This document shows, in pieces, positions 1 to 64,000 of a stretch of DNA of 64,000 nucleotides; within the stretch, counting starts at the first letter, position 1, and each line of letters begins with the position of its first letter. This DNA comes from Acanthochromis polyacanthus. Lineage: Eukaryota; Chordata; Actinopteri; Pomacentridae. The stretch spans positions 40,788,027 through 40,852,026 of the forward strand of contig NC_067123.1 in NCBI RefSeq assembly GCF_021347895.1. Direction: 5' to 3'. The position numbers were made by a program, and so were the translations under genes. The notes under the pieces were generated by a model, which did not search any database, was not told where the DNA came from, and worked only from the letters and a program-made list of their open reading frames with translations.

Positions 1-38
1 TGAAGTGTTTTAATTACTTGAAACAGATTCAAACACAG

Positions 39-41
<3 letters not shown>

Positions 42-126
<85 letters not shown>
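42..126. repeat. (AT)n microsatellite
   Basis: Uninterrupted alternating AT for about 85 bases. It directly abuts the inverted-repeat element that follows. Confidence 0.98.
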
Positions 127-129
<3 letters not shown>

Positions 130-656
130 ACCCGTGTCAAAAGGTTTAGGACACTGTCTCATTCAAATAAAGTAGAACCTGTCCTTCTTTTGACAGGGGG
201 TGTATTTCATCACATGGATGTGATCAGGGCAGGACTCTGATCATACATGTAAAGTTTCAGGCAGATTGGAGCATGTTCAGGGCATTTACACAGCATTTGA
301 AATTTCATGGAGAAGGATCAAAATTCCACGGACACACCCTTTGACTTTGGAAAAAGATTTTAATAACTTTGGATCATTAAGGCCTCCTGTATGTACTGGC
401 CCAATTTGAGGTGAATTGGAGTTTCCCCCTAGGAGGAGTTCCCTCTAGAAATATATGAAAAACGGGCAAAATCTGACATTCAACACAAAATAGCTCACTT
501 CCTGTTGGGTTTGGAATGTGGCTGTCACTGACTTTTTTGTTCAGCCTGATGTGCTGCATATGTGTACCAAATTTGGTAGATACACCCCCTGTCAAAAGTT
601 GTAGGACAGGTTCTACTTTATTTGAATGAGATAAACTTTTGACAGGGGGTGTATTT
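127..656. repeat. Interspersed repeat with internal inverted repeats
   Basis: A block around 150-205 (core CATTCAAATAAAGTAGAACC) recurs inverted at about 582-640. The motif TTTTGACAGGGGGTGTATTT appears at about 192 and again at about 637. Within 582-655, TACACCCCCTGTCAAAAG and its reverse complement flank a loop of about 37 bases, so the segment can form a hairpin. No coding potential is convincing here. It is probably a short non-autonomous transposon, family not identified. Confidence 0.6.
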
Positions 657-905
657 GATACCAAATCATGCTATTCTGCTCCAAGCACCCAGAAAATGTC
701 CCTAATCCTTCTGCACTGTAGAATCTATCAGACCATTCCTGATGAAGTAACTCGCCAACCTCTGCACTACAATTCTGATGAAAATCTTTCCCTCAACATT
801 TATTAGAGAAACATCCCAAACTGGCTGAGGTCTGATGACTCCTCCTCCTTAGGGATGAGAACACCTCCTGCCCTACGCCATGCTCTTGGGATACGCTGTT
901 TCTCC
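655..905 (-). pseudogene. Degenerate non-LTR retrotransposon reverse-transcriptase fragment
   Basis: Read on the minus strand, three different frames give consecutive pieces of a LINE reverse transcriptase: IPRAWRRAGGVLIPKE, then NVEGKIFIRIVVQRLASYF followed by NGLIDSTVQK, then GCLEQNSMIWYQI. These match the conserved order of the fish LINE RT core (IPK..D, NVEGKIF, QRL, GC-E). Frame changes and stops show the copy is dead. It sits just 3' of the transmembrane exon of the Ig-like receptor, so it could disturb that gene's cytoplasmic or 3' region. Confidence 0.6.
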
Positions 906-1049
906 CAGACTATTCCCAGATATAATTACTGATTTTTTTTATCTTCAGGCAGCAACTGGGGAGGTTTCATGGTGATACCATTCTAGAAGTGAACTCATAT
1001 TTCTGCAGTGTCTCTTCTTTAACACAGAAACACTGACAGAGAGAGTTAC

Positions 1050-1171
1050 CTCCACATTTGTCCCATTTGAAGGTTTGGATCTCTTGTTTTCCATCCATTT
1101 GTAGAGGAGTGGATAACCAGCCAACAAGAGAATGATCACAACCGAGCAAGCAATCAGAGCCTCAGTGTAAC
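1050..1171 (-). CDS. Ig-like receptor transmembrane exon
   Basis: The 122-nt exon (TTCGTCCAG| to GAG|GTAACT) encodes YTEALIACSVV followed by a run of I/L/V, then KWMENKRSKPSNGTNVE. The phase-1 start fits the stalk exons. The reading frame ends the exon in phase 0, so at least one further 3' exon is expected, but none was recognised. Confidence 0.7.
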
Positions 1172-4100
1172 CTGGACGAAGGACAGAGAAGAACAAGAAG
1201 ACGGTTCAGAGGGAAAGAGGTGTACTGGTATTGTACTGTCAGGATGGCAGGAGGCTACCTGGGCATTGCTCTGTGGTTTCAGGAGCTGAGGGGGGTCTGG
1301 TGGTGGTGGTTGGAGCTGTGAACAATCAGATCTAGGATCAGATCAATCCTGATGTTTTTGGCCTCTCATGCAAAACACAGACTACATGTCTCCTAGCTAA
1401 TTTAGTTCCAAATACAAACATAAACACTGTCCATTGGAAATGAAAAGAAGTGCTGCAAACTGAAGTTTTTCTCCTTACAGATGACTGTTCTAAAATTTAA
1501 ATGATAATAATGTTATGATTTAATGCTCTTTCTGACTGTGACTGTGAACTCATAGAAACCAATGGACTCAGTAAATTCCCATGATTAAATGAAGCCATGA
1601 AAACACAAGTTTATTTACCTGGATGTTGCTCTGTGGTTTCAGGAGCAGCTGAGGGGGGTCTGGTGGTGTTGGTTGGAGCTGTGAACAATCAGATCTAGGA
1701 TCAGATCAGTCCTGATGGAACTATGATTTGCTGCTCTAAAATGCAGGTCATTTAGTTTAGTTTACTTTAGTTTATTTAAAAGGACAATGTGCAGTAACAT
1801 TAAAAAGATGCCTGCACCAGATTTAGCACGAAGCTAATTTCCATCTGCAGTCCTTTGCACAATAAAAATACATAACACTAACAGGTAATAAAATATTGCA
1901 GTCATAAAGATGGCATACAACATAGAATACAATACAAATATTACATTAAAAACACATCAAATTCATAATAAAATACGCATGAAATTCATAGAGAACAAAA
2001 ATGCACAAAAAAATGCAGAATAGTCAAAATGTAAGATAATAATGTGTAACAGCTTTACTATTACTGTCTGCTCCATATTTTAGTGAGTGCAAAACTGATG
2101 CTCTAAAAGCCAATTTTTGACCTCACGTGAGAAGTTTAGAAAATCATCGTTATTCTTTAGATTGTCAGGGAGCTTGTTCCATTCATTAGTAGCTTTAACA
2201 GAAAAGGCTGACCTTGAATAGGCAGACTTTCTATTAGGAACACTGCAATCTCCCCGTGATACAGAACGCAAGGCTGTGGTTATTTTTTGAGAGCGACGTT
2301 GTACATATGCTCTTAAAGGTGGTGGGGCAGCATTATGGATAATTTTATGTACCAAGCGGATGTCTGAGTATCTGATCAGATTGTCGAAACTATGAACTAA
2401 GATATGCTAGCAAGTGGTGAGCTAACTAGCTCAGGAACAGGCGGGTAGGTGGGTGGCTGGTTGGATGTGTTAAGGACAGGGGAAGATCTAAAAACTCTGG
2501 AGCAAACCGAGGCAGGAGGTGAATGAGCCAGGGCTTTTGGGCAGATTCACAGCATGCCTGGGACAAATAAACCTTTTTCAGCAGAAGGTTCATTGCCCCT
2601 TTGTATTCCCTGACCAAAACAGGGTCTACCGGGGAAACAGAAGACTGGGGCCGACTGTGACAGAGTTGCCCCCCGTGACTGGAAGGGCTGACTGGGTCGG
2701 GGACTTCGTTGTCCTTTTGGGGGTGTCTTTGTAGCCAGTCTAGTCCCCCAGAAAGGTGCCATGGTACCTGGGGGTTTGGCGGTAGGATCGTTGGTGAGCT
2801 GGGCTGGAGCTAAGCTGAATCACACCACGCTGCTCTGTGTCTGCTGGGTTCTTTTGTGGCCACACCACGCTGTCACAGGGGAGTCAGAGAACCCAGATGC
2901 AGACACAAACACTAGCAGACAGGTGGGATGTAAAAAGGGCTTTATTGAAGGAGACAACAGCTAAGAGCAATACAGCACAAGGAAGCTGAAAAGAAGGGGA
3001 AAGATAAAAAAACATTTTAAAAAACTTACAACATTCCCAACTAAACCCAAAAATGCAAACAACCAAAGAATCAAACACAGTAACTCAACGGGGAACTGAA
3101 TACAAAGGGGGCTGAAGAAAAACTGAGTCCATGGGGAATCTGGAGGTAACGCAGGGACCGGTGGGAGTCTAACGGGGGAAAGTGAGTCCAGGCGGGGAAC
3201 AGAACAGGAACCGGCAGCAGTATGGGGGCAGAGCTGGGTCCAAGAGAGGCTAAAGCTATCTGGAAGTATGCAGGGACCAGAGGGAAACCAGAGGGGAAAG
3301 GAGTCCAAGGATCAGCAGTCTGTGGTCTGGCAGGGAATGAATGAAGCAATTTCATAGAAATTTTGCTGTAAATATTTGTATTTTCTCCTAGAAGGAGAAA
3401 GAATCTATTGATATCTATTGTGATGACCCTCCACCTGGACAGGTGTTCCTGTCTTCTGGAGCTGAGGGTCGTCAGCTGATGAGCCACATCTGGATCCAGT
3501 GTCTCTGCATGACCTCCATCACTTCCACTGCAGCTCTCACAGGAGCGGTTCTCTGCAGGAGCTTCAGCTGTGTGAGGTTGGTTGTGCACATGTGGATTAT
3601 TTGGTTACAATAAAATCATTTTTAGTCACCACACTGTTTGTCTCCCTGTTTTGTTACAGCCTTCCAGTCAGGTTGTAACACTGTGTGTGCTGCTCTTTTT
3701 CTGTGTGCTGCTGTTACACTGTAAGTTTCCCTGCTGCAGAATCAACAGAGGTTTAATCTACTGATCTATCAGAACAGGGGTTGGAGCAGGGATCATAACT
3801 TTCTGTAGACGGTTCATGTAGAAAGCAAAAAGACGGAACAAACGCCACAGGATATGTGGTTGTGACACAAACTGCTGAGACAAACCCACTTCCACATCAC
3901 TTCTCAGCAGTTACATAATTAACCAGTTTTTGAGCAGAGCAAGCAACTTTATTTTTAAAATGGAAGTTTAAATTAAATGTGCATTATTGTTTGATGAAAT
4001 ATCTGAAGTTTAGGTTTGGTTGATTTTTATTTTTAAACTCAGTGAAGACTGATTGGAATTTACTTTTCCTACATGCTGAGCAATAAATGAAGTGTGTGTG

Positions 4101-4788
4101 AATAAAACAGGTGCTTTCTAACTGTATGAGTGTTACTGAGTAATGACTCACAGAGAACTAGGAGCTGTGTCTCTGCAGATTCAGTAGTACCATCTCCCAT
4201 TATGATGATGATGCTGTAATTCCCACTGTCCTCCAGCTTCAGGGGCCCCAGGGTCAAGTATCCGTTGATCGGGTTAATGGAAACTCTTCCCTCATAAAGT
4301 GCGTTCACCGTCAGCCCTCTAGGATCCAAAATGGCGACATGTTGCATCTCTTTCTCGTTACTATAGTTCCAGACTATGAAGACGGAGCTTATCTGGTCAA
4401 CCAGCGTCCTTACAGTCACATTTTCCCCCAACACTCCCTCCACCGGACCCTCTGGCAGAACATCCCGACCTGCACAGCATCCTGAAGAGACACAACCACA
4501 GAAAGTAACATTAGTGGGCAGAAAGTGGAGAAAAAAACCAACACCAGGATGCAAAACTGTCAAGAACAAGCCCAGGACTAGATAGCATAGAAGAGTGTAT
4601 ATGTTGTTTTATGATTATAACATTAGTTTCTATCAGTCTACACCCAGGAAAGGTGATAAAAGCACACTTTAAAATAAGTAAATAATCTAAACCACAGCTC
4701 AGTTTGAAAATAAAACCCAACCGCAGAAAGTTTTCATCTTCTTACCGGTGAAAAAGAGCAGAAGCGACATGAGGACGAACAGTTCCAT
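1050..4788 (-). CDS. Ig-superfamily V-type surface receptor (CD2/SLAM/CEACAM-like), 5 recognised exons
   Basis: A type I membrane receptor assembled by eye from exons at 4788-4746 (signal peptide), 4481-4152 (V-like Ig domain), 1678-1619 and 1315-1259 (Thr/Pro stalk) and 1171-1050 (transmembrane). All joins are phase 1, the usual phase for IgSF exons, and every boundary is AG/GT. The V-like domain has GENVTVR, VWNYS, GYLTLGPLKLEDSGNYS and several NxS/T sites but no B-F cysteine pair, as in CEACAM N-domains and CD2/SLAM domain 1. The V exon splices in phase straight to the stalk, so a C2 domain is not required. The transmembrane segment is ALIACSVVIILLLAGYPLLY, followed by a basic stop-transfer (KWMENKRSK). 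No cytoplasmic signalling exon was found before the window start, so the C-terminus is unknown. The likely role is cell adhesion or leukocyte recognition, inferred from family only. Confidence 0.72.
1259..1315 (-). CDS. Ig-like receptor stalk exon b (duplicate of a)
   Basis: The 57-nt exon is one codon shorter than its neighbour at 1619-1678 and encodes APTTTTRPPSAPETTEQCP. The donor is GTAGCC, weaker than that of stalk a. A CAT-to-TGC change puts a cysteine in the stalk that could allow a disulfide-linked dimer; that is inference. Confidence 0.65.
1619..1678 (-). CDS. Ig-like receptor stalk exon a
   Basis: The 60-nt exon between acceptor TTGTTCACAG| and donor G|GTAAAT encodes the Thr/Pro-rich APTNTTRPPSAAPETTEQHP. 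It is a tandem paralogue of the exon at 1259-1315; the flanking intron sequence (GATCTAGGATCAGATCA) is duplicated too. Confidence 0.7.
1741..2360 (-). mobile_element. LINE 3' end (L2-like), with RT C-terminal coding remnant
   Basis: The minus-strand ORF at 2355-2080 ends in the motif typical of LINE RT C-termini (AFSVKATNEWNKLPDNLK). It is followed by a 3' UTR with GGACTGCAGATGGAAATTAG and a TAAACTAAAGTAAACTAAAC tail at about 1750-1775. The copy at 53.4 kb shares the same UTR block, so they are one family. This is a 5'-truncated insertion inside an intron of the Ig-like receptor gene. Confidence 0.8.
2361..4151. other. Intronic/intergenic, no supported gene
   Basis: This stretch lies between the stalk and V exons of the Ig-like receptor. 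Open frames on both strands at 2.4-3.6 kb have no recognisable domain. The stretch 2,840-3,010 (GCAGACACAAACACTAGCAG, then a GGGCTTTATTGA box) looks like the edge of an interspersed repeat but could not be classified. Confidence 0.5.
4152..4481 (-). CDS. Ig-like receptor exon 2: V-like domain
   Basis: The 330-nt exon has acceptor TCTCTTCAG| and donor T|GTGAGT. It encodes about 110 residues, starting GCCAGRDVLPEGPVEG and containing LGENVTV, VWNYSN, LEDSGNYS and the terminal strand TQLLVL. The only cysteines lie in the N-terminal CC pair, outside the fold. Confidence 0.8.
4746..4788 (-). CDS. Ig-like receptor exon 1: signal peptide
   Basis: The ATG at 4788 opens MELFVLMSLLLFFTG, a short hydrophobic leader, and ends at a strong donor (G|GTAAG) in phase 1. 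The same layout is seen in the decayed copy at 5.2 kb. Confidence 0.75.
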
Positions 4789-5034
4789 CCTGGACGGTTC
4801 AGTTCTGCACAGCGTAGATGGAACTGAACTGCTTTTAGAGGAACTGACAACACACACCCAAGTACTGACAGATCACAACAGACCAGAATGAAATACACTT
4901 TATTTCTTCTGTTTTATAAAGAAAATGACCTCGTAACGACCTCTAGGGCCTGAACTGGGAAACAGCTACTCAGAGAAGTAAAACTGGAGAAATAACTGCA
5001 GCCAAAGTGGCACCATGAACCTGCTCCTTCCTGT

Positions 5035-5289
5035 TACTGTAGTTCCACATTATAAAGTCATTCTGTAGTTAACCAGCGTCCTTAGAATAACTCTCCCCAT
5101 AGTGCCTCCACTGGACCCTCTGGCAGAATATCCTGACCTGCACAGCATGCTGAGGGGAAACAAAGTCACAGAAAGTAACACATTAAAAACTAAACCAGTC
5201 TGAGAATAAATCACTGCTGCAGGAAGTTTCCATCTTCTTACTGGTGAAAAGCGCAAAAGCAGAAGTGACTTCAAGGCAAACAGATCCAT
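5035..5289 (-). pseudogene. Decayed duplicate of Ig-like receptor exons 1-2
   Basis: A leader-like exon (MDLFALKSLLLLRF, ATG near 5289) with a retained GTAAG donor precedes a copy of the start of the V exon (CCAGQDILPEGPVE). In the second piece small indels bring a stop codon soon after PVEAL, and most of the domain is missing. It lies immediately upstream of the intact gene in the same orientation, so this is a tandem duplication that has decayed. Confidence 0.75.
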
Positions 5290-5944
5290 CTGGACGGTTC
5301 ACATCTTCCAAATGCAAACAGAACTGAACTGCAGTAGTCTTTAGAGGGATACACCCAGACGAGGTGAACAGATCACCTGCATGAGTTAAAGAAAAACCCA
5401 GTTTGACGATTAATGAAACTTCCAACGTCCTCTTTGAAGATGCACAATAAAATGAAAGAGTTGGAAGCAGCAGCGAAACTAAAACTGTCTTTGGTTGTTT
5501 TCCTGCAAACATGACTGTGAAGGAGGTTTGAAAGAGTTGCAGTAGTGTTTTATTTTAGGAAGAAACTAATCTTCTTCAGGGTGATAATATCAGATCTGGA
5601 CATCAGTAGCACTGAGACCATGACCCTGTCTAACAGATCAAACCAAACATATGTTCTCTACTACTTCAAAAACTGCCAGATCAGCAACGTTTTAACTAGA
5701 AATGGTCTACAAGTTGAGTTTGTATCGACTTTTATATATCTAGGATTTTAACTGATTTGTCTTTTAAGGAGCACGTTCAGTATACAGATAAAAAATTGAA
5801 ACTCTTGATATAAAATGATTGGATTTGATGGTCGAATGTTCTTATTCATTGTAATACTGTGTGACTTCAGCTAAAAGAGGAACAAGGACATGAGCTGCTA
5901 ACCCAGGAGTTTGAAGGATCACAAACCAGTCCTAAGCACATGTA
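5290..5944. other. Intergenic, nothing recognised
   Basis: No domain, RNA gene or repeat boundary could be supported. Confidence 0.4.
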
Positions 5945-6902
5945 GCGACCTAGAGATAACCTAGAGATAACCTAGAGATAACCTAGAGATAACCCAGAGA
6001 TAACCCAGAGATAACCCAGAGATAACCCAGAGATAACCTAGAGATAACCTAGAGATAACCCAGAGATAACCTACAGATAACCTAGAGATAACCCAGAGAT
6101 AACCCAGAGATAACCCAGAGATAACCTAGAGATAACCTAGAGATAACCCAGAGATATCCTAGAGATAACCTAGAGATAACCTAGAGATAACCTAGAGATA
6201 ACCCAGAGATATCCTAGAGATAACCTAGAGATAACCCAGAGATAACCCAGAGATAACCCAGAGATAACCTAGAGATAACCTAGAGATAACCCAGAGATAA
6301 CCTACAGATAACCTAGAGATAACCCAGAGATAACCCAGAGATAACCCAGAGATAACCTAGAGATAACCTAGAGATAACCCAGAGATATCCTAGAGATAAC
6401 CTAGAGATAACCTAGAGATAACCTAGAGATAACCCAGAGATATCCTAGAGATAACCTAGAGATAACCCAGAGATAACCCAGAGATAACCCAGAGATAACA
6501 GAGATAACCTAGAGATAACCCAGAGATAACCTACAGATAACCTAGAGATAACCCAGAGATAACCCAGAGATAACCCAGAGATAACCTAGAGATAACCTAG
6601 AGATAACCCAGAGATATCCTAGAGATAACCTAGAGATAACCTACAGATAACCTAGAGATAACCCAGAGATATCCTAGAGATAACCTAGAGATAACCTAGA
6701 GATAACCCAGAGATATCCTAGAGATAACCTAGAGATAACCTAGAGATAACCCAGAGATAACAGAGATAACCTAGAGATAACCCAGAGATAACCTAGAGAT
6801 AACCTAGAGATAACCCAGAGATAACCCAGAGATAACCCAGAGATATCCTAGAGATAACCTAGAGATAACCTAGAGATAACCTAGAGATAACCTAGAGATA
6901 AC
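5945..6902. repeat. 11-bp minisatellite with higher-order structure
   Basis: About 87 copies of an 11-bp unit (CCTAGAGATAA / CCCAGAGATAA, with rarer CTACAG and GATATC variants). The rare CTACAG variant recurs at 6071, 6302, 6531 and 6641, i.e. spacings of 231, 229 and 110. This indicates a 21-unit higher-order block that has itself been duplicated; the 229 spacing contains one 9-bp unit. Confidence 0.97.
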
Positions 6903-7319
6903 ACATACCAACATGTATCTCATGTGCTATTTCCACCCTTTGCCAGTCACTCGTTCAGCCTGCGTTCTGTTCATGTTGATTCCTTGAACAAGTAGAACTT
7001 TGCTTTAACTTGAGAGACTCTCAGTGTTGACTTGGAGAAGTGAGGACTCTTCTGAAGAATTTTCCTGACATCTTATTAGGATTTCATTGCAGAAACAAGT
7101 CTTGCTTTTCTTTTAGTATGAAACAGAAATCGGTGGAATCAACCTTTGTTGCCTGTTATTGACGATGGAGATGTGCTGTACACGAAGGCTTCTGCTAACT
7201 GTCTTAGCATGCTGGATAGCGTGTACCATGGGGAGCTGAGATTCATTATCAGATGTGGTCTCTTTGCTCACTACTGTGATCTATTCTGAAGGTAACTGAA
7301 CATCTTTAAGCCTCAGTCA

Positions 7320-7575
7320 TTGGTGTTTATTACAGAACCATTCTGGGTATTGTTTCTTAACATTTGTCTTATAACGAGGAAACATGGAAGTCACAAACCC
7401 CATCTATGGATTCTCTGCAATCTGCCGTCCATAAAGTACGATCTGAACTGGACAAGAAAGCATTTAAGTTCTCTGCACCTGACGCTTGGAATAAACTCCA
7501 GTCTAAACTTCAAACACTTGTTACCCCGAATGAGTTTAAAGTTCTGCTAAAATTCTGTGTGCTTTATTAGTGTGT
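7320..7575 (+). mobile_element. LINE RT C-terminal fragment
   Basis: The plus-strand frame gives KVRSELDKKAFKFSAPDAWNKLQ and then a short terminal stretch. This is the FSAP.WN.LQ pattern at the end of fish LINE reverse transcriptases. No upstream RT core is visible, so it is a truncated copy. The rest of 6,903-8,322 shows no gene. A TTTATT at 8062 on the plus strand is a possible poly(A) signal for the minus-strand zinc-finger gene. Confidence 0.55.
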
Positions 7576-8322
7576 GAATGTGAGCAAGTTTGAATGTTAA
7601 TTTATCCAAAAAATACTGAGATATTATCCTGATGGTTTAATGGTTTATCTATGAAGCACAGATCAAACCAATCTTAATATAAGCTCAATACAAAGTTAAA
7701 ATAAAGACATTCTACTGAAATCTGCTCTACAGTGACATTAAACGGCCAATGTTGATCTTCTTTGATAATGATTTGCTTGTAGTCCAATTTTATCTTAGTA
7801 ACTCAGTTTTTCCTTTGATTTGAACTTTTTAAAGTTTCTGTGAACTAAAGGCCATTTCAGTTCTGTTCTTTCACAATGATTTGGTTCCTGCACATACCTC
7901 TAAACAACTAAGAGTTTAACATGTTTAATCTTTGTTTGTATAAAGGTATAAAGTGGTCCAGGCCAGTTTATCTCTGGGTAAACTTCAGCCAGGTGGTGAA
8001 TCTGGCCTGTTCCAGCTGCTTGACTTTCTTTAATTAATGTGTAGAAAGCTGAGATCATTCCTTTATTTATGAGTGTAAATGTATGTATTTATGTGCATTA
8101 CAGTATTAAAGCAGCTACACCCAAATGAAACTTTTCTGCTTGTTTTTAATAAAAATAATAGAAAATCATCAATAATTACTAATATGAGCTGAAACGAAAC
8201 CTTGAAACAGTCCTAGTTGAGTTTGATTCAGTCCAGTTTAAGTGTCAGCGCTCCCTCACTGCTTCAGGATCATCTGCTGAGGTCCTGATGTTCTCGTCTC
8301 TCTGCTCAGTTCAGCTCCAGCT

Positions 8323-9140
8323 TCAGTCAACGACACACTTGTGGTTTCGGACCTGTGAGTACCAGGTGAACGTCCTGTGGCACACGCTGCACTGGAAGGG
8401 CTTCTCCTGGCTGTGCAGCGCCATGTGTGTGGTCAGGTTGGTCTTCTTGGAGAAGCTCTTGCTGCAGACGGAGCAGCTGAAGGGCCTCTCCCCGGTGTGG
8501 ACTCTCTGGTGATTGACCAGCGTGCAGCGCAGACTGAAGCTCGTGTTGCAGATGGAGCAGGTGAACGGCTTCTCCCCCGTGTGGATTCTCAGGTGCGTGG
8601 TCATGTTTGACCGCTTAGTAAACTTTTTACCGCAGAACGGGCAGGGGAACGTCTTTTCTGCAGCGTGACGTTTCGTGTGGGCCTGCAGGTGGTCCTCACA
8701 GCCAAACCTTTTACCGCACTCGGAGCATCTGAAAGGGTTTTTCAGAGGAATGAAAGCAGACGGACGTTCCCTGCTCTGCTTCAAGCCGTCGCTGCTGCTC
8801 TCAGTCTCAGCAGAAATCTGATTACTGTCTGGATCGAAGCTCCTGGCTGCTTCTGATCCTCCATCTGCTTCTCCTTTTAAATGTTCTCCATCTCTGGTCT
8901 CCTCAGTTTGGCTTTGAGCTTCTGCTTCAGTCTTCACAGGGAGAGCAGGGAACTGGAACTTGAGACTGAGCTCCTCCAGCACATGAAGCTGTCCTCCATC
9001 CTGACTGCTGCACAGTTCCTCCTGCTCCTCCTTGATTTGTGCTGGTTTTGGGTCCTCCTGCTCCACATCTGGACTCCACTTTTGCTGCTCAGAAGGAGCC
9101 TCTTCAATCACCACAAACTTCTCGACATTCCCAGGACGAG
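8323..9140 (-). CDS. Zinc-finger gene exon 2 (linker and fingers)
   Basis: The 818-nt terminal exon starts in phase 1 and ends at TGA. The frame runs open upstream of the acceptor into intron, so the longer open frame beginning MASAATGR is not the true start. Confidence 0.85.
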
Positions 9141-11491
9141 CTGGAAGACACGAACATGGAGTAAATCTACCAGTCGCTGCCGAAGCCACAGTCTGTGAAT
9201 AAATCAGTGATCTGTCTAATCTGTAATTTCTACATCATCAGTTCAATGTCAACTTCACATTTTCCTGTGGAAATACATCTGACAGTTTCCACCTGTTTGC
9301 ATGGAATCTTTAACATATTTGGCCTCTGTCTGTCTTTGTATCTGTAAATTAAATCTGTGACTGCTGTTTTTCAGAGGAAATCTACTGGTGAAAGTCCAAC
9401 AATCTTTAAAGACCTAGAAACCATTCAGAGCAGTTATTTCAGCTGATAGAATGATAATTAGCTGCAGTCAGACCATTCTTCAGTGCTGTGGAGATAATTC
9501 TAGGTGGAACCTCGATGGAGTCTCAAACCCACTTTCAAATAGGTGAGTTTTTACCGTATTTATGAAGGTGCTGAAAAGGGATCATACTACACCAGATCTA
9601 ACACTTTTAAGAAACCTTAATTTTATTTGTGAAAATGCAACAAACAACACAATAACACATTTTTGGTGACAATACCACATCGAATTAGACCACGTTAGAC
9701 CACATTAGAACACGTTAGACCACGTTAGACCACGTTAGACCACGTTAGACCACGTTAGAACACGTTAGAACACGTTAGACCACGTTAGAACACGTTAGAA
9801 CACGTTAGACCACGTTAGAACACGTTAGAACACGTTAGAACACGTTAGAACACGTTAGACCACGTTAGAACACGTTAGACCACGTTAGACCACGTTAGAA
9901 CACGTTAGACCACGTTAGACCACGTTAGAACACGTTAGAACACGTTAGAACACGTTAGACCACGTTAGAACACGTTAGAACACGTTAGACCACGTTAGAC
10001 CACGTTAGAACACGTTAGAACACGTTAGAACACGTTAGACCACGTTAGACCACGTTAGAACACGTTAGACCACGTTAGACCACGTTAGACCACGTTAGAA
10101 CACGTTAGAACACGTTAGACCACGTTAGACCACGTTAGACCACGTTAGAACACGTTAGACCACGTTAGACCACGTTAGACCACGTTAGAACACGTTAGAC
10201 CACGTTAGACCACGTTAGACCACGTTAGACACGTTAGAACACGTTAGACCACGTTAGACCACGTTAGACCACGTTAGAACACGTTAGACCACGTTAGACC
10301 ACGTTAGAACACGTTAGACCACGTCAGACCACGTCAGACCACGTCAGACCACGTCAGACCACGTCAGACCACGTTAGAACACGTTAGAACACGTTAGAAC
10401 ACGTTAGACCACGTTAGACCACATTAGACCACGTTAGACCACATTAGACCACGTTAGACCACATTAGAAGACGTGAGACCACGTTAGACCACGTTAGACC
10501 ACATTAGAACACGTTAGACCACATTAGAACACGTTAGACCGCATTAGAACACGTTAGACCACATTAGAACACGTTAGACCGCATTAGACCAGGTCTAGAT
10601 ATAAAATCTTTGACAAACTTTCATTCTATTTGTAAAAATGCAGAAAAACAGAACAAAAACACATTTTGGGGGTTTCACCACATTAAATCAGACGAGGTCT
10701 AGATCTACAGTAAAACTACTTCATAAAGACTGGTCCAGTCTGGACTAGATTCTTTTACAGAAGCTCAAGAACAGTTTATGTCTCATGGAACTTTTATCAT
10801 GTTTCTGAAAATTAAGATATGACCATTTTTCCCACATCTGGACCATATTAGACCAGGTCCAAATCTAAAACATTTAAGTTAATGTCTTGTGGAACCTTTA
10901 TTGCATTTCTCAAACTGCAAAAATGGACATTTCATTTTTTTTTAGATCTGAACTTGGTATAATATGCTAAAAACTAAGATTTGACTGTTTTTCCCACATC
11001 AGACCAGGTTCAGATCTAAAACTACATATAGAGAATAAAATCTGGACTCAGGAAAGTTTTAGAGAGTTTTTACCAAACACTGAGCTTCAGACGCTGACAG
11101 CAGTGCAGTGAGTATAATCTGATAATAAAAATTAGAAATGCAGTGAGTATAATATAATAATTAAAGCTATAAATGCAGTGAATATAATCTGATAATTAAA
11201 GCTATAAATGCAGTAACTATGCTATAATAAAAGCTATATATGCAGTGAATATAATCTAATAATTAAGGTAGTTGCTAGAGGTACGGACCCGTACTTTCCA
11301 TTGACACTACCAATAATTAAAGCTATATGTAGTAAATATGACATAATAATAAAAGGTATTAATCCACCTGCTCTCCTGTGCAGTTCTCTCTCGTACTCCT
11401 CCATCGTCCTCTCAAACAGAGACAGAATCTCCTCAGCAGCTGCCGTCAGCCTCTGGTTCACTAAAACTCTCAGCATCTGGACTGTAGACAT
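8323..11491 (-). CDS. C2H2 zinc-finger protein, two exons
   Basis: Exon 1 (11491-11368) encodes the N-terminal helix seen in many teleost zinc-finger proteins, MSTVQMLRVLVNQRLTAAAE followed by EILSLFERTMEEYERELHRRA, and ends G|GTGGAT in phase 1. Exon 2 (9140-8323, acceptor TCTTCCAG|) continues ARPGNVEKFVV and an acidic linker of about 120 residues with KEEQEE, then four canonical C2H2 fingers (FRCSEC, FPCPFC, FTCSIC, FSCSVC) joined mostly by TGEKP-type linkers. A fifth, degenerate finger ends HKCVVD instead of HxxxH. The predicted length is about 313 residues. It is probably a nuclear DNA-binding protein; the target is unknown. The intron (9141-11367) is mostly a 10-bp minisatellite array. 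Confidence 0.85.
9690..10585. repeat. 10-bp minisatellite in zinc-finger intron
   Basis: About 90 copies of CACGTTAGAC / CACGTTAGAA, with a run of five CACGTCAGAC units near 10,321-10,370 and CATTAG variants toward the end. Nearly every unit contains the ACGT core. One 9-bp unit occurs near 10,228. Confidence 0.97.
11100..11345. repeat. Degenerate tandem repeat of about 45 bp
   Basis: Five to six imperfect copies of a unit with ATGCAGTGAATATAATCTGA and TAATTAAAGCTATA, just 3' of zinc-finger exon 1. Confidence 0.75.
11368..11491 (-). CDS. Zinc-finger gene exon 1 (N-terminal helix)
   Basis: The 124-nt coding exon has 41 codons plus one base and joins exon 2 in phase. GC-rich DNA with several CpGs just upstream (11,500-11,700) is a plausible promoter region. 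Confidence 0.85.
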
Positions 11492-11789
11492 CTTTCCTCT
11501 TTCCTCCGAGCAGCATCAGCTTCTCCCTGCAGGTCAATCCGGAAGCGTTGCTAGGTGAAGCTAGCAGGCTAAGCTAACGTCCTCAAAACGTCCGCCCGGA
11601 GGAAAAACACGCAGAAAAGAGATGCCCGTTTCTGACTCTACTATCTGTCCGTCCAGGTTTTTCGACAAGAGGAGAACTTTAAGGAAGAGAAACCGCAAAA
11701 ACACGCCGACTCGTTCAAACAATGGAAGCTGAAACACACCGCTTCCGGGGCTGGCCTTCAAAATAAAGTTCAGGGTTAGCAGCCAAAAT

Positions 11790-11960
11790 AAAAGTTCAGA
11801 ATCAGAATCGGCTTTAATGGCCACTCAGCATACAAGGAGTTTGGTTCCAGCTGTTGGTGTCACCCAAGGAATAAGGAAAGAGAAAAATAAAAAATGAATC
11901 AAATATAGAAAGAGGAGCCACATCAAGCAAATATTCACTTAAAGAGCTGTTGTTTGTTCC
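11790..11960 (-). mobile_element. Retroposon 3' end (fish LINE/SINE tail)
   Basis: CAGAATCGGCTTTAATGGCC is the reverse complement of the familiar fish retroposon end that reads GGCC..TAAAGC..GATTCTG. Between this and the V segment at 13.0 kb no gene is seen. Confidence 0.5.
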
Positions 11961-12799
11961 TGGGTGCCTTATGCAGTGACATATTAGTGGACAAATCAAT
12001 CCGCCAAAGCACTATTGATCATTGTCAAAATAAAAAAAGAATCAAAACCAACATAGAATGAAAGTATATTTGTGCATTGATGGCCTCTGCAGAAAAGTAT
12101 AAAGAGTCCATGCTGTACATTACAATGTATAGAAGTTACCAAAATAGTAAAAATGATGGCACCTACAATATGCTGGGACTATTTCTACATGGTTGTTCAG
12201 GTGGGGATCACGATTTCTTTGTCAGGTGCAAAAGAAGCATCACCTTCAACGCTGACAAATGAGGAAACATCAAATCCAAACCAGACAATATCTTTTTAAC
12301 GCAGTGGAAGATTGGTGGAACGTTTGCTGTACCAAAGCGAACATTTGGGATGTTGGTCGACATCTGGTGCTGACGGTGACGCTAAAATGTCTAGCAATAT
12401 GCAGACAATACACTCGTCTACACAACAGCCTCGTTAAATCTTAAGTCCTTCAGATCTGATTTAAACAACTTAAAACTACAGAAAATAGTTACAACGTTTA
12501 AAACATGAATGTGCTGCTACATAATATGTTTAATTGATTGTCTTAGTCTATGAAAAGCTTTTGAAGAGACATTAAGACACGTCAGATTGATGCCAACAGC
12601 CGACAGTCTGCAGGTTTTAGAAATGGTTGAAGAATCTCTGCTTGAGTCCAACCCTAAAAATCTGGTTTAGGCATGATGATGCTGAGATTTGTTTAGCCAC
12701 AATGTCAGCTGCTCCTGCAAAACCAGCTCTAGTTTGTCAGGCTGTTTTAGGGTAGAAAGTTGTATCATCTGCAAGCAGCTGACCTTTTCCATACATTTT

Positions 12800-12890
12800 T
12801 ATAGATGGATGGATGGATGGATAGATGGATAGATAGATGGATTGATAGACAGATCGACGGACGGACGGACGGACGGACAGACAGATTACA
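12800..12890. repeat. Compound tetranucleotide microsatellite
   Basis: GATG, GATA and GACG units in succession, ending in CAGACAGA. Confidence 0.95.
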
Positions 12891-12976
12891 GTGTGTGTGT
12901 TCAGTCAAGTGTGTGAGTCTGCAGGTGCTTTCAGTTACAACCATCCGTTCAGTTTCTGTTTCGTCTGACTGAGGGG

Positions 12977-13003
12977 GGTTTTTGTACGATGCTTTTTACT
13001 GTG
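12977..13003 (-). promoter_or_regulatory. V-segment recombination signal (12-type)
   Basis: On the minus strand, directly after the V coding end: heptamer CACAGTA, an 11-base spacer, nonamer ACAAAAACC (perfect consensus). The spacer is 12 if the heptamer is shifted one base. A 12-type signal pairs with the 23-type signal of the J segment at 14.1 kb. Confidence 0.85.
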
Positions 13004-13489
13004 TGAACACACGATGACCGCCGATGTAATGATAACTCTGACAGTAATAAACTGCAGCATCTTCAGCCTGAACTCCACTGATGGTCAGAGTGAAGTCAGA
13101 GTTTGATCCGCTGCCTGAAAATCGATCAGGAATCCCAGCAGCTCGCTTATCAGTGAACTAAGAGAGCAGTTGGTGACTCTGTCCTTTTCTCCGTCTGTAC
13201 CATGACAAACAGGTTACAACTTCTCCATCAACTGACCAAGTAAAAACATCCTGACTGGTGCTACATGCGATGGAGACGGAGCCTCTCGGAGCAGAAGTCA
13301 CTGATCCAGGCTGAGTCACTGCGAGCTGACCTCTGGACTCTGAGGATACAGAGACACAAACAGAAAGCAGAGTCATGCTCTGAGGACTTCATTGCAGAGG
13401 GACGGATGCTGCTGACAGAGGACTTTGATTCTCTGGACTGTACCTGTCAAGCAGCAGCAGAGGAGAGTCCAGATGAAGATCAGAGTCAT
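13004..13489 (-). pseudogene. Ig light-chain V segment with in-frame stop
   Basis: The leader exon (13489-13444, MTLIFIWTLLCCCLT, donor G|GTACAG) and V exon (13339-13004, acceptor ATCCTCAG|) are arranged as in teleost kappa-like VL genes. FR1 is GQLAVTQPGSV.. with the first Cys in IACSTSQ, FR2 is LSWYRRRKGQSHQLL, FR3 is [11 protein letters not shown] then [23 protein letters not shown] at 13160-13158 interrupts the frame at the FR2/CDR2 border where ILE-TYR is usual, so this germline copy cannot encode a full V domain unless the base differs in the population. Its transcription is opposite to J and C, as in other teleost IgL clusters, so joining would occur by inversion. Confidence 0.88.
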
Positions 13490-13568
13490 GTTTTTGATGA
13501 GGAGGATTTCTGTGTCTTCTGTTGTCTTGAAGGACTTCTGTCAGTGATCCAGTGTTCAGCTGTCAGGA

Positions 13569-13615
13569 CTATAAACTGCCCCAGAGCGCTGGAGCATGGT
13601 GCTGCTGATGCAAAG
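13569..13615 (-). promoter_or_regulatory. Candidate V promoter: octamer-like and TATA-like boxes
   Basis: On the minus strand upstream of the leader ATG, CTTTGCAT (7 of 8 to the Ig octamer ATTTGCAT; bases 13608-13615) is followed about 30 bases downstream by TTTATAG. The order and distance suit an Ig V promoter. This is inference from motif and position. Confidence 0.45.
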
Positions 13616-14105
13616 TGGCTCTATGGAAATGCTCTGACTGACTCCAACAGGGACCTGGATCAATCTGATGTTGCAGGTTATCAATGGATCAATCACTTTA
13701 TCAGAGTATTGATCAGGAATTTGTGTCTCTGATCTTTGGATGTTTCTGTGGTTTGAGTTTTCTAACTGAAGTTTTTATTTATTCCCCTTAAATTTCAACA
13801 ACACACATCAACTGTGGGACAGATCTGAACTAAGTTCTCATTTCTTTCAACAAATCTATGGATGAATATTTCTTCTTCTACTGTTTTTATGTTGATGCTG
13901 CTGCAGAGTCTTCACAGAAATGTGTTCATGATCATTTCTCTGTTAAATTTAATCATTAACCAAAACGTAATTTGATAATTCAGTAAAAAATGAAGTTATT
14001 TCTGAATTAAATGAAAGTTTCTGCTACTTGAAGTTTTGTTTTTCAGGACTTGCCACGTTGTGTTGAGTTGGTTTGTTTCAGAGTCAGAGAGTTGTGTCTC
14101 TAAGA

Positions 14106-14144
14106 GGTTTTTGTACGACGCCTCCATCAGTCTGTATCACTGTG
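14106..14144 (+). promoter_or_regulatory. J-segment recombination signal (23-type), perfect
   Basis: Nonamer GGTTTTTGT (14106-14114), exactly 23 bases, then heptamer CACTGTG (14138-14144), directly abutting the J coding sequence. Both motifs match consensus at every base. Confidence 0.95.
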
Positions 14145-14182
14145 GTTCACGTTCGGTGGAGGAACCAGACTGGAGGTTAACT
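14145..14182 (+). CDS. Ig light-chain J segment
   Basis: Encodes FTFGGGTRLEVN with the FGxG J motif and ends T|GTAAGT. One base is carried to the C exon. It is the only J seen between V and C. Confidence 0.93.
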
Positions 14183-15188
14183 GTAAGTACATTTAACTCA
14201 CTAAATATTACACATTACACATGTTTCATATTTGATTTTATTTCCTCCAACATCACTGAAACATTTTAGCTTGAAAAGAAATGTCCTATAATTTCAGTGT
14301 TTTATGAACTGATGTCATTTGGTCTTCACACTGAAATCTTCTCCAGTTAAACTTTTTATTTTTAAATTTCAAGTTTCTAAAAAAGTTTTCACTGAAGTAA
14401 ATATTCTCAGAAATCTTTTAAGTTCAGTTGAAGTCAGTGATCAGACATTTCTCATCATTTTCCTTCATTCTGATGAAGCATCTTAATGTGTCACATCTTA
14501 ATGTCATAAAGGATTTTTTAGACCTCAGAGTTTTATCTGTGTCTGAGTTAGACTGATCTGATCAGTTCTGATGTGTAAGTCAGTGGTTAACAACATTAGA
14601 AATTGGAAATCAAATGGAAATTGATGTTGAAAAGTTTGTAGATTTCAAGTTTTCAGAAAAATGATTTTTTCTAAAGTAAATATTCTCAGAACTTTCTAAA
14701 CTTGAGTCCTGTACAAAGCATTTCTCATCATTTTACTCGATCCTCATGACAGATTTGAATTTCTCAGATGTTTTATGTCATCATTAAAAGTAATTTTAAA
14801 GCTCAAAGTTTATCTGTGTCTGAGTTACATTGATTTGATCAGTTCTGGTGTCAGTGGTTAACTCAACAAAGACAAACAGATCTTTCCCGTTGTCCTTCAC
14901 ACGTTAAAATGCTGAAAAACAAGAAAAAATGTGACATTTTCATGTCTGTTAATATGTTTGTAGAAAGATTTTTAGTTTCCAGATGAAAGATGAAACGTTG
15001 AGAGGAAGAAAACTCCACCTGAAGGTTTCTGTCTTTAGTCCTGAAAGCTGTCTGTTGAGCTGGTTGAGCAGTGATGCCTGTCTGTCGCCATGGTTACTGA
15101 GCTGAGAGGGGGAAGTGAAAGAGTGAAGAGCAGTTTGATCCAAAGTCCCAAACAGTTTGTCTAAAAGGTGTTGTCTCTCTCTGTGCAG

Positions 15189-15514
15189 TGGGTGGAGTCC
15201 ATCCCTCCCTGACGGTGCTGCCCCCCTCCAGAGAGGAGCTGCAGCAGGGGAAGGCCACGCTCATGTGTCCGGCCAACAAGGGCTTCCCCTCAGACTGGAG
15301 TCTGTCCTGGAAGGTGGACGGCAGCAGCAGCAGCTGGGAGGAGAGCAGGAGCCCCGGGGTGCTGCAGGAGGACGGCCTCTACAGCTGGAGCAGCACCCTG
15401 AGGCTTCCTGCAGACCAGTGGAGGAAGGTGGTCTCTGTGAGCTGTGAGGCCACCCAGGGCTCCCAGACTCCACTCTCTGAGACCCTGAGGAGAGACCAGT
15501 GTTCCCAGTCCTGA
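15189..15514 (+). CDS. Ig light-chain constant domain exon
   Basis: The acceptor TGTGCAG| is followed by [18 protein letters not shown]. The C1-set fold shows the Cys in [10 protein letters not shown], the core Trp in LSWKVDG, the [11 protein letters not shown] strand and the second Cys in [10 protein letters not shown]. It ends [11 protein letters not shown], with the Cys that links to the heavy chain. It joins the J segment in phase (LEVN-L-GG). The exon is intact with a TGA stop, so the constant region is potentially functional even though the nearby V is not. AATAAA at 15733-15738 is a suitable poly(A) signal. Light chains pair with IgM/IgT heavy chains in B cells. Confidence 0.95.
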
Positions 15515-15732
15515 CCTCACCCACTGGGAGCATCTCACTGCTTCTACTCTGCTGATCCAGTCTTTATTTGATGTGTTTCAGTCACAGTATTTAGCAGCTT
15601 GATGCAGTGTTTAAATATTATTTCTGTGCTTCTAAATGGAAACATTTTTCTGTCTGCTGCAGTCATCAACACTCTTTTGTTTTTCTCTTAAACTGATGAT
15701 GTTTTTCTGACTTTTGCGACTGTGATTATTTC

Positions 15733-15738
15733 AATAAA
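15733..15738 (+). terminator. Poly(A) signal of light-chain C exon
   Basis: AATAAA about 220 bases after the stop codon, with a T-rich downstream stretch. Confidence 0.7.
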
Positions 15739-15744
15739 AACCTG

Positions 15745-16875
15745 CTCATAAAGTCGTTTCTTTTCTTGTGTTTCTGTGACTGAAACTAATCTAAATGCAG
15801 AGGGGTTCTATATTATACATGACATCAGAAACGAGGAGTTTAAAATGCTGTAATTCAAGAAAAAAACACCAGAAAATTATGACAATTATACAGTTTCTCA
15901 TTCAACCATGAGGATAAGTAAACCCATACATTGCTCCAGATTAGTTCACATTCTGGTAAAATTTCAAGGAAAACAGTGTTTGAGACTGTAAAATGGTTCA
16001 ATTCTAATTAAATAATCAGAAAGTAATTCTACTGGAGTGATTTTAAGTGAAAAGGTTTTATTGTATTTTTCTCATCTCATCTGCAGTAGATGTGGTTCCA
16101 TCAGGTGTCAAATGAGTTTCTCCTGTTCCTATAAATGTGTTTTTATTGAACAGTATTTTACTTTATGAACGTTTTGACAAATCTGTAAAACCTGAAATAA
16201 TTCATCTGTTTCCATGTTCTGCTGGTTCAGTGTTGATGCTGTGGCTGCATCCACATGAACTGAGTTTTATGGTGTAAATACTGAGAATAAAGTGAGACTC
16301 TGATGGTGTCCATCTGCTCACTAGTTTGGTTTTTGTGTTCAATCAGGTGCAGTTATATTTGATCCGCTTTCTTTCCCCTGAAGAACCTTCTAGTTGGATC
16401 TTTCCTGAACCATTCGGAGACACCTGAACATGATGAAGGTATGAGTGAGTTAAAATAAAAATAAATGTGAATGATGTTAGCGTGATGTGAAGCAGATGAG
16501 TTCTGGCTGCAACTGAAACCCACATTTATCTGCTCTCAGTTCAAACTGGTTTCTTTCTGTTTCTGGAGCTTTCAGCCACATCCGCTGGTCTTCTTCACCA
16601 GATTCACTCTCTCACTTTAAAACACTTCAAATGATTCTGTTGAAGTTCGCAGGATGCAGCTGAAAGCTTCAGAAACTTCTTGAGTGTCTCTTCTTTGAAA
16701 ATAAAACGATGGACATGTTCAGGAGAAGAAGGACCAAACTGTCGGTTTGAACGTTTGTGTTTCATTCAAAGTTGAGGGAAGCAGCAGGAACCCTCTGATT
16801 CCATGAAGAACATCTCAGACCACTGAACCACAGAGGATCTAGGTCTACAACCTTCGATGGAGTTTATCCTCCATT
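15745..16875. other. Intergenic, nothing recognised
   Basis: AT-rich single-copy-looking DNA. No V segment, recombination signal or exon was found here on either strand. Confidence 0.4.
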
Positions 16876-16889
16876 CAGATCAGAGGTCC

Positions 16890-17130
16890 ACATGGTGAAC
16901 ACATGATGGTGAACACATGATGATGAACACATGATGATGAACACATGATGGTAAAAGCATGATGATGAACACATGATGATGAACACATGATGGTGAACAC
17001 ATGATGGTGAACACATGATGGTGAACACATGATGGTGAACACATGATGATGAACACATGATGGTGAACACATGATGGTGAACACATGATGGTGAACACAT
17101 GATGATGAACACATGATGATGAACACATGA
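16890..17130. repeat. 14-bp minisatellite
   Basis: About 17 copies of TGRTGAACACATGA. Open frames through it on the minus strand (CVHHHVF repeats) are a by-product of the array. Confidence 0.95.
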
Positions 17131-17611
17131 TTCCAGGTGGATTTCAGTGTGAATGTGTTCCGACTGAACCTCAGAAATCTTCACATTGGGTTTGTTCTTT
17201 GTCTCTCTGCTTGTTTCTGCTGCTCAGCGCTGAAGATGGTCAAGTGGAGAAGGAGGATGTCTTTCATCTGCGAAACGTTGGATCGAACCCCGGCTAGACG
17301 TTCAGGTCAGTCACTGTCTGTGTGTGTGATGAATAAATGTGTAATGTCAAAACCCAAAATAAACAAAACTCTAAAAGCCAAACCAAACAACAACTCCAAA
17401 AAACAAACTAAACTAAAACTCCGTCGTTGCGTTTCGTCGAATTTCCGGTTTCATTTCACTGAAAAACTTCGAGGGAACAAAGACCAAACAAAGGTAAGAA
17501 AGCTAGCTGGATCAGGTAACCAGCTAGCTTTTACTGGATGGACTAGCATTAGCTTTTCACTGCCGACTGTCGGCCGGAACAGAACAACGTTTTCTGGACC
17601 AAAGTATAAAC
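17131..17611. other. Unassigned region with short palindrome
   Basis: A long plus-strand open frame has no domain. A 12-bp inverted repeat AAAGCTAGCTGG / CCAGCTAGCTTT with a 9-base loop lies at about 17,499-17,531. The stretch 17,420-17,500 is relatively CpG-rich and ends in a donor-like AAAG|GTAAGA, so an untranslated first exon is possible but unsupported. Confidence 0.3.
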
Positions 17612-18268
17612 TCGAAAAGCACTCGGAGAGTGCAGACCTCCACCAGGCCATCGCTCAATTGTACAGATGACCAATCGGAGTTTGTTTGTCTGTTAACAGC
17701 ATAACCCAAAACGTCATGGACGGAATTAATTTAGTTTTAACAGTTTGTGGACAAAGCATAACATGCATGTACTGTGTAACAGCACAGTGTTTTGACGGCG
17801 CCTCCGCCGCACGCACGTAATGATAGCGTTGCGCGCGCACGTGACGGTACCGTACGCGTCGCCGCCGCTTCGTTCCGTCGGTCCCGACTCGCTCGGGTAG
17901 CCCGAACCGGCCGCGCGGAATTCGGCCGTCGCCTGGAATCGATCCAGCGACCTCTGTCTGTACAATTGAGAGAGATCCCTCGCAATTGTCCTTCGACCTT
18001 CAAAAAAATCCTGGATCCAGACGGTGATCCGGATCACCTCCAAAATCTAATCGATCGTTACTTTTGCTCTTCCGGACATCCTGTAAAAATTTGGTGAAAA
18101 TCCGTCCATGACTTTTTGAGTTATGCTGTTAACAGAGAAACAGACACCCACACCCACACCCACACACACACACACACAGACACACACACAGACACACACA
18201 CACAGACACACACACAGACAGACAGACAAACAAACTGGTGATTACATTACCTCCTGGCGGAGGTAACT
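17612..18268. mobile_element. Fold-back element with CpG-dense core
   Basis: The left arm GTTAACAGCATAAC..GTCATGGACGGA (17,693-17,725) is inverted at 18,101-18,133. It starts near GCACTCGGAGAGTGCAGACC and ends at a CCTCCTGGCGGAGGTAA block after a CACA/CAGA microsatellite. A second, diverged copy lies at 33,286-33,705. The core 17,795-17,960 is very rich in CpG and encodes nothing convincing. Confidence 0.65.
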
Positions 18269-19417
18269 GTGATGTTTTTAGAGTGACATGCTGTACTATA
18301 GGCTTTTTTAATTGACATATGACTGACTTTTTTTTAGTTTTTTTGTTGTATTTTAGCAACATATAAGAACTTGAACAGTTTTATAAATTACTATACTTTA
18401 ACTTGTGCAATGAACTATTATTCTATGGCATTTTTTAGACCACATATACTCTGTTTTCTTTAATAACATACTATTTTGACCATATACTGCACTATGACAT
18501 TTTTGAACCACATATCATACATTACAGTTTTTGTCAACATACTATCATTTTGTGCTTTTTGAACCACAAAATAATCTATAGGGTTTTTTTTTTTGCCGAC
18601 ATGCTATATTATGAACTACAGGCAATGCTGTTATTCCTGAAAAGTGTACTCTACTTTGACATTTTCTGAACTTTACTTTTTCAAAGACTGTTGAAAAGTT
18701 ACAAACCTGATGATTCATTTGTTTATTTCTGGCTCTGATAAATGGTGATGTTCTGGTGATTCTTTTAAAGATAGCATGACTTCAAACCCTTTGTTTTTTG
18801 GTTCAGAGGGTTAAAAACAGTCCAAGTTCAGATGGAAACTGGTGGAACTTGAAACCAATAGCAGCCGGCAGAGCAGCTCTGATAAAATCTACATGAAGTG
18901 ATTCTGAAAGTCAATTTTCCAGCAAAACATCAGCGAGTGTCCGCATCTGGGACGGAAAAAAACTGATAAAGTCCAACGATTTGAGCTGTAAATCAGAACA
19001 ATATTTCCTCAAACAGCTCTGACTGAACGTCTCACTCAAACCTTCTTCATTTTCGTCATTTTAATTGAGACTCTTTGTCCTTCCTCAATTCAGAACATGA
19101 TGAAGTTCACCCCTAATGATCCTACGTCAGTGGTTTCTGAGGTTTCCAGATATTTCAGGATGTGAGCTCATGATGGGATGTTTCTGTCAATGAAACTCTC
19201 AGTGTCTGATGACTGACTGTCATTGTTTGATTTCAACATTCTTTTGCTCTTATTTGATTGTTTTCTGTATAAGTTCTTTCTGGTCTTTTCCTGCAGGAGT
19301 CTGAGGGGGCAGAGCCAAACCATTATGACATCATCCTCACCTGGACTGATCACCTGAGAGCTTTTAACCTGTCAGAAGTCAGTTGATCTGATTGATTTTT
19401 CTGTGCTGGTTTTATCT
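18269..19417. other. AT-rich DNA with recurring ACCACATA motif
   Basis: Between 18,290 and 18,640 imperfect units contain GACATTTTTGAACCACATA-like blocks. The same block recurs near 33,480, next to the other copy of the preceding element, so both may belong to one composite repeat. Nothing is seen in 18,650-19,417. Confidence 0.4.
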
Positions 19418-19783
19418 GGGGCTGCACAGTTGATCAGTGGTTAGCACTTTGGCTTTGCAGCAAAAAGATCCCCGGTTCAAATCCCGGCCTGGGATCTTTC
19501 TGCATGGAGTTTGCATGTTCTCCCTGTGCATGCGTGGGTTTTCTCCGGGTACTCCGGCTTCCTCCCACAGTCCAAAAACATGCTGAGGTTAATTGGTTAC
19601 TCTAAATTGTCCGTAGGTGTGAATGTGAGTGTGATTGTGTGTCTGTATATGTAGCCCTGTGACAGACTGGTGACCTGTCCAGGGTGTCCCCTGCCTTCAC
19701 CCGAGTCAGCTGGGATAGACTCCAGCACCCCCCATGACCCTAATAAGGATAAAGCGGTGTATAGAGAATGGATGGATGGATGG
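19418..19783 (+). mobile_element. tRNA-like SINE, plus orientation
   Basis: The head has an A-box-like GTGGTTAGCACTTTGG and a B box GGTTCAAATCC (19474-19484). The body has the widespread fish segment with CTCCGGCTTCCTCCCACAGT and TAAATTGTCCGTAGGTGTGA, and it ends in GGATGGATGGATGG. It looks near full length. Confidence 0.85.
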
Positions 19784-20206
19784 TTTTATCTAGTGTGTTT
19801 GTCCAACCTGCAGCTCAGTTAAGACACCAGAAAGTTAAATTTTTAGGGGAAAATAAGAAGAACAAAAAACTTTTTGGTTTTTCTTTTCCTGCCTACATAT
19901 TTTATTTATGTTGAGAAAACCTGAAATTACTGCCAAAGTTTCTCAGAACTGTGTAGTTTGACCCATTAGCTGTAAAATGCTAAACTAACATCTGTATGTT
20001 AAGTTAAACCCAGCTAACCCTGAGGCCTGCAGAAGGCTGGAAGACTCTGATCAGTAGAGACGGTGGATATTTCTAGGAAGACGACTGAATTTATCTGAAA
20101 CCTCAGACGGGGAGCAGAGTCGTCGTCCAACATGAGTCTCTGCAGCTTCTTTACAACTCTTAAAAATCCATCCCCATACCAAGACTGTCTGATCAACAGC
20201 TAAACA

Positions 20207-20516
20207 TCCATCCATCATCGATACACCTATAGATCCTCATTAGTGGGCTGGAGTCTGTCTCACCTGGACAGGTAACAGTCTGTCACAGGGCTACACATAG
20301 AGACAAACATTCACACCTACAGACAGTTTAGAATCACCAGTTAACCTCAGCATGTTTGTGGACTGAGGAGGAAGCTGGAGAACCTGGAGAAAAGCCTCAC
20401 ATGTACAGGAGAACATGGAGACTCCATGCAGAAAGATCCCAGGAAGGAAGGGACACAAACCGGGGATCTTCTAGCTGTGAAGTGACAGAACTAACCACTG
20501 ATCACTGTGCAGATAA
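20207..20516 (-). mobile_element. tRNA-like SINE, inverted and diverged copy
   Basis: The same element as at 19.4 kb, reversed: it begins CATCCATCCATC, contains TCACACCTACAGACAGTTTA and ends near the B-box complement. It is more diverged and slightly shorter. Confidence 0.8.
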
Positions 20517-21767
20517 ATAAACCAGATAAATAAAAAGTCAGTACCAGAGGAGCTATGCATGAAATAAAACATAACATCACCACTTCAGCACACCTTAAAA
20601 CCAGGACAGATGTTGAACCTCTCTGGTCTAAAACCTGATCACTGATCATCTCATTGATTTATTCTGATTCTGAAACCTGATTGCAGAATGACGAAGGCGT
20701 CTGAGTCAACTTCTTCCAGTGATGAACATCATATTCCTCAAAACAGAGGAGGAGCAGTTACATTATTAATGAAATCGTCATATTTCTGATGGGTCCTAAA
20801 TGAATCATGTGTGAGTTCAGCTCCAGCAGGACAGTTTACCAAATCTAAGCTGACGACTGCCAGATTTCAGCAATAACTCAATGTCTCCTTCAGAACGGAG
20901 ACGTGGTAAAAAAACAAGAAGTTATTCACTGACTACGCAGATTAATGACACATTCAAATCAGTTATCAAGCGTCCTGGAGCAGTTTGATTCCTGCTAGAA
21001 TCTGATGGAACCACAGACCTGATTATCAAATGTCTTTGATTCCCAGCATTAGAACTGAACCATTCCACACAGAACAGAAAACAGTAAAACTGGTATTTAA
21101 CCTAAAACCTCAGTGTTCTGTGATTCAGTGCTCTGATAAGATCAGCTTTTATTTTAGAAAACTGAACCAGTGTGCTCAAGGTCAGTGTGCCTCCAGATGA
21201 ATCAAACTTCCTCATTTACTGTAAACAGGCAGGAGTCACTGTAAATGTGAAATCTGTGGTCAGACTTTCTGCAGAAACATGGGTGTGGGCTCCCTTTCTT
21301 CATCTGTAGAACAGGGAAGGATCTGATTCATTTATGCTGACAACATGCTTCAGTCATAGATTTATGGTCAGAACAGAAACAAAACGTCACTGAAGGGTCT
21401 GGACACACCTGCTGGTTATTCTCCACAAACCACACGGAATTATGGGAATGTTTAAACGACGAATGTTATATTTATAGATATTTATCACTCATTTATAAGT
21501 CTAAACAGTCAGAACATACTGGCAAGGATTCAAATTTAGTCAGAACGTGATCAAAGCTTTTAAAGTCTATTGATTTAATAGATTAATTAAAATGATGTGA
21601 AAATTAGTTGCAAAGCCACTGAAGAGTAAAACCTGTCTGTATGTGTGACATAACAGGAGAAATATCAAAGAGAAGCTGAGCCTTAAGGATCTTAGTGCAG
21701 TAAAATACACCATGTGCTGCTCTCTGTGTCCCCCTGCTGGCTGATGTTTGATTTACACCATAAACTG
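20517..21767. other. Intergenic, nothing recognised
   Basis: No exon, RNA gene or repeat boundary could be supported on either strand. Confidence 0.4.

Positions 21768-21804
<37 letters not shown>
21768..21804. repeat. (AAT)n microsatellite
   Basis: About twelve AAT units, abutting the 5' end of the next repeat. Confidence 0.95.
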
Positions 21805-21805
<1 letters not shown>

Positions 21806-22685
21806 CAATTTTCAATTTTTCAATTTTATTTATATAGCGTCAATTACAGTCAACTCGTCTCAAGACGCTTTACAGAACCCAAATGCCTGACCCCCAGAGC
21901 AAGCCCAAAGGCGACAGTGGCAAGGAAAAACACCCTTTTAACAGGGAAGAAACCTCGAGCAGAACCCGGCTCTATATAGGGGGGACCCATCTGCCTGCTG
22001 GCCGGGGGGGTTGAGAAGGACAGAAGAGGGCAAGGGGGAGGGATGGGAGAAGAGGGAGGGGTGGGAAAGCAAGGAAAACACAACACACATTTGGATACAT
22101 GCATGACAGGATATGTGACACAGACAAAGTATAAGCTAACATTGAAAACTGACTCATAATTTACTCTTATGATGTACGGCTCTGACATTAAACATACTCC
22201 ATATATAGCTAGCAGTAAAATTCAAACAGTATGTAAGTTAGCATAACAGTATAGTGAAGGCAATGCAGAGTTGACTGGTGGAAAAAGGGAGTTGGAAGCA
22301 GAGGGCTGGAGGAAGGTCAGCAGCAGCATCCCACAGTGGACATGATGGAGACTGGACCAGCTGGTGGAACATCAACCACAGATCTGAAGCATCCAGCTCT
22401 GGGACCAGGGACACTCGGAGAAATAGCACAGGGGGAAACAGAGTGAATGTACTGCAATAACGGTATACATATTAAATGTAAAGGTAGATAGAGAAGGGCT
22501 CAGTGCGTCAAGAAAAGTCCCCCAGCAGCCTATAGGCCTATAGCAGCATGACTAGAGGCAGAACGAAGGGACGTCCAAGAAGGAGTCAGCTGTGCAATGA
22601 AGACACAAGCCGAACCCCTGTGGGTCACCCAGTCAGCCCCAACTATAAGATTTGTCAAAAAGGAACGTTTTAAGCCTGGTCTTAA
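21805..22685. mobile_element. Widespread teleost interspersed repeat (TTTATATAGCG type)
   Basis: Starts TTTTATTTATATAGCG and continues with CTCGTCTCAAGACGCTTTAC, GGGAAGAAACCTCGAGCAGA and the late block AACGTTTTAAGCCTGGTCTT. I recognise this as a very common fish repeat but cannot name its superfamily. It encodes no protein. Confidence 0.65.
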
Positions 22686-22687
22686 AA

Positions 22688-22730
<43 letters not shown>

Positions 22731-22800
22731 GATTAGATTAATATAGCGCTTTTTTGGCCACTCAAAGCGCTTCACAATGGAAAAGGAGCTGGTTGGTGCA
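22686..22800. repeat. (AAT)n plus fragment of an ATATAGCGC repeat
   Basis: An AAT tract (to about 22,729) is followed by TAATATAGCGCTTTTTTGGC and CACTCAAAGCGCTTCACAAT, the start of a second related repeat. Confidence 0.7.
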
Positions 22801-22916
22801 GAAAACATCAGGAAATGCTCATATTTCCACCAACCAGCCCCACAGTTCCATTAAAATCTGCAGTCAGTCAGAATGATGGTTTATATTCACAAGAAATAAA
22901 GAAACTCACTTGCTTT

Positions 22917-23160
22917 AACCCTCCTGTTGTCCTCATTTACGGGCACCAAAAAATATTGTTTCCTTCCCTGAAAAAAATCCAAAAATTCTGCCAAAAAATT
23001 CAAAAAAATTGCAAAACCTTCATGAAGAAAATTAAAATAATTCCTGAAGTTTCATTTTTAAAAAATCCCCCAAATTTGGCCAGAAAATTCTTGTAAATGT
23101 TTTCAAAAAATGAGTAAAAATCTTCCAAAAAATCCAAAAAATATCTAAAGTGATTCCATC
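22917..23160. mobile_element. piggyBac-like terminal fragment
   Basis: TTAA is directly followed by CCCTCCTGTTGTCCTCATTT, the CCY-type start with TTAA target expected of piggyBac-family MITEs. The matching right terminus was not found. A block of about 60 bases (TTCACAAGAAATAAAGAAAC..) occurs just left of it and again, diverged, at about 23,205-23,270. Confidence 0.5.
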
Positions 23161-26154
23161 TATATCAGTAAAACTTCTATTTTCTTTAAGAACATTCACA
23201 TAAAAATCAAATCAGATTGATGGTTCATATTCACAGGAAACAAAGAAACTCACCTGCTTTAAACAGAGCTCAGACAGATGCCTGTTTATATGAATATTCA
23301 CAGACATCACAGGATTCACTCAGAACATCTCAGCGCTGATTTACCTCAGAGGGTTGAAATGAGGATTTGTTCCTGCGTTGCCTGGCGTTGCTGCTAAACT
23401 CCTGCAGATCCAGAGCAGGTCGGTGATGAGGCCACCGGTTCATTCCTGCAGCTCCACCGTGAAGATCAGAAGAATGACCGGCTGGCTTCACAGATTCATC
23501 ACCAGCTGTTTTACTGCTAACACAAGGTTTAGTTCAAGCTGCTGCTGGGAAACAACGGATGCTGAATGATTTCGACCAATAAAAATCAATCGTCTTTCTT
23601 TGTCCAAATGTTCCAACTTCAGATGGAAATAAACAAACTAAATGTAAAGAAAGCAAATATTCATTTAAAAGCTTCTCCCTGCTCTCTTATTTGTTGTTGC
23701 ACTGATAAACTCGTCCTCAGTTATCAAATGATTCTACAGACAGCTGCCACATTATTTCTACTATTTTTATAAAATCTGTTACAAACTCAGATAAACGTTG
23801 GTTCTTGATGTTCAATTTGCTGCACAATAAAGCTTGTAATGATTTAAATACTAGAGAAAAGAATCAGCTTGATGTAGTTTTTATTGTAATGCAGTGGTTT
23901 GGATGTCGTGTTGCGCTTCTCTTCCTGGTCTGCAGCGCTCTCTGCTGTCTGAACACTGAAACTACACCAACTCTGATCAACATCCCATAGTTAGTGAGAC
24001 GTGAACAAATCATTACTGTAAAGGCAGTTTGACTAAAATAGAGTTTTTTTAGTGTTAGATTAGGTGAAGCTGCTGATGAGGATTTTAAGAACTCAATGAT
24101 GACGTGTTCCAGTCTGAAATCTGCCGGTTTATTCACAGTTTTATTTGGCGATGGAGACTCAGACACTTCCTGTATTCAAAGATTCTCCGTGTGTCTCTGA
24201 TCCACAGAGCTCAGGGCTCTTCTGAATTCAGTTAAAAATCTATAAAAAGCTTCAGCTCGGTTTCATCTGTTGCTGCTTTTAGATATTTGACTGTATTCCA
24301 CATTTTCAAACAAACTAAACTAAAGCTCCCATTAATCAATATTCAAATTAACTGCCAACTGTTTTGATGATTACAAATAATTAGATTCTGATTCAGCTTC
24401 TGAAATGTTTTCTTTAGTTTTTGGGGAAACACTAATCAACATTTTTCAGAGATTTTGAATCAATTCAGTCCAGAAAATAATCAGATGAATGAAAAACGAC
24501 TTAAATGAAGTTCTGACTAAAACAACTAATGAATGTGAACTTTTCCTGTCGATAGTTTCCAGTTCTGTCTTGAAAAACTTCAACAGATCACTGATAAACG
24601 TGTCAGACTTTACAGTGCATAAACCTGTTTACTGCTGCCCTTCCCCCACATTAAACCTATGAGCAGTAACTCATACCTGCAATAACTGCGACCTCATCCT
24701 CTTCTATACAAATAAATCATCGTCTGCATATATTCTTTTTTGTTTTTTCTTATTTATTTGTGTGTATTTGGAGCTGCTTTAACGGTGAACTTTCCTCGCT
24801 GTGGGATCAATAAAGCTGATCGAATCTTTCTTTAACTCTAATCCATCTGTTGGTTATCACAGAACACACCAGTGTTATTGTAGAAAAGATGCATAAAACA
24901 TGACCACCAGCCAGAGGTTTTTTTGGTACATTGACTGTTTTTTTCTTCTTTTTTTCATTTTTTTATTCCAAACGTGTGTCTATATATTGAACATCAGAGG
25001 GCGACGCCCCTCCTACAGTCACCCACACCTCAATATCAATAATAATAATGATAACAATAGAATGATCAGAATAAGATCGGTCTGTCGGCTCGGTCCTGCT
25101 GATCGCTGAGCACTGCTGCTACAAACAGACAAACATGGTGAAACAGAACACACACCTGTATGGCTATATTTGTGAGGATGTTCATTGTGAGCCCCTTTAA
25201 ATGAAACCTGAACCCTCAGAGAGGCCCCTAAGGGCCCAACAAACCTCACACCGGTCCTCACAAATATACACATACAAATACACACTCCACTGACATTTCC
25301 ACCCATGACGCCCTTCAGGCTGCTGCTCCATCTTCTGAAACATTTCTATGCAAAATATAGAACAAAAAACAGAAAGCTACAGGTGCTGCTCTTCAAAAGT
25401 GTTTCATCTGTTTCCATGACAACCAGGCGACTGTAAAGCAATCACATCTGCTGACCGGCTGTGGCTCGTCAATCCCCACGAAAGAGAGGAAATAAAGTGA
25501 AGACAGAGCAGTACTCAGGTTGGACGCGCCGACAGGAAGGAAAGTACAATCACAAGTTTGTTTGTTTTCCACTTTGCCCTCCACGTTTACAGGAGAGTGT
25601 GTGGTGTGTACAGTGTGTCTGCGCTGGAATACTCACCTGAAACACACACAGCTGGACTGAGGTAGCTCTTCACCTCTGACAGGGTGGGTGAGATTATCAG
25701 GCTGGTTGGTTTCAAAGTTCCACCTAAAGTCTCTGCTGTGTGCTTTCTACAGAACGGTTGGCTGTCGAGATTATTTTTACAGAACTGTTTCTCTGAGTGA
25801 CAGTCATGATGGTTTTAGGGCAGATCGAGGCATTTTCAATTAATCGATATTAGCATCAGCCCTAAGCTGTCATTTTACTTCTAGATTTTGTTTTTTCAGT
25901 ACAACATCAGCACACCGGGTTTTTATTCTGTATTGACCCAGTGAATCCAGCTGATTTAACCTGTACACGCTGACCACAGGTCATTAAGTCTCACAGAAGA
26001 CGTTGTCATGGTGCCCCTTTAAGAGCAAACCGCTAAAATGCTTTCTGCTCGAGTTGCCACAGTGTTAAACAGTAAGAGGCTCCATCTGGAGGTGCAACCA
26101 GGAACTACAGCTATTGTAGTGCATATGATGAAGGAAAATGTCAGATATTAAATA
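23161..26154. other. Gene-poor DNA with one retroposon tail
   Basis: At about 24,640-24,830 a retroposon-like 3' end reads TTTCCTCGCTGTGGGATCAA then TAAAGCTGATCGAATC. Otherwise only unsupported open frames are present. Confidence 0.4.
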
Positions 26155-28027
26155 CAGGAGGTCCTCGGCTTACATCAGCGTTCTGCTCCTACTGATCTAC
26201 AGAAGACGATTTTTACCGTAAGTCTGAACTCCAGTGAAAATGTGAACAAATCTGTTCTGTGCATCACGATATCCATCAGTTCTTCATAAAGTCATGAACA
26301 CCAACAACTTCCATGCATGTATGAATCATTTTACTAGAAGATAACAGAACATTGTAACAGACTGATATTGTTGTTGATGTTGATGTTTTAATGTTTATTG
26401 TTCAGTTCCAGATTTACCTGATGTCAGTGAAGGTGCCATGCTTAGTTAGCTCACCTCTGATTGGCTGAGAGTCAGCAGTAGAGAGAGCTGGGAACGGAGG
26501 CTAATTCTGGAGCTAAGTTATGGGTTTTTTCTAGTTATTCTGGAGCTAAGTTATGGGTTTTTCTAGTTATTCTGGAGCTAAGTTATGGGGTTTTTCTAGT
26601 TCTTCTGGAGCTAAGTTATGGGTTTTTTCTAGTTATTCTGGAGCTAAGTTATGGGGTTTTTCTAGTTATTCTGGAGCTAAGTTGTGGGGGTTTTCTAGTT
26701 GTTCTGGAGCTAAGTTATGGGGTTTTTCTAGTTCTTCTGGAGCTAAGTTATGGGTTTTTTCTAGTTATTCTGGAGCTAAGTTGTGGGGGTTTTCTAGTTC
26801 TTCTGGAGCTAAGTTATGGGGTTTTTCTAGTTATTCTGGAGCTAAGTTGTGGGGGTTTTCTAGTTGTTCTGGAGCTAAGTTATGGGGTTTTTCTAGTTCT
26901 TCTGGAGCTAAGTTATGGGGTTTTTCTAGTTATTCTGGAGCTAAGTTGTGGGGGTTTTCTAGTTGTTCTGGAGCTAAGTTATGGGGTTTTTCTAGTTCTT
27001 CTGGAGCTAAGTTATGGGTTTTTTCTAGTTATTCTGGAGCTAAGTTATGGGTTTTTCTAGTTATTCTGGAGCTAAGTTATGAGGGTTTTTCTAGTTATTC
27101 TGGAGCTAAGTTATGGGGTTTTTCTAGTTATTCTGGAGCTAAGTTGTGGGGGTTTTCTAGTTGTTCTGGAGCTAAGTTATGGGTTTTTTCTAGTTATTCT
27201 GGAGCTAAGTTATGGGTTTTTTCTAGTTATTCTGGAGCTAAGTTATGGGTTTTTTCTAGTTATTCTGGAGCTAAGTTGTGGGGTTTTTCTAGTTATTCTG
27301 GAGCTAAGTTGTGGGGGTTTTCTAGTTGTTCTGGAGCTAAGTTATGGGTTTTTTCTAGTTATTCTGGAGCTAAGTTATGGGTTTTTTCTAGTTATTCTGG
27401 AGCTAAGTTATGGGTTTTTTCTAGTTATTCTGGAGCTAAGTTATGGGTTTTTCTAGTTATTCTGGAGCTAAGTTATGGGTTTTTCTAGTTATTCTGGAGC
27501 TAAGTTATGGGGTTTTTATAGTTATTCGAGAGCTAAGTTATGGGGTTTTTCTAGTTATTCTGGAGCTAAGTTATGGGGTTTTTCTAGTTATTCTGGCGTT
27601 GGCTACGGCCCACAGTATCCTGTGTGAAGGTTCAATAAACCAGCAGAGAACCAGATAAAGTCTCACTCATTCATCACAGAGGGTCACTACAATATGTTGA
27701 CCTGTTTTTACATCCTGACCCTTGTTGGTCAGTGTTTCTGTTCTCAGTGTTTTATTCTGTCTAATTTCACTTCCATGGAGACGCTTTCCTTTTCTTCCAG
27801 CATCAGAAGAGTCTGACTTACGCTGGGAGCCATAATGAAGGTAAAAAGTTAGTGAATGTAGCACAATCCAAGGTGGAGTACAACCAGAGAATGGAAACAA
27901 AGCCGTCTGATAGCGCCGTGTGACGACGTATTCATCCGCTCTGCTCATCAACTAGTTCCATGTAACCAGTTCTGATGTCACGATGAAACGCTGTAGGTCG
28001 AGGACGCTGTAAACTGAGGACCTCCTG
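26155..28027. mobile_element. TA-flanked DNA transposon (Tc1/mariner, Tigger-like), copy 1
   Basis: The left end CAGGAGGTCCTCGGCTTAC and right end GTAAACTGAGGACCTCCTG are inverted repeats flanked by TA on both sides, as for Tc1/mariner/pogo elements. No transposase is left, so it is non-autonomous. About 1.1 kb in its middle is a 33-bp minisatellite. Copies 2 (47,089-48,520) and 3 (58,508-58,738) lack that array. Confidence 0.75.
26501..27597. repeat. 33-bp minisatellite inside the TA-flanked transposon
   Basis: About 33 copies of a unit with TCTGGAGCTAAGTTATGGGG and TTTTTCTAGTTAT. Because 33 is a multiple of three, a plus-strand frame stays open for 311 codons (26,553-27,488) as GFSSYSGAKLW repeats. 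Units of 32 and 34 bases shift it locally. No start context or conserved protein supports translation. Confidence 0.95.
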
Positions 28028-30709
28028 TATATGTGTAAATGGCCCTGATCAGATTGGGGACAGTTTAGATATGAGAGTGGATTATTTCTTATTTCCACAA
28101 CAGAAACAAAATGTGAGATAATATTATCCTTTTAGGCAGTCAGACCAGGATCCACACAGGGGAAACTCAGTGACTTTATGTAGCTGAAAGACTTGCTGTT
28201 GGTTAAAGCCGGGTTTATTGACCTGGTTTGTTGATGGTAATGACCCAACAACAAGACAATCCTTCGTATTAGCCCACTGTGCAGCTAACGTGGCTAATGG
28301 TACCATTAGCTTTGAACGTATGCCCACAAGTCAGAGCTCTGTGGAAAGCAATGCTGAGGACAGAGATTTAAAACTAATAAACCAGTGTTCACATGTTTGA
28401 TTCTCTCCTGCTCTCTGTGCTCACATCAACTTTATTTTAATGCAACTGAATTCCCAATAAAGCTGCCATTATGTACATATTTTTGTGTTATCAGACATAG
28501 GAATGAGGATGAAATATCGACTGAATCACTCACTGAGATCACATGTTGACCACCAGTTAGTTCAGTTATTTCCAAACTGCTGTTTAGCAGATATAAAATA
28601 TAGATTTTTGAACAAGCACATGACTTTGTGGTTAAATTCAGAGATATTTCTGTGTAAAATTATTGTGTAGGAAACTACAAGTGTCCAAACTTTTTTTGCT
28701 CTCATACTGTGCTCATAATAAAGGCGTGGACTCCTCCAGAGTAGAAGTCACTCAGAAAACAGCTAAATATTTCATGTACTTTTTTGAGTCTTTCAGCCAC
28801 AAACTTCCACTGTGGAGCCACTTGGAGGATCCTGTCGTCTCCCTGAGGGGAAAACTGTCCAGGAGTTCCCGAAACTTTTCAAAAATACAGAATATTTTAC
28901 ATTTTGAGAAACAGCCTAGTCCCACAAAAATACAAATGATAAAACTGATGCTTCCTGTTTCACCGTGAATAAACCAAAACCCTTTAAACGGTCAAAATGC
29001 TCTGAGATTTAGGGAAACCATAACAATGACCTGTGAGTTTGGACTAGTTCTCTAATTTTTTAAGATTTACTTTTAGTTTATTCTGAGCAGCACCTCTACA
29101 GTGTTTCTAAATGTTAGCTGCCTCTGGTGAAAAGCTTTTGCTTCATCCATCCCCTTTTCAAACCAAGATATAATTTTATGTCTGTTGTCAAAAGAGCTGT
29201 GTGCAGGTTTGAAATAAATTTACTGAACTGAACTGAATTGAATCTGGTGCAGGTGTGGACATCACAGCTGGGCTGGTTTTGGGTCCAGTTGGCAGCCAGT
29301 TTACCGGAGTTCCACCGGTACTTTATTTAATTTGGCTGCAGTTTGACTGAAGTCTGGTATGAGTTTGGAAATCCTAAATATCAAATTGGGCTCGCGAAGC
29401 AACGTGGAAGCCATTTGGCACATACAGTGACAATATATGTACACCTCTCCTCAACAGTTTTTGTTTTCCTTCAAATTAGTCCAACTCTCTACTTCAAAAT
29501 AACAATATTGGAACCTTGGCTTGTCATACTAGTCACGTAATGAAGTCTACTGACGTTAGAGGCCCTAAAGAGTTGGTGAAATGTTGACCAAAGACTGTAT
29601 TTTTGGTAGGAAATACGGATCCATCCATCTTTAGGCGCTGACAGGAAGTTTTAGGGGCCTTAAAACCACCCTCATTTGAAATGGTGCACTTTTTCCCCAA
29701 AATGTTTTAAATTTTAACACCTGCTGGAGCCTTTTAAAGATTTAAATTAGTTGCAAACTATTTTTTCAGTGTTATCACATTTCATGTCTGTGGGTTTTAA
29801 GAAACCCTTAATCCCAAATTAACAGGTTTGAAAATATGAAATTCTGCAAAAATAATTCACATCATTTAGTTTTGGGTCCTGAATAACAAATACGTAAAAT
29901 CTGAGATGGTGTTCCAACAAATATCTTGAATTCTCTCTGAATTAACACAAACTGACCATAAAAAAAATGCTATTTTTACTGGAAAACAACGCAGAAAAGG
30001 GTTGCTTTGTGGTTCTCGTAGTGATCAGTTAAAATGGTTCAAACTTTTTGGAAGAAAGGTTCAACATTTTGGTGTCTGATGAGCTGAGATCTATCTGAAG
30101 TGTTGAAATCAGTCATTGGTCATATTGGTGGCCACCAAACAGAGATTCATATTAGACAGAATCTACCTTATGCTAAGCTAGGTGCTACAGTCTGACTCAA
30201 CATTTTACCAAAACGGTGAATTATTCCTTCAAAGAACTAGAGCTGGAAATGCTTGAATTTGACTGGACTGACTGGCTGCTACACCTAAGAGATCCCAAAA
30301 CTTTGACCACTTGATGTGAAAATGATCAACTCTCGTCTCTCCTCATTCTGTGAACTTCCAACATTTGACTCTTTATGGTTCTGTTATTGATGAATTGCTC
30401 ATCACACGGTAAAGAACTACCTCAGCACAGCTCTGGTTAGTCCACGGATCCCAGCAGCAGTCAGGAGTCTGTACAAACAGCAACAGAGTCAGAAAGAGCT
30501 ACATCCTCCACAGACGTCCAGATGGGAGACAAAGACCATGAGAACTGTACAGCTGCTCTGCTTCTGTACAAACACCTGCCTCAGGATTCAGACAAACCCA
30601 GTCTGTGGGCGAAGAGCAAAGTGAAGAACCAGACCGTCCTCTGCTGGTTTAATCCAAATGTTTGTTTAACAGGTCAGAGTGGTTTGAACCACCACCACCC
30701 CTGTGAAGG
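28028..30709. other. 3' flank of GRIK5, no supported gene
   Basis: This stretch lies downstream of the GRIK5 stop on the minus strand and must contain its 3' UTR. TTTATT (AATAAA on the minus strand) occurs near 29,322 and 29,083, but the true poly(A) site cannot be chosen by eye. Plus-strand open frames show no domain. Confidence 0.4.
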
Positions 30710-31609
30710 TTACTGGTATGATCCACCGGTCCAAAGTGGCTTTGACCCAGCAAACGGGTCCAAATGGTTTCCTCCGTCCACCCCTGCTGAGAGTCTGATT
30801 TGGACCGATTTAAAGTTTAACTTCATGACCTCTGACCCTCCAACAGCGTCCTTCCGCTCAGTCATGCCCCCCCAGTAAGTCTGTGGGTGGGTGTGTTGGT
30901 GTCTTGGCGGGGGGCAGCGGTCTGGGTGGAGGCGCTGGTTTGTTTTTGGCCCTCCCGGGGCTCGCCGTCCCCCCGTCGCTGTCGGCTCTGTCCGTCGAGA
31001 TCGGGGGAGGTGGCGGCGGGAGGCGGGGCAGCGACATGGAGCCGTGGTGGTAGTGGAGGTGATGGTGAGGGTTGTGGCGGTGCTGGTGGTGGCCCGGCGC
31101 CACCACCGAGGGGGGATGCGGGAGCAGGAGGACGCAGAGGAGGATGAGGACGGGGGAGGTGGCGGGGGAGGAGTGAGGGTGGCCGGCCGCAGGCTCTGGA
31201 TCCGCCGACACTCCTGGCAGATCCGTACGTGGCTGCAGCTCTGCAGGAAGCTGCGCGGCGGAGCGGGCGGAGCCACCAGCGCCGACGCCGGGGGAGGCGT
31301 GCTGGTGGTGGCGTTGACTCCCAGCGGGTCCTCCAGGAGCCTCTGTGGCCCCGGGCCCAAATCAGGGCCTCCCCCGAGCCCCGCCAACCCGCCCGTCAGC
31401 GGCCCGGTGCCGCTGTACAGTTTGCCGTTGCTGAGGCGCATCTCTCGGACCAGGCGGATGGGCCGAGGGCCGGCTAGGGCCAGACGGGACGGGTGGCGGA
31501 GGACTCCTCCCCCGGCGCTGGTGAGGGGCCGCCGGCGACGAGAGCGGGAACTCTTCTTACAAGAAACGGCGTTTCGAAACTCCGTCAGCATCTCCTGACA
31601 GACGGACAC
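30710..31609 (-). CDS. grik5: GRIK5 terminal exon: cytoplasmic tail
   Basis: Starts [17 protein letters not shown] after acceptor TCTCAG|. GRIK5-typical blocks continue to [10 protein letters not shown], followed by a Pro/Ser-rich stretch. Beyond the six-G run at about 31,110 (plus strand) the open frame to 30,710 becomes Arg/Thr-rich and unlike a conserved tail. Another frame, ending at 30,858, is richer in G/C third positions and reads [20 protein letters not shown]. The exact C-terminus is therefore uncertain. The exon start is certain; the end is 30,710 as read, or about 30,858 with an indel. Confidence 0.8.
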   Translation of the reverse strand: MSVCQEMLTEFRNAVSCKKSSRSRRRRPLTSAGGGVLRHPSRLALAGPRPIRLVREMRLSNGKLYSGTGPLTGGLAGLGGGPDLGPGPQRLLEDPLGVNATTSTPPPASALVAPPAPPRSFLQSCSHVRICQECRRIQSLRPATLTPPPPPPPSSSSSASSCSRIPPRWWRRATTSTATTLTITSTTTTAPCRCPASRRHLPRSRRTEPTATGGRRAPGGPKTNQRLHPDRCPPPRHQHTHPQTYWGGMTERKDAVGGSEVMKLNFKSVQIRLSAGVDGGNHLDPFAGSKPLWTGGSYQ

Positions 31610-34600
31610 CTGAGACGGACAGAAACATGTTCTGCTCAGAGAGGCAGCTGGAAGAAGACATGGCTGCTGCACAGTCATGCTACGTGTCCACTAGATCCGC
31701 TTTTCCTGCATGTGAACACTAGGGCTGGACTTCAATATCTGAATATTCGGTCATTGTGGTGGTGTGCGAATATAATTTTGAGACCCCCCCCCCCCCAGAT
31801 CATGTGGACCTACCAACTGTGATGTCATGCTTCACTTTGTCCGTGTTAATAACCAGAAGGAAAAACCCAAAGACGGAGATATCCATGCTGATGCTGTCGG
31901 ACGCCAACGATGAACACCCTGAGGGCAAGATACGAGTTCTCAAATGTGCTTCGCTTCACTCCCCGCCACCTCCTGGGCTGAAAAGCCGAATATTCGGATA
32001 TTCGTCATAAATTATGTCTGAATATCCAGAACCGGTAATTATTCGGATCAGCCCTTGTAAACACATTGCATCTGACAATCTCCCACTTGGTGGGCGTGTC
32101 CTTGAGGCCAGTAGGTGTTCAACTCCTACCGACCTTCGTCTTCATCTACCCTGCCCCTGATTGGACAAACACATCGACTTGGCAGCCGTCTGCTCCTGGA
32201 TTTAAAGTCGTACCAACACGGCGGCTCGGTCGGAAACTTTCTCTTTTTTTATGAAAACAGTTCCGAGAAAAGTATTTCTGAAAGCATTTGAGGTGAGAAA
32301 TAATCTGCAGCAGCTGAATATGTCCTGGTTTTAGTTCACCGACGGCTAGTTTAGACGTTTGACCAAAGTTTCGCGATGCGTTGGATCTCTGCACGCCGCA
32401 TCCAAATGAGCTGCAGGGAAACGCACCACAACCGGACCAGCATGCAGTGCGGTGCGTTCCACATAGACAGTGAATGGGATGCAGGAAGTTGGCGGATCTC
32501 GTGGACACGTACCTTTAGAAAACCTGCTGCTGTCCGTCACACTGCACCTCAAAACATAAACTTGTCAAATCACCCCTAAATTCACACAGTTGTGTTCATG
32601 AGACAGTTTTAACTCCAACACGGATCAAACAAACCCACTGATGAGTTTGACAGGCATGACAAAAAAATGAAACCATTTAGCAACCAGGAATGGCAGAAAA
32701 CGGAAAGAATAATCAGATTTACAACTTTCTGTCAGTCCTCAAATTAATCATGTGACTCAGTTTTGTCAGGAAAAATAACCAAAACCAACACTGTGACATT
32801 TCATCAAGCTCACTCTGTTCTTCCTGTGTGGTACTACGGACAAAAACAAACCCAAAAGACATCCATAGTCTGCAGAGACACCGTTTTATCTGGGATTGGT
32901 GATACCTCTAGGCCTTTGGTAAAAATGTTGATTCCATTTTGTTTTTCACTTTATGTAGTACAAACATCTAAAGAAGTTCCATTTTTTTGGTGCTTTTACA
33001 TCACAAATCAGACATTTTTGAGGTCTTTCTAGTTCTAGACAACATAGGGTTCAGAGGAGAAACGGTTCATCAAATCACTGCAGATACTACAATAATTAAT
33101 AATGCATCATGTAAAAAAGTCACCTCATTTCTCCTTTCCCTAAACTAACAGAGCAGTACAAGTCCAGCTGAGACCTTCAGACTGTGTAATCTAAAGATTC
33201 ATGAACAGTTCTGAGTTCCTTTGTGAAGATGCATTGATATAATGTAAAACGTGTCAATGTTGTTTATGCAGAACATTAGAAACTAGAAAAGCACTCAGAG
33301 AGTGCAGACCTCCTCCAAGGATAGAGAGGAAAACAGGAAACCCATGCAGTAAAGGATCATGAGCTGGAATCAAACCTGCATCTCTGACACAGTTCTGTTT
33401 ATGAATCACCTTCTTAACCAGTTGAGCTATCTGGACACCTTGCTCCACTTTGTTGGACGACATACTAACCTATGATGTTTTTGTCATATTTTGGACCACA
33501 TACTAAAACAAACTAAAAAATTCAAAGTGATCCAGAATCCAGGATCCTTTCTGGATTGCCACCAACATTAAATCAGCTCTTCCTCTTACCATAGTCTACA
33601 TCCCCTCAAAATTTCATGTGAATCTGCCCAGGCGTTTTTGAGTTATCTTGCTAACAGACAGACAGACGCCGGGTGTCACATAACCTCCTCAGCAGAGGTA
33701 ATAACAATTTACCTAAAGAGGGTAAGAATAAAATTTAAATAGGTAATATAGGATCCTGCAATATTCTATAAAGCACAACATCAGCGCTTCTACATGTTTG
33801 ACCTGCAGTAAAAAGACACAAACACAAGCAGGTTTTCATGCATAATATTTTATAACTGCTGCTGCGTTTTTGGCCTTGACAAGTTACTGACCAACACAAG
33901 CATTGCTTTAAGTGGATCTGCACAGCAACACAGATGCATGTGAACAAATGCTACAACACACAATCCTGCTGCCAGGTTCAGAGCAGCAGTCCATGCCAGA
34001 TATGGACTTTAGGGGGCAGCAACGTGCCAAGAAATGAATCCAATCAGCAGGGAGAAGATTCCTCAGAAGGAAGCATGAATGTAAACAGTCAGAGTTTTGA
34101 CGTGTTTGTGCTGAGAACTGGTCACATTTTGACTCACTGTGGGCTCATTTCTCCTCCTGAACCTCCATGGAAACAGCACAACCACGACTAGAAGTAGACA
34201 GAACTCCAGTCTTTGGTGTAAGTTGTCACAATCATAACGCCATAAATCATTTAAGACCAGTTGAATTTGGATGTCTTTGATTAGTTTTACTAAAAAATGA
34301 AAAAAATTGGAATCAACATCAACAGCATTATTCCAAGTGCTCCTTTGTGTGTTACCGGGTCAGTATATAATTGTGGACCTTTTGTATCATACGTGACATT
34401 TTTGCCGTTTTCAGGCCTAAAACCAACATGGCCGCCTATAACCAAACACCACATGGCATTTTAGAGGAAGATTCTTCTAAATATTATGTATACAGCTGGG
34501 TAAAATGTAAAGTTATTTCTAAAGATATTGTAGTAAACCTGTTGACTACTTTATATTAAGCCGGGACCGTATATACTTGTTCACGCTTACTCGTACACAC

Positions 34601-37600
34601 AGCCGAAACCGAACATACTCGGCTCAACACGTGTGACTTGTTTATGATTGCTAATTAACATAAAATATGCACACACCCGTATGTTTGGTAAGATATAAAC
34701 ATTGGCCCCAAATTTGCTTATTTGAAACGATAAAGTCGTATGAGCCGTTTTAATGAAGCCACAATTACAAAGCTCTTATTGGGGCCGCGTACCGGCCGAA
34801 ATTCAATATGAACGTCTACGACAATGTGACCTCACAAGACCTGATTGATATTTTTATGGATTAGGTGGTTTTATTATATGTTCTTCTCCAGAAACATGGC
34901 TGTACATGCAAATATATATATAAAAAAACATGACCCTGTAAGGGTGAAATAAGTCAGAAATCCTTGGAGTCTTCCAGTCTTTTCTTCAGGAGGAAATGAC
35001 ATCATGTGGAGCAGGTCATGTGATCTGGAATTAACACACTTCCTGGAGAGGAGTTTTTGGAACGAGGAAATTAGTGGGAAGGGATTTAATTTGTTATTTT
35101 CCATATAAAATTTGATATATTGCCAAAAAATAAATATCTGTCCTGATTACCTCAACTTAAAGCTGCTGTCCGGAGTTTGAATCGCAGCGTCTCCTAAAAC
35201 ACTGTTGGTCCCTCCCTCTGATTTCACCCCTTTATTTGTGCACGCGCGCAGTACATGAGAGAAGTGCCCGGAGTGCTGCAGCATCTCGCCTGTTTTGCTG
35301 TTTTCCACTCCTCTACATTTAGTACATTTAGTCAATAATGAAGGAATTACGTTAGAATGCTGTATTGAGTCTAACTTGTCCTAATACCAAAATAACATGA
35401 ATCTGCTAGGACGAACGAGTAAAGTTTCAATATGTGATTACACTCGTGTATCCCTCTGGATGACGTTGTTTATCAAACTTAGTGCATTTACGCGTGTATA
35501 TGTGTTACATTGTTTATTTATTTCTATCTAGAGTTCAGAATTGCATGACTCCTCTGACGAAGAGTATGTCCCAGACGCCCCAACATCTTCCTCCAGAGGT
35601 CGGGCATCTAAACGAAGCCGTCAGGCGGGCTATGGAGGCCGTGGTCGGGGAGCGAGGCGAGCACCCCGAGCCAAAAAACGTCCTGCAGTCTCTTGGCCTG
35701 ACAAGCCGTGGGATTGGTAACTTTTCTGGAAGTTGCTGATCCCTGATGCTCTCTCCTCCACAAGCAAAACAAATGTGCGCGCGGTTGCGTAGTGCGTAGC
35801 TCGCCCACCTCTGCATGGGCTTGCTTGCTGTGCGCGTAACCGTTGATTGACAGCATGACAAAGCTGAAGCTCGAACTTGATTGGTCGGCAGCGACCGGCG
35901 CTTTTTGGAATAACATGGGGGTCTATGAGAGGAAGGCGGAGCTCAGGAATAAATTTTCATATCGCGTTATACTAACTTTATATTATAGTATCGAACTAGA
36001 CTAACACATTTAAGCTTTGTTAAAAAATGATACATAAATTGAAAACAAACGGAAACTCCGGACAGCAGCTTTAATAAAAGAACACAATCCAAACTATTTG
36101 TGAATCAGCTCATTTTATTCTTGTTTAGCTCATTAGTAGGTGGTTGTTATTAAATTCAGACGTTATTTAGTTGACATTTTAGTGATATCCAGTCATTTTT
36201 ATTAATAAGTGATTGTTTCCATCATAAATAATGATGGAATTTGTAAAGACTTGATCATAATGAACATAGAAACTTTTTTTTTTAACAAAAAATAATGCAA
36301 GATATATCCCATGGACATCAAAAGTCCCTCAGTTATAGACTGCCTAATAATACTGGGGAAAAAGTGACTGTACGCACTACAGACATATTAATATCTGCAT
36401 TTCCCCCATATTCTTTTTGCTGAGTGTAAACACCGCCTGCAGTTCAAACGATCAGAGGTTTTCTAATGTGACTGCTGGTTGCAGCTGAGTCTCTAAAAGC
36501 TTCAGAAGTGAGTTTTTTTCTCCACATAATCTGACTAAAGCAAAAGAAGGTTTTTGGCAATTTTTTAAATGTTATGTATACAGAATATAAAAAGTAATTT
36601 AGAATATTATATTAGTTTACAGTTTCTGGCCAAATATTACATCAGTAATCATAAAAGAACAACAGGAGAAAATGACAATGAGCACGTTTTAAAAATCTAT
36701 ACATACTACATATATTTAACTACTTCCATTTTTAATCGATATCCAGACTTGTCAGCTGAACTTCAGGCTGTTTACACAAAGCAGAGAGGAGTTATTGAGT
36801 TTCTGTCTAATGAATGTTCATCACAGCTGAAGCACTCATGACTTTTCATTTGTGACAATCTGTGCAGAGTTTTTTATTTTTCTTACAGGATTTGGTTGGA
36901 ACTGATGGTTTGTTTTAGAGGACATAAAAACATGAAGAGTTCATTTGCAAAAACAGATAACTCCGTTTTGATATTTTCAGAAAACTTTTTTTTATTGTTT
37001 ACTTGAGATAATATCAATCAAAGTGAAGTTGAGTGGCTTTGACTCAGAGAAAATAAATTATTAGTGTTATTATTATTATTGTCTCAAGTAAACAATAAAA
37101 AAAGAGTTTTCTGAAGATGGAGCTACCTGTTTTTACAAATGAACTCTTCACATCTGAATGTTAAGGTAATATGCTTGGTTTTTTTCTGATGAAGTTCAGG
37201 AACTGTTGGAAAGTTTAAAAATCCGATGATTCTTTCCGTCTTTTGTAAAGTCACATTTTATTACTTTTGAAAGACAGGACGCCTTTCACTGCTTTTCAAA
37301 ACAAACCTGCGTCTCTCAAGTGGCCGAGGAATCTGTGAAAGCAGGTTTAAAGAAGTATGTCATCAGAATTATCTCCTGACGGTGTTTCTGGAGACACTGC
37401 AGCTGAACTGTAAAGTGTCAGAATCATTTCAACATTATTTTCAGCCCAGCTCCTGCTGACAGAATGGATGAAACTCCAGCAGCTCTAAACAACAACAGGA
37501 GCTGCAGCACATGAACACAGACAGGAGGACGACCTACTGAGGAGTGGTGGAGGCAGGAGGAGGACGAAGGAGGAGGAGGAGGATGAAGGTTTACCTCGTC

Positions 37601-40600
37601 CGTCTCTGCGGTGCGGCGCGTTGACCACACAAACTCCATGATGGCCACGAACACGGCGATGATGAGGCCGCAGATCAGTACCACGAAGATGCCGCCGATG
37701 TTCTCCATGCCGAGGCCTGAAACACACACAGATCAGATCAATAATCAATCATCTGATCAGCGTTAACATGCTGCTAGCTTCTCGTAGCTTCCTCATTCTA
37801 TTCTACATTCTTGGTGATGAGTCTTTACACGGACTGAACACAGAAACTGATTCTTCAGTTAAATTAACCTCTGCCCTGAGTGCAAACACATCACCTCTTC
37901 CTACAGCGCCCCCTGCTGGATGGAGGCCAGCATTGCAGTTAGCTTTGGTTTGCAAACAGCTAATCTCATCTTGAGGTTATGTGTCCACTAGATCCAGCAG
38001 CTTCCTGCATCCCATTCACTGTCTATGTGGAACGCACCGTGTTGCATGCTGGTCCGGTTGTGTGCGTTTCCCTGCAGCTCATTTGCATAAAGTAGACTCG
38101 ACTTCTACTTTATGCAGATTAGATGTGGCATGTGGAGGTCCGACCATCCCGAAACCTCCATCAGACGTCTAAACTAGCCGTCGGTGGACTAAAACCAGGA
38201 CAGACTCAGCTGCTGCAGATTATTTCTCACCTCAGATTATTTCAGAAATACTTTTCACTGAAGTGTTTTCATAATAAAAGACAAAGTTTGTGCTCCGACT
38301 TTAAATCCAGGAGCAGACAGCTCCCGAGTCGTTTGTCCAATCAGAGGCAGGCTACTGGGCTCAAGGACACGCCCACCAAGACGGAGATTTTCATGAGTGG
38401 ACACGTAGCATAAACGTGCCACATCTGAAAATCACCTGCATGCTCGGCGTCACTACCGGCCGTTAGCTGATTACATGACAGCATTTTCAGCCTGACAGTC
38501 TGACTAATGCATCAGGCCAACACGGCGGTTTGGCTGCAAAGTTTCTGGTTTTTTTGGAAACACTTCAGTATTTCTGAAAGCATCTGAGGTGAGAAATAAG
38601 ATGCTGAATCTGTCCTGGGTTTAGGTCAGCGATGGCTAGTGTAGACGTCTCAGATCTCTGCATGCTGCATTGAATTTGCATAAAGTCGAAGTCGAGTCTA
38701 CTTTATGCAAATGAGCCGTGGCTAAACGCACCGCAACCGGACCAGCATGCAGCATGCAGCTCTCATGACCGCCCACCATGCCTGCGAGTTTCAGATGTGG
38801 CTCGTTTCCATACGGGAAAAACGCATCTAGTTTTATGAATCTGAATCTATCAGTGTGTCCTCCAGGTTGTGCTGTTGGTGTTTGTGCGTGTTCAAGTCGT
38901 GTAATTCAAACTTATAAGTTCACGCTCCCATTCTGATGTTTGATTTGTGTAGGAGGCCGGGCATGTGTGTGTGTTTGTCCACTTCCATCTGGTTTATGTC
39001 CACTGAGCGTTTCCCGCCTTGTGCGTCCTTTTGTTATGTGTTCACAAAGAGAGGAACCTCACTTTGAAAGACAGATGTGTTTTTTTTCTGTCTACTGTAA
39101 AGAATAAACAGATAGGGTTAGGGTTCCTCTTGTACTTTACAGCACGAGTGTGTTAGATTAAAAACTAAAAGTAGGTTCTGCATTCATTATTCTCATCACA
39201 TTCTGCCATAAAGTAGATCTATGACTCAATCAATGACTGATTATCGATCTATGACTCCTGCTGAAAGACGTCATGAACTCTGCTCATAAAATCAGCAGAA
39301 TGGAGACTGACAAGTTCATTTTCTTGATTTGAGAAAAAAAACAAAACTACAAGATAAAAACATTTCTTGTTAGAAAGAACAGAGGTTGACTACCTCCTGT
39401 GATTTCATGGGAAACAGATGGAAACCGAGTGGAGACGGTGACGCAACAACTGAATGCAACGCTGAACAGGTCCATCTATAACTGAGGGACTGTTGAAGCC
39501 ATGGGATGTATCTGCACACATTTTTATTAAAAGTAAAAAAAAGCTAATGGTTTTTATGCTCATTATGATCATGTTTTACAGATTCCATCATTATTTGTTA
39601 TGGAAACAATCACTTATTAATAAATAATGACTGGATATCACTAAAATTTCAACTATGATACAAAAAGTCACGCAATCATACGTTGACTCGTCCAGAACGA
39701 CATGAAATTTTTCCTAAATGACTGAAATGATCCCAAAGACACAAAAATGATCTAAAATAACGAGCAAAGATCCAAAGAATGTCCAAAATTATTTGAAAAC
39801 TGTCCATAATGACTCAAAGTGTCCAAAATCACAGAACATTTGTCCAGATTGACATCTTGATCAATAACTTTCAATTTTGCTCAATTGTACATATAATATT
39901 TAGAGGAATCTCTCTGTAAAAATGCCATGTGGTGTTTGGTAATAGGGTACTGTTTTGGTTATTCGTCATTGTTTCGATTTAAACTTGTAAGTATGGACCA
40001 CGTTTCATATTAGCGCTGCAGCAGCAGAAGTCCATCTGAAGTAAACATCTATAGATCCATAGATCCATAGATCTGCAGTAAACATCCATAGATCCATAGA
40101 TCCATAGATCTGCAGTAAACATCCATAGATCCATAGATCTGCAGTAAACATCTATAGATCCATAGATCTGCAGTAAACATCTATAGATCTACAGTAAACA
40201 TCTATAGATCCATAGATCCATAGATCTGCAGTAAACATCCATAGATCCATAGATCTGCAGTAAACATCTATAGATCCATAGATCTGCAGTAAACATCTAT
40301 AGATCTACAGTAAACATCTATAGATCCATAGATCTGCAGTAAACATCCATAGATCCATAGATCTGCAGTAAACATCTATAGATCCATAGATCTGCAGTAA
40401 ACATCCATAGATCCATAGATCCATAGATCTGCAGTAAACATCCATAGATCCATAGATCTGCAGTAAACATCTATAGATCCATAGATCTGCAGTAAACATC
40501 TATAGATCCATAGATCTGCAGTAAACATCCATAGATCCATAGATCTGCAGTAAACATCCATAGATCCATAGATCTGCAGTAAACATCCATAGATCCATAG

Positions 40601-43600
40601 ATCCATAGATCTGCAGTAAACATCCATAGATCCATAGATCTGCTGTAAACATCTATAGATCCATAGATCCATAGATCTGCAGTAAACATCCATAGATCCA
40701 TAGATCCATAGATCTGCAGTAAACATCCATAGATCCATAGATCTGCTGTAAACATCTATAGATCCATAGATCCATAGATCTGCAGTAAACATCTATAGAT
40801 CCATAGATCTGCAGTAAACATCCATAGATCCATAGATCCATAGATCTGCAGCAGCAGCCTGAGCTCGTCTGCTGGGAAGAGTTGAGGACAGATGAGGGGA
40901 GCCACAGGAGGAGGGCTGTATTTTCAAATTCTGTCATTTCTTTTTGCCTTTTTCCAGCTTTCTGCCTCCTGCAGCTTCATCTCCCTCCTCCCACAGCTTC
41001 CCATGTCACACTGGGAGATTTCTGTAACTTTCCAAAACCAACAATCCAACACTCACACCCACATCTCTCTCCTCTTTTTATTTTCCACCAGAGAAGCCGC
41101 TCTGTAAACGTCTTCCTGGAACTCTGCTCCGCTGTCTCCATATTTAAATGAAATCACCTCCTCCTCTCTCTTTACAAACGCTTCAGATGAAGAAGAAGCC
41201 GACAGTTTAACTGACGCCGTCTCAGCTTATCCTCTGGAGGTTTCACACTTTCTCTCTTTCCACTTCATGTGACACTTGAAGCTCCAGCTCCTCACCAACA
41301 CTTCAGCTCAACTTCACTTCAATCATCGTCTTTTTTCCCCACTTCACTCATATTTAATCAGATCTGCTGATGAAACTGTTGCTGGTTTTAGCACCTGTGT
41401 TCAGACTCACTTCAACTACAATTTCTCTTTGGACTTATTTCAATTGCTAACATGTTGAACTCTCTAAACTTCAAGGCTTCCTTTCTTTGTTTTATTCCTG
41501 CCTCTGTGGGCTCATCATCACCTCTAAGAAAGAACTCAAAAATGTCACAAACACAATTATAATCCCATAAATTATCATCATCTATTCAGTCAGTGTAAAT
41601 GACTCATTCTGCCAGAGAATTCTCACATCCTGTAGTTTTCTTTAGCATCACAATAATGCAGTGATATGCAGATAACACAACGGCTGTTTGAGGCAAAAAC
41701 TAGACAGAAACTACATAAAACCAAATGATAAAAATGTACCAATTTTGATTCTATCTCTGAAGCAGTTTCTGGACGTTTCTTTGCTCCGTTTACATTTTTA
41801 ATCACTGTGATAATTAACAAAACTATGACAGAAAACTCGACTACAACCACACAAAAAGCAGAAAGTACGATAAATAACTAATTATCACTGTGCTAAATAG
41901 ACAAAGGTACCAGTTACAGTTTTATCTCTGAACTCCAAGTAGTTTCTGAGCTTTTTTTCTTCACTGCAATATGAAATCTTTCACCTCCATGGAAACAATA
42001 CAACCACGACTACAAATAGAAAGAACCACAAAGGTGTCTCAGTTCTGCCATAATTCCAGTTATAATGTCAGGTATTACAACACACAGCCTGCAGTTCACC
42101 TGAAAACTCCAACAGCCACGTGACAATAATTCAGAACCACTTATTGACTTTATGGCTGCAACAAGAAGTGCAGATTGTTTTTTTTTTAAATTTCTACATA
42201 ATCTGGTTTGAGCAATGAGTTCATGTTTGGAAAATCTTTCAATAGGATCCATAAAATAAAATGACTTTTAATAAAATATCCAATTGAATGGTGCATCACA
42301 AAAAGAAAGACTGTTTCTATTTCAGTCTCTGGCTTCAATAAAGGGGCAATTTTTTATACAATATAAAATGACAAACAAAAACTCAAATAAACAACGAACA
42401 AAAAGAAATAAATATCCTACTGGTTTTTTCACCCAGTTATCTCCCTAAAGAATAAAAAAAGACACCCAAACACGGATTCTTCCCTACATGCTGTGATCTT
42501 TGTAACCAATCAGGCAGTGGAAAAAGGCTTTTACTTTGAAGGATCTTCCTGACAGACGTTTCCTGTTCTTATGAGGTCACACACTCACTGTTTATTCTCA
42601 GACTTCAGATCTGTCTAAATGGGAGCTTAAAGTCGTGTTTCCTTCATTTCAGAGGTTGTTTCTCCGACTAACACACATTTCCTGAAGATCGATCCAAAAC
42701 TAAACAAAAACAAGTTGTGTTTTTTAATTATTTGTGTTCTGGGGATTTGCCTTCCCACGATGTGACTGTAAACAGATTATTGTTCCCCAGACAGGAGTGA
42801 TGCAGTTTGAACTCCCACCTTCAGATCATTTCAGGCTGACTGTTTCTGTCCTGAAACGCAGAAAGCTGCACACAGACGACAGGAAGCAGCTGATCGATGC
42901 TCCGACGGGACTCATTATGATTGGCTGCTGGAAACACGATGGCAGCGAGAACGTTGATGAAGGTAAAGAGTGGTACTGAACCAAACATGTGGGGTCAATA
43001 ATGCCAAAGGAGAGTTTAGTCGTTATTATTGACGAGCAGAAAGCAGACAGACAGAAAACAAGACGTGGAATGATTCAGGTGTGTAGCTCCCGGTTTTATG
43101 CCTCATCAAACATGAAGACTGAAAACAGCAATTAGGAAAACTATTGATTGTTTTTTAGGAAGCTAGCAGCTCTACAGGTGATACTGTTGATCTGCAGGAT
43201 GATTCATAAAGGAGGAAAAACACACGTGGAAGAAAGAAACAAACTGTAAATAATCCAGCAGGTAGAAAGGCTTGGGAAGTCATTCTGGCTGTATAATGTA
43301 GACACATTATATTTGGCTTTTTAATGTTTAATTAAGGATATTGGTGTGAAAAACAATAAAATGGTCAATTATATAGCTCTGATTATAAAGCTCATTTTAA
43401 CAGTGTAATATTTCAAAATATTATGGAGTGAATTGGAGGGAAGGAGGGAAGGAAGGAAGGAATGAAGGAAGGAAGGAAGGAAGGAAGGAAGGAAGGAAGG
43501 AAGGAAGGAAGGAAGGAAGGAAGGAAGGAAGGAATTTTGGAAGGAATTTTGGAAGGAAGGAAGGAAGGAAGGACGGAAGGAAGGATGGAGGGAAGGAAGG

Positions 43601-46600
43601 AAGGAAGGAATGAAGGAAGGAAGGAAGGAAGAAAAGAAGGAAGGAAGGAAGGAAGAAATGAAGGAAGGAAAGAAGGAAGGAAGGAAGGAAGGAAGGAAGG
43701 AAGGAATGAATGAAGCAGGGAATGAAGGAAGGAAGGAAGAAAGGAAGGAATGAAGGAATTTTGGAAGGCATTTTGGAAGGAAGGAAGGAAGGAAGGAAGG
43801 AAGGAAGGAAGGAAGGAATAAAGGAATTTTGGAAGGAAGGAAGGAAGGAACGAAGGAAGGAAGGAAGGAAGGAAGGAAGGAAGGAAGGAAGGAAGGAATT
43901 TTGGAATTTTGGAAGGAAGGAAGGAAGGAAGGAATTTTGGAAGGAAGGAAGGAAGGAAGGAAGGAAGGAAGGAAGGAAGGAAGGAGGGAACTGGGGAATT
44001 CAAAGTTCCAGGTTCCTGTTTTATTTTTCTACTTGAGACATTTTATTCAGTCTGTTCTTGTAACTCTTCCAGGAGCTAACCGAGAAGCTGGATACCACTC
44101 ATGTTTTGGGTGTGGAGGTTTTTTCTGGTCACCTTTGGCTCGGTGGTCCTCCTCTTTGGGACACTCTCCTCCTTCCCACCAGCGTCTCTTCAGGATCTCC
44201 AGCCGGTTGCTCTCCTGCATCTGGAGGACTCCCAGAGTGATCTCGTCTCTGAACGGAGAACCTGATGAGGGAACAGAAGCAGAGTCATCCTCCAGTTTGT
44301 AAACCTCCACTTGGTTTGAATCATCTGAGCTTCTTTCTAATCTGTTCAAACTGATGTTAATGTCTCATCGCTGATGTTTCTGGTGAAGCCTCACCGTAAC
44401 GCTCTGACCAGAGAGAAATACGCTATCAGGACCTCAGATGTTCATCTGGCACCACAGCAGATTGTACTTTGAATTTCCACCAAAATCACATCAGAGCTGT
44501 CACCATGAGCTCAGGACCTGCATAGTTCGTTTAATCAGACTCTGTTGGAATTATTGATATTTAAAAAAACAGCCCAAGAAAGCTGGAAGAACAAGGTGTC
44601 TGTTTGCCTTCAGGTGGCAGCTCATTTAGGGTTCACAATCAAACAAACAGATCAATTTTATGATAGTCGGTCTGAGATTTCAGCTTGAAACCAAAACATA
44701 AAGTATTCATACGAGCAAAACAAACCATCTGACCTTTAAAGACATGTCATCCTAACAAAGAAGCCAACATCACTCCATTATCAGCCAGAAACTGCAAAAA
44801 CCAACAACAGAATTGTCAGATTGTCAATTTTCTGACGGTTCTTGAAGTAACCATGTGATGTACGGTTCTGTCAGAAATATTCATCAGATCGAGGCTTAAA
44901 ATTGGCATGTTTTCTCAAAAGAACTTCTTCTTCATTTTTTTGTATCAAATCCAGTTAAAAATGCATTTTCTGCTCCTGAGAAGCCGTTCTAACCGACCCG
45001 GCGGTGACCAGCAGTCATGTGACCAAACATTTGGATTAGTGTTTAAGACTAAACGATAAAATAAACTAAATAATACTAAATGGCTCCAAAATAGTAAACA
45101 GAGGAGCGAGTAGCTGGAAGATCCATTCCACATGGAGAGACGTGGCAGAGTTTAATGTGTAGCCTGGTTTAGGTTGTAAAAATGTGAAAACGACAGCAGC
45201 ACGCTGGGCTTATTTGGAGAATCTAAGAAATCCTAAAACACAGCTATGTTTTAATAGTTATATTTAGGTACAAACGTCACTTATTAAGGGTGGAAAAGTT
45301 AGAGAGGATGAGGGAAAAAACCTGAGCAGAGATCATCAGCTGATCCACATTCACAGGTACACGCTGAGCTCTTTTTCAGATTATATTCTAGCAGTGCCTC
45401 TCATTAATATTTCGCCCTCTAAGGCTGCAAATGATCCGACCTCCATCCTCGCCGCCTCTCATCCATTCATCTTCCTATTTATTCCATTAAAAAGTGACAC
45501 TGACTTTCCCAGAGTGACGGACAGCAGGAGTGTTTGAAGGCAGAAGATAAGTGAAGACTTCTTTTACCAGTTTCATCCTTTTATACTACGATCCTGACAT
45601 CTACCTTCTTTTCCTTCTTAACTAAACTGATTTATGACCTTTTTCTGTGGAAATAACTTCTCTCTGAGGCTGGATATCTTGTCTGGCAAGTTTCCAAAGG
45701 AGAGATTAATGTCAGTTTTTTTAAACAAATGAACGGACACCATTTAAAAAGCGAACCTTCTCTCTTCTGATTGTCCTCCTCTGCTTCTGTTTCTTCACCA
45801 CATCGTTTACACTCTGTCATTAATTACATTTCAGGCTTTTAGTTCAGCTCCAGCCTCATTGTAGAGTTGGTCTGAATTCATGTCTTTATTCATTAAAGAT
45901 CAACACTGAAGGTAAAAACTGCATTCCAGGCCTTTTAATTATGAATTTAAGCTTTTATCTTTAGTGTTTTTTGAGTAAAAATGAATTTCTTGTTGTTTAC
46001 TAAGGAAGATTGTTTGACTTGGCTGAAGTAAAGGTCCTTCTTAAAATCATTTTAATGGATACCAGCGACATATCCGTCTATATGCTTCTTTCTGCCTTAA
46101 ATAAGTCTTTTGATCTAATTTTGTGTTCCATAACGTCAGTCAGACTTATTTTAAAACCCACTTACTGCACTGCGATGGCAGCCAACTTTTCTAGTTTAAG
46201 GCGGAAGCGTCCTGATGTCTGGGAAGTTTGGCACAGGTTTGACAGGACGTTTTCACAGAGCTGCCTCTCCTGCTCAGCCTCCCACTAGAACTCAAGCCTC
46301 CTTTAATCCCGTCCTTCCACACCACCCACTCCTGCTGACGGCTTTTTGGGGAAACTGCTCCAGTTAGGAGTCGATGATGGTTCGCTTGGATCTAAACTCA
46401 GAGCCAAGGAGAGGATGTGGCATCAGCTCGAAGTGAAAAGAAGTTCAGCTGGTTTTAATTCCTCAGTGGTTTTTGCACCTGTCCTTCTACAACGGTAAGC
46501 TCATTGGATGTTTCTAATGCTAACAACTACTTGCAGCTGCTTGAATCTTACATTAATAAGAGTCATGAGACATGAAACCAAAATCACTCTTCAGCTTGAT

Positions 46601-49600
46601 CCCTCCAAACTCCAATACCTGCCGGACGGCTTCTGTCAAAAAAAATCTTCAGAATGACACTATCGGTGACAATGAGAAACTTTAAAAACAGAAAGAACCA
46701 CTGGATTTTCAACTTTCCAGCTGTCCATGAACGCATCACCAGCGATGTGCAGCTTCAGCAGGTAAAACTGAAACAAAAATAAGCCTAAAATAGTGATATT
46801 CCATCAAAATCAACAAAAGAAGCTCAATCGTTTTCTCTATATTCTGTAAAAAAAACTCTAAACAAGTTGCTCCTGAGAAGCCAGGACTGACTTAGCAGAG
46901 AAAAGACAATAATAAAGACTGAGAGGAAAATAAAACCAAGTGGATCACTGATTAAATGCAGCATGGCTCAGGAGCAGTGAACAGAGGAGCAGGCTGCTGG
47001 AGACACATTCAGCATGGTGTGAAAACAGAGTTAGAAATGGTTAAAACAAAAAAGTACTAATGTATGCAGAGCCGCTGTTTTCTTCCCAGAACAGCGAGTC
47101 CTCAATGGATGTCAGAGTTCTGTTCCTACTGATCTACATAAGTCGGTTTTCGCTGTAAGTTCTGGTGAAAATGTAAACAAAGCCGCTCCATGCATCACAG
47201 TATGGATCAGTTTCCATATTAGTACAACTACAGCAACAAAAACAGTCATTAGCTCCCACTGAAACACAACTCAGTAGGAAAATACCAGCATCCACCTTCT
47301 ATCACCGATGATCATCCAGACAGTCGTGTGACTAAGGATACCTTCAGACTGCAGGGCTTAATGCTCAATTCCGATTTTTTTGTGAATCGGATTTTTTTGC
47401 GAGTTCATTCACATTTCCAATTAAATACGACTTGTATGTGATCTCCTGTGTGAACCTCACACGACCCAAAAGGTTCCCGCATGCGCAGAAGAGGACACAA
47501 CAACGACACACAGAGAGCGTGTTCAGTGTTTACAGAAGTAAACATGGACGCTAACAGCAGAGCATGTCTGGCCATTTTAAAGTTGTTGTCCAGCCAGAGC
47601 CAGCAAATTTATAACTTAATGGTTTTAAGGAGAAGGTCAAGAAGGAAGAGAGCCAGGATTTTGGCCCTGGTGTTTTGTGGGGCAGTGGCAGCAACGTCTG
47701 TCCAGAGAACTGTGTGGGTGAGGAGTCACAGCCAGGAGTGGTGGATAGTGATGTGAGAGGCTTCACAGATGCAGACTTCATTCAGAATTTTAGAATTATA
47801 AGGGCGACCTTTACCTACATATGTGAACGTCTCTTTTTAACACACTCATGGCAAGACACACGTTTTCGGCAGCCCGAAGACGTGTTTTGCTTGAGCGCAG
47901 ATTAGTGATGTTTGTCGTGTACCAATGACGTATAGGTCGGATAAATGTGACCTGGTCGTTCAGACTGAAGTCGCATGGACAAAGATCCGATACGTATCAG
48001 AATTAGGACCACATGTCCAAGTGGCCTGGGTCGCATTTGAAAAAATCTGTTCTGTGTCGTTCAGACTGTCATTAAAAATCAGATACAGGTCGCATAGGGG
48101 CAAAAAACGGATTTGGGTCACTTTAGCCTGCAGTCTGAATGCAGCCTTAGTCCAAGCTACTTGACCCATGTTGGTCGGTGTTTCTGTTCCCAGTGTTTTA
48201 TTCTGTCTAATTTCACTTCCATGGAGACAACTTTCCTTTTCTTCCAGCATCAGAAGAGTCTGACTTACGCTGGGAGCCATAAAGAAGGTAAAAGTTAGTG
48301 AATGCAGCACAATCCAAGGTGGAGTACAACCAGAGAATGGAAACAAAGACGTCTGATAGCGCAGTGTGACGACGTATTCATCCGCTCTGCTCATCAACTA
48401 GTTCCACTGAACCATTTTTGAAGTAATGACGAAATGCCGTACGTTAAACCGAGAACCGACTCGTAATCAGTTCTGACAAAACGCTGTAAGTCGAGGACGT
48501 CGTAAACCGAGGACCTCCTGTATTGGTAACACCTGTTGGACACACCGATTCCATATATATAATAAATATATATAATAAATGCAGCATTTTTCAAATTGGT
48601 GACTAGAGAAGCTAACTGTTGAAAGATCCATTCTGCTGGTGAAAGATCTTGCATTGTGGTGCAACGTAGTCAAATAATATCTAACCTGTCACCACTTCTT
48701 TTCCAGGTGTAGTAACAGCTGTAAGCCGGTTTTGTACATGTTGACTCCAGGATTTTTCAAGTTTTGTAAACAAAAATAATTCAAATTCTTTCATTTTTTG
48801 GCCTTATTAGATAGATATAGTTGAAAGACAGACAGGAAAGTAGGAGAAGATCTTCAGTAAACAGCTGCATCGAGGACTACAGCTCCTGTTCATGGGTCGC
48901 CTGCTCAACCATTTGATCTACCTGGATGCCCTGATTTCTTTCATTTTTAAAGATCTATGGAATAATTATCACCGACTTGTATTCACGGTTGTTCTGTTTC
49001 TTTACATTTCAGTGAAGAATGAGTAGAAACATAATAGGAGCATTAAATAAACACCCAGAATGTGCCTGTTGTTTGGAGTTAAAGCAGCTGAAGCTCTCAT
49101 GTCTAAGCTGCTGCTAATCTGCCTGTCAGTCAGCTCGATGAACACGGGAGACGACGTCCACCAGAGACACCCGCCTCATTCTGCTGCTTTCATTTCCATC
49201 ACTTAACTGACAGGCCGCTCTCCCAGAAAAACTCCTCGTCTTTCCACCGTCTCCCCGCTGCTTCCTCTCCCCTCTCCACATCTGTTCCTCCTTCCTCCAT
49301 TAACTATGCTAATCTATGCACTAACACTCATCACCAGAAACAAGTGTGAGGCAGATGACGAGGCGAGGCCAGACACCGGCTGAAGCAGAGCCGGCCAAAT
49401 TGGAAACGGGACGGATTTAATTTGCCAAGAACAGCAGCTGCACAAAGAATATGACCTGGTTAACGGCCGAAAAACAGAGGCGACGCACGAGGAGCCGGAC
49501 AAAAGGCAGCGCAGCCTCGGTAGGTGATGCGACGGCAGACGGCGGTAATTACTCTTCACAAGGACAGGCTAGTGCTCGCTTTGTTTCTGGGGAGACCTGC

Positions 49601-52600
49601 GATCAGGGTTTTAGTTTGTATAGTGGAGCTGAAACCGTCCAGAAACGCTGACATGGGACGGCCTGATAACAAGGAACCACATTTATACCAGGCCACCGGT
49701 CCAAAAACATCTCTAGACCACCAACAAGCACGGCGCTGCTCGCTCTACTCCCCTTTATCATCACAGCCTGACTCTATAAATGTAGACTAATGTACTGCTC
49801 ACATGGGATCAGTTTTACCTCAGGACCAGTGGTGATGTGTAATAACTGTGGAGGACGTCTGATCTTCATCCTGTGTGAATGATCCATGTCTGGAATGTAT
49901 AAACTAAAAATTCCACCTTAAATTCCCTACCATATTTCACCAAACACAGACGTCCTGTGATAGTACTGGTCCCGTGTGAATCTGCATCTCAGTGACTGAG
50001 GGGTATTTTAGTTGTTTTTTATTGTTTTCTACCTCTTTCCTGGTTGAATTCTGGAGGCTGCGGTGGAAATTATTGACAGTATTTTAGGGTGAAATGCAGC
50101 AGTAGACCGATGCACAGCAGACCTACGGAGCATTCACAGAAACGACTAAATCAGATCAACCAGAAGAGGGAGATCTGTTGGGATAGAGATGGATGACGTG
50201 TAGCAGCATGTGGTAAGAAACATTTTTCTATCTTTCAACAAAAATAAACGCCCTGACGGCCCGTTATCCCGACAACTCTGCCCGCTGTTTTCAGGTCACA
50301 TGTTTACTGTTGCTATGACGACTACATACCACAATAAAAGTGATCACTTTAACCTGAACCATGAGCTTTCCATGAACCTAACAAGACCCTAACAATAGCA
50401 TTGTTCCAACATCGGTTTTTGACAGCGACGTATCGGCCAAAGGGTTCTGGAAAGAACAGATCATGTTGCCATGGCGACACAGAGCAGGTATCACACCGGA
50501 TTCTGGGACCCATCAGACGTGCACAGATCTGACATCATATCCGGCTGTAATGTCATTAAATCCCAGTAAAATAAAGACTTCTCTTATCCCGTCAGAATGC
50601 AAGAAACACAGATTCACAACTACCAGAGATCCCCAGGTGATGCTAATCCTGTGCAAATACTACATTAAGTACTAAACCCTGATATGACATCAGATCTGTG
50701 CACGTCGCAACATCCGCTGTCGTCGTCATGGCAGCAGTAAACACGTCTACAGCAGCAGCATGACCTGAGAACAGCGGGCAGCGTTGTTGGGATAACGGAC
50801 CGTCAGGACGTTTAGTGAACGTCAGACTAGAAAAATGTTCATCCATCTCTGAATCCTCCCAGATTTCCCTCTTCTGGTTGGTCTGATTTTTCTGTGACTG
50901 ATCCACAGGCCTGCTGTAGGGATGTGGGAGATTTCTGATTCTTACAATCGGAGGTGAACGAATCTGCATCGATCCACAAACATCCAAATTTGGATTATTT
51001 AAATCTGTTAAAGTACTACAGAAGGTTCTAAATAATGTGGAACTAAGGAGTGCGGTACGCCTCGTCTGCAGGACAAAACTGGAAGAGATGAATGCTTCTT
51101 CAGGGAGGCCAAAAGAAATGTGTGCTGTGAAAAAGTGCACCACTTCACATAAATTAAAATGCATTAATAATTGTTTTAAAATCAAATGTCTCCCCTGAAT
51201 CGTTATCAAATCGTGAGGTGCCCAATGATTCCCAGCCTACTCTGCTGTGTATCGGCCTACTGCTGCATTTCACCCTAAAATACTGTCAATAGTTTCCACA
51301 GCAGCCTCCAGAACTCAACCAGGAAAGAGGCAGAAAACAATAAAAACAATTAAAATACCCCCAATCACTGAGATGCAGATTCACATGGGACCAGTACTAC
51401 CACAGGACGTCTGTGTTTGGTGAAATATGGTAGGAAATTTAAGGTGGAATTTTTAGTTTTCAAATTCCAGACATGGATCGTTCACACGGAGTTAACATCA
51501 GACATCCTCCAGTTATTCCACATCATCATTGGTCCTGAGGTAAAACTGATCCCGTGTTAACAGGGCTTATGGGTATAAATCCACCATTTTCTGCAGGTGG
51601 CTGTTTTAAAAACTGTCAGTGACAGGACTACAAGAGTGTCTCATTTAACTTCTCTGGGCCACAGAGCTGATTTTACTACAGTTAAAGGTTTCTGCAGCCT
51701 GACGTTGATCCATGTTCAGCTGGAATTGATTTGCCACATCCTTTAACTCTGGCATCGACTCGACCCATGTACCGATCCGTTCCGCTTCATCCCGTGATAT
51801 CAGCTTAATACATTTCTGCAAACAGACAACAACAAACGTAGCAGAAACGCTCCTGGAACGCACCACAGAGGATGCAGCAGAGCAAACAGAGCAGCCAGAC
51901 CAATTAGTCTCTGCAGGTTCATGAGCCCTGCTGCTAGTTTTACACCCTGGATGATCCTACAGCAGAAGTACTGAGACTGCAAAGTTAAAATACTCCTTTA
52001 CAAGTTTTTAAAATCCCACTGAAGTGAACACAAGCAGCAAAAGGTAGTTAAGGTACTGCAGTAGAAGTGCTGGTTTGGTCCCTCTGAATGACGCAAAATT
52101 AGATTATTATTAGTGAAGCATCAGATCAGTCTGAGGGTTTGTTAGAGAGAAGAAATAGCAAAGTTCTGATACATTTCAAGACGTTTCTGAGGAAAATAAG
52201 TCCTATTTGGTGGAGATGTTACTGAGTAGTACATCAGTAATAGAGTGGAAGAAGCCAAACATGATGGAAACCAGTGGTTTAAAGAGTTTGTTATGTTCTC
52301 CACTGTGTAAAATCTGAAGTAGAAAGTTTTATATTTCCCTCTGAGATGCAGTAAAGAGGAAGGAGAAAGTAGCTGAACATGGAAATACGACCACAAAGTT
52401 AGACTTGTTGAGCAGCATGCCTTCAGGTTCATCAAACTCCAAGAAAACAGAATCGTCATCCTCAGTAAAGCAGATTTATCTTGTTCATTTTCAGCCTGTG
52501 TTAGTGTTTCTATTGTCTGAGAGCTGCTCTGTCATCGCTGAGCTCGCAGGTCGATTCTCAACACATTAGTCAGGAGCTTGCTGTGATCAGACACCAGGGA

Positions 52601-55600
52601 TGGGCACCATGGGGCCTCTAGCAGCAGCTTGTTTGCCATCTGCTGTTTGTCTTGGCATTAAACGGAGCATATTCACATAAAGCAGAGTCTACTTGCTTTG
52701 GTCGGCTCTGTGACTGAAGCTCACAGCCGGGATCAGCTCGGCGTCAGGCCCTCCACTCACCCAGCGGCATGCCGATGCCGTATCCTTTGGTGTCCAGCAG
52801 CCCGCCGATCTGCGTGAGGTTGCAGTTGAGGCTGCGATAGTACTCGTTCATGGTGCTCTCCATCAGGAAGGCGTACTTGGAGTTGAGGACGCGGGCGATG
52901 CCTTCCTCGGTGCTCTTCACGAACACGCTGGGCTGCTTGGAGTTCATGTAGTTCCACATCCGCTGGTACGTCTGGTACCGCGAGTTCTGGAGGATCAAGA
53001 GGGGAAGAGAGCTGAATGAGGCAGCACTGGAAACAACAGGACTTTACTGTTTACATGGTGATTAAAGACGCAGTTTAACCCTGAAAAACCCACTGATGCA
53101 AAAATACATCAGTTTTATTATTATTTATATCTACATAAATATATATTAGTTTTGCGATTTTTTTAGATTTTTGAGTTTACAGATTATATATACAAATATA
53201 TATATATTTATATATATATTATATATATATATATAAATATGAGTATGTATCTTGACATGCTGCACATATTTTAGCAGCAATGTCGTTTAATATTGAATCC
53301 TCAGAACAACAAAACCTGTCAAAGGGTTTGGATAAAACCTTTTCTTGCCAAAAACACTCCATTTATCAAATCCAGAAGCAGCCCTCAATTGTAGTGCATC
53401 AATGCTCCCCAAAACTGTGCCATCCCAAAAAGATACTCTGCCTTTGCACAGACAGCCTTTTCATTTAAAACCATTAAACAGTGGAATCAGCTCCCAGACG
53501 GTCTGAAGGTGTCTGTGGATTTGAACATTTTTTCTAGGAACATAAAGAAATACTTCCTTGATAGGCAACTGTGTCAGCATCAGTCCACTTAAATTGTTCA
53601 TTGCCTTATTTTATGTAAATTGTAGCATAGCTTTTTAAATGTACATACTGTAAATGGATTAGTAGTATTAATAATATTGTATTTAGTGCCACTGTTAATT
53701 GTAATGTGTATTTTACTTGTGTGACCTGCCAGGGACTGCAGATGGAAAATAGCAATAGCTAAATCTGGTACAAAGCATCTCTTCTTTTCAAGAATAATGC
53801 ATTTGTACATGGTCCCTGACAAATAAACTAATAAATAAACAAATAAATAAATAAATAAATTCCACTAGAAAATCAAACCAAATCCTCGCTTACAATTCAG
53901 ATATTTCATCAACATCTCTCTATCCTACATGTCTCATTTAAAAAAGCACCAAACATAAACCATTTGAATTAATCACATTCTGCAGAAATGAAACTATCCT
54001 GGGCTCCTCCATTAGTGACTCAGCTGCAGCCAACGATCACTGAAGGGAAAATCCAGGACTTTTCAGCTAAATTTCAGTCTGTGAGCAGCACAGCTACAGA
54101 AAACTAATTAAAGCTCTGAGCAGTGAAGCACCTGCAGTGGGTAGAGCCTGATTTCCAGGTCTGGTAACACCTGAGGGAATCTGGAGAAATACTGATGTCA
54201 GATTGGGACTTTTTTGTTTTTATATTAAAGAAATTCAAGTTTTGTTTTTGCCTTTTCAATTATTTAAGCCATTCTAAATTGTCAAACTGCCTCTACTCTG
54301 ACTACAGTATGAAGAAGGACATGGTGGAGCTTCTGGTCTTACTATGAAGAAGGTCATGGTGGAGCCTCTAGTCTTACCATGAAGAAGGTCATGGTGGAGC
54401 TTCTGGTCTTACTATGAAGAAGGACATGGTGGAGCTTCTGGTCTTACCATGAAGAAGGTCATGGTGGAGCCTCTGGTCTTACTATGAAGAAGGTCATGGT
54501 GGAGCTTCTGGTCTTACCATGAAGAAGGTCATGGTGGAGCCTCTGGTCTTACTATGAAGAAGGTCATGGTGGAGCTTCTGGTCTTACCATGAAGAAGGTC
54601 ATGGTGGAGCTTCTGGTCTTACCATGAAGAAGGTCATGGTGGAGCTTCTGGTCTTACCATGAAGAAGGTCATGGTGGAGCTTCTGGTCTTACCATGAAGA
54701 AGGTCATGGTGGAGCTTCTGGTCTTACCATGAAGAAGGTCATGGTGGAGCTTCTGGTCTTACCATGAAGAAGGTCATGGTGGAGCTTCTGGTCTTACCAT
54801 GAAGAAGGTCATGGTGGAGCTTCTGGTCTTACCATGAAGAAGGTCATGGTGGAGCTTCTGGTCTTACCATGAAGAAGGTCATGGTGGAGCTTCTGGTCTT
54901 ACCATGAAGAAGGTCATGGTGGAGCTTCTGGTCTTACCATGAAGAAGGTCATGGTGGAGCTTCTGGTCTTACCATGAAGAAGGTCATGGTGGAGCTTCTG
55001 GTCTTACCATGAAGAAGGTCATGGTGGAGCTTCTGGTCTTACCATGAAGAAGGTCATGGTGGAGCCTCTGGTCTTACCATGAAGAAGGTCATGGTGGAGC
55101 TTCTGGTCTTACCATGAAGAAGGTCATGGTGGAGCTTCTGGTCTTACCATGAAGAAGGTCATGGTGGAGCTTCTAGTCTTACCATGAAGAAGGTCATGGT
55201 GGAGCCTCTGGTCTTACTATAAAGAAGGACATGGTGGAGCCTCTACTCTTACCATGAAGAAGGTCATGGTGGAGCTTCTAGTCTTACTATGAAGAAGGAC
55301 ATGGTGGAGCTTCTGGTCTTACCATGAAGAAGGTCATGGTGGAGCTTCTAGTCTTACCATGAAGAAGGACATGGTGGAGCTTCTGGTCTTACTATGAAGA
55401 AGGACATGGTGGAGCTTCTAGTCTTACCATGAAGAAGGACATGGTGGAGCTTCTGGTCTTACCATGAAGAAGGACATGGTGGAGCTTCTAGTCTTACTAT
55501 GAAGAAGGACATGGTGGAGCTTCTAGTCTTACCATGAAGAAGGACATGGCGGAGCCTCTGGTCTTACCATGAAGAAGGTCATGGTGGAGCCTCCGTGGAT

Positions 55601-58600
55601 GGTGCCGTACTGGATGTTGGTCTGGTCAGCCAGGTCGTCTGGAGACTCGATGGGAGCCTCCATCCTCTGGACGGTGAGGAACGCCGCCAGGTTGGCCGTG
55701 TAGGACGAGATGATGATGAGGGTGAACGCCCACCTGGAGGACCAGAGAAGAAGAAGAAGAGCAGCTTCAACCTTCATTCATCCTGAACGTCTCCCCCTCC
55801 TCCGCCCTGCTTTCATTAAGGCAGCAGACAGATGGAGTTCACTGCAGGAGACGTCAGGAGTTTTAGGTAAAAACCATCAACCTAAACATGAACCCGGGCA
55901 GGACGCCTCGGCTGCACAGGAAATGAGACGGAAGTGATGAGTGAGGGAGTTAGGAGGGAGGAGGGGAGAGGAGAGATGGGGAGGCAGAGCAGGAGAGACA
56001 GAAATGAGACCAAAGAAGATCAGCGAATACAAGAAAAGCAGAATTCATTCTCTGGTGATTCCACTTAATTATAACAACCGAAGCAGAAAATTCCTCGTGG
56101 TGTAAGACCAGCTCTGGAACAACATCAGCTGCAGGTGTCTGAAGGAAAAAGTAATTATGAAATACTTCCATCACATAATTCTTTGTTTTTATGCCACTGT
56201 TGTGAGTGCAGTAAAAACAAGTGAGATATAATGAGCTCTGGAGCTGTTTGCTGTCATTAAACTGAACTTGGTGAACCATCTGCCGAGTGCAGCTTCACAT
56301 TTAACCGACAGACGTGAGAGCGGCAGGAATGTCCTCATCTCACTTTAAAACAGAGCAAATGGAGTAGAAAGATCTGTGTTAGTAGAAAGTTTACTGAGAG
56401 AAAACAGTCTGAAGCCTGCTGGGCTTTAATGCATGATGAAGACAATAAAATAAACACCAAAATGACACCTCAAGTCTCATTTTTGCTCATTTTGTCTCAT
56501 TTCTTTCATTTTTGTCATCTTGTGTCTCGTTTTTGTCGTTTTGTGTCTCGTTTTTGTCATTTTGTGTCTTGTTTCTGTCAACAAAAACACTCGGTTCTAT
56601 TTACAACATCGGGGTTAAGATTCACGTCCATTTTTTGCCTTTCTTTGTCCATCTTATTCCCTCTGTTTCCTCTTTCCCGTTGACTCGTGAGCATCCCGGG
56701 CAGCTTGCTGGCCAATGAGCCTCTCAGACGGACAGACAGACGTCGGTATGTTGCAGCTTGTGCCGCGGCCGTCGTGACTTTTTCTGAGGATAAGCGCCAG
56801 ACGAGGCTGAGAGCTGTCAGAGAAAAGATGCTGATGGCCGCTCCAGTCCCTCCAGTATCACTCCACCATCTGTCCGACTGCAGCTACTGGGACTGAGGGA
56901 GGAAACGTCAGCGGTGGAGGAAGAACTTGGAGCTTTACTGAGCTGAAAGCACCGACAGAACAGTGCAGGAGGAATAATTACACTGTTAAAGCCCTGCATT
57001 TAAAATAGTAAGCACGACAGGCAGTAAATGTGCCTCTGAGGCTGATATAATACATTATATTATTTAAAATGATGCATCAACAGCTACTGCTTTAGACTAC
57101 TGTGGTCCAGTGGTGTCAAAGCTTGGAGTTGTGTCCCTCTGAAGGGTCACCAGGTACATTTATTGTCATTTTGCGTCCAATTTTTGTTACTTTGTGTCTT
57201 GTTTTTGTCATCTCGTGTCTAATTTTTTTCATTTTGTGTCTCATTATTGTCATGTTGTGTCTTGTTTTTGCCATTTTGTGTCTTGTTTTTGGTGAGTTGG
57301 GCTCTTACTTTCAGAATGAGATCAGTCCATTCCTACAGATTACCTGTGAACACTCTAATGTGTTTTGTTCAAACAACTTTGGACTGGTCCATCTGATTCC
57401 TAATGAATTATTAATTCAATGAGCCTTTTTAAAACATCCTGGTGTGAAGCTCAGGTGTGGAACATGTTTAAAATCCACCATTTATCACAGTTTCTGGTTC
57501 TATTCAACGGCTTAATGTTTTAATCTAAACGTGTTCAAACAGAGAAGAGGAGCCTTGAAGGTCCAGGTGTCTGTACTGGTGTAAATCTACCAACCAGACT
57601 CCGCTGACGCAGCGGGTGGACAGCGCCCGGGGCATGATCTCTGAGCCCTGCTGCATGAAGCCGCCCACTGGGAACCACAGGCTGTTCCCCAGTGTGTACT
57701 GGTTCTCCAGGATGTCCCGCCGCTCCCGCAGACATGGGTGAGGGTTGTACCACTCGTAGGGACTGAGCCTGGAGGGTGAGGGAGAAAGAACACCGTTAAT
57801 AAACAGTCCAGCAGCTGTCTGCGTTTCATTTACCGCTAAACTGACTTTTATGGAGCTGTTTGACCTCTGCAGCGCTCTACACAACACTCTGCTGCTGAGG
57901 ACTCTTCTATTAAGTGGATTTTGTGAAAACATATTTCATGTCGAGCGCTCAGGTAGGAAAAAGGTGAGAAAGGCGGAAAAAAAGAAACGGTGTTTAGATG
58001 CTCGACTGGAGAGTTTCAGTCATTTTAGTGTTTGTGTGAACGACAAAATTACAGGTAAAGAGAGAGAGGAAGATGACAGAGAGATGTTCTCTACTGAGAT
58101 GAAACTTCAAGAACCAACAGAATGAAGCAGGACCAGAGCAGCAGGTTCAGGTTATTCTGTCTTCTCCAAACACCGGGCAGAGAGACTTACAGCGCCTTTA
58201 TTTAATCCTGCTGACAGGTTTTAAAGGCAAACAACCATCAGTATTGTCATATTGGCCGTTTATCAGAGCCATGAACTCTAAAAACAGAAACAACTGTCTG
58301 CTTTTCTACTTCACAACAGTCCTTGAACTACTCACCTGTTTCCATACACAGCCTGCTGGTAAAGTCAGATGTTCTGTAGCGTCACTGTTGGTCACAGTTG
58401 AGTCACTAACGGCTTTATGGATGCAAGAAGGAATGCAATGTTTTTTGTGTGCATTTTTAAATTTTCATTTTTTTTCCAATATCTCTTTATTCTACATGTT
58501 TGAAGTACAGGAAGTCCTCCACTGACATCAACCAAATCCATTCTGTGCATCACGACATCCGTCAGTTCTTCATAAAGTCATGAATACCAACGACTTCCAT

Positions 58601-59274
58601 GCATGTATGAATCATTTTACTAGAAGATAACAGAATATTGTAACGGACTGATAATGTTGTTGAGGTTTCAATGTTTATTGTTCAGTTCCAGATTTACCTG
58701 ATGTCAGTGAACGTGCCATATTTAGTTAGCTCACCTCCATTCTGTACCTCGTTTTTGTTGTTTTGTGTCTCATTTAAATATTTTTTGTTTTTAATATACT
58801 TTTTTTTTTAATGATTTCTGACATTCTAACTCTGTTATTCCACACAGCAGGCCTGGTCGTGGTGCTTCCATGTACATAAAAGACCTCATATTGCAGTAAA
58901 AATGAGCCCACAAACACCCAGAAACTGCTTGGAGTTCAGAAGGTTCACGTCTAAAACAGAATATATTCTCTGTGTAGTTACTGAAGTGCATGACTGACTA
59001 AAGGTTGTTTATCAGCGTGAACAGAGAGCGTTGAGTCGAAAAAAGGTCCTTTGTCCGTCGTCCCGAAGTGACACACAGACAAAACGCCTCCACAATGCAG
59101 AACTGAGCTCACTGTGATGCTTCAGCTATAATTAGAAAGACGAGCATGGAGGCAGGTGTGTTACCTGGCGGCCAGGAAGAGGACGCAGCTGACGGCGAGG
59201 TAAGCCAACAGCATGAAGAGCCAGACAGCCGGAGAGAACGGGTCCAGGAAGGAGAAGTAGCCGGGCTTACGACC
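30710..59274 (-). CDS. grik5: Glutamate receptor, ionotropic, kainate 5 (3' part, seven exons)
   Basis: Exons at 59274-59165, 57768-57595, 55733-55568, 52986-52761, 44261-44133, 37716-37595 and 31609-30710 join in phase with AG/GT borders into 608 codons plus stop. In order they give M1 ([16 protein letters not shown]), the M2 pore loop with Gln at the Q/R site (VGGFMQQGS), M3 with SYTANLAAF, the S2 ligand-binding lobe ([18 protein letters not shown]), the pre-M4 segment ([22 protein letters not shown]), M4 ([15 protein letters not shown]) and a cytoplasmic tail. The tail ([45 protein letters not shown]) matches GRIK5 (KA2/GluK5) rather than GRIK4. GluK5 co-assembles with GluK1-3 into postsynaptic and presynaptic kainate channels; the Arg cluster is an ER-retention signal in mammals. 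The ATD, S1 and promoter lie beyond base 64,000. Confidence 0.95.
31681..32511. mobile_element. MITE with TACGTGTCCAC inverted ends, copy 1
   Basis: The left end TACGTGTCCACTAGATCCGC and the reverse complement of the right end differ at one of 20 bases. It is interrupted by a hAT-like element (31,720-32,056). Internal landmarks (CTTGGTGGGCGTGTCCTTGA, ACCGGACCAGCATGCAG) recur in the copies at 38.0-38.8 kb. No protein is encoded. Confidence 0.8.
31720..32056. mobile_element. Nested hAT-like MITE
   Basis: Ends TAGGGCTGGAC and GATCAGCCCTT are imperfect inverted repeats flanked by the 8-bp direct repeats GTGAACAC and GTAAACAC (one mismatch), the hAT target-site size. The interior has GAATATTCGG / CCGAATATTC palindromes and a C13 run. 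Confidence 0.75.
32512..35156. other. GRIK5 intron with repeat fragments
   Basis: Holds a second copy of the fold-back family of 17.6 kb (33,286-33,705; GCACTCAGAGAGTGCAGACC to GCAGAGGTAATAAC). It also holds a repeat segment at 34,437-34,495 (AACACCACATGGCATTTTAG) that recurs inverted at 39,886-39,945. No gene seen. Confidence 0.5.
35157..36074. mobile_element. TTAA-flanked DNA transposon with coding exon (Kolobok/piggyBac-like)
   Basis: Perfect 18-bp inverted ends AGCTGCTGTCCGGAGTTT (35,161 and, inverted, ending 36,070) are flanked by TTAA on both sides. The interior is GC-richer than its surroundings and holds one exon-like open segment (35,532-35,720). The TTAA target fits Kolobok or piggyBac; the ends are not CCY, which favours the former. 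Confidence 0.8.
35532..35720 (+). CDS. Last exon of a transposon-encoded protein (fragment)
   Basis: The acceptor TTTCTATCTAG| is followed by 62 codons and TAA. The segment is acidic ([17 protein letters not shown]), then basic and Gly/Arg-rich ([20 protein letters not shown]), ending PDKPWDW. Upstream exons are missing, so it is a remnant in a deleted element. I do not recognise the parent protein. Confidence 0.5.
   Translation, partial: SSELHDSSDEEYVPDAPTSSSRGRASKRSRQAGYGGRGRGARRAPRAKKRPAVSWPDKPWDW
36170..36340. repeat. Left arm of a distant inverted duplication
   Basis: Contains GATATCCAGTCATTTTTATT, AAGTGATTGTTTCCAT and CCATGGACATC. It matches 39,474-39,655 in inverse orientation. Both arms lie in GRIK5 introns either side of the M4 exon. 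Confidence 0.7.
36934..37149. mobile_element. Hairpin-forming MITE
   Basis: Arms of about 78 bases (from GAAGAGTTCATTTGCAAAAA to GTTTACTTGAGATAAT, and the inverse at 37,072-37,149) enclose a loop of about 60 bases. The arms are nearly identical, so a transcript would fold into one long stem. Confidence 0.8.
37595..37716 (-). CDS. grik5: GRIK5 exon: M4
   Basis: 122 nt. [20 protein letters not shown] to [16 protein letters not shown]. Acceptor TTTCAG|. Confidence 0.96.
37978..38407. mobile_element. TACGTGTCCAC MITE, copy 2
   Basis: About 430 bp, inverse orientation to copy 1. Ends TATGTGTCCACTAGATCC and AGTGGACACGTA. Uninterrupted. Confidence 0.8.
38519..38830. mobile_element. TACGTGTCCAC MITE, copy 3 (truncated)
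   Basis: Shares AACACGGCGGT, AGTATTTCTGAAAGCAT and CGCAACCGGACCAGCATGCA with copy 1 but lacks clean ends. It lies inverted to copy 2 only about 110 bases away, so the two can form a large hairpin. Confidence 0.7.
38831..40040. other. GRIK5 intron, mostly unassigned
   Basis: Apart from the inverted arms noted at 39,474-39,655 and 39,886-39,945, nothing is recognised. A short telomere-like AGGGTTAGGGTT at about 39,114 is only two units. Confidence 0.4.
39474..39655. repeat. Right arm of the distant inverted duplication
   Basis: Inverse copy of 36,170-36,340 (GCCATGGGATGTAT, GGAAACAATCACTTATTAAT, TGACTGGATATCACTAAAAT). Confidence 0.7.
40041..40850. repeat. 29/38-bp minisatellite
   Basis: Units of CCATAGATCTGCAGTAAACAT plus one, two or three CCATAGAT steps give 20, 29 or 38-base lengths, about 27 units in all. 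Each unit has AGATCT and CTGCAG. Open frames across it ([10 protein letters not shown]) are by-products. Confidence 0.95.
40851..43432. other. GRIK5 intron, no supported feature
   Basis: Open frames here (for example 42,734-42,979, plus) have no recognisable domain. Two weakly similar blocks at about 41,690 and 41,880 (TTTTATCTCTGAA..AGTTTCTGA) suggest an old tandem duplication. Confidence 0.4.
43433..43988. repeat. (GGAA)n microsatellite, about 555 bp
   Basis: GGAA repeats interrupted about eight times by GGAATTTT, plus GGAC, GAAA and TGAA variants. It lies in the intron about 145 bases downstream of the GRIK5 exon at 44,133. Each GGAA is an ETS-core match. Confidence 0.98.
44133..44261 (-). 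CDS. grik5: GRIK5 exon: end of S2
   Basis: 129 nt. [20 protein letters not shown] to [11 protein letters not shown] long GGAA microsatellite starts about 140 bases downstream of its donor. Confidence 0.96.
44262..47088. other. GRIK5 intron, no supported feature
   Basis: No repeat boundary or exon was recognised in this part of the 8.5-kb intron. Confidence 0.4.
47089..48520. mobile_element. TA-flanked transposon, copy 2 (interrupted)
   Basis: The left part (47,089-47,230; TTCTGTTCCTACTGATCTAC) and right part (48,165-48,520; CCATGGAGACA, GTAAACCGAGGACCTCCTG then TA) match copy 1 at 26.2-28.0 kb. The middle is occupied by a PIF/Harbinger remnant. Confidence 0.75.
47334..48148 (+). mobile_element. 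PIF/Harbinger remnant nested in copy 2
   Basis: Ends AAGGATACCTTCAGACTGCA and the inverse of TGCAGTCTGAATGCAGCCTT are inverted repeats. Inside, two plus-strand frames give pieces like the N-terminus of HARBI1-type proteins: SHSQEWW, then [20 protein letters not shown] and TYICERL. Frame breaks and loss of the catalytic part show it is dead. Confidence 0.7.
48521..49798. other. GRIK5 intron, no supported feature
   Basis: A CpG-richer patch at 49,430-49,560 stands out in base composition, but no exon or motif supports a call. Confidence 0.35.
49799..51555. mobile_element. 1.7-kb fold-back element
   Basis: Outer arms 49,799-50,125 and 51,243-51,555 are inverse copies (GGGATCAGTTTTACCTCAGG; AGGGTGAAATGCAGCAGTAG). 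Inner arms 50,150-50,340 and 50,690-50,900 continue the match (AACCAGAAGAGGGA; GCCCGCTGTTTTC). A central spacer of about 350 bases is left. The right arm is split by a hAT-like insertion. No transposase is seen. Confidence 0.8.
50917..51239. mobile_element. hAT-like insertion inside the fold-back arm
   Basis: The right arm is interrupted exactly here relative to the left arm. The insert begins TAGGGATGTGGGAG and ends CAATGATTCCCAGCCTA. Flanks GCCTGCTG and CTCTGCTG match at 6 of 8 bases, consistent with an old 8-bp target duplication. Confidence 0.6.
51556..52760. other. GRIK5 intron, no supported feature
   Basis: Nothing recognised on either strand; short open frames only. Confidence 0.4.
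52761..52986 (-). CDS. grik5: GRIK5 exon: S2 lobe
   Basis: 226 nt. [20 protein letters not shown] to GYGIGMPL, including the ligand Glu in [11 protein letters not shown]. Acceptor CCTCCAG|, donor G|GTGAGT. Confidence 0.96.
53170..53240. repeat. AT-rich microsatellite
   Basis: TATATATATTATATAT-type imperfect repeat just 5' of the LINE fragment. Confidence 0.9.
53390..53865 (+). mobile_element. LINE 3' end (L2-like), second copy
   Basis: The plus-strand frame [33 protein letters not shown] ends in TAA. The 3' UTR contains GGGACTGCAGATGGAAAATA and it finishes in an (AAATA)n tail at about 53,820-53,862. It is the same family as 1,741-2,360, opposite strand to GRIK5. Confidence 0.8.
53866..54305. 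other. GRIK5 intron, no supported feature
   Basis: Unique-looking DNA between the LINE tail and the splice-donor array. Confidence 0.4.
54306..55565 (-). repeat. 35-bp minisatellite made from the GRIK5 exon end and its splice donor
   Basis: Exactly 36 units of 35 bases (1,260 bp, no indels by coordinate arithmetic) directly abut the exon at 55,568. On the gene strand each unit reads GTAAGACCA then GAAGCTCCACCATGACC and TTCTTCATG. It therefore contains nine intron bases with a full GTAAGA donor and 26 bases copied from the exon end (STMTFFM). Outer units vary (CAT/TAT before the donor, GTC/GAC, CTT/CCT), while about 17 central units are nearly identical, so the array grew recently from its middle. 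Confidence 0.97.
55568..55733 (-). CDS. grik5: GRIK5 exon: M3 and start of S2
   Basis: 166 nt. Begins [19 protein letters not shown], carries the SYTANLAAF gate motif and ends [15 protein letters not shown] in phase 0. The Ser/Thr of GGSTMTF contact the ligand in this receptor family. Its 3' end is fused to an array of 36 copies of itself (54,306-55,565). Confidence 0.96.
55734..57594. other. GRIK5 intron with TTTTGTGTCTCG repeat patches
   Basis: At 56,470-56,590 and 57,160-57,300 a unit of about 21 bases (TTTTGTCATTTTGTGTCTCG) is repeated a few times. The same family occurs at 58,745, 59,635-59,955 and 63,905-63,990. Nothing else recognised. Confidence 0.7.
57595..57768 (-). CDS. grik5: GRIK5 exon: M2 pore loop
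   Basis: 174 nt. Encodes [12 protein letters not shown] to VSGVW, including [17 protein letters not shown]. The Q/R-site codon is CAG (Gln), as usual for GRIK5. Donor CTG|GTTGGT is the weakest of the set. Confidence 0.95.
57769..59164. other. GRIK5 intron with transposon fragment
   Basis: 58,508-58,738 is the left third of the TA-flanked transposon family (copy 3; CATGCATGTATGAATCATTT, TGATGTCAGTGAACGTGCCA). The rest is unassigned. Confidence 0.65.
59165..59274 (-). CDS. grik5: GRIK5 exon: pre-M1 and M1
   Basis: 110 nt. Starts [18 protein letters not shown] and ends inside the Arg of AAR (AG|G). Acceptor TTTCAG|, donor CAG|GTAA. Confidence 0.95.
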
Positions 59275-59634
59275 CTGAAACAAACACAGAGATGCTCTTA
59301 ATGGAGGTGGAGAACCTTCTTCCTTTAGGTATATTTATGCTGCAGAATGCTGAAGAATTAAAACCAAAACACATTTTAACAACTTTTCCAGGAAAGTTTG
59401 AGAATTATTTAAATGATTATGCACATTATGAATACACTGTACCAATAAAAAGGATCATTTTATTCACAGATTAGTCTAATCTGTCTGAGCTTCCTGAAAC
59501 CACACAGATGGACCCGTCATGAATCTTATTGTGTGAGTTCAGGGTTCAGTTTGACTAAAAACCCAAAACAGATGTTTGTTTGGCTATTTTGTCCAACATA
59601 CAGTTTCTGAACTGAACAGATCTTTGTATTCAGT

Positions 59635-59955
59635 CGTATCTCATTTTGTCATCTTGTGTCTCATTTTTGTCATTTCGTGTCTTGTTTTTGCCATCTGGTG
59701 CCTCGTTTTTGATTTGTGTCTCATTGTTGTTACCTTGTACCTCGTTTTTGCCGTCTTGTGTCTCATTGTTGTCGTTTTGTGTCTCGTTTTTGCCGTCTTG
59801 TGTCTCGTTTTTGCCGTATTGAGTCTCGTTTTTGCCATCTTGTGTCCCGTTTTGTGTCTCATTTTTGCCGTCTTGTGTCTCGTTTTTGCCGTCTTGTGTC
59901 TCGTTTTGTGTCTCATTTTTGCCGTCTTGTGTTTCATTGCGGTCATTTTGTCCCA
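59635..59955. repeat. 21-bp-type minisatellite (TTTTGCCGTCTTGTGTCTCG)
   Basis: About 15 imperfect copies, the largest of five dispersed patches of this family in the last 8 kb, all in the same orientation. Confidence 0.9.
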
Positions 59956-62527
59956 CCAACTTCAGGAGCTTCTTGTGTACTTTCTCCTGATACATCCCAC
60001 CCACTGACAGGTGACATCATAGCCAGATGATTGGAGCTATTCACTTCACCTGGCAGTAGTTTGAATGTGCTGTACCTCAGCATGTATTCTCAGCGGAGGA
60101 CTGGTTCTGCATCACTCCGGTTACTCATTCACTCTTTAAACCACCTGAACTTTCGCTTCACGTGTAAAGACGTGCAGTCTGACAGCGATGCGATGCCTCT
60201 GAGCTGGCAGCAGTGAGTTGTGATAATGACCATCTGCCAGTCACCGTGCTCAGAAAGCCGTCAACATCTCCGGCTCAGAGAACCACCCTCCTCTTTCACA
60301 CTGACAGCCACACATTTTTGGAAAATTACACACTTGGACCCCAACAGCTTTCCTGTTTTTTTCTCTTCATTTTCTCGGCACGTAAACCTGCAATTGGAAC
60401 GAAACAACAAAAACAAGATAAACCGGCAAATTACAGTTACAAGGCTCTCAGCGGCTAACGACCGTCAGCTAGCGTTCCCCGGTGAGATGACCCGTTCCAT
60501 CACCTCCCCTGCATCTCCTCCGTCTGCTGGAGCAGCGATCTGGCAGCGAGGACGGTGGAGGAACGCCCAGATCGGACTCAATTAAAGCAGATGACTGGAG
60601 CTGTAATGAAGGCAATCAGCTCTTCTGTTTTTTTGCCCATTTTGGCTCAGAAGAACACCACACGGCCGGGCTCACACCGATATCTGATCTGCTGCTCTGC
60701 TTTGTAGCATCGAGATGTCCTGAAGCATCAAAGGAATCCAGTAAACACTCATCACCGCCATGTTTCTGACTCCATTAAAGGTTTTCCGTCCCTGCAGCCT
60801 CCGGCCTTACGTCACATCGAGGCCATAGGGGTTCAGTAAAGCGTCTGTAACTGTCTGTAATTAGCGTTTTGTAAATAAAATTGAATATGAAGATGTCGTG
60901 AAAGGAGTAGTTTTAACAATATATGTCTATTTTTACTATTCCTTGGATGATGTCTCTCAGGGAAGTTGCAATGTTCCGATCACAACAATCACAAATTCAA
61001 CCATTCCCTCTGAATTCTGTGCGACTTTGCAATTTTGTTCAATCACCACAACTTTTCTGCCGTTTTGTCCCGCCTCCCGTGAATTCCACCAATCACCGCA
61101 AACATAATGCATTTCGGTCACTGAATCCACTTCCTGTTTGTGGTCTGAAGATGCAGACATGTCCCATTCTAAAGTCTCTCATTTACCAACAAAAATTACT
61201 GCTGAAGGGGTGAAAAACAATTCCCTGATGTTCTTCACCAAAGCAGAGCTAAACTGTTTTACACCCGTGGAATATTGTGGTGGAAAACAAACGAAAACCA
61301 TCGACTGACGAACACTTTTCTACCTCCAGACATGTCAGGAGAACGTCTGAAAGGAGCGGAAACAGACCAGACAGATCACCGTGATGGAAGCTGTTGATCC
61401 AGATCTGTTGGAGCTCTGAGAGAATGAAGGGAAGTTAGATTCATTAAAGGACGTGTGTGTGTGAATACATGCATGCTAGGATGTGAAATTAACTTTTTAA
61501 GCCACTGACATATGTCCAAATATGATTCCTTCAACAGTAAATGATCATTTAGTGCCTTAAATCTACCAACCACTTCATGTTGAACCAGCATCTGGCTGCT
61601 GCTGGTTTCCACCGTGGTGTTCCAGCTTGTAGAAATGGATTGGAGTGTTAAATAATTAATTTAGGAAGAAATGTTGTCTATTAAAATGTTGAAACATGTT
61701 CAAGAAGCTGAAAAAATGAAACTTTTTAGTAATTATCACTGTATCCTGCAGTTTCATTGCAACAAATGCGCTCAAAACATCGCAACTTACGGCACTTTTT
61801 TTCGAAAAATTGGTGCAAATTCAGGCATTTTAGAGATGCAACAATTTATAAAAAAGCCAAGAAATCCTGGAGGAAGTGATGTTAGTTTCTGTATTATTTG
61901 TATCGTCTAATTGTGGATGTAATGAGGAACTGGATACCAGAATGAAGGAATTAATTGTGAATTAAGAACTAACCACAGATGCTTTTGTTTTAAAATAAAA
62001 TAAAGAATCGCTTGGTTAAATCTGTCATTCTGCCATAAAAACACTCTGGTTATTCTGGAAATTAGTTCTGGTTGGAGGTCCTTAACGACCACAGAAGTCT
62101 CTGTCATGGTGCCTACAGCTAGAGAAACTCATCCAGGTCCTGGTGAAATAAAACTTTTTATCAACTGTCATGTCTCATCAGGACAAACCCGTGAGGCTCT
62201 GCGGTGCTAACGGGTTAGCCAGCAGCCTGCTCTAAACATGAACGATGTCATTTCCTGTCTCTGCCGGTATCTCCACGGCGATGACGTCACCCGGACTCGT
62301 ACCCGCTGTAATGAAATGTCGCTGCACAGATCCGGTGAATAGCAGACTGATAATATATTGAGCTCTAATGAATTGGGAGCAGCGGCGGATCTAAATTTAC
62401 TCCGTTCAGCACCGGGGGGCGAGAACACAGATAAACACCGAGGCTTCCACTAATGTGTGTGCACAAGTCAACAGCTTGAGCAATTAAATAGATTAGCATC
62501 TTTAAGTGTGCTCGCAAGCTATTTAGA
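59956..62527. other. GRIK5 intron upstream of the M1 exon, no supported feature
   Basis: The next upstream GRIK5 exon (S1, ending ISILYRV-like) was looked for on the minus strand here and to the window end and was not found. Open frames have no domain. Confidence 0.45.
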
Positions 62528-62529
62528 TT

Positions 62530-62581
62530 GGTGTGTGTGTGTGTGTCTGTTTGTTTGTGTGTCTGTTTGTTTGTGTGTCTG

Positions 62582-62667
<86 letters not shown>

Positions 62668-62672
62668 TGTGT

Positions 62673-62723
<51 letters not shown>

Positions 62724-62782
62724 TGTTTGTTTGTGTGTCTGTTTGTTTGTGTGTCTGTTTTTGTGTGTGTGTGTGTGTGTGT

Positions 62783-62829
<47 letters not shown>

Positions 62830-62834
62830 TGTGT

Positions 62835-62881
<47 letters not shown>

Positions 62882-62940
62882 TGTTTGTTTGTGTGTCTGT
62901 TTGTTTGTGTGTCTGTTTTTGTGTGTGTGTGTGTGTGTGT

Positions 62941-62979
<39 letters not shown>

Positions 62980-62984
62980 TGTGT

Positions 62985-63023
<39 letters not shown>

Positions 63024-63057
63024 TGTTTGTTTGTGTGTCTGTTTGTTTGTGTGTCTG

Positions 63058-63105
<48 letters not shown>

Positions 63106-63110
63106 TGTGT

Positions 63111-63151
<41 letters not shown>

Positions 63152-63172
63152 TGTTTGTGTGTGTGTGTGTTT
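62530..63172. repeat. (GT)n array with higher-order structure
   Basis: About 640 bp of GT/GTCT in which the composite CTGTTTGTTTGTGTGTCTG.. marker recurs at about 62,548, 62,722, 62,880 and 63,022. Open frames across it are by-products. Confidence 0.97.
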
Positions 63173-64000
63173 ACTATGTACATAATGCTGTTTGTACTTG
63201 CAGACATGATTGTTTTGTGTGCTCAGCTGATCTGGGAGTTGTTCTCAGATTGTGTCCTCTCTGCTTTGTGTGACGTTCAGATCCGTGCTCGTTGCTCGTG
63301 CACGTTTGTGTTGTCTTTAAAGGTAGTGATGTAATGCACGTGAAACTTCAATGAAATCAGGGCAGATGCATGTTTTCCCCCACATGTTTAGTTTGCAGCT
63401 CTCTGAGCCCGCGGCTGGTGCTTTATCTCGGTGGTTTTCAGGGTGAGCCAAACACTCTGGATCTTGTTTTTTGTTTCCAGAGCGGTCCAGGCTATCTGGA
63501 TTTTCCATTATTTGATACAATACTACTTACACAATGTCTCATATTAGCCAAGAAAAACAGGTTTTTAGCACGATAAAATGTCATGTTTTTACATGTTTCT
63601 CACCACAAAGCGCTGACAGTAGACATTTATTTAAATAATTATAATAATAATCTAGTAATACTAAAACCATCATACTGGGACACTGTAGAGTTAAATGATT
63701 GGTTAAAATATGTGCTTTCTGCCCCTAAACCAGGGTGTCCACCATGAGGCCCATGGACCAAAAGTGGTCCTCCAGAGGGTCCAATCCGGCCCTCAAAGTG
63801 TAAAAACTACAGAGAAGACATTAACTGCAGATTGTAAATTAGTAAAACTATAAATTTAAAATTATTTCTAGACCATGACAAGTTGTTTTGAAGACTGGAT
63901 TGTTCATTGTTCTTTTGTCGTTCTGTGTCTTGTTTTTGTTGTTTTTGTCTGATTTTTATTGTGTGCCTGATATTTTTGTTGTTGTGTATTTCCTTTTTTG
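63173..64000. other. Window end, no supported gene
   Basis: Unassigned DNA, finishing in another TTTTGTCGTTCTGTGTCTTG patch (63,905-63,990). Confidence 0.4.

Follow-up and report, generated by a model that had tools for sequence, protein, structure and literature searches.

A minisatellite contiguous with a GRIK5 exon carries 35 copies of the exon's splice donor in Acanthochromis polyacanthus

Tandem repeats that carry splice sites

Among tandem repeats that involve a splice donor, the closest precedent for the array described here is the intron 18 VNTR of human ABCA7, where the repeat is said to start at the GT and the 25-bp unit is off-frame (PMC5954066). As described in that source, its length is polymorphic, from about 12 to 427 units, and the canonical donor is used; retention of one unit, which is off-frame, amounts to 2 ± 1% of the transcripts and is independent of VNTR length, and transcripts with a stop were raised by cycloheximide (PMC5954066). 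The same account associates longer VNTRs with more skipping of exon 19 and lower expression, and reports that in some brain samples the canonical transcript was outweighed by the alternative ones combined (PMC5954066). More distant relatives have also been reported. In human duplicated genes, minisatellites of ~30 bp at exon-intron boundaries can alter splicing (PMC2812944). UBC has tandem dual-specific AGGT sites, acting as donor and acceptor, in an in-frame unit (PMC10809524). Disruption of the stem-loop at the tau exon 10 donor changes splicing (PMC2604894), and a VNTR in TERT intron 6 has been linked to splicing (PMC11830802).

The GRIK5 array shares with that of ABCA7, as the latter is described, its contiguity with an exon, the inclusion of the donor and a GT in each unit, as well as an off-frame unit (35 vs 25 bp), such that use of the next donor leads to a stop (PMC5954066). 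It differs in extending over 26 coding bases as well, whereas the ABCA7 repeat is described as beginning at the GT; moreover, length polymorphism, unit retention, exon skipping and the effect on expression are properties of ABCA7 (PMC5954066), whereas the GRIK5 array is known from the sequence of one assembly. The cases given for duplicated genes lie in segmental duplications and give rise to novel introns or variable exons (PMC2812944); GRIK5, by contrast, is a conserved gene, and every copy sits within an intron that was already there. The UBC and GRIK5 arrays both present one splice site per tandem unit (PMC10809524). However, the GRIK5 consensus unit is devoid of AGGT, its donors reading ATG/GT or ATA/GT (the slash marks the splice junction), and thus lacks the dual sites of UBC; nor is it exchangeable in frame as in UBC, since the unit is 35 bp long and its copies lead to stops. 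With tau it has in common a stem-loop that spans exon end and donor, although that of GRIK5 is predicted only, and is repeated (PMC2604894). Among the 15 papers listed of 993, the literature search showed none that mentions GRIK5; the same architecture is known from human ABCA7. The kind of object is already known, namely a donor-anchored VNTR as in human ABCA7; the features that seem to be new are the gene and lineage in which it occurs, the extension of the repeat over 26 coding bases that bring a hairpin along, and how many of the donors are identical.

Host gene and anatomy of the array

The window, i.e., the whole 64,000-nucleotide stretch of DNA analysed, contains on its minus strand the 3' part of a teleost GRIK5, with limits read from the sequence. 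The gene had been named as GRIK5 in the sequence-only reading, and this was borne out: the joined protein scored 553 bits to GluK5 in PDB 7ks0, compared with 396 bits to the next, GluK2; its identity was 91% to mammal GRIK5 versus 82-83% to GRIK4 entries; and the Amphiprion ocellaris GRIK5-type model matched it at 454/458 aligned residues, which points to a pomacentrid. Seven exons, all on the minus strand, are relevant here. In transcript order, an exon at ~59165-59274 is followed by the one preceding the array exon (57595-57768, ending in CVSGVW) and by the array exon itself (55568-55733; 166 bp, WAFTL...GGSTMTFFM, 96 bits to PDB GluK5), the latter two being placed by translation and junctions. 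Then come the exon following the array (52761-52986, with its acceptor at 52986 and ending in GMPLG), two exons at 44133-44261 and 37595-37716, and the last exon at ~30858-31609. Within a C-run of the last exon the frame is broken, which indicates that base errors are present in the assembly.

The array exon ends in GGC TCC ACC ATG ACC TTC TTC ATG, followed by GTAAGA (STMTFFM/GTAAGA), and the intron that separates it from the next exon is 2581 bp long. The tandem array is contiguous with this exon and takes in its authentic donor. As called by TRF, the minisatellite, including the exon's own copy, covers 54309-55590 on the minus strand with a period of 35, 36.6 copies, 95% matches and 0% indels, and occupies 1259 of the 2581 intron bases. 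The sequence shared with the repeat extends 26 bases into the exon, in agreement with the claim that the unit derives from the last ~26 bases of the exon and is continuous with its end; the 35-bp unit thus consists of 26 exon bases and 9 intron bases. In the sense of the transcript there are 36 GTAAGA sites, all 35 spacings being exactly 35 bp. The first, with its G at 55567, is the authentic donor (GT at 55566-55567, ATG/GTAAGA), which alone keeps the frame open into the next exon; the remaining 35 are copies located at 54337-55532, the G of the GT falling at 55532 and then in steps of 35 down to 54342. Where 36 decoys and up to 37 sites at a 35-bp period had been proposed, the period was therefore correct, but the count was not, since the authentic donor and 35 copies make 36.

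A donor GT is present in all 36 full units, and the trinucleotide before GTAAGA is ATG in 28 and ATA in 8 of them, as the sequence-only reading had stated for every unit; the copied donors alone comprise 27 ATG and 8 ATA forms. Past the last donor, the distal end of the array (54309-54336, approximate limits, minus strand) is degenerate, and this most distal, partial unit is without GTAAGA. At positions -3 to +6, 27 of the 35 copies are identical to the true donor, and 4 of the 35 are identical to it at all 24 exon-side bases compared.

Variation among the units is confined to 7 of the 35 columns, with 13 unit types in total. Seventeen of the 36 units are identical to the consensus, including 13 consecutive ones in the centre, and the variants lie at both edges, with alternating unit types at the distal one. 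A run of 13 identical units was not reached in any of 10,000 permutations, so that the homogeneous centre noted earlier is real as a pattern; the centre is recent-looking, and the array as a whole is probably recent and lineage-specific. None of the 7 variable columns falls within GTAAGA, but the probability of this by chance is 0.23, and thus no selection on the copied donors was detected. A short-repeat seed of the first duplication could not be distinguished from the repeat itself, and the Rfam search gave no match at the gathering score.

Donor strength, reading frame and fish relatives

By a human donor matrix, whose scores are relative only, ATG/GTAAGA scores 8.30 bits, compared with 6.86, 4.41 and 7.38 bits for three other GRIK5 donors. 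Since 27 copies equal the true donor at the nine scored positions, the claim of near-identical 5' splice sites was upheld. The exon end and donor are predicted to form a hairpin (55566-55585, minus strand), with a perfect 7-bp stem of ACCATGA and TCATGGT, a 6-nt loop and an MFE of -7.5 kcal/mol. The corresponding value is -7.5 or, in the T variant, -6.4 kcal/mol for the ATG copies and -0.9 or 0 kcal/mol for the ATA copies; the hairpin is thus predicted to be kept by the former and largely lost by the latter. Compared with 1500 sampled GT sites, the fold of the region from -21 to +6 ranks in the most stable 1.7%. Nonetheless, the idea that codon choice was tuned for the hairpin was dropped and no selection for it is claimed, because 48 of 384 synonymous versions of the exon end fold as stably or better, and the donor region of the preceding exon is more stable still (-9.0 vs -8.3).

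Pairing energies with the U1 5' end are likewise relative only; pairing is at -8.0 kcal/mol for the true donor and the 27 copies alike. For the true donor, the ATG copies and the ATA copies, respectively, openness over the nine donor bases is predicted at 0.00016, 0.00023 (median) and 0.062, and the sum of pairing and opening at -2.6, -2.9 and -2.8 kcal/mol. Whether the hairpin hides the copies while leaving the true donor accessible was also considered; no such difference was seen, the true donor being equally closed. By these measures, donor strength would not single out the true donor; a preference for the first donor, if real, must then rest on its position or on exon sequence further upstream.

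When each donor in turn was joined to the next exon, only the first gave an open frame; the unit is no multiple of three, the copies adding 35, 70 and so on, and for all 35 copied donors the read-out terminated at either of two neighbouring codons (residue 66 or 67). With the second donor the stop is created right at the exon junction, and with donors 3 to 36 it is invariably the TAA of the first copied donor. This is what the sequence-only reading had anticipated for distal donors, and it means that the receptor can be made via the first donor only. The stop lies ~228 nt or more upstream of the end of the next exon, with more exons downstream, and decay is therefore expected by the usual 50-nt rule for nonsense-mediated decay.

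In the relatives the exon junction is intact. FFM was directly followed by NSRYQ in 120/120 fish GRIK5 proteins (the best 120 of 4832), and in 201/212 after 92 more were added (the best 120 of 4832 plus the best 120 of 462). The listed Amphiprion models all read FFM/NSRYQ, P0121 and P0183 being of the paralogue type found in the window. Of the remaining 11, two (P0282 and P0325) join differently and nine continue as FFMV and then end, each in a different species: Myripristis, Cyclopterus, Haplochromis, Salarias, Neolamprologus, Neogobius, Poecilia, Cyprinus and Nothobranchius. Judged by paralogue motif only, four of these nine belong to the window's type (NIQYGT) and five to the other (NIEYGT). 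They look as if read into the intron and may be annotation artefacts, and they yield no rate, because the search was aimed at such extensions and no control junction was counted. The window's reading into the first copy is absent from all nine, some of whose peptides are only a few residues long; this excludes the same donor-adjacent array there, but not other repeats deeper in the intron. No array-derived protein product was found among the listed fish proteins, though decay would hide such a product. It was also considered that the array had rewritten the exon end, with Met for the mammalian Gln; this was rejected, as Met is present in 120/120 listed fish GRIK5 proteins.

Explanations of the array

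We estimate at roughly 70% the probability that the array is an ABCA7-like donor-anchored minisatellite, mostly tolerated, whose first donor prevails apart from a minor loss to decay. Its origin would be a tandem duplication of a 35-bp stretch across the exon end, followed by further multiplication, with slippage or unequal exchange as the presumed mechanism. Position, through exon definition from the upstream acceptor, rather than strength, would select the first donor, and minor use of the donor or donors that follow would place a stop in the message, the products being removed by nonsense-mediated decay. The variants, which occupy 7 of the 35 unit columns and give no indication that GTAAGA is constrained, are consistent with this. 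By analogy, the behaviour of ABCA7 would favour predominance of the first donor, with single-unit retention minor, but would not argue for neutrality. Indeed, since alternative transcripts in brain often exceed the canonical one and expression drops with length in ABCA7, as reported, such an array need not be neutral (PMC5954066). Likewise, as the true donor has no advantage in sequence, the leak to the copies could be larger. Should array length matter, it would more probably, as in ABCA7, affect expression or the inclusion of the downstream exon than act through the dose of decoys.

The main alternative is that the copies act as a dial, competing for U1 and the acceptor and diverting transcripts to decay, with GRIK5 output set by the number of units. 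The 27 copies identical at -3 to +6, the more open state of the eight weaker ATA copies, the similar predicted net U1 affinities, a donor score above those of the three other GRIK5 donors, and the stop behind every copied donor are all compatible with it. However, unit retention in ABCA7 is described as independent of length, which is evidence against simple donor competition by copy number (PMC5954066), and the listed fish proteins include no array-derived product, albeit one that decay would conceal. Given the close ABCA7 precedent, passive tolerance is likelier than tuning, and we regard the dial as rather unlikely. We also consider unlikely its elaboration into a hairpin-gated exon end, in which hidden strong ATG donors and open weak ATA donors, with equal predicted net U1 affinity, would share U1 over 1.26 kb of intron and govern the amount of receptor message, to a degree that varies between individuals.

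The remaining readings are weaker. U1 protects against premature polyadenylation, and a cluster of U1 sites where the intron begins might guard it against premature 3'-end formation or retention; the array places 35 extra U1 sites exactly there, and the nine FFMV models from UniRef, which end just inside the same intron in nine species, suggest that fish GRIK5 may in general be prone to early ending at this point. Those models, however, come from the targeted search described above, and the whole intron has a single AATAAA (at 2449) and a single ATTAAA (at 2277 of 2581), both far downstream of the array, so that such a shield appears quite improbable. As regards the assembly, thirteen identical consecutive units are difficult to size and the C-run of the last exon attests to base errors, and the array might be real with a wrong length or identical centre, or be inflated. 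The 13 unit types in an ordered pattern, the alternating distal types and the exact period are nonetheless unlike a simple artefact; we hold an error of this kind to be highly improbable, while the unit number remains uncertain. Finally, the eight ATA units could be overlapping acceptors and donors, serving stepwise intron removal or 34-nt microexons. They end in CTT(C/T)ATAG after 75-81% pyrimidine, and the hairpin is predicted to be largely lost in them, but they lack the AGGT core of dual-specific sites; this reading is extremely improbable.

The locus offers a natural test of how the spliceosome chooses among 36 near-identical donors, of which 28 agree in all nine bases and only the first is productive. 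Nearly exclusive use of that first donor would mean that position rules; otherwise, a brain receptor gene would have a fast-mutating brake. The finding also suggests that donor-anchored VNTRs, as in human ABCA7, would arise in other vertebrates too, and that a systematic search is feasible. Within the window, the array stands out from its surroundings: it has 27 copies at the ATG/GTAAGA score in 1259 bp, whereas only 21 of 3779 minus-strand GTs outside it (0.33 per kb) score as high or higher, and none of the 69 GTs in the rest of the same intron does so. This richness in strong donors is due to its being built from an exon end. Twelve tandem arrays picked out of 46 TRF rows were then compared by scanning both strands; the 27 sites at this level were all on the transcribed strand of the GRIK5 array, with none in the other 23 scans, and no similar donor array was found among the 11 others scanned. 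Two of these 11 arrays have 1-2 sites above 6 bits.

Fish models ending within the GRIK5 intron

In a search aimed at such extensions, nine UniRef models of fish grik5, each from a different species (P0241-P0245, P0247, P0248, P0256 and P0290), were found to read FFMV... and then to end just within the intron after 55568. Both paralogue types, sorted by motif alone as NIQYGT (that of the window) or NIEYGT, are represented among them. Such early ends may come from retention of the intron, from the use of another 3' end or from a habit of annotation. In the window, this intron also holds an open frame on the plus strand (53395-53592), which, judged by eye, resembles the final part of a LINE reverse transcriptase.

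Broken reading frame in the final exon of GRIK5

On the minus strand, the reading frame of the last GRIK5 exon is broken at a C-run (within 31000-31200), and past CSRIPP the coding goes on in a different frame; the break may be an error in the base sequence or may be genuine.

Repeats and other open frames

The TTTTTGTCATTTTGTGTCTCG-like 21-bp repeat is present as several separate arrays (56474-56580, 57158-57291, 59639-59938 and 63913-63962), which resemble a dispersed family. Tandem repeats are abundant in this region, which besides the GRIK5 array has other long minisatellites of 11-bp (5948-6902), 10-bp (9685-10591), 33-bp (26504-27596) and 29-bp (40055-40851) units. Two further open frames on the minus strand, both named by eye, are C2H2 zinc-finger-like (303 aa; 8323-9234) and immunoglobulin-like (179 aa; 4069-4608).
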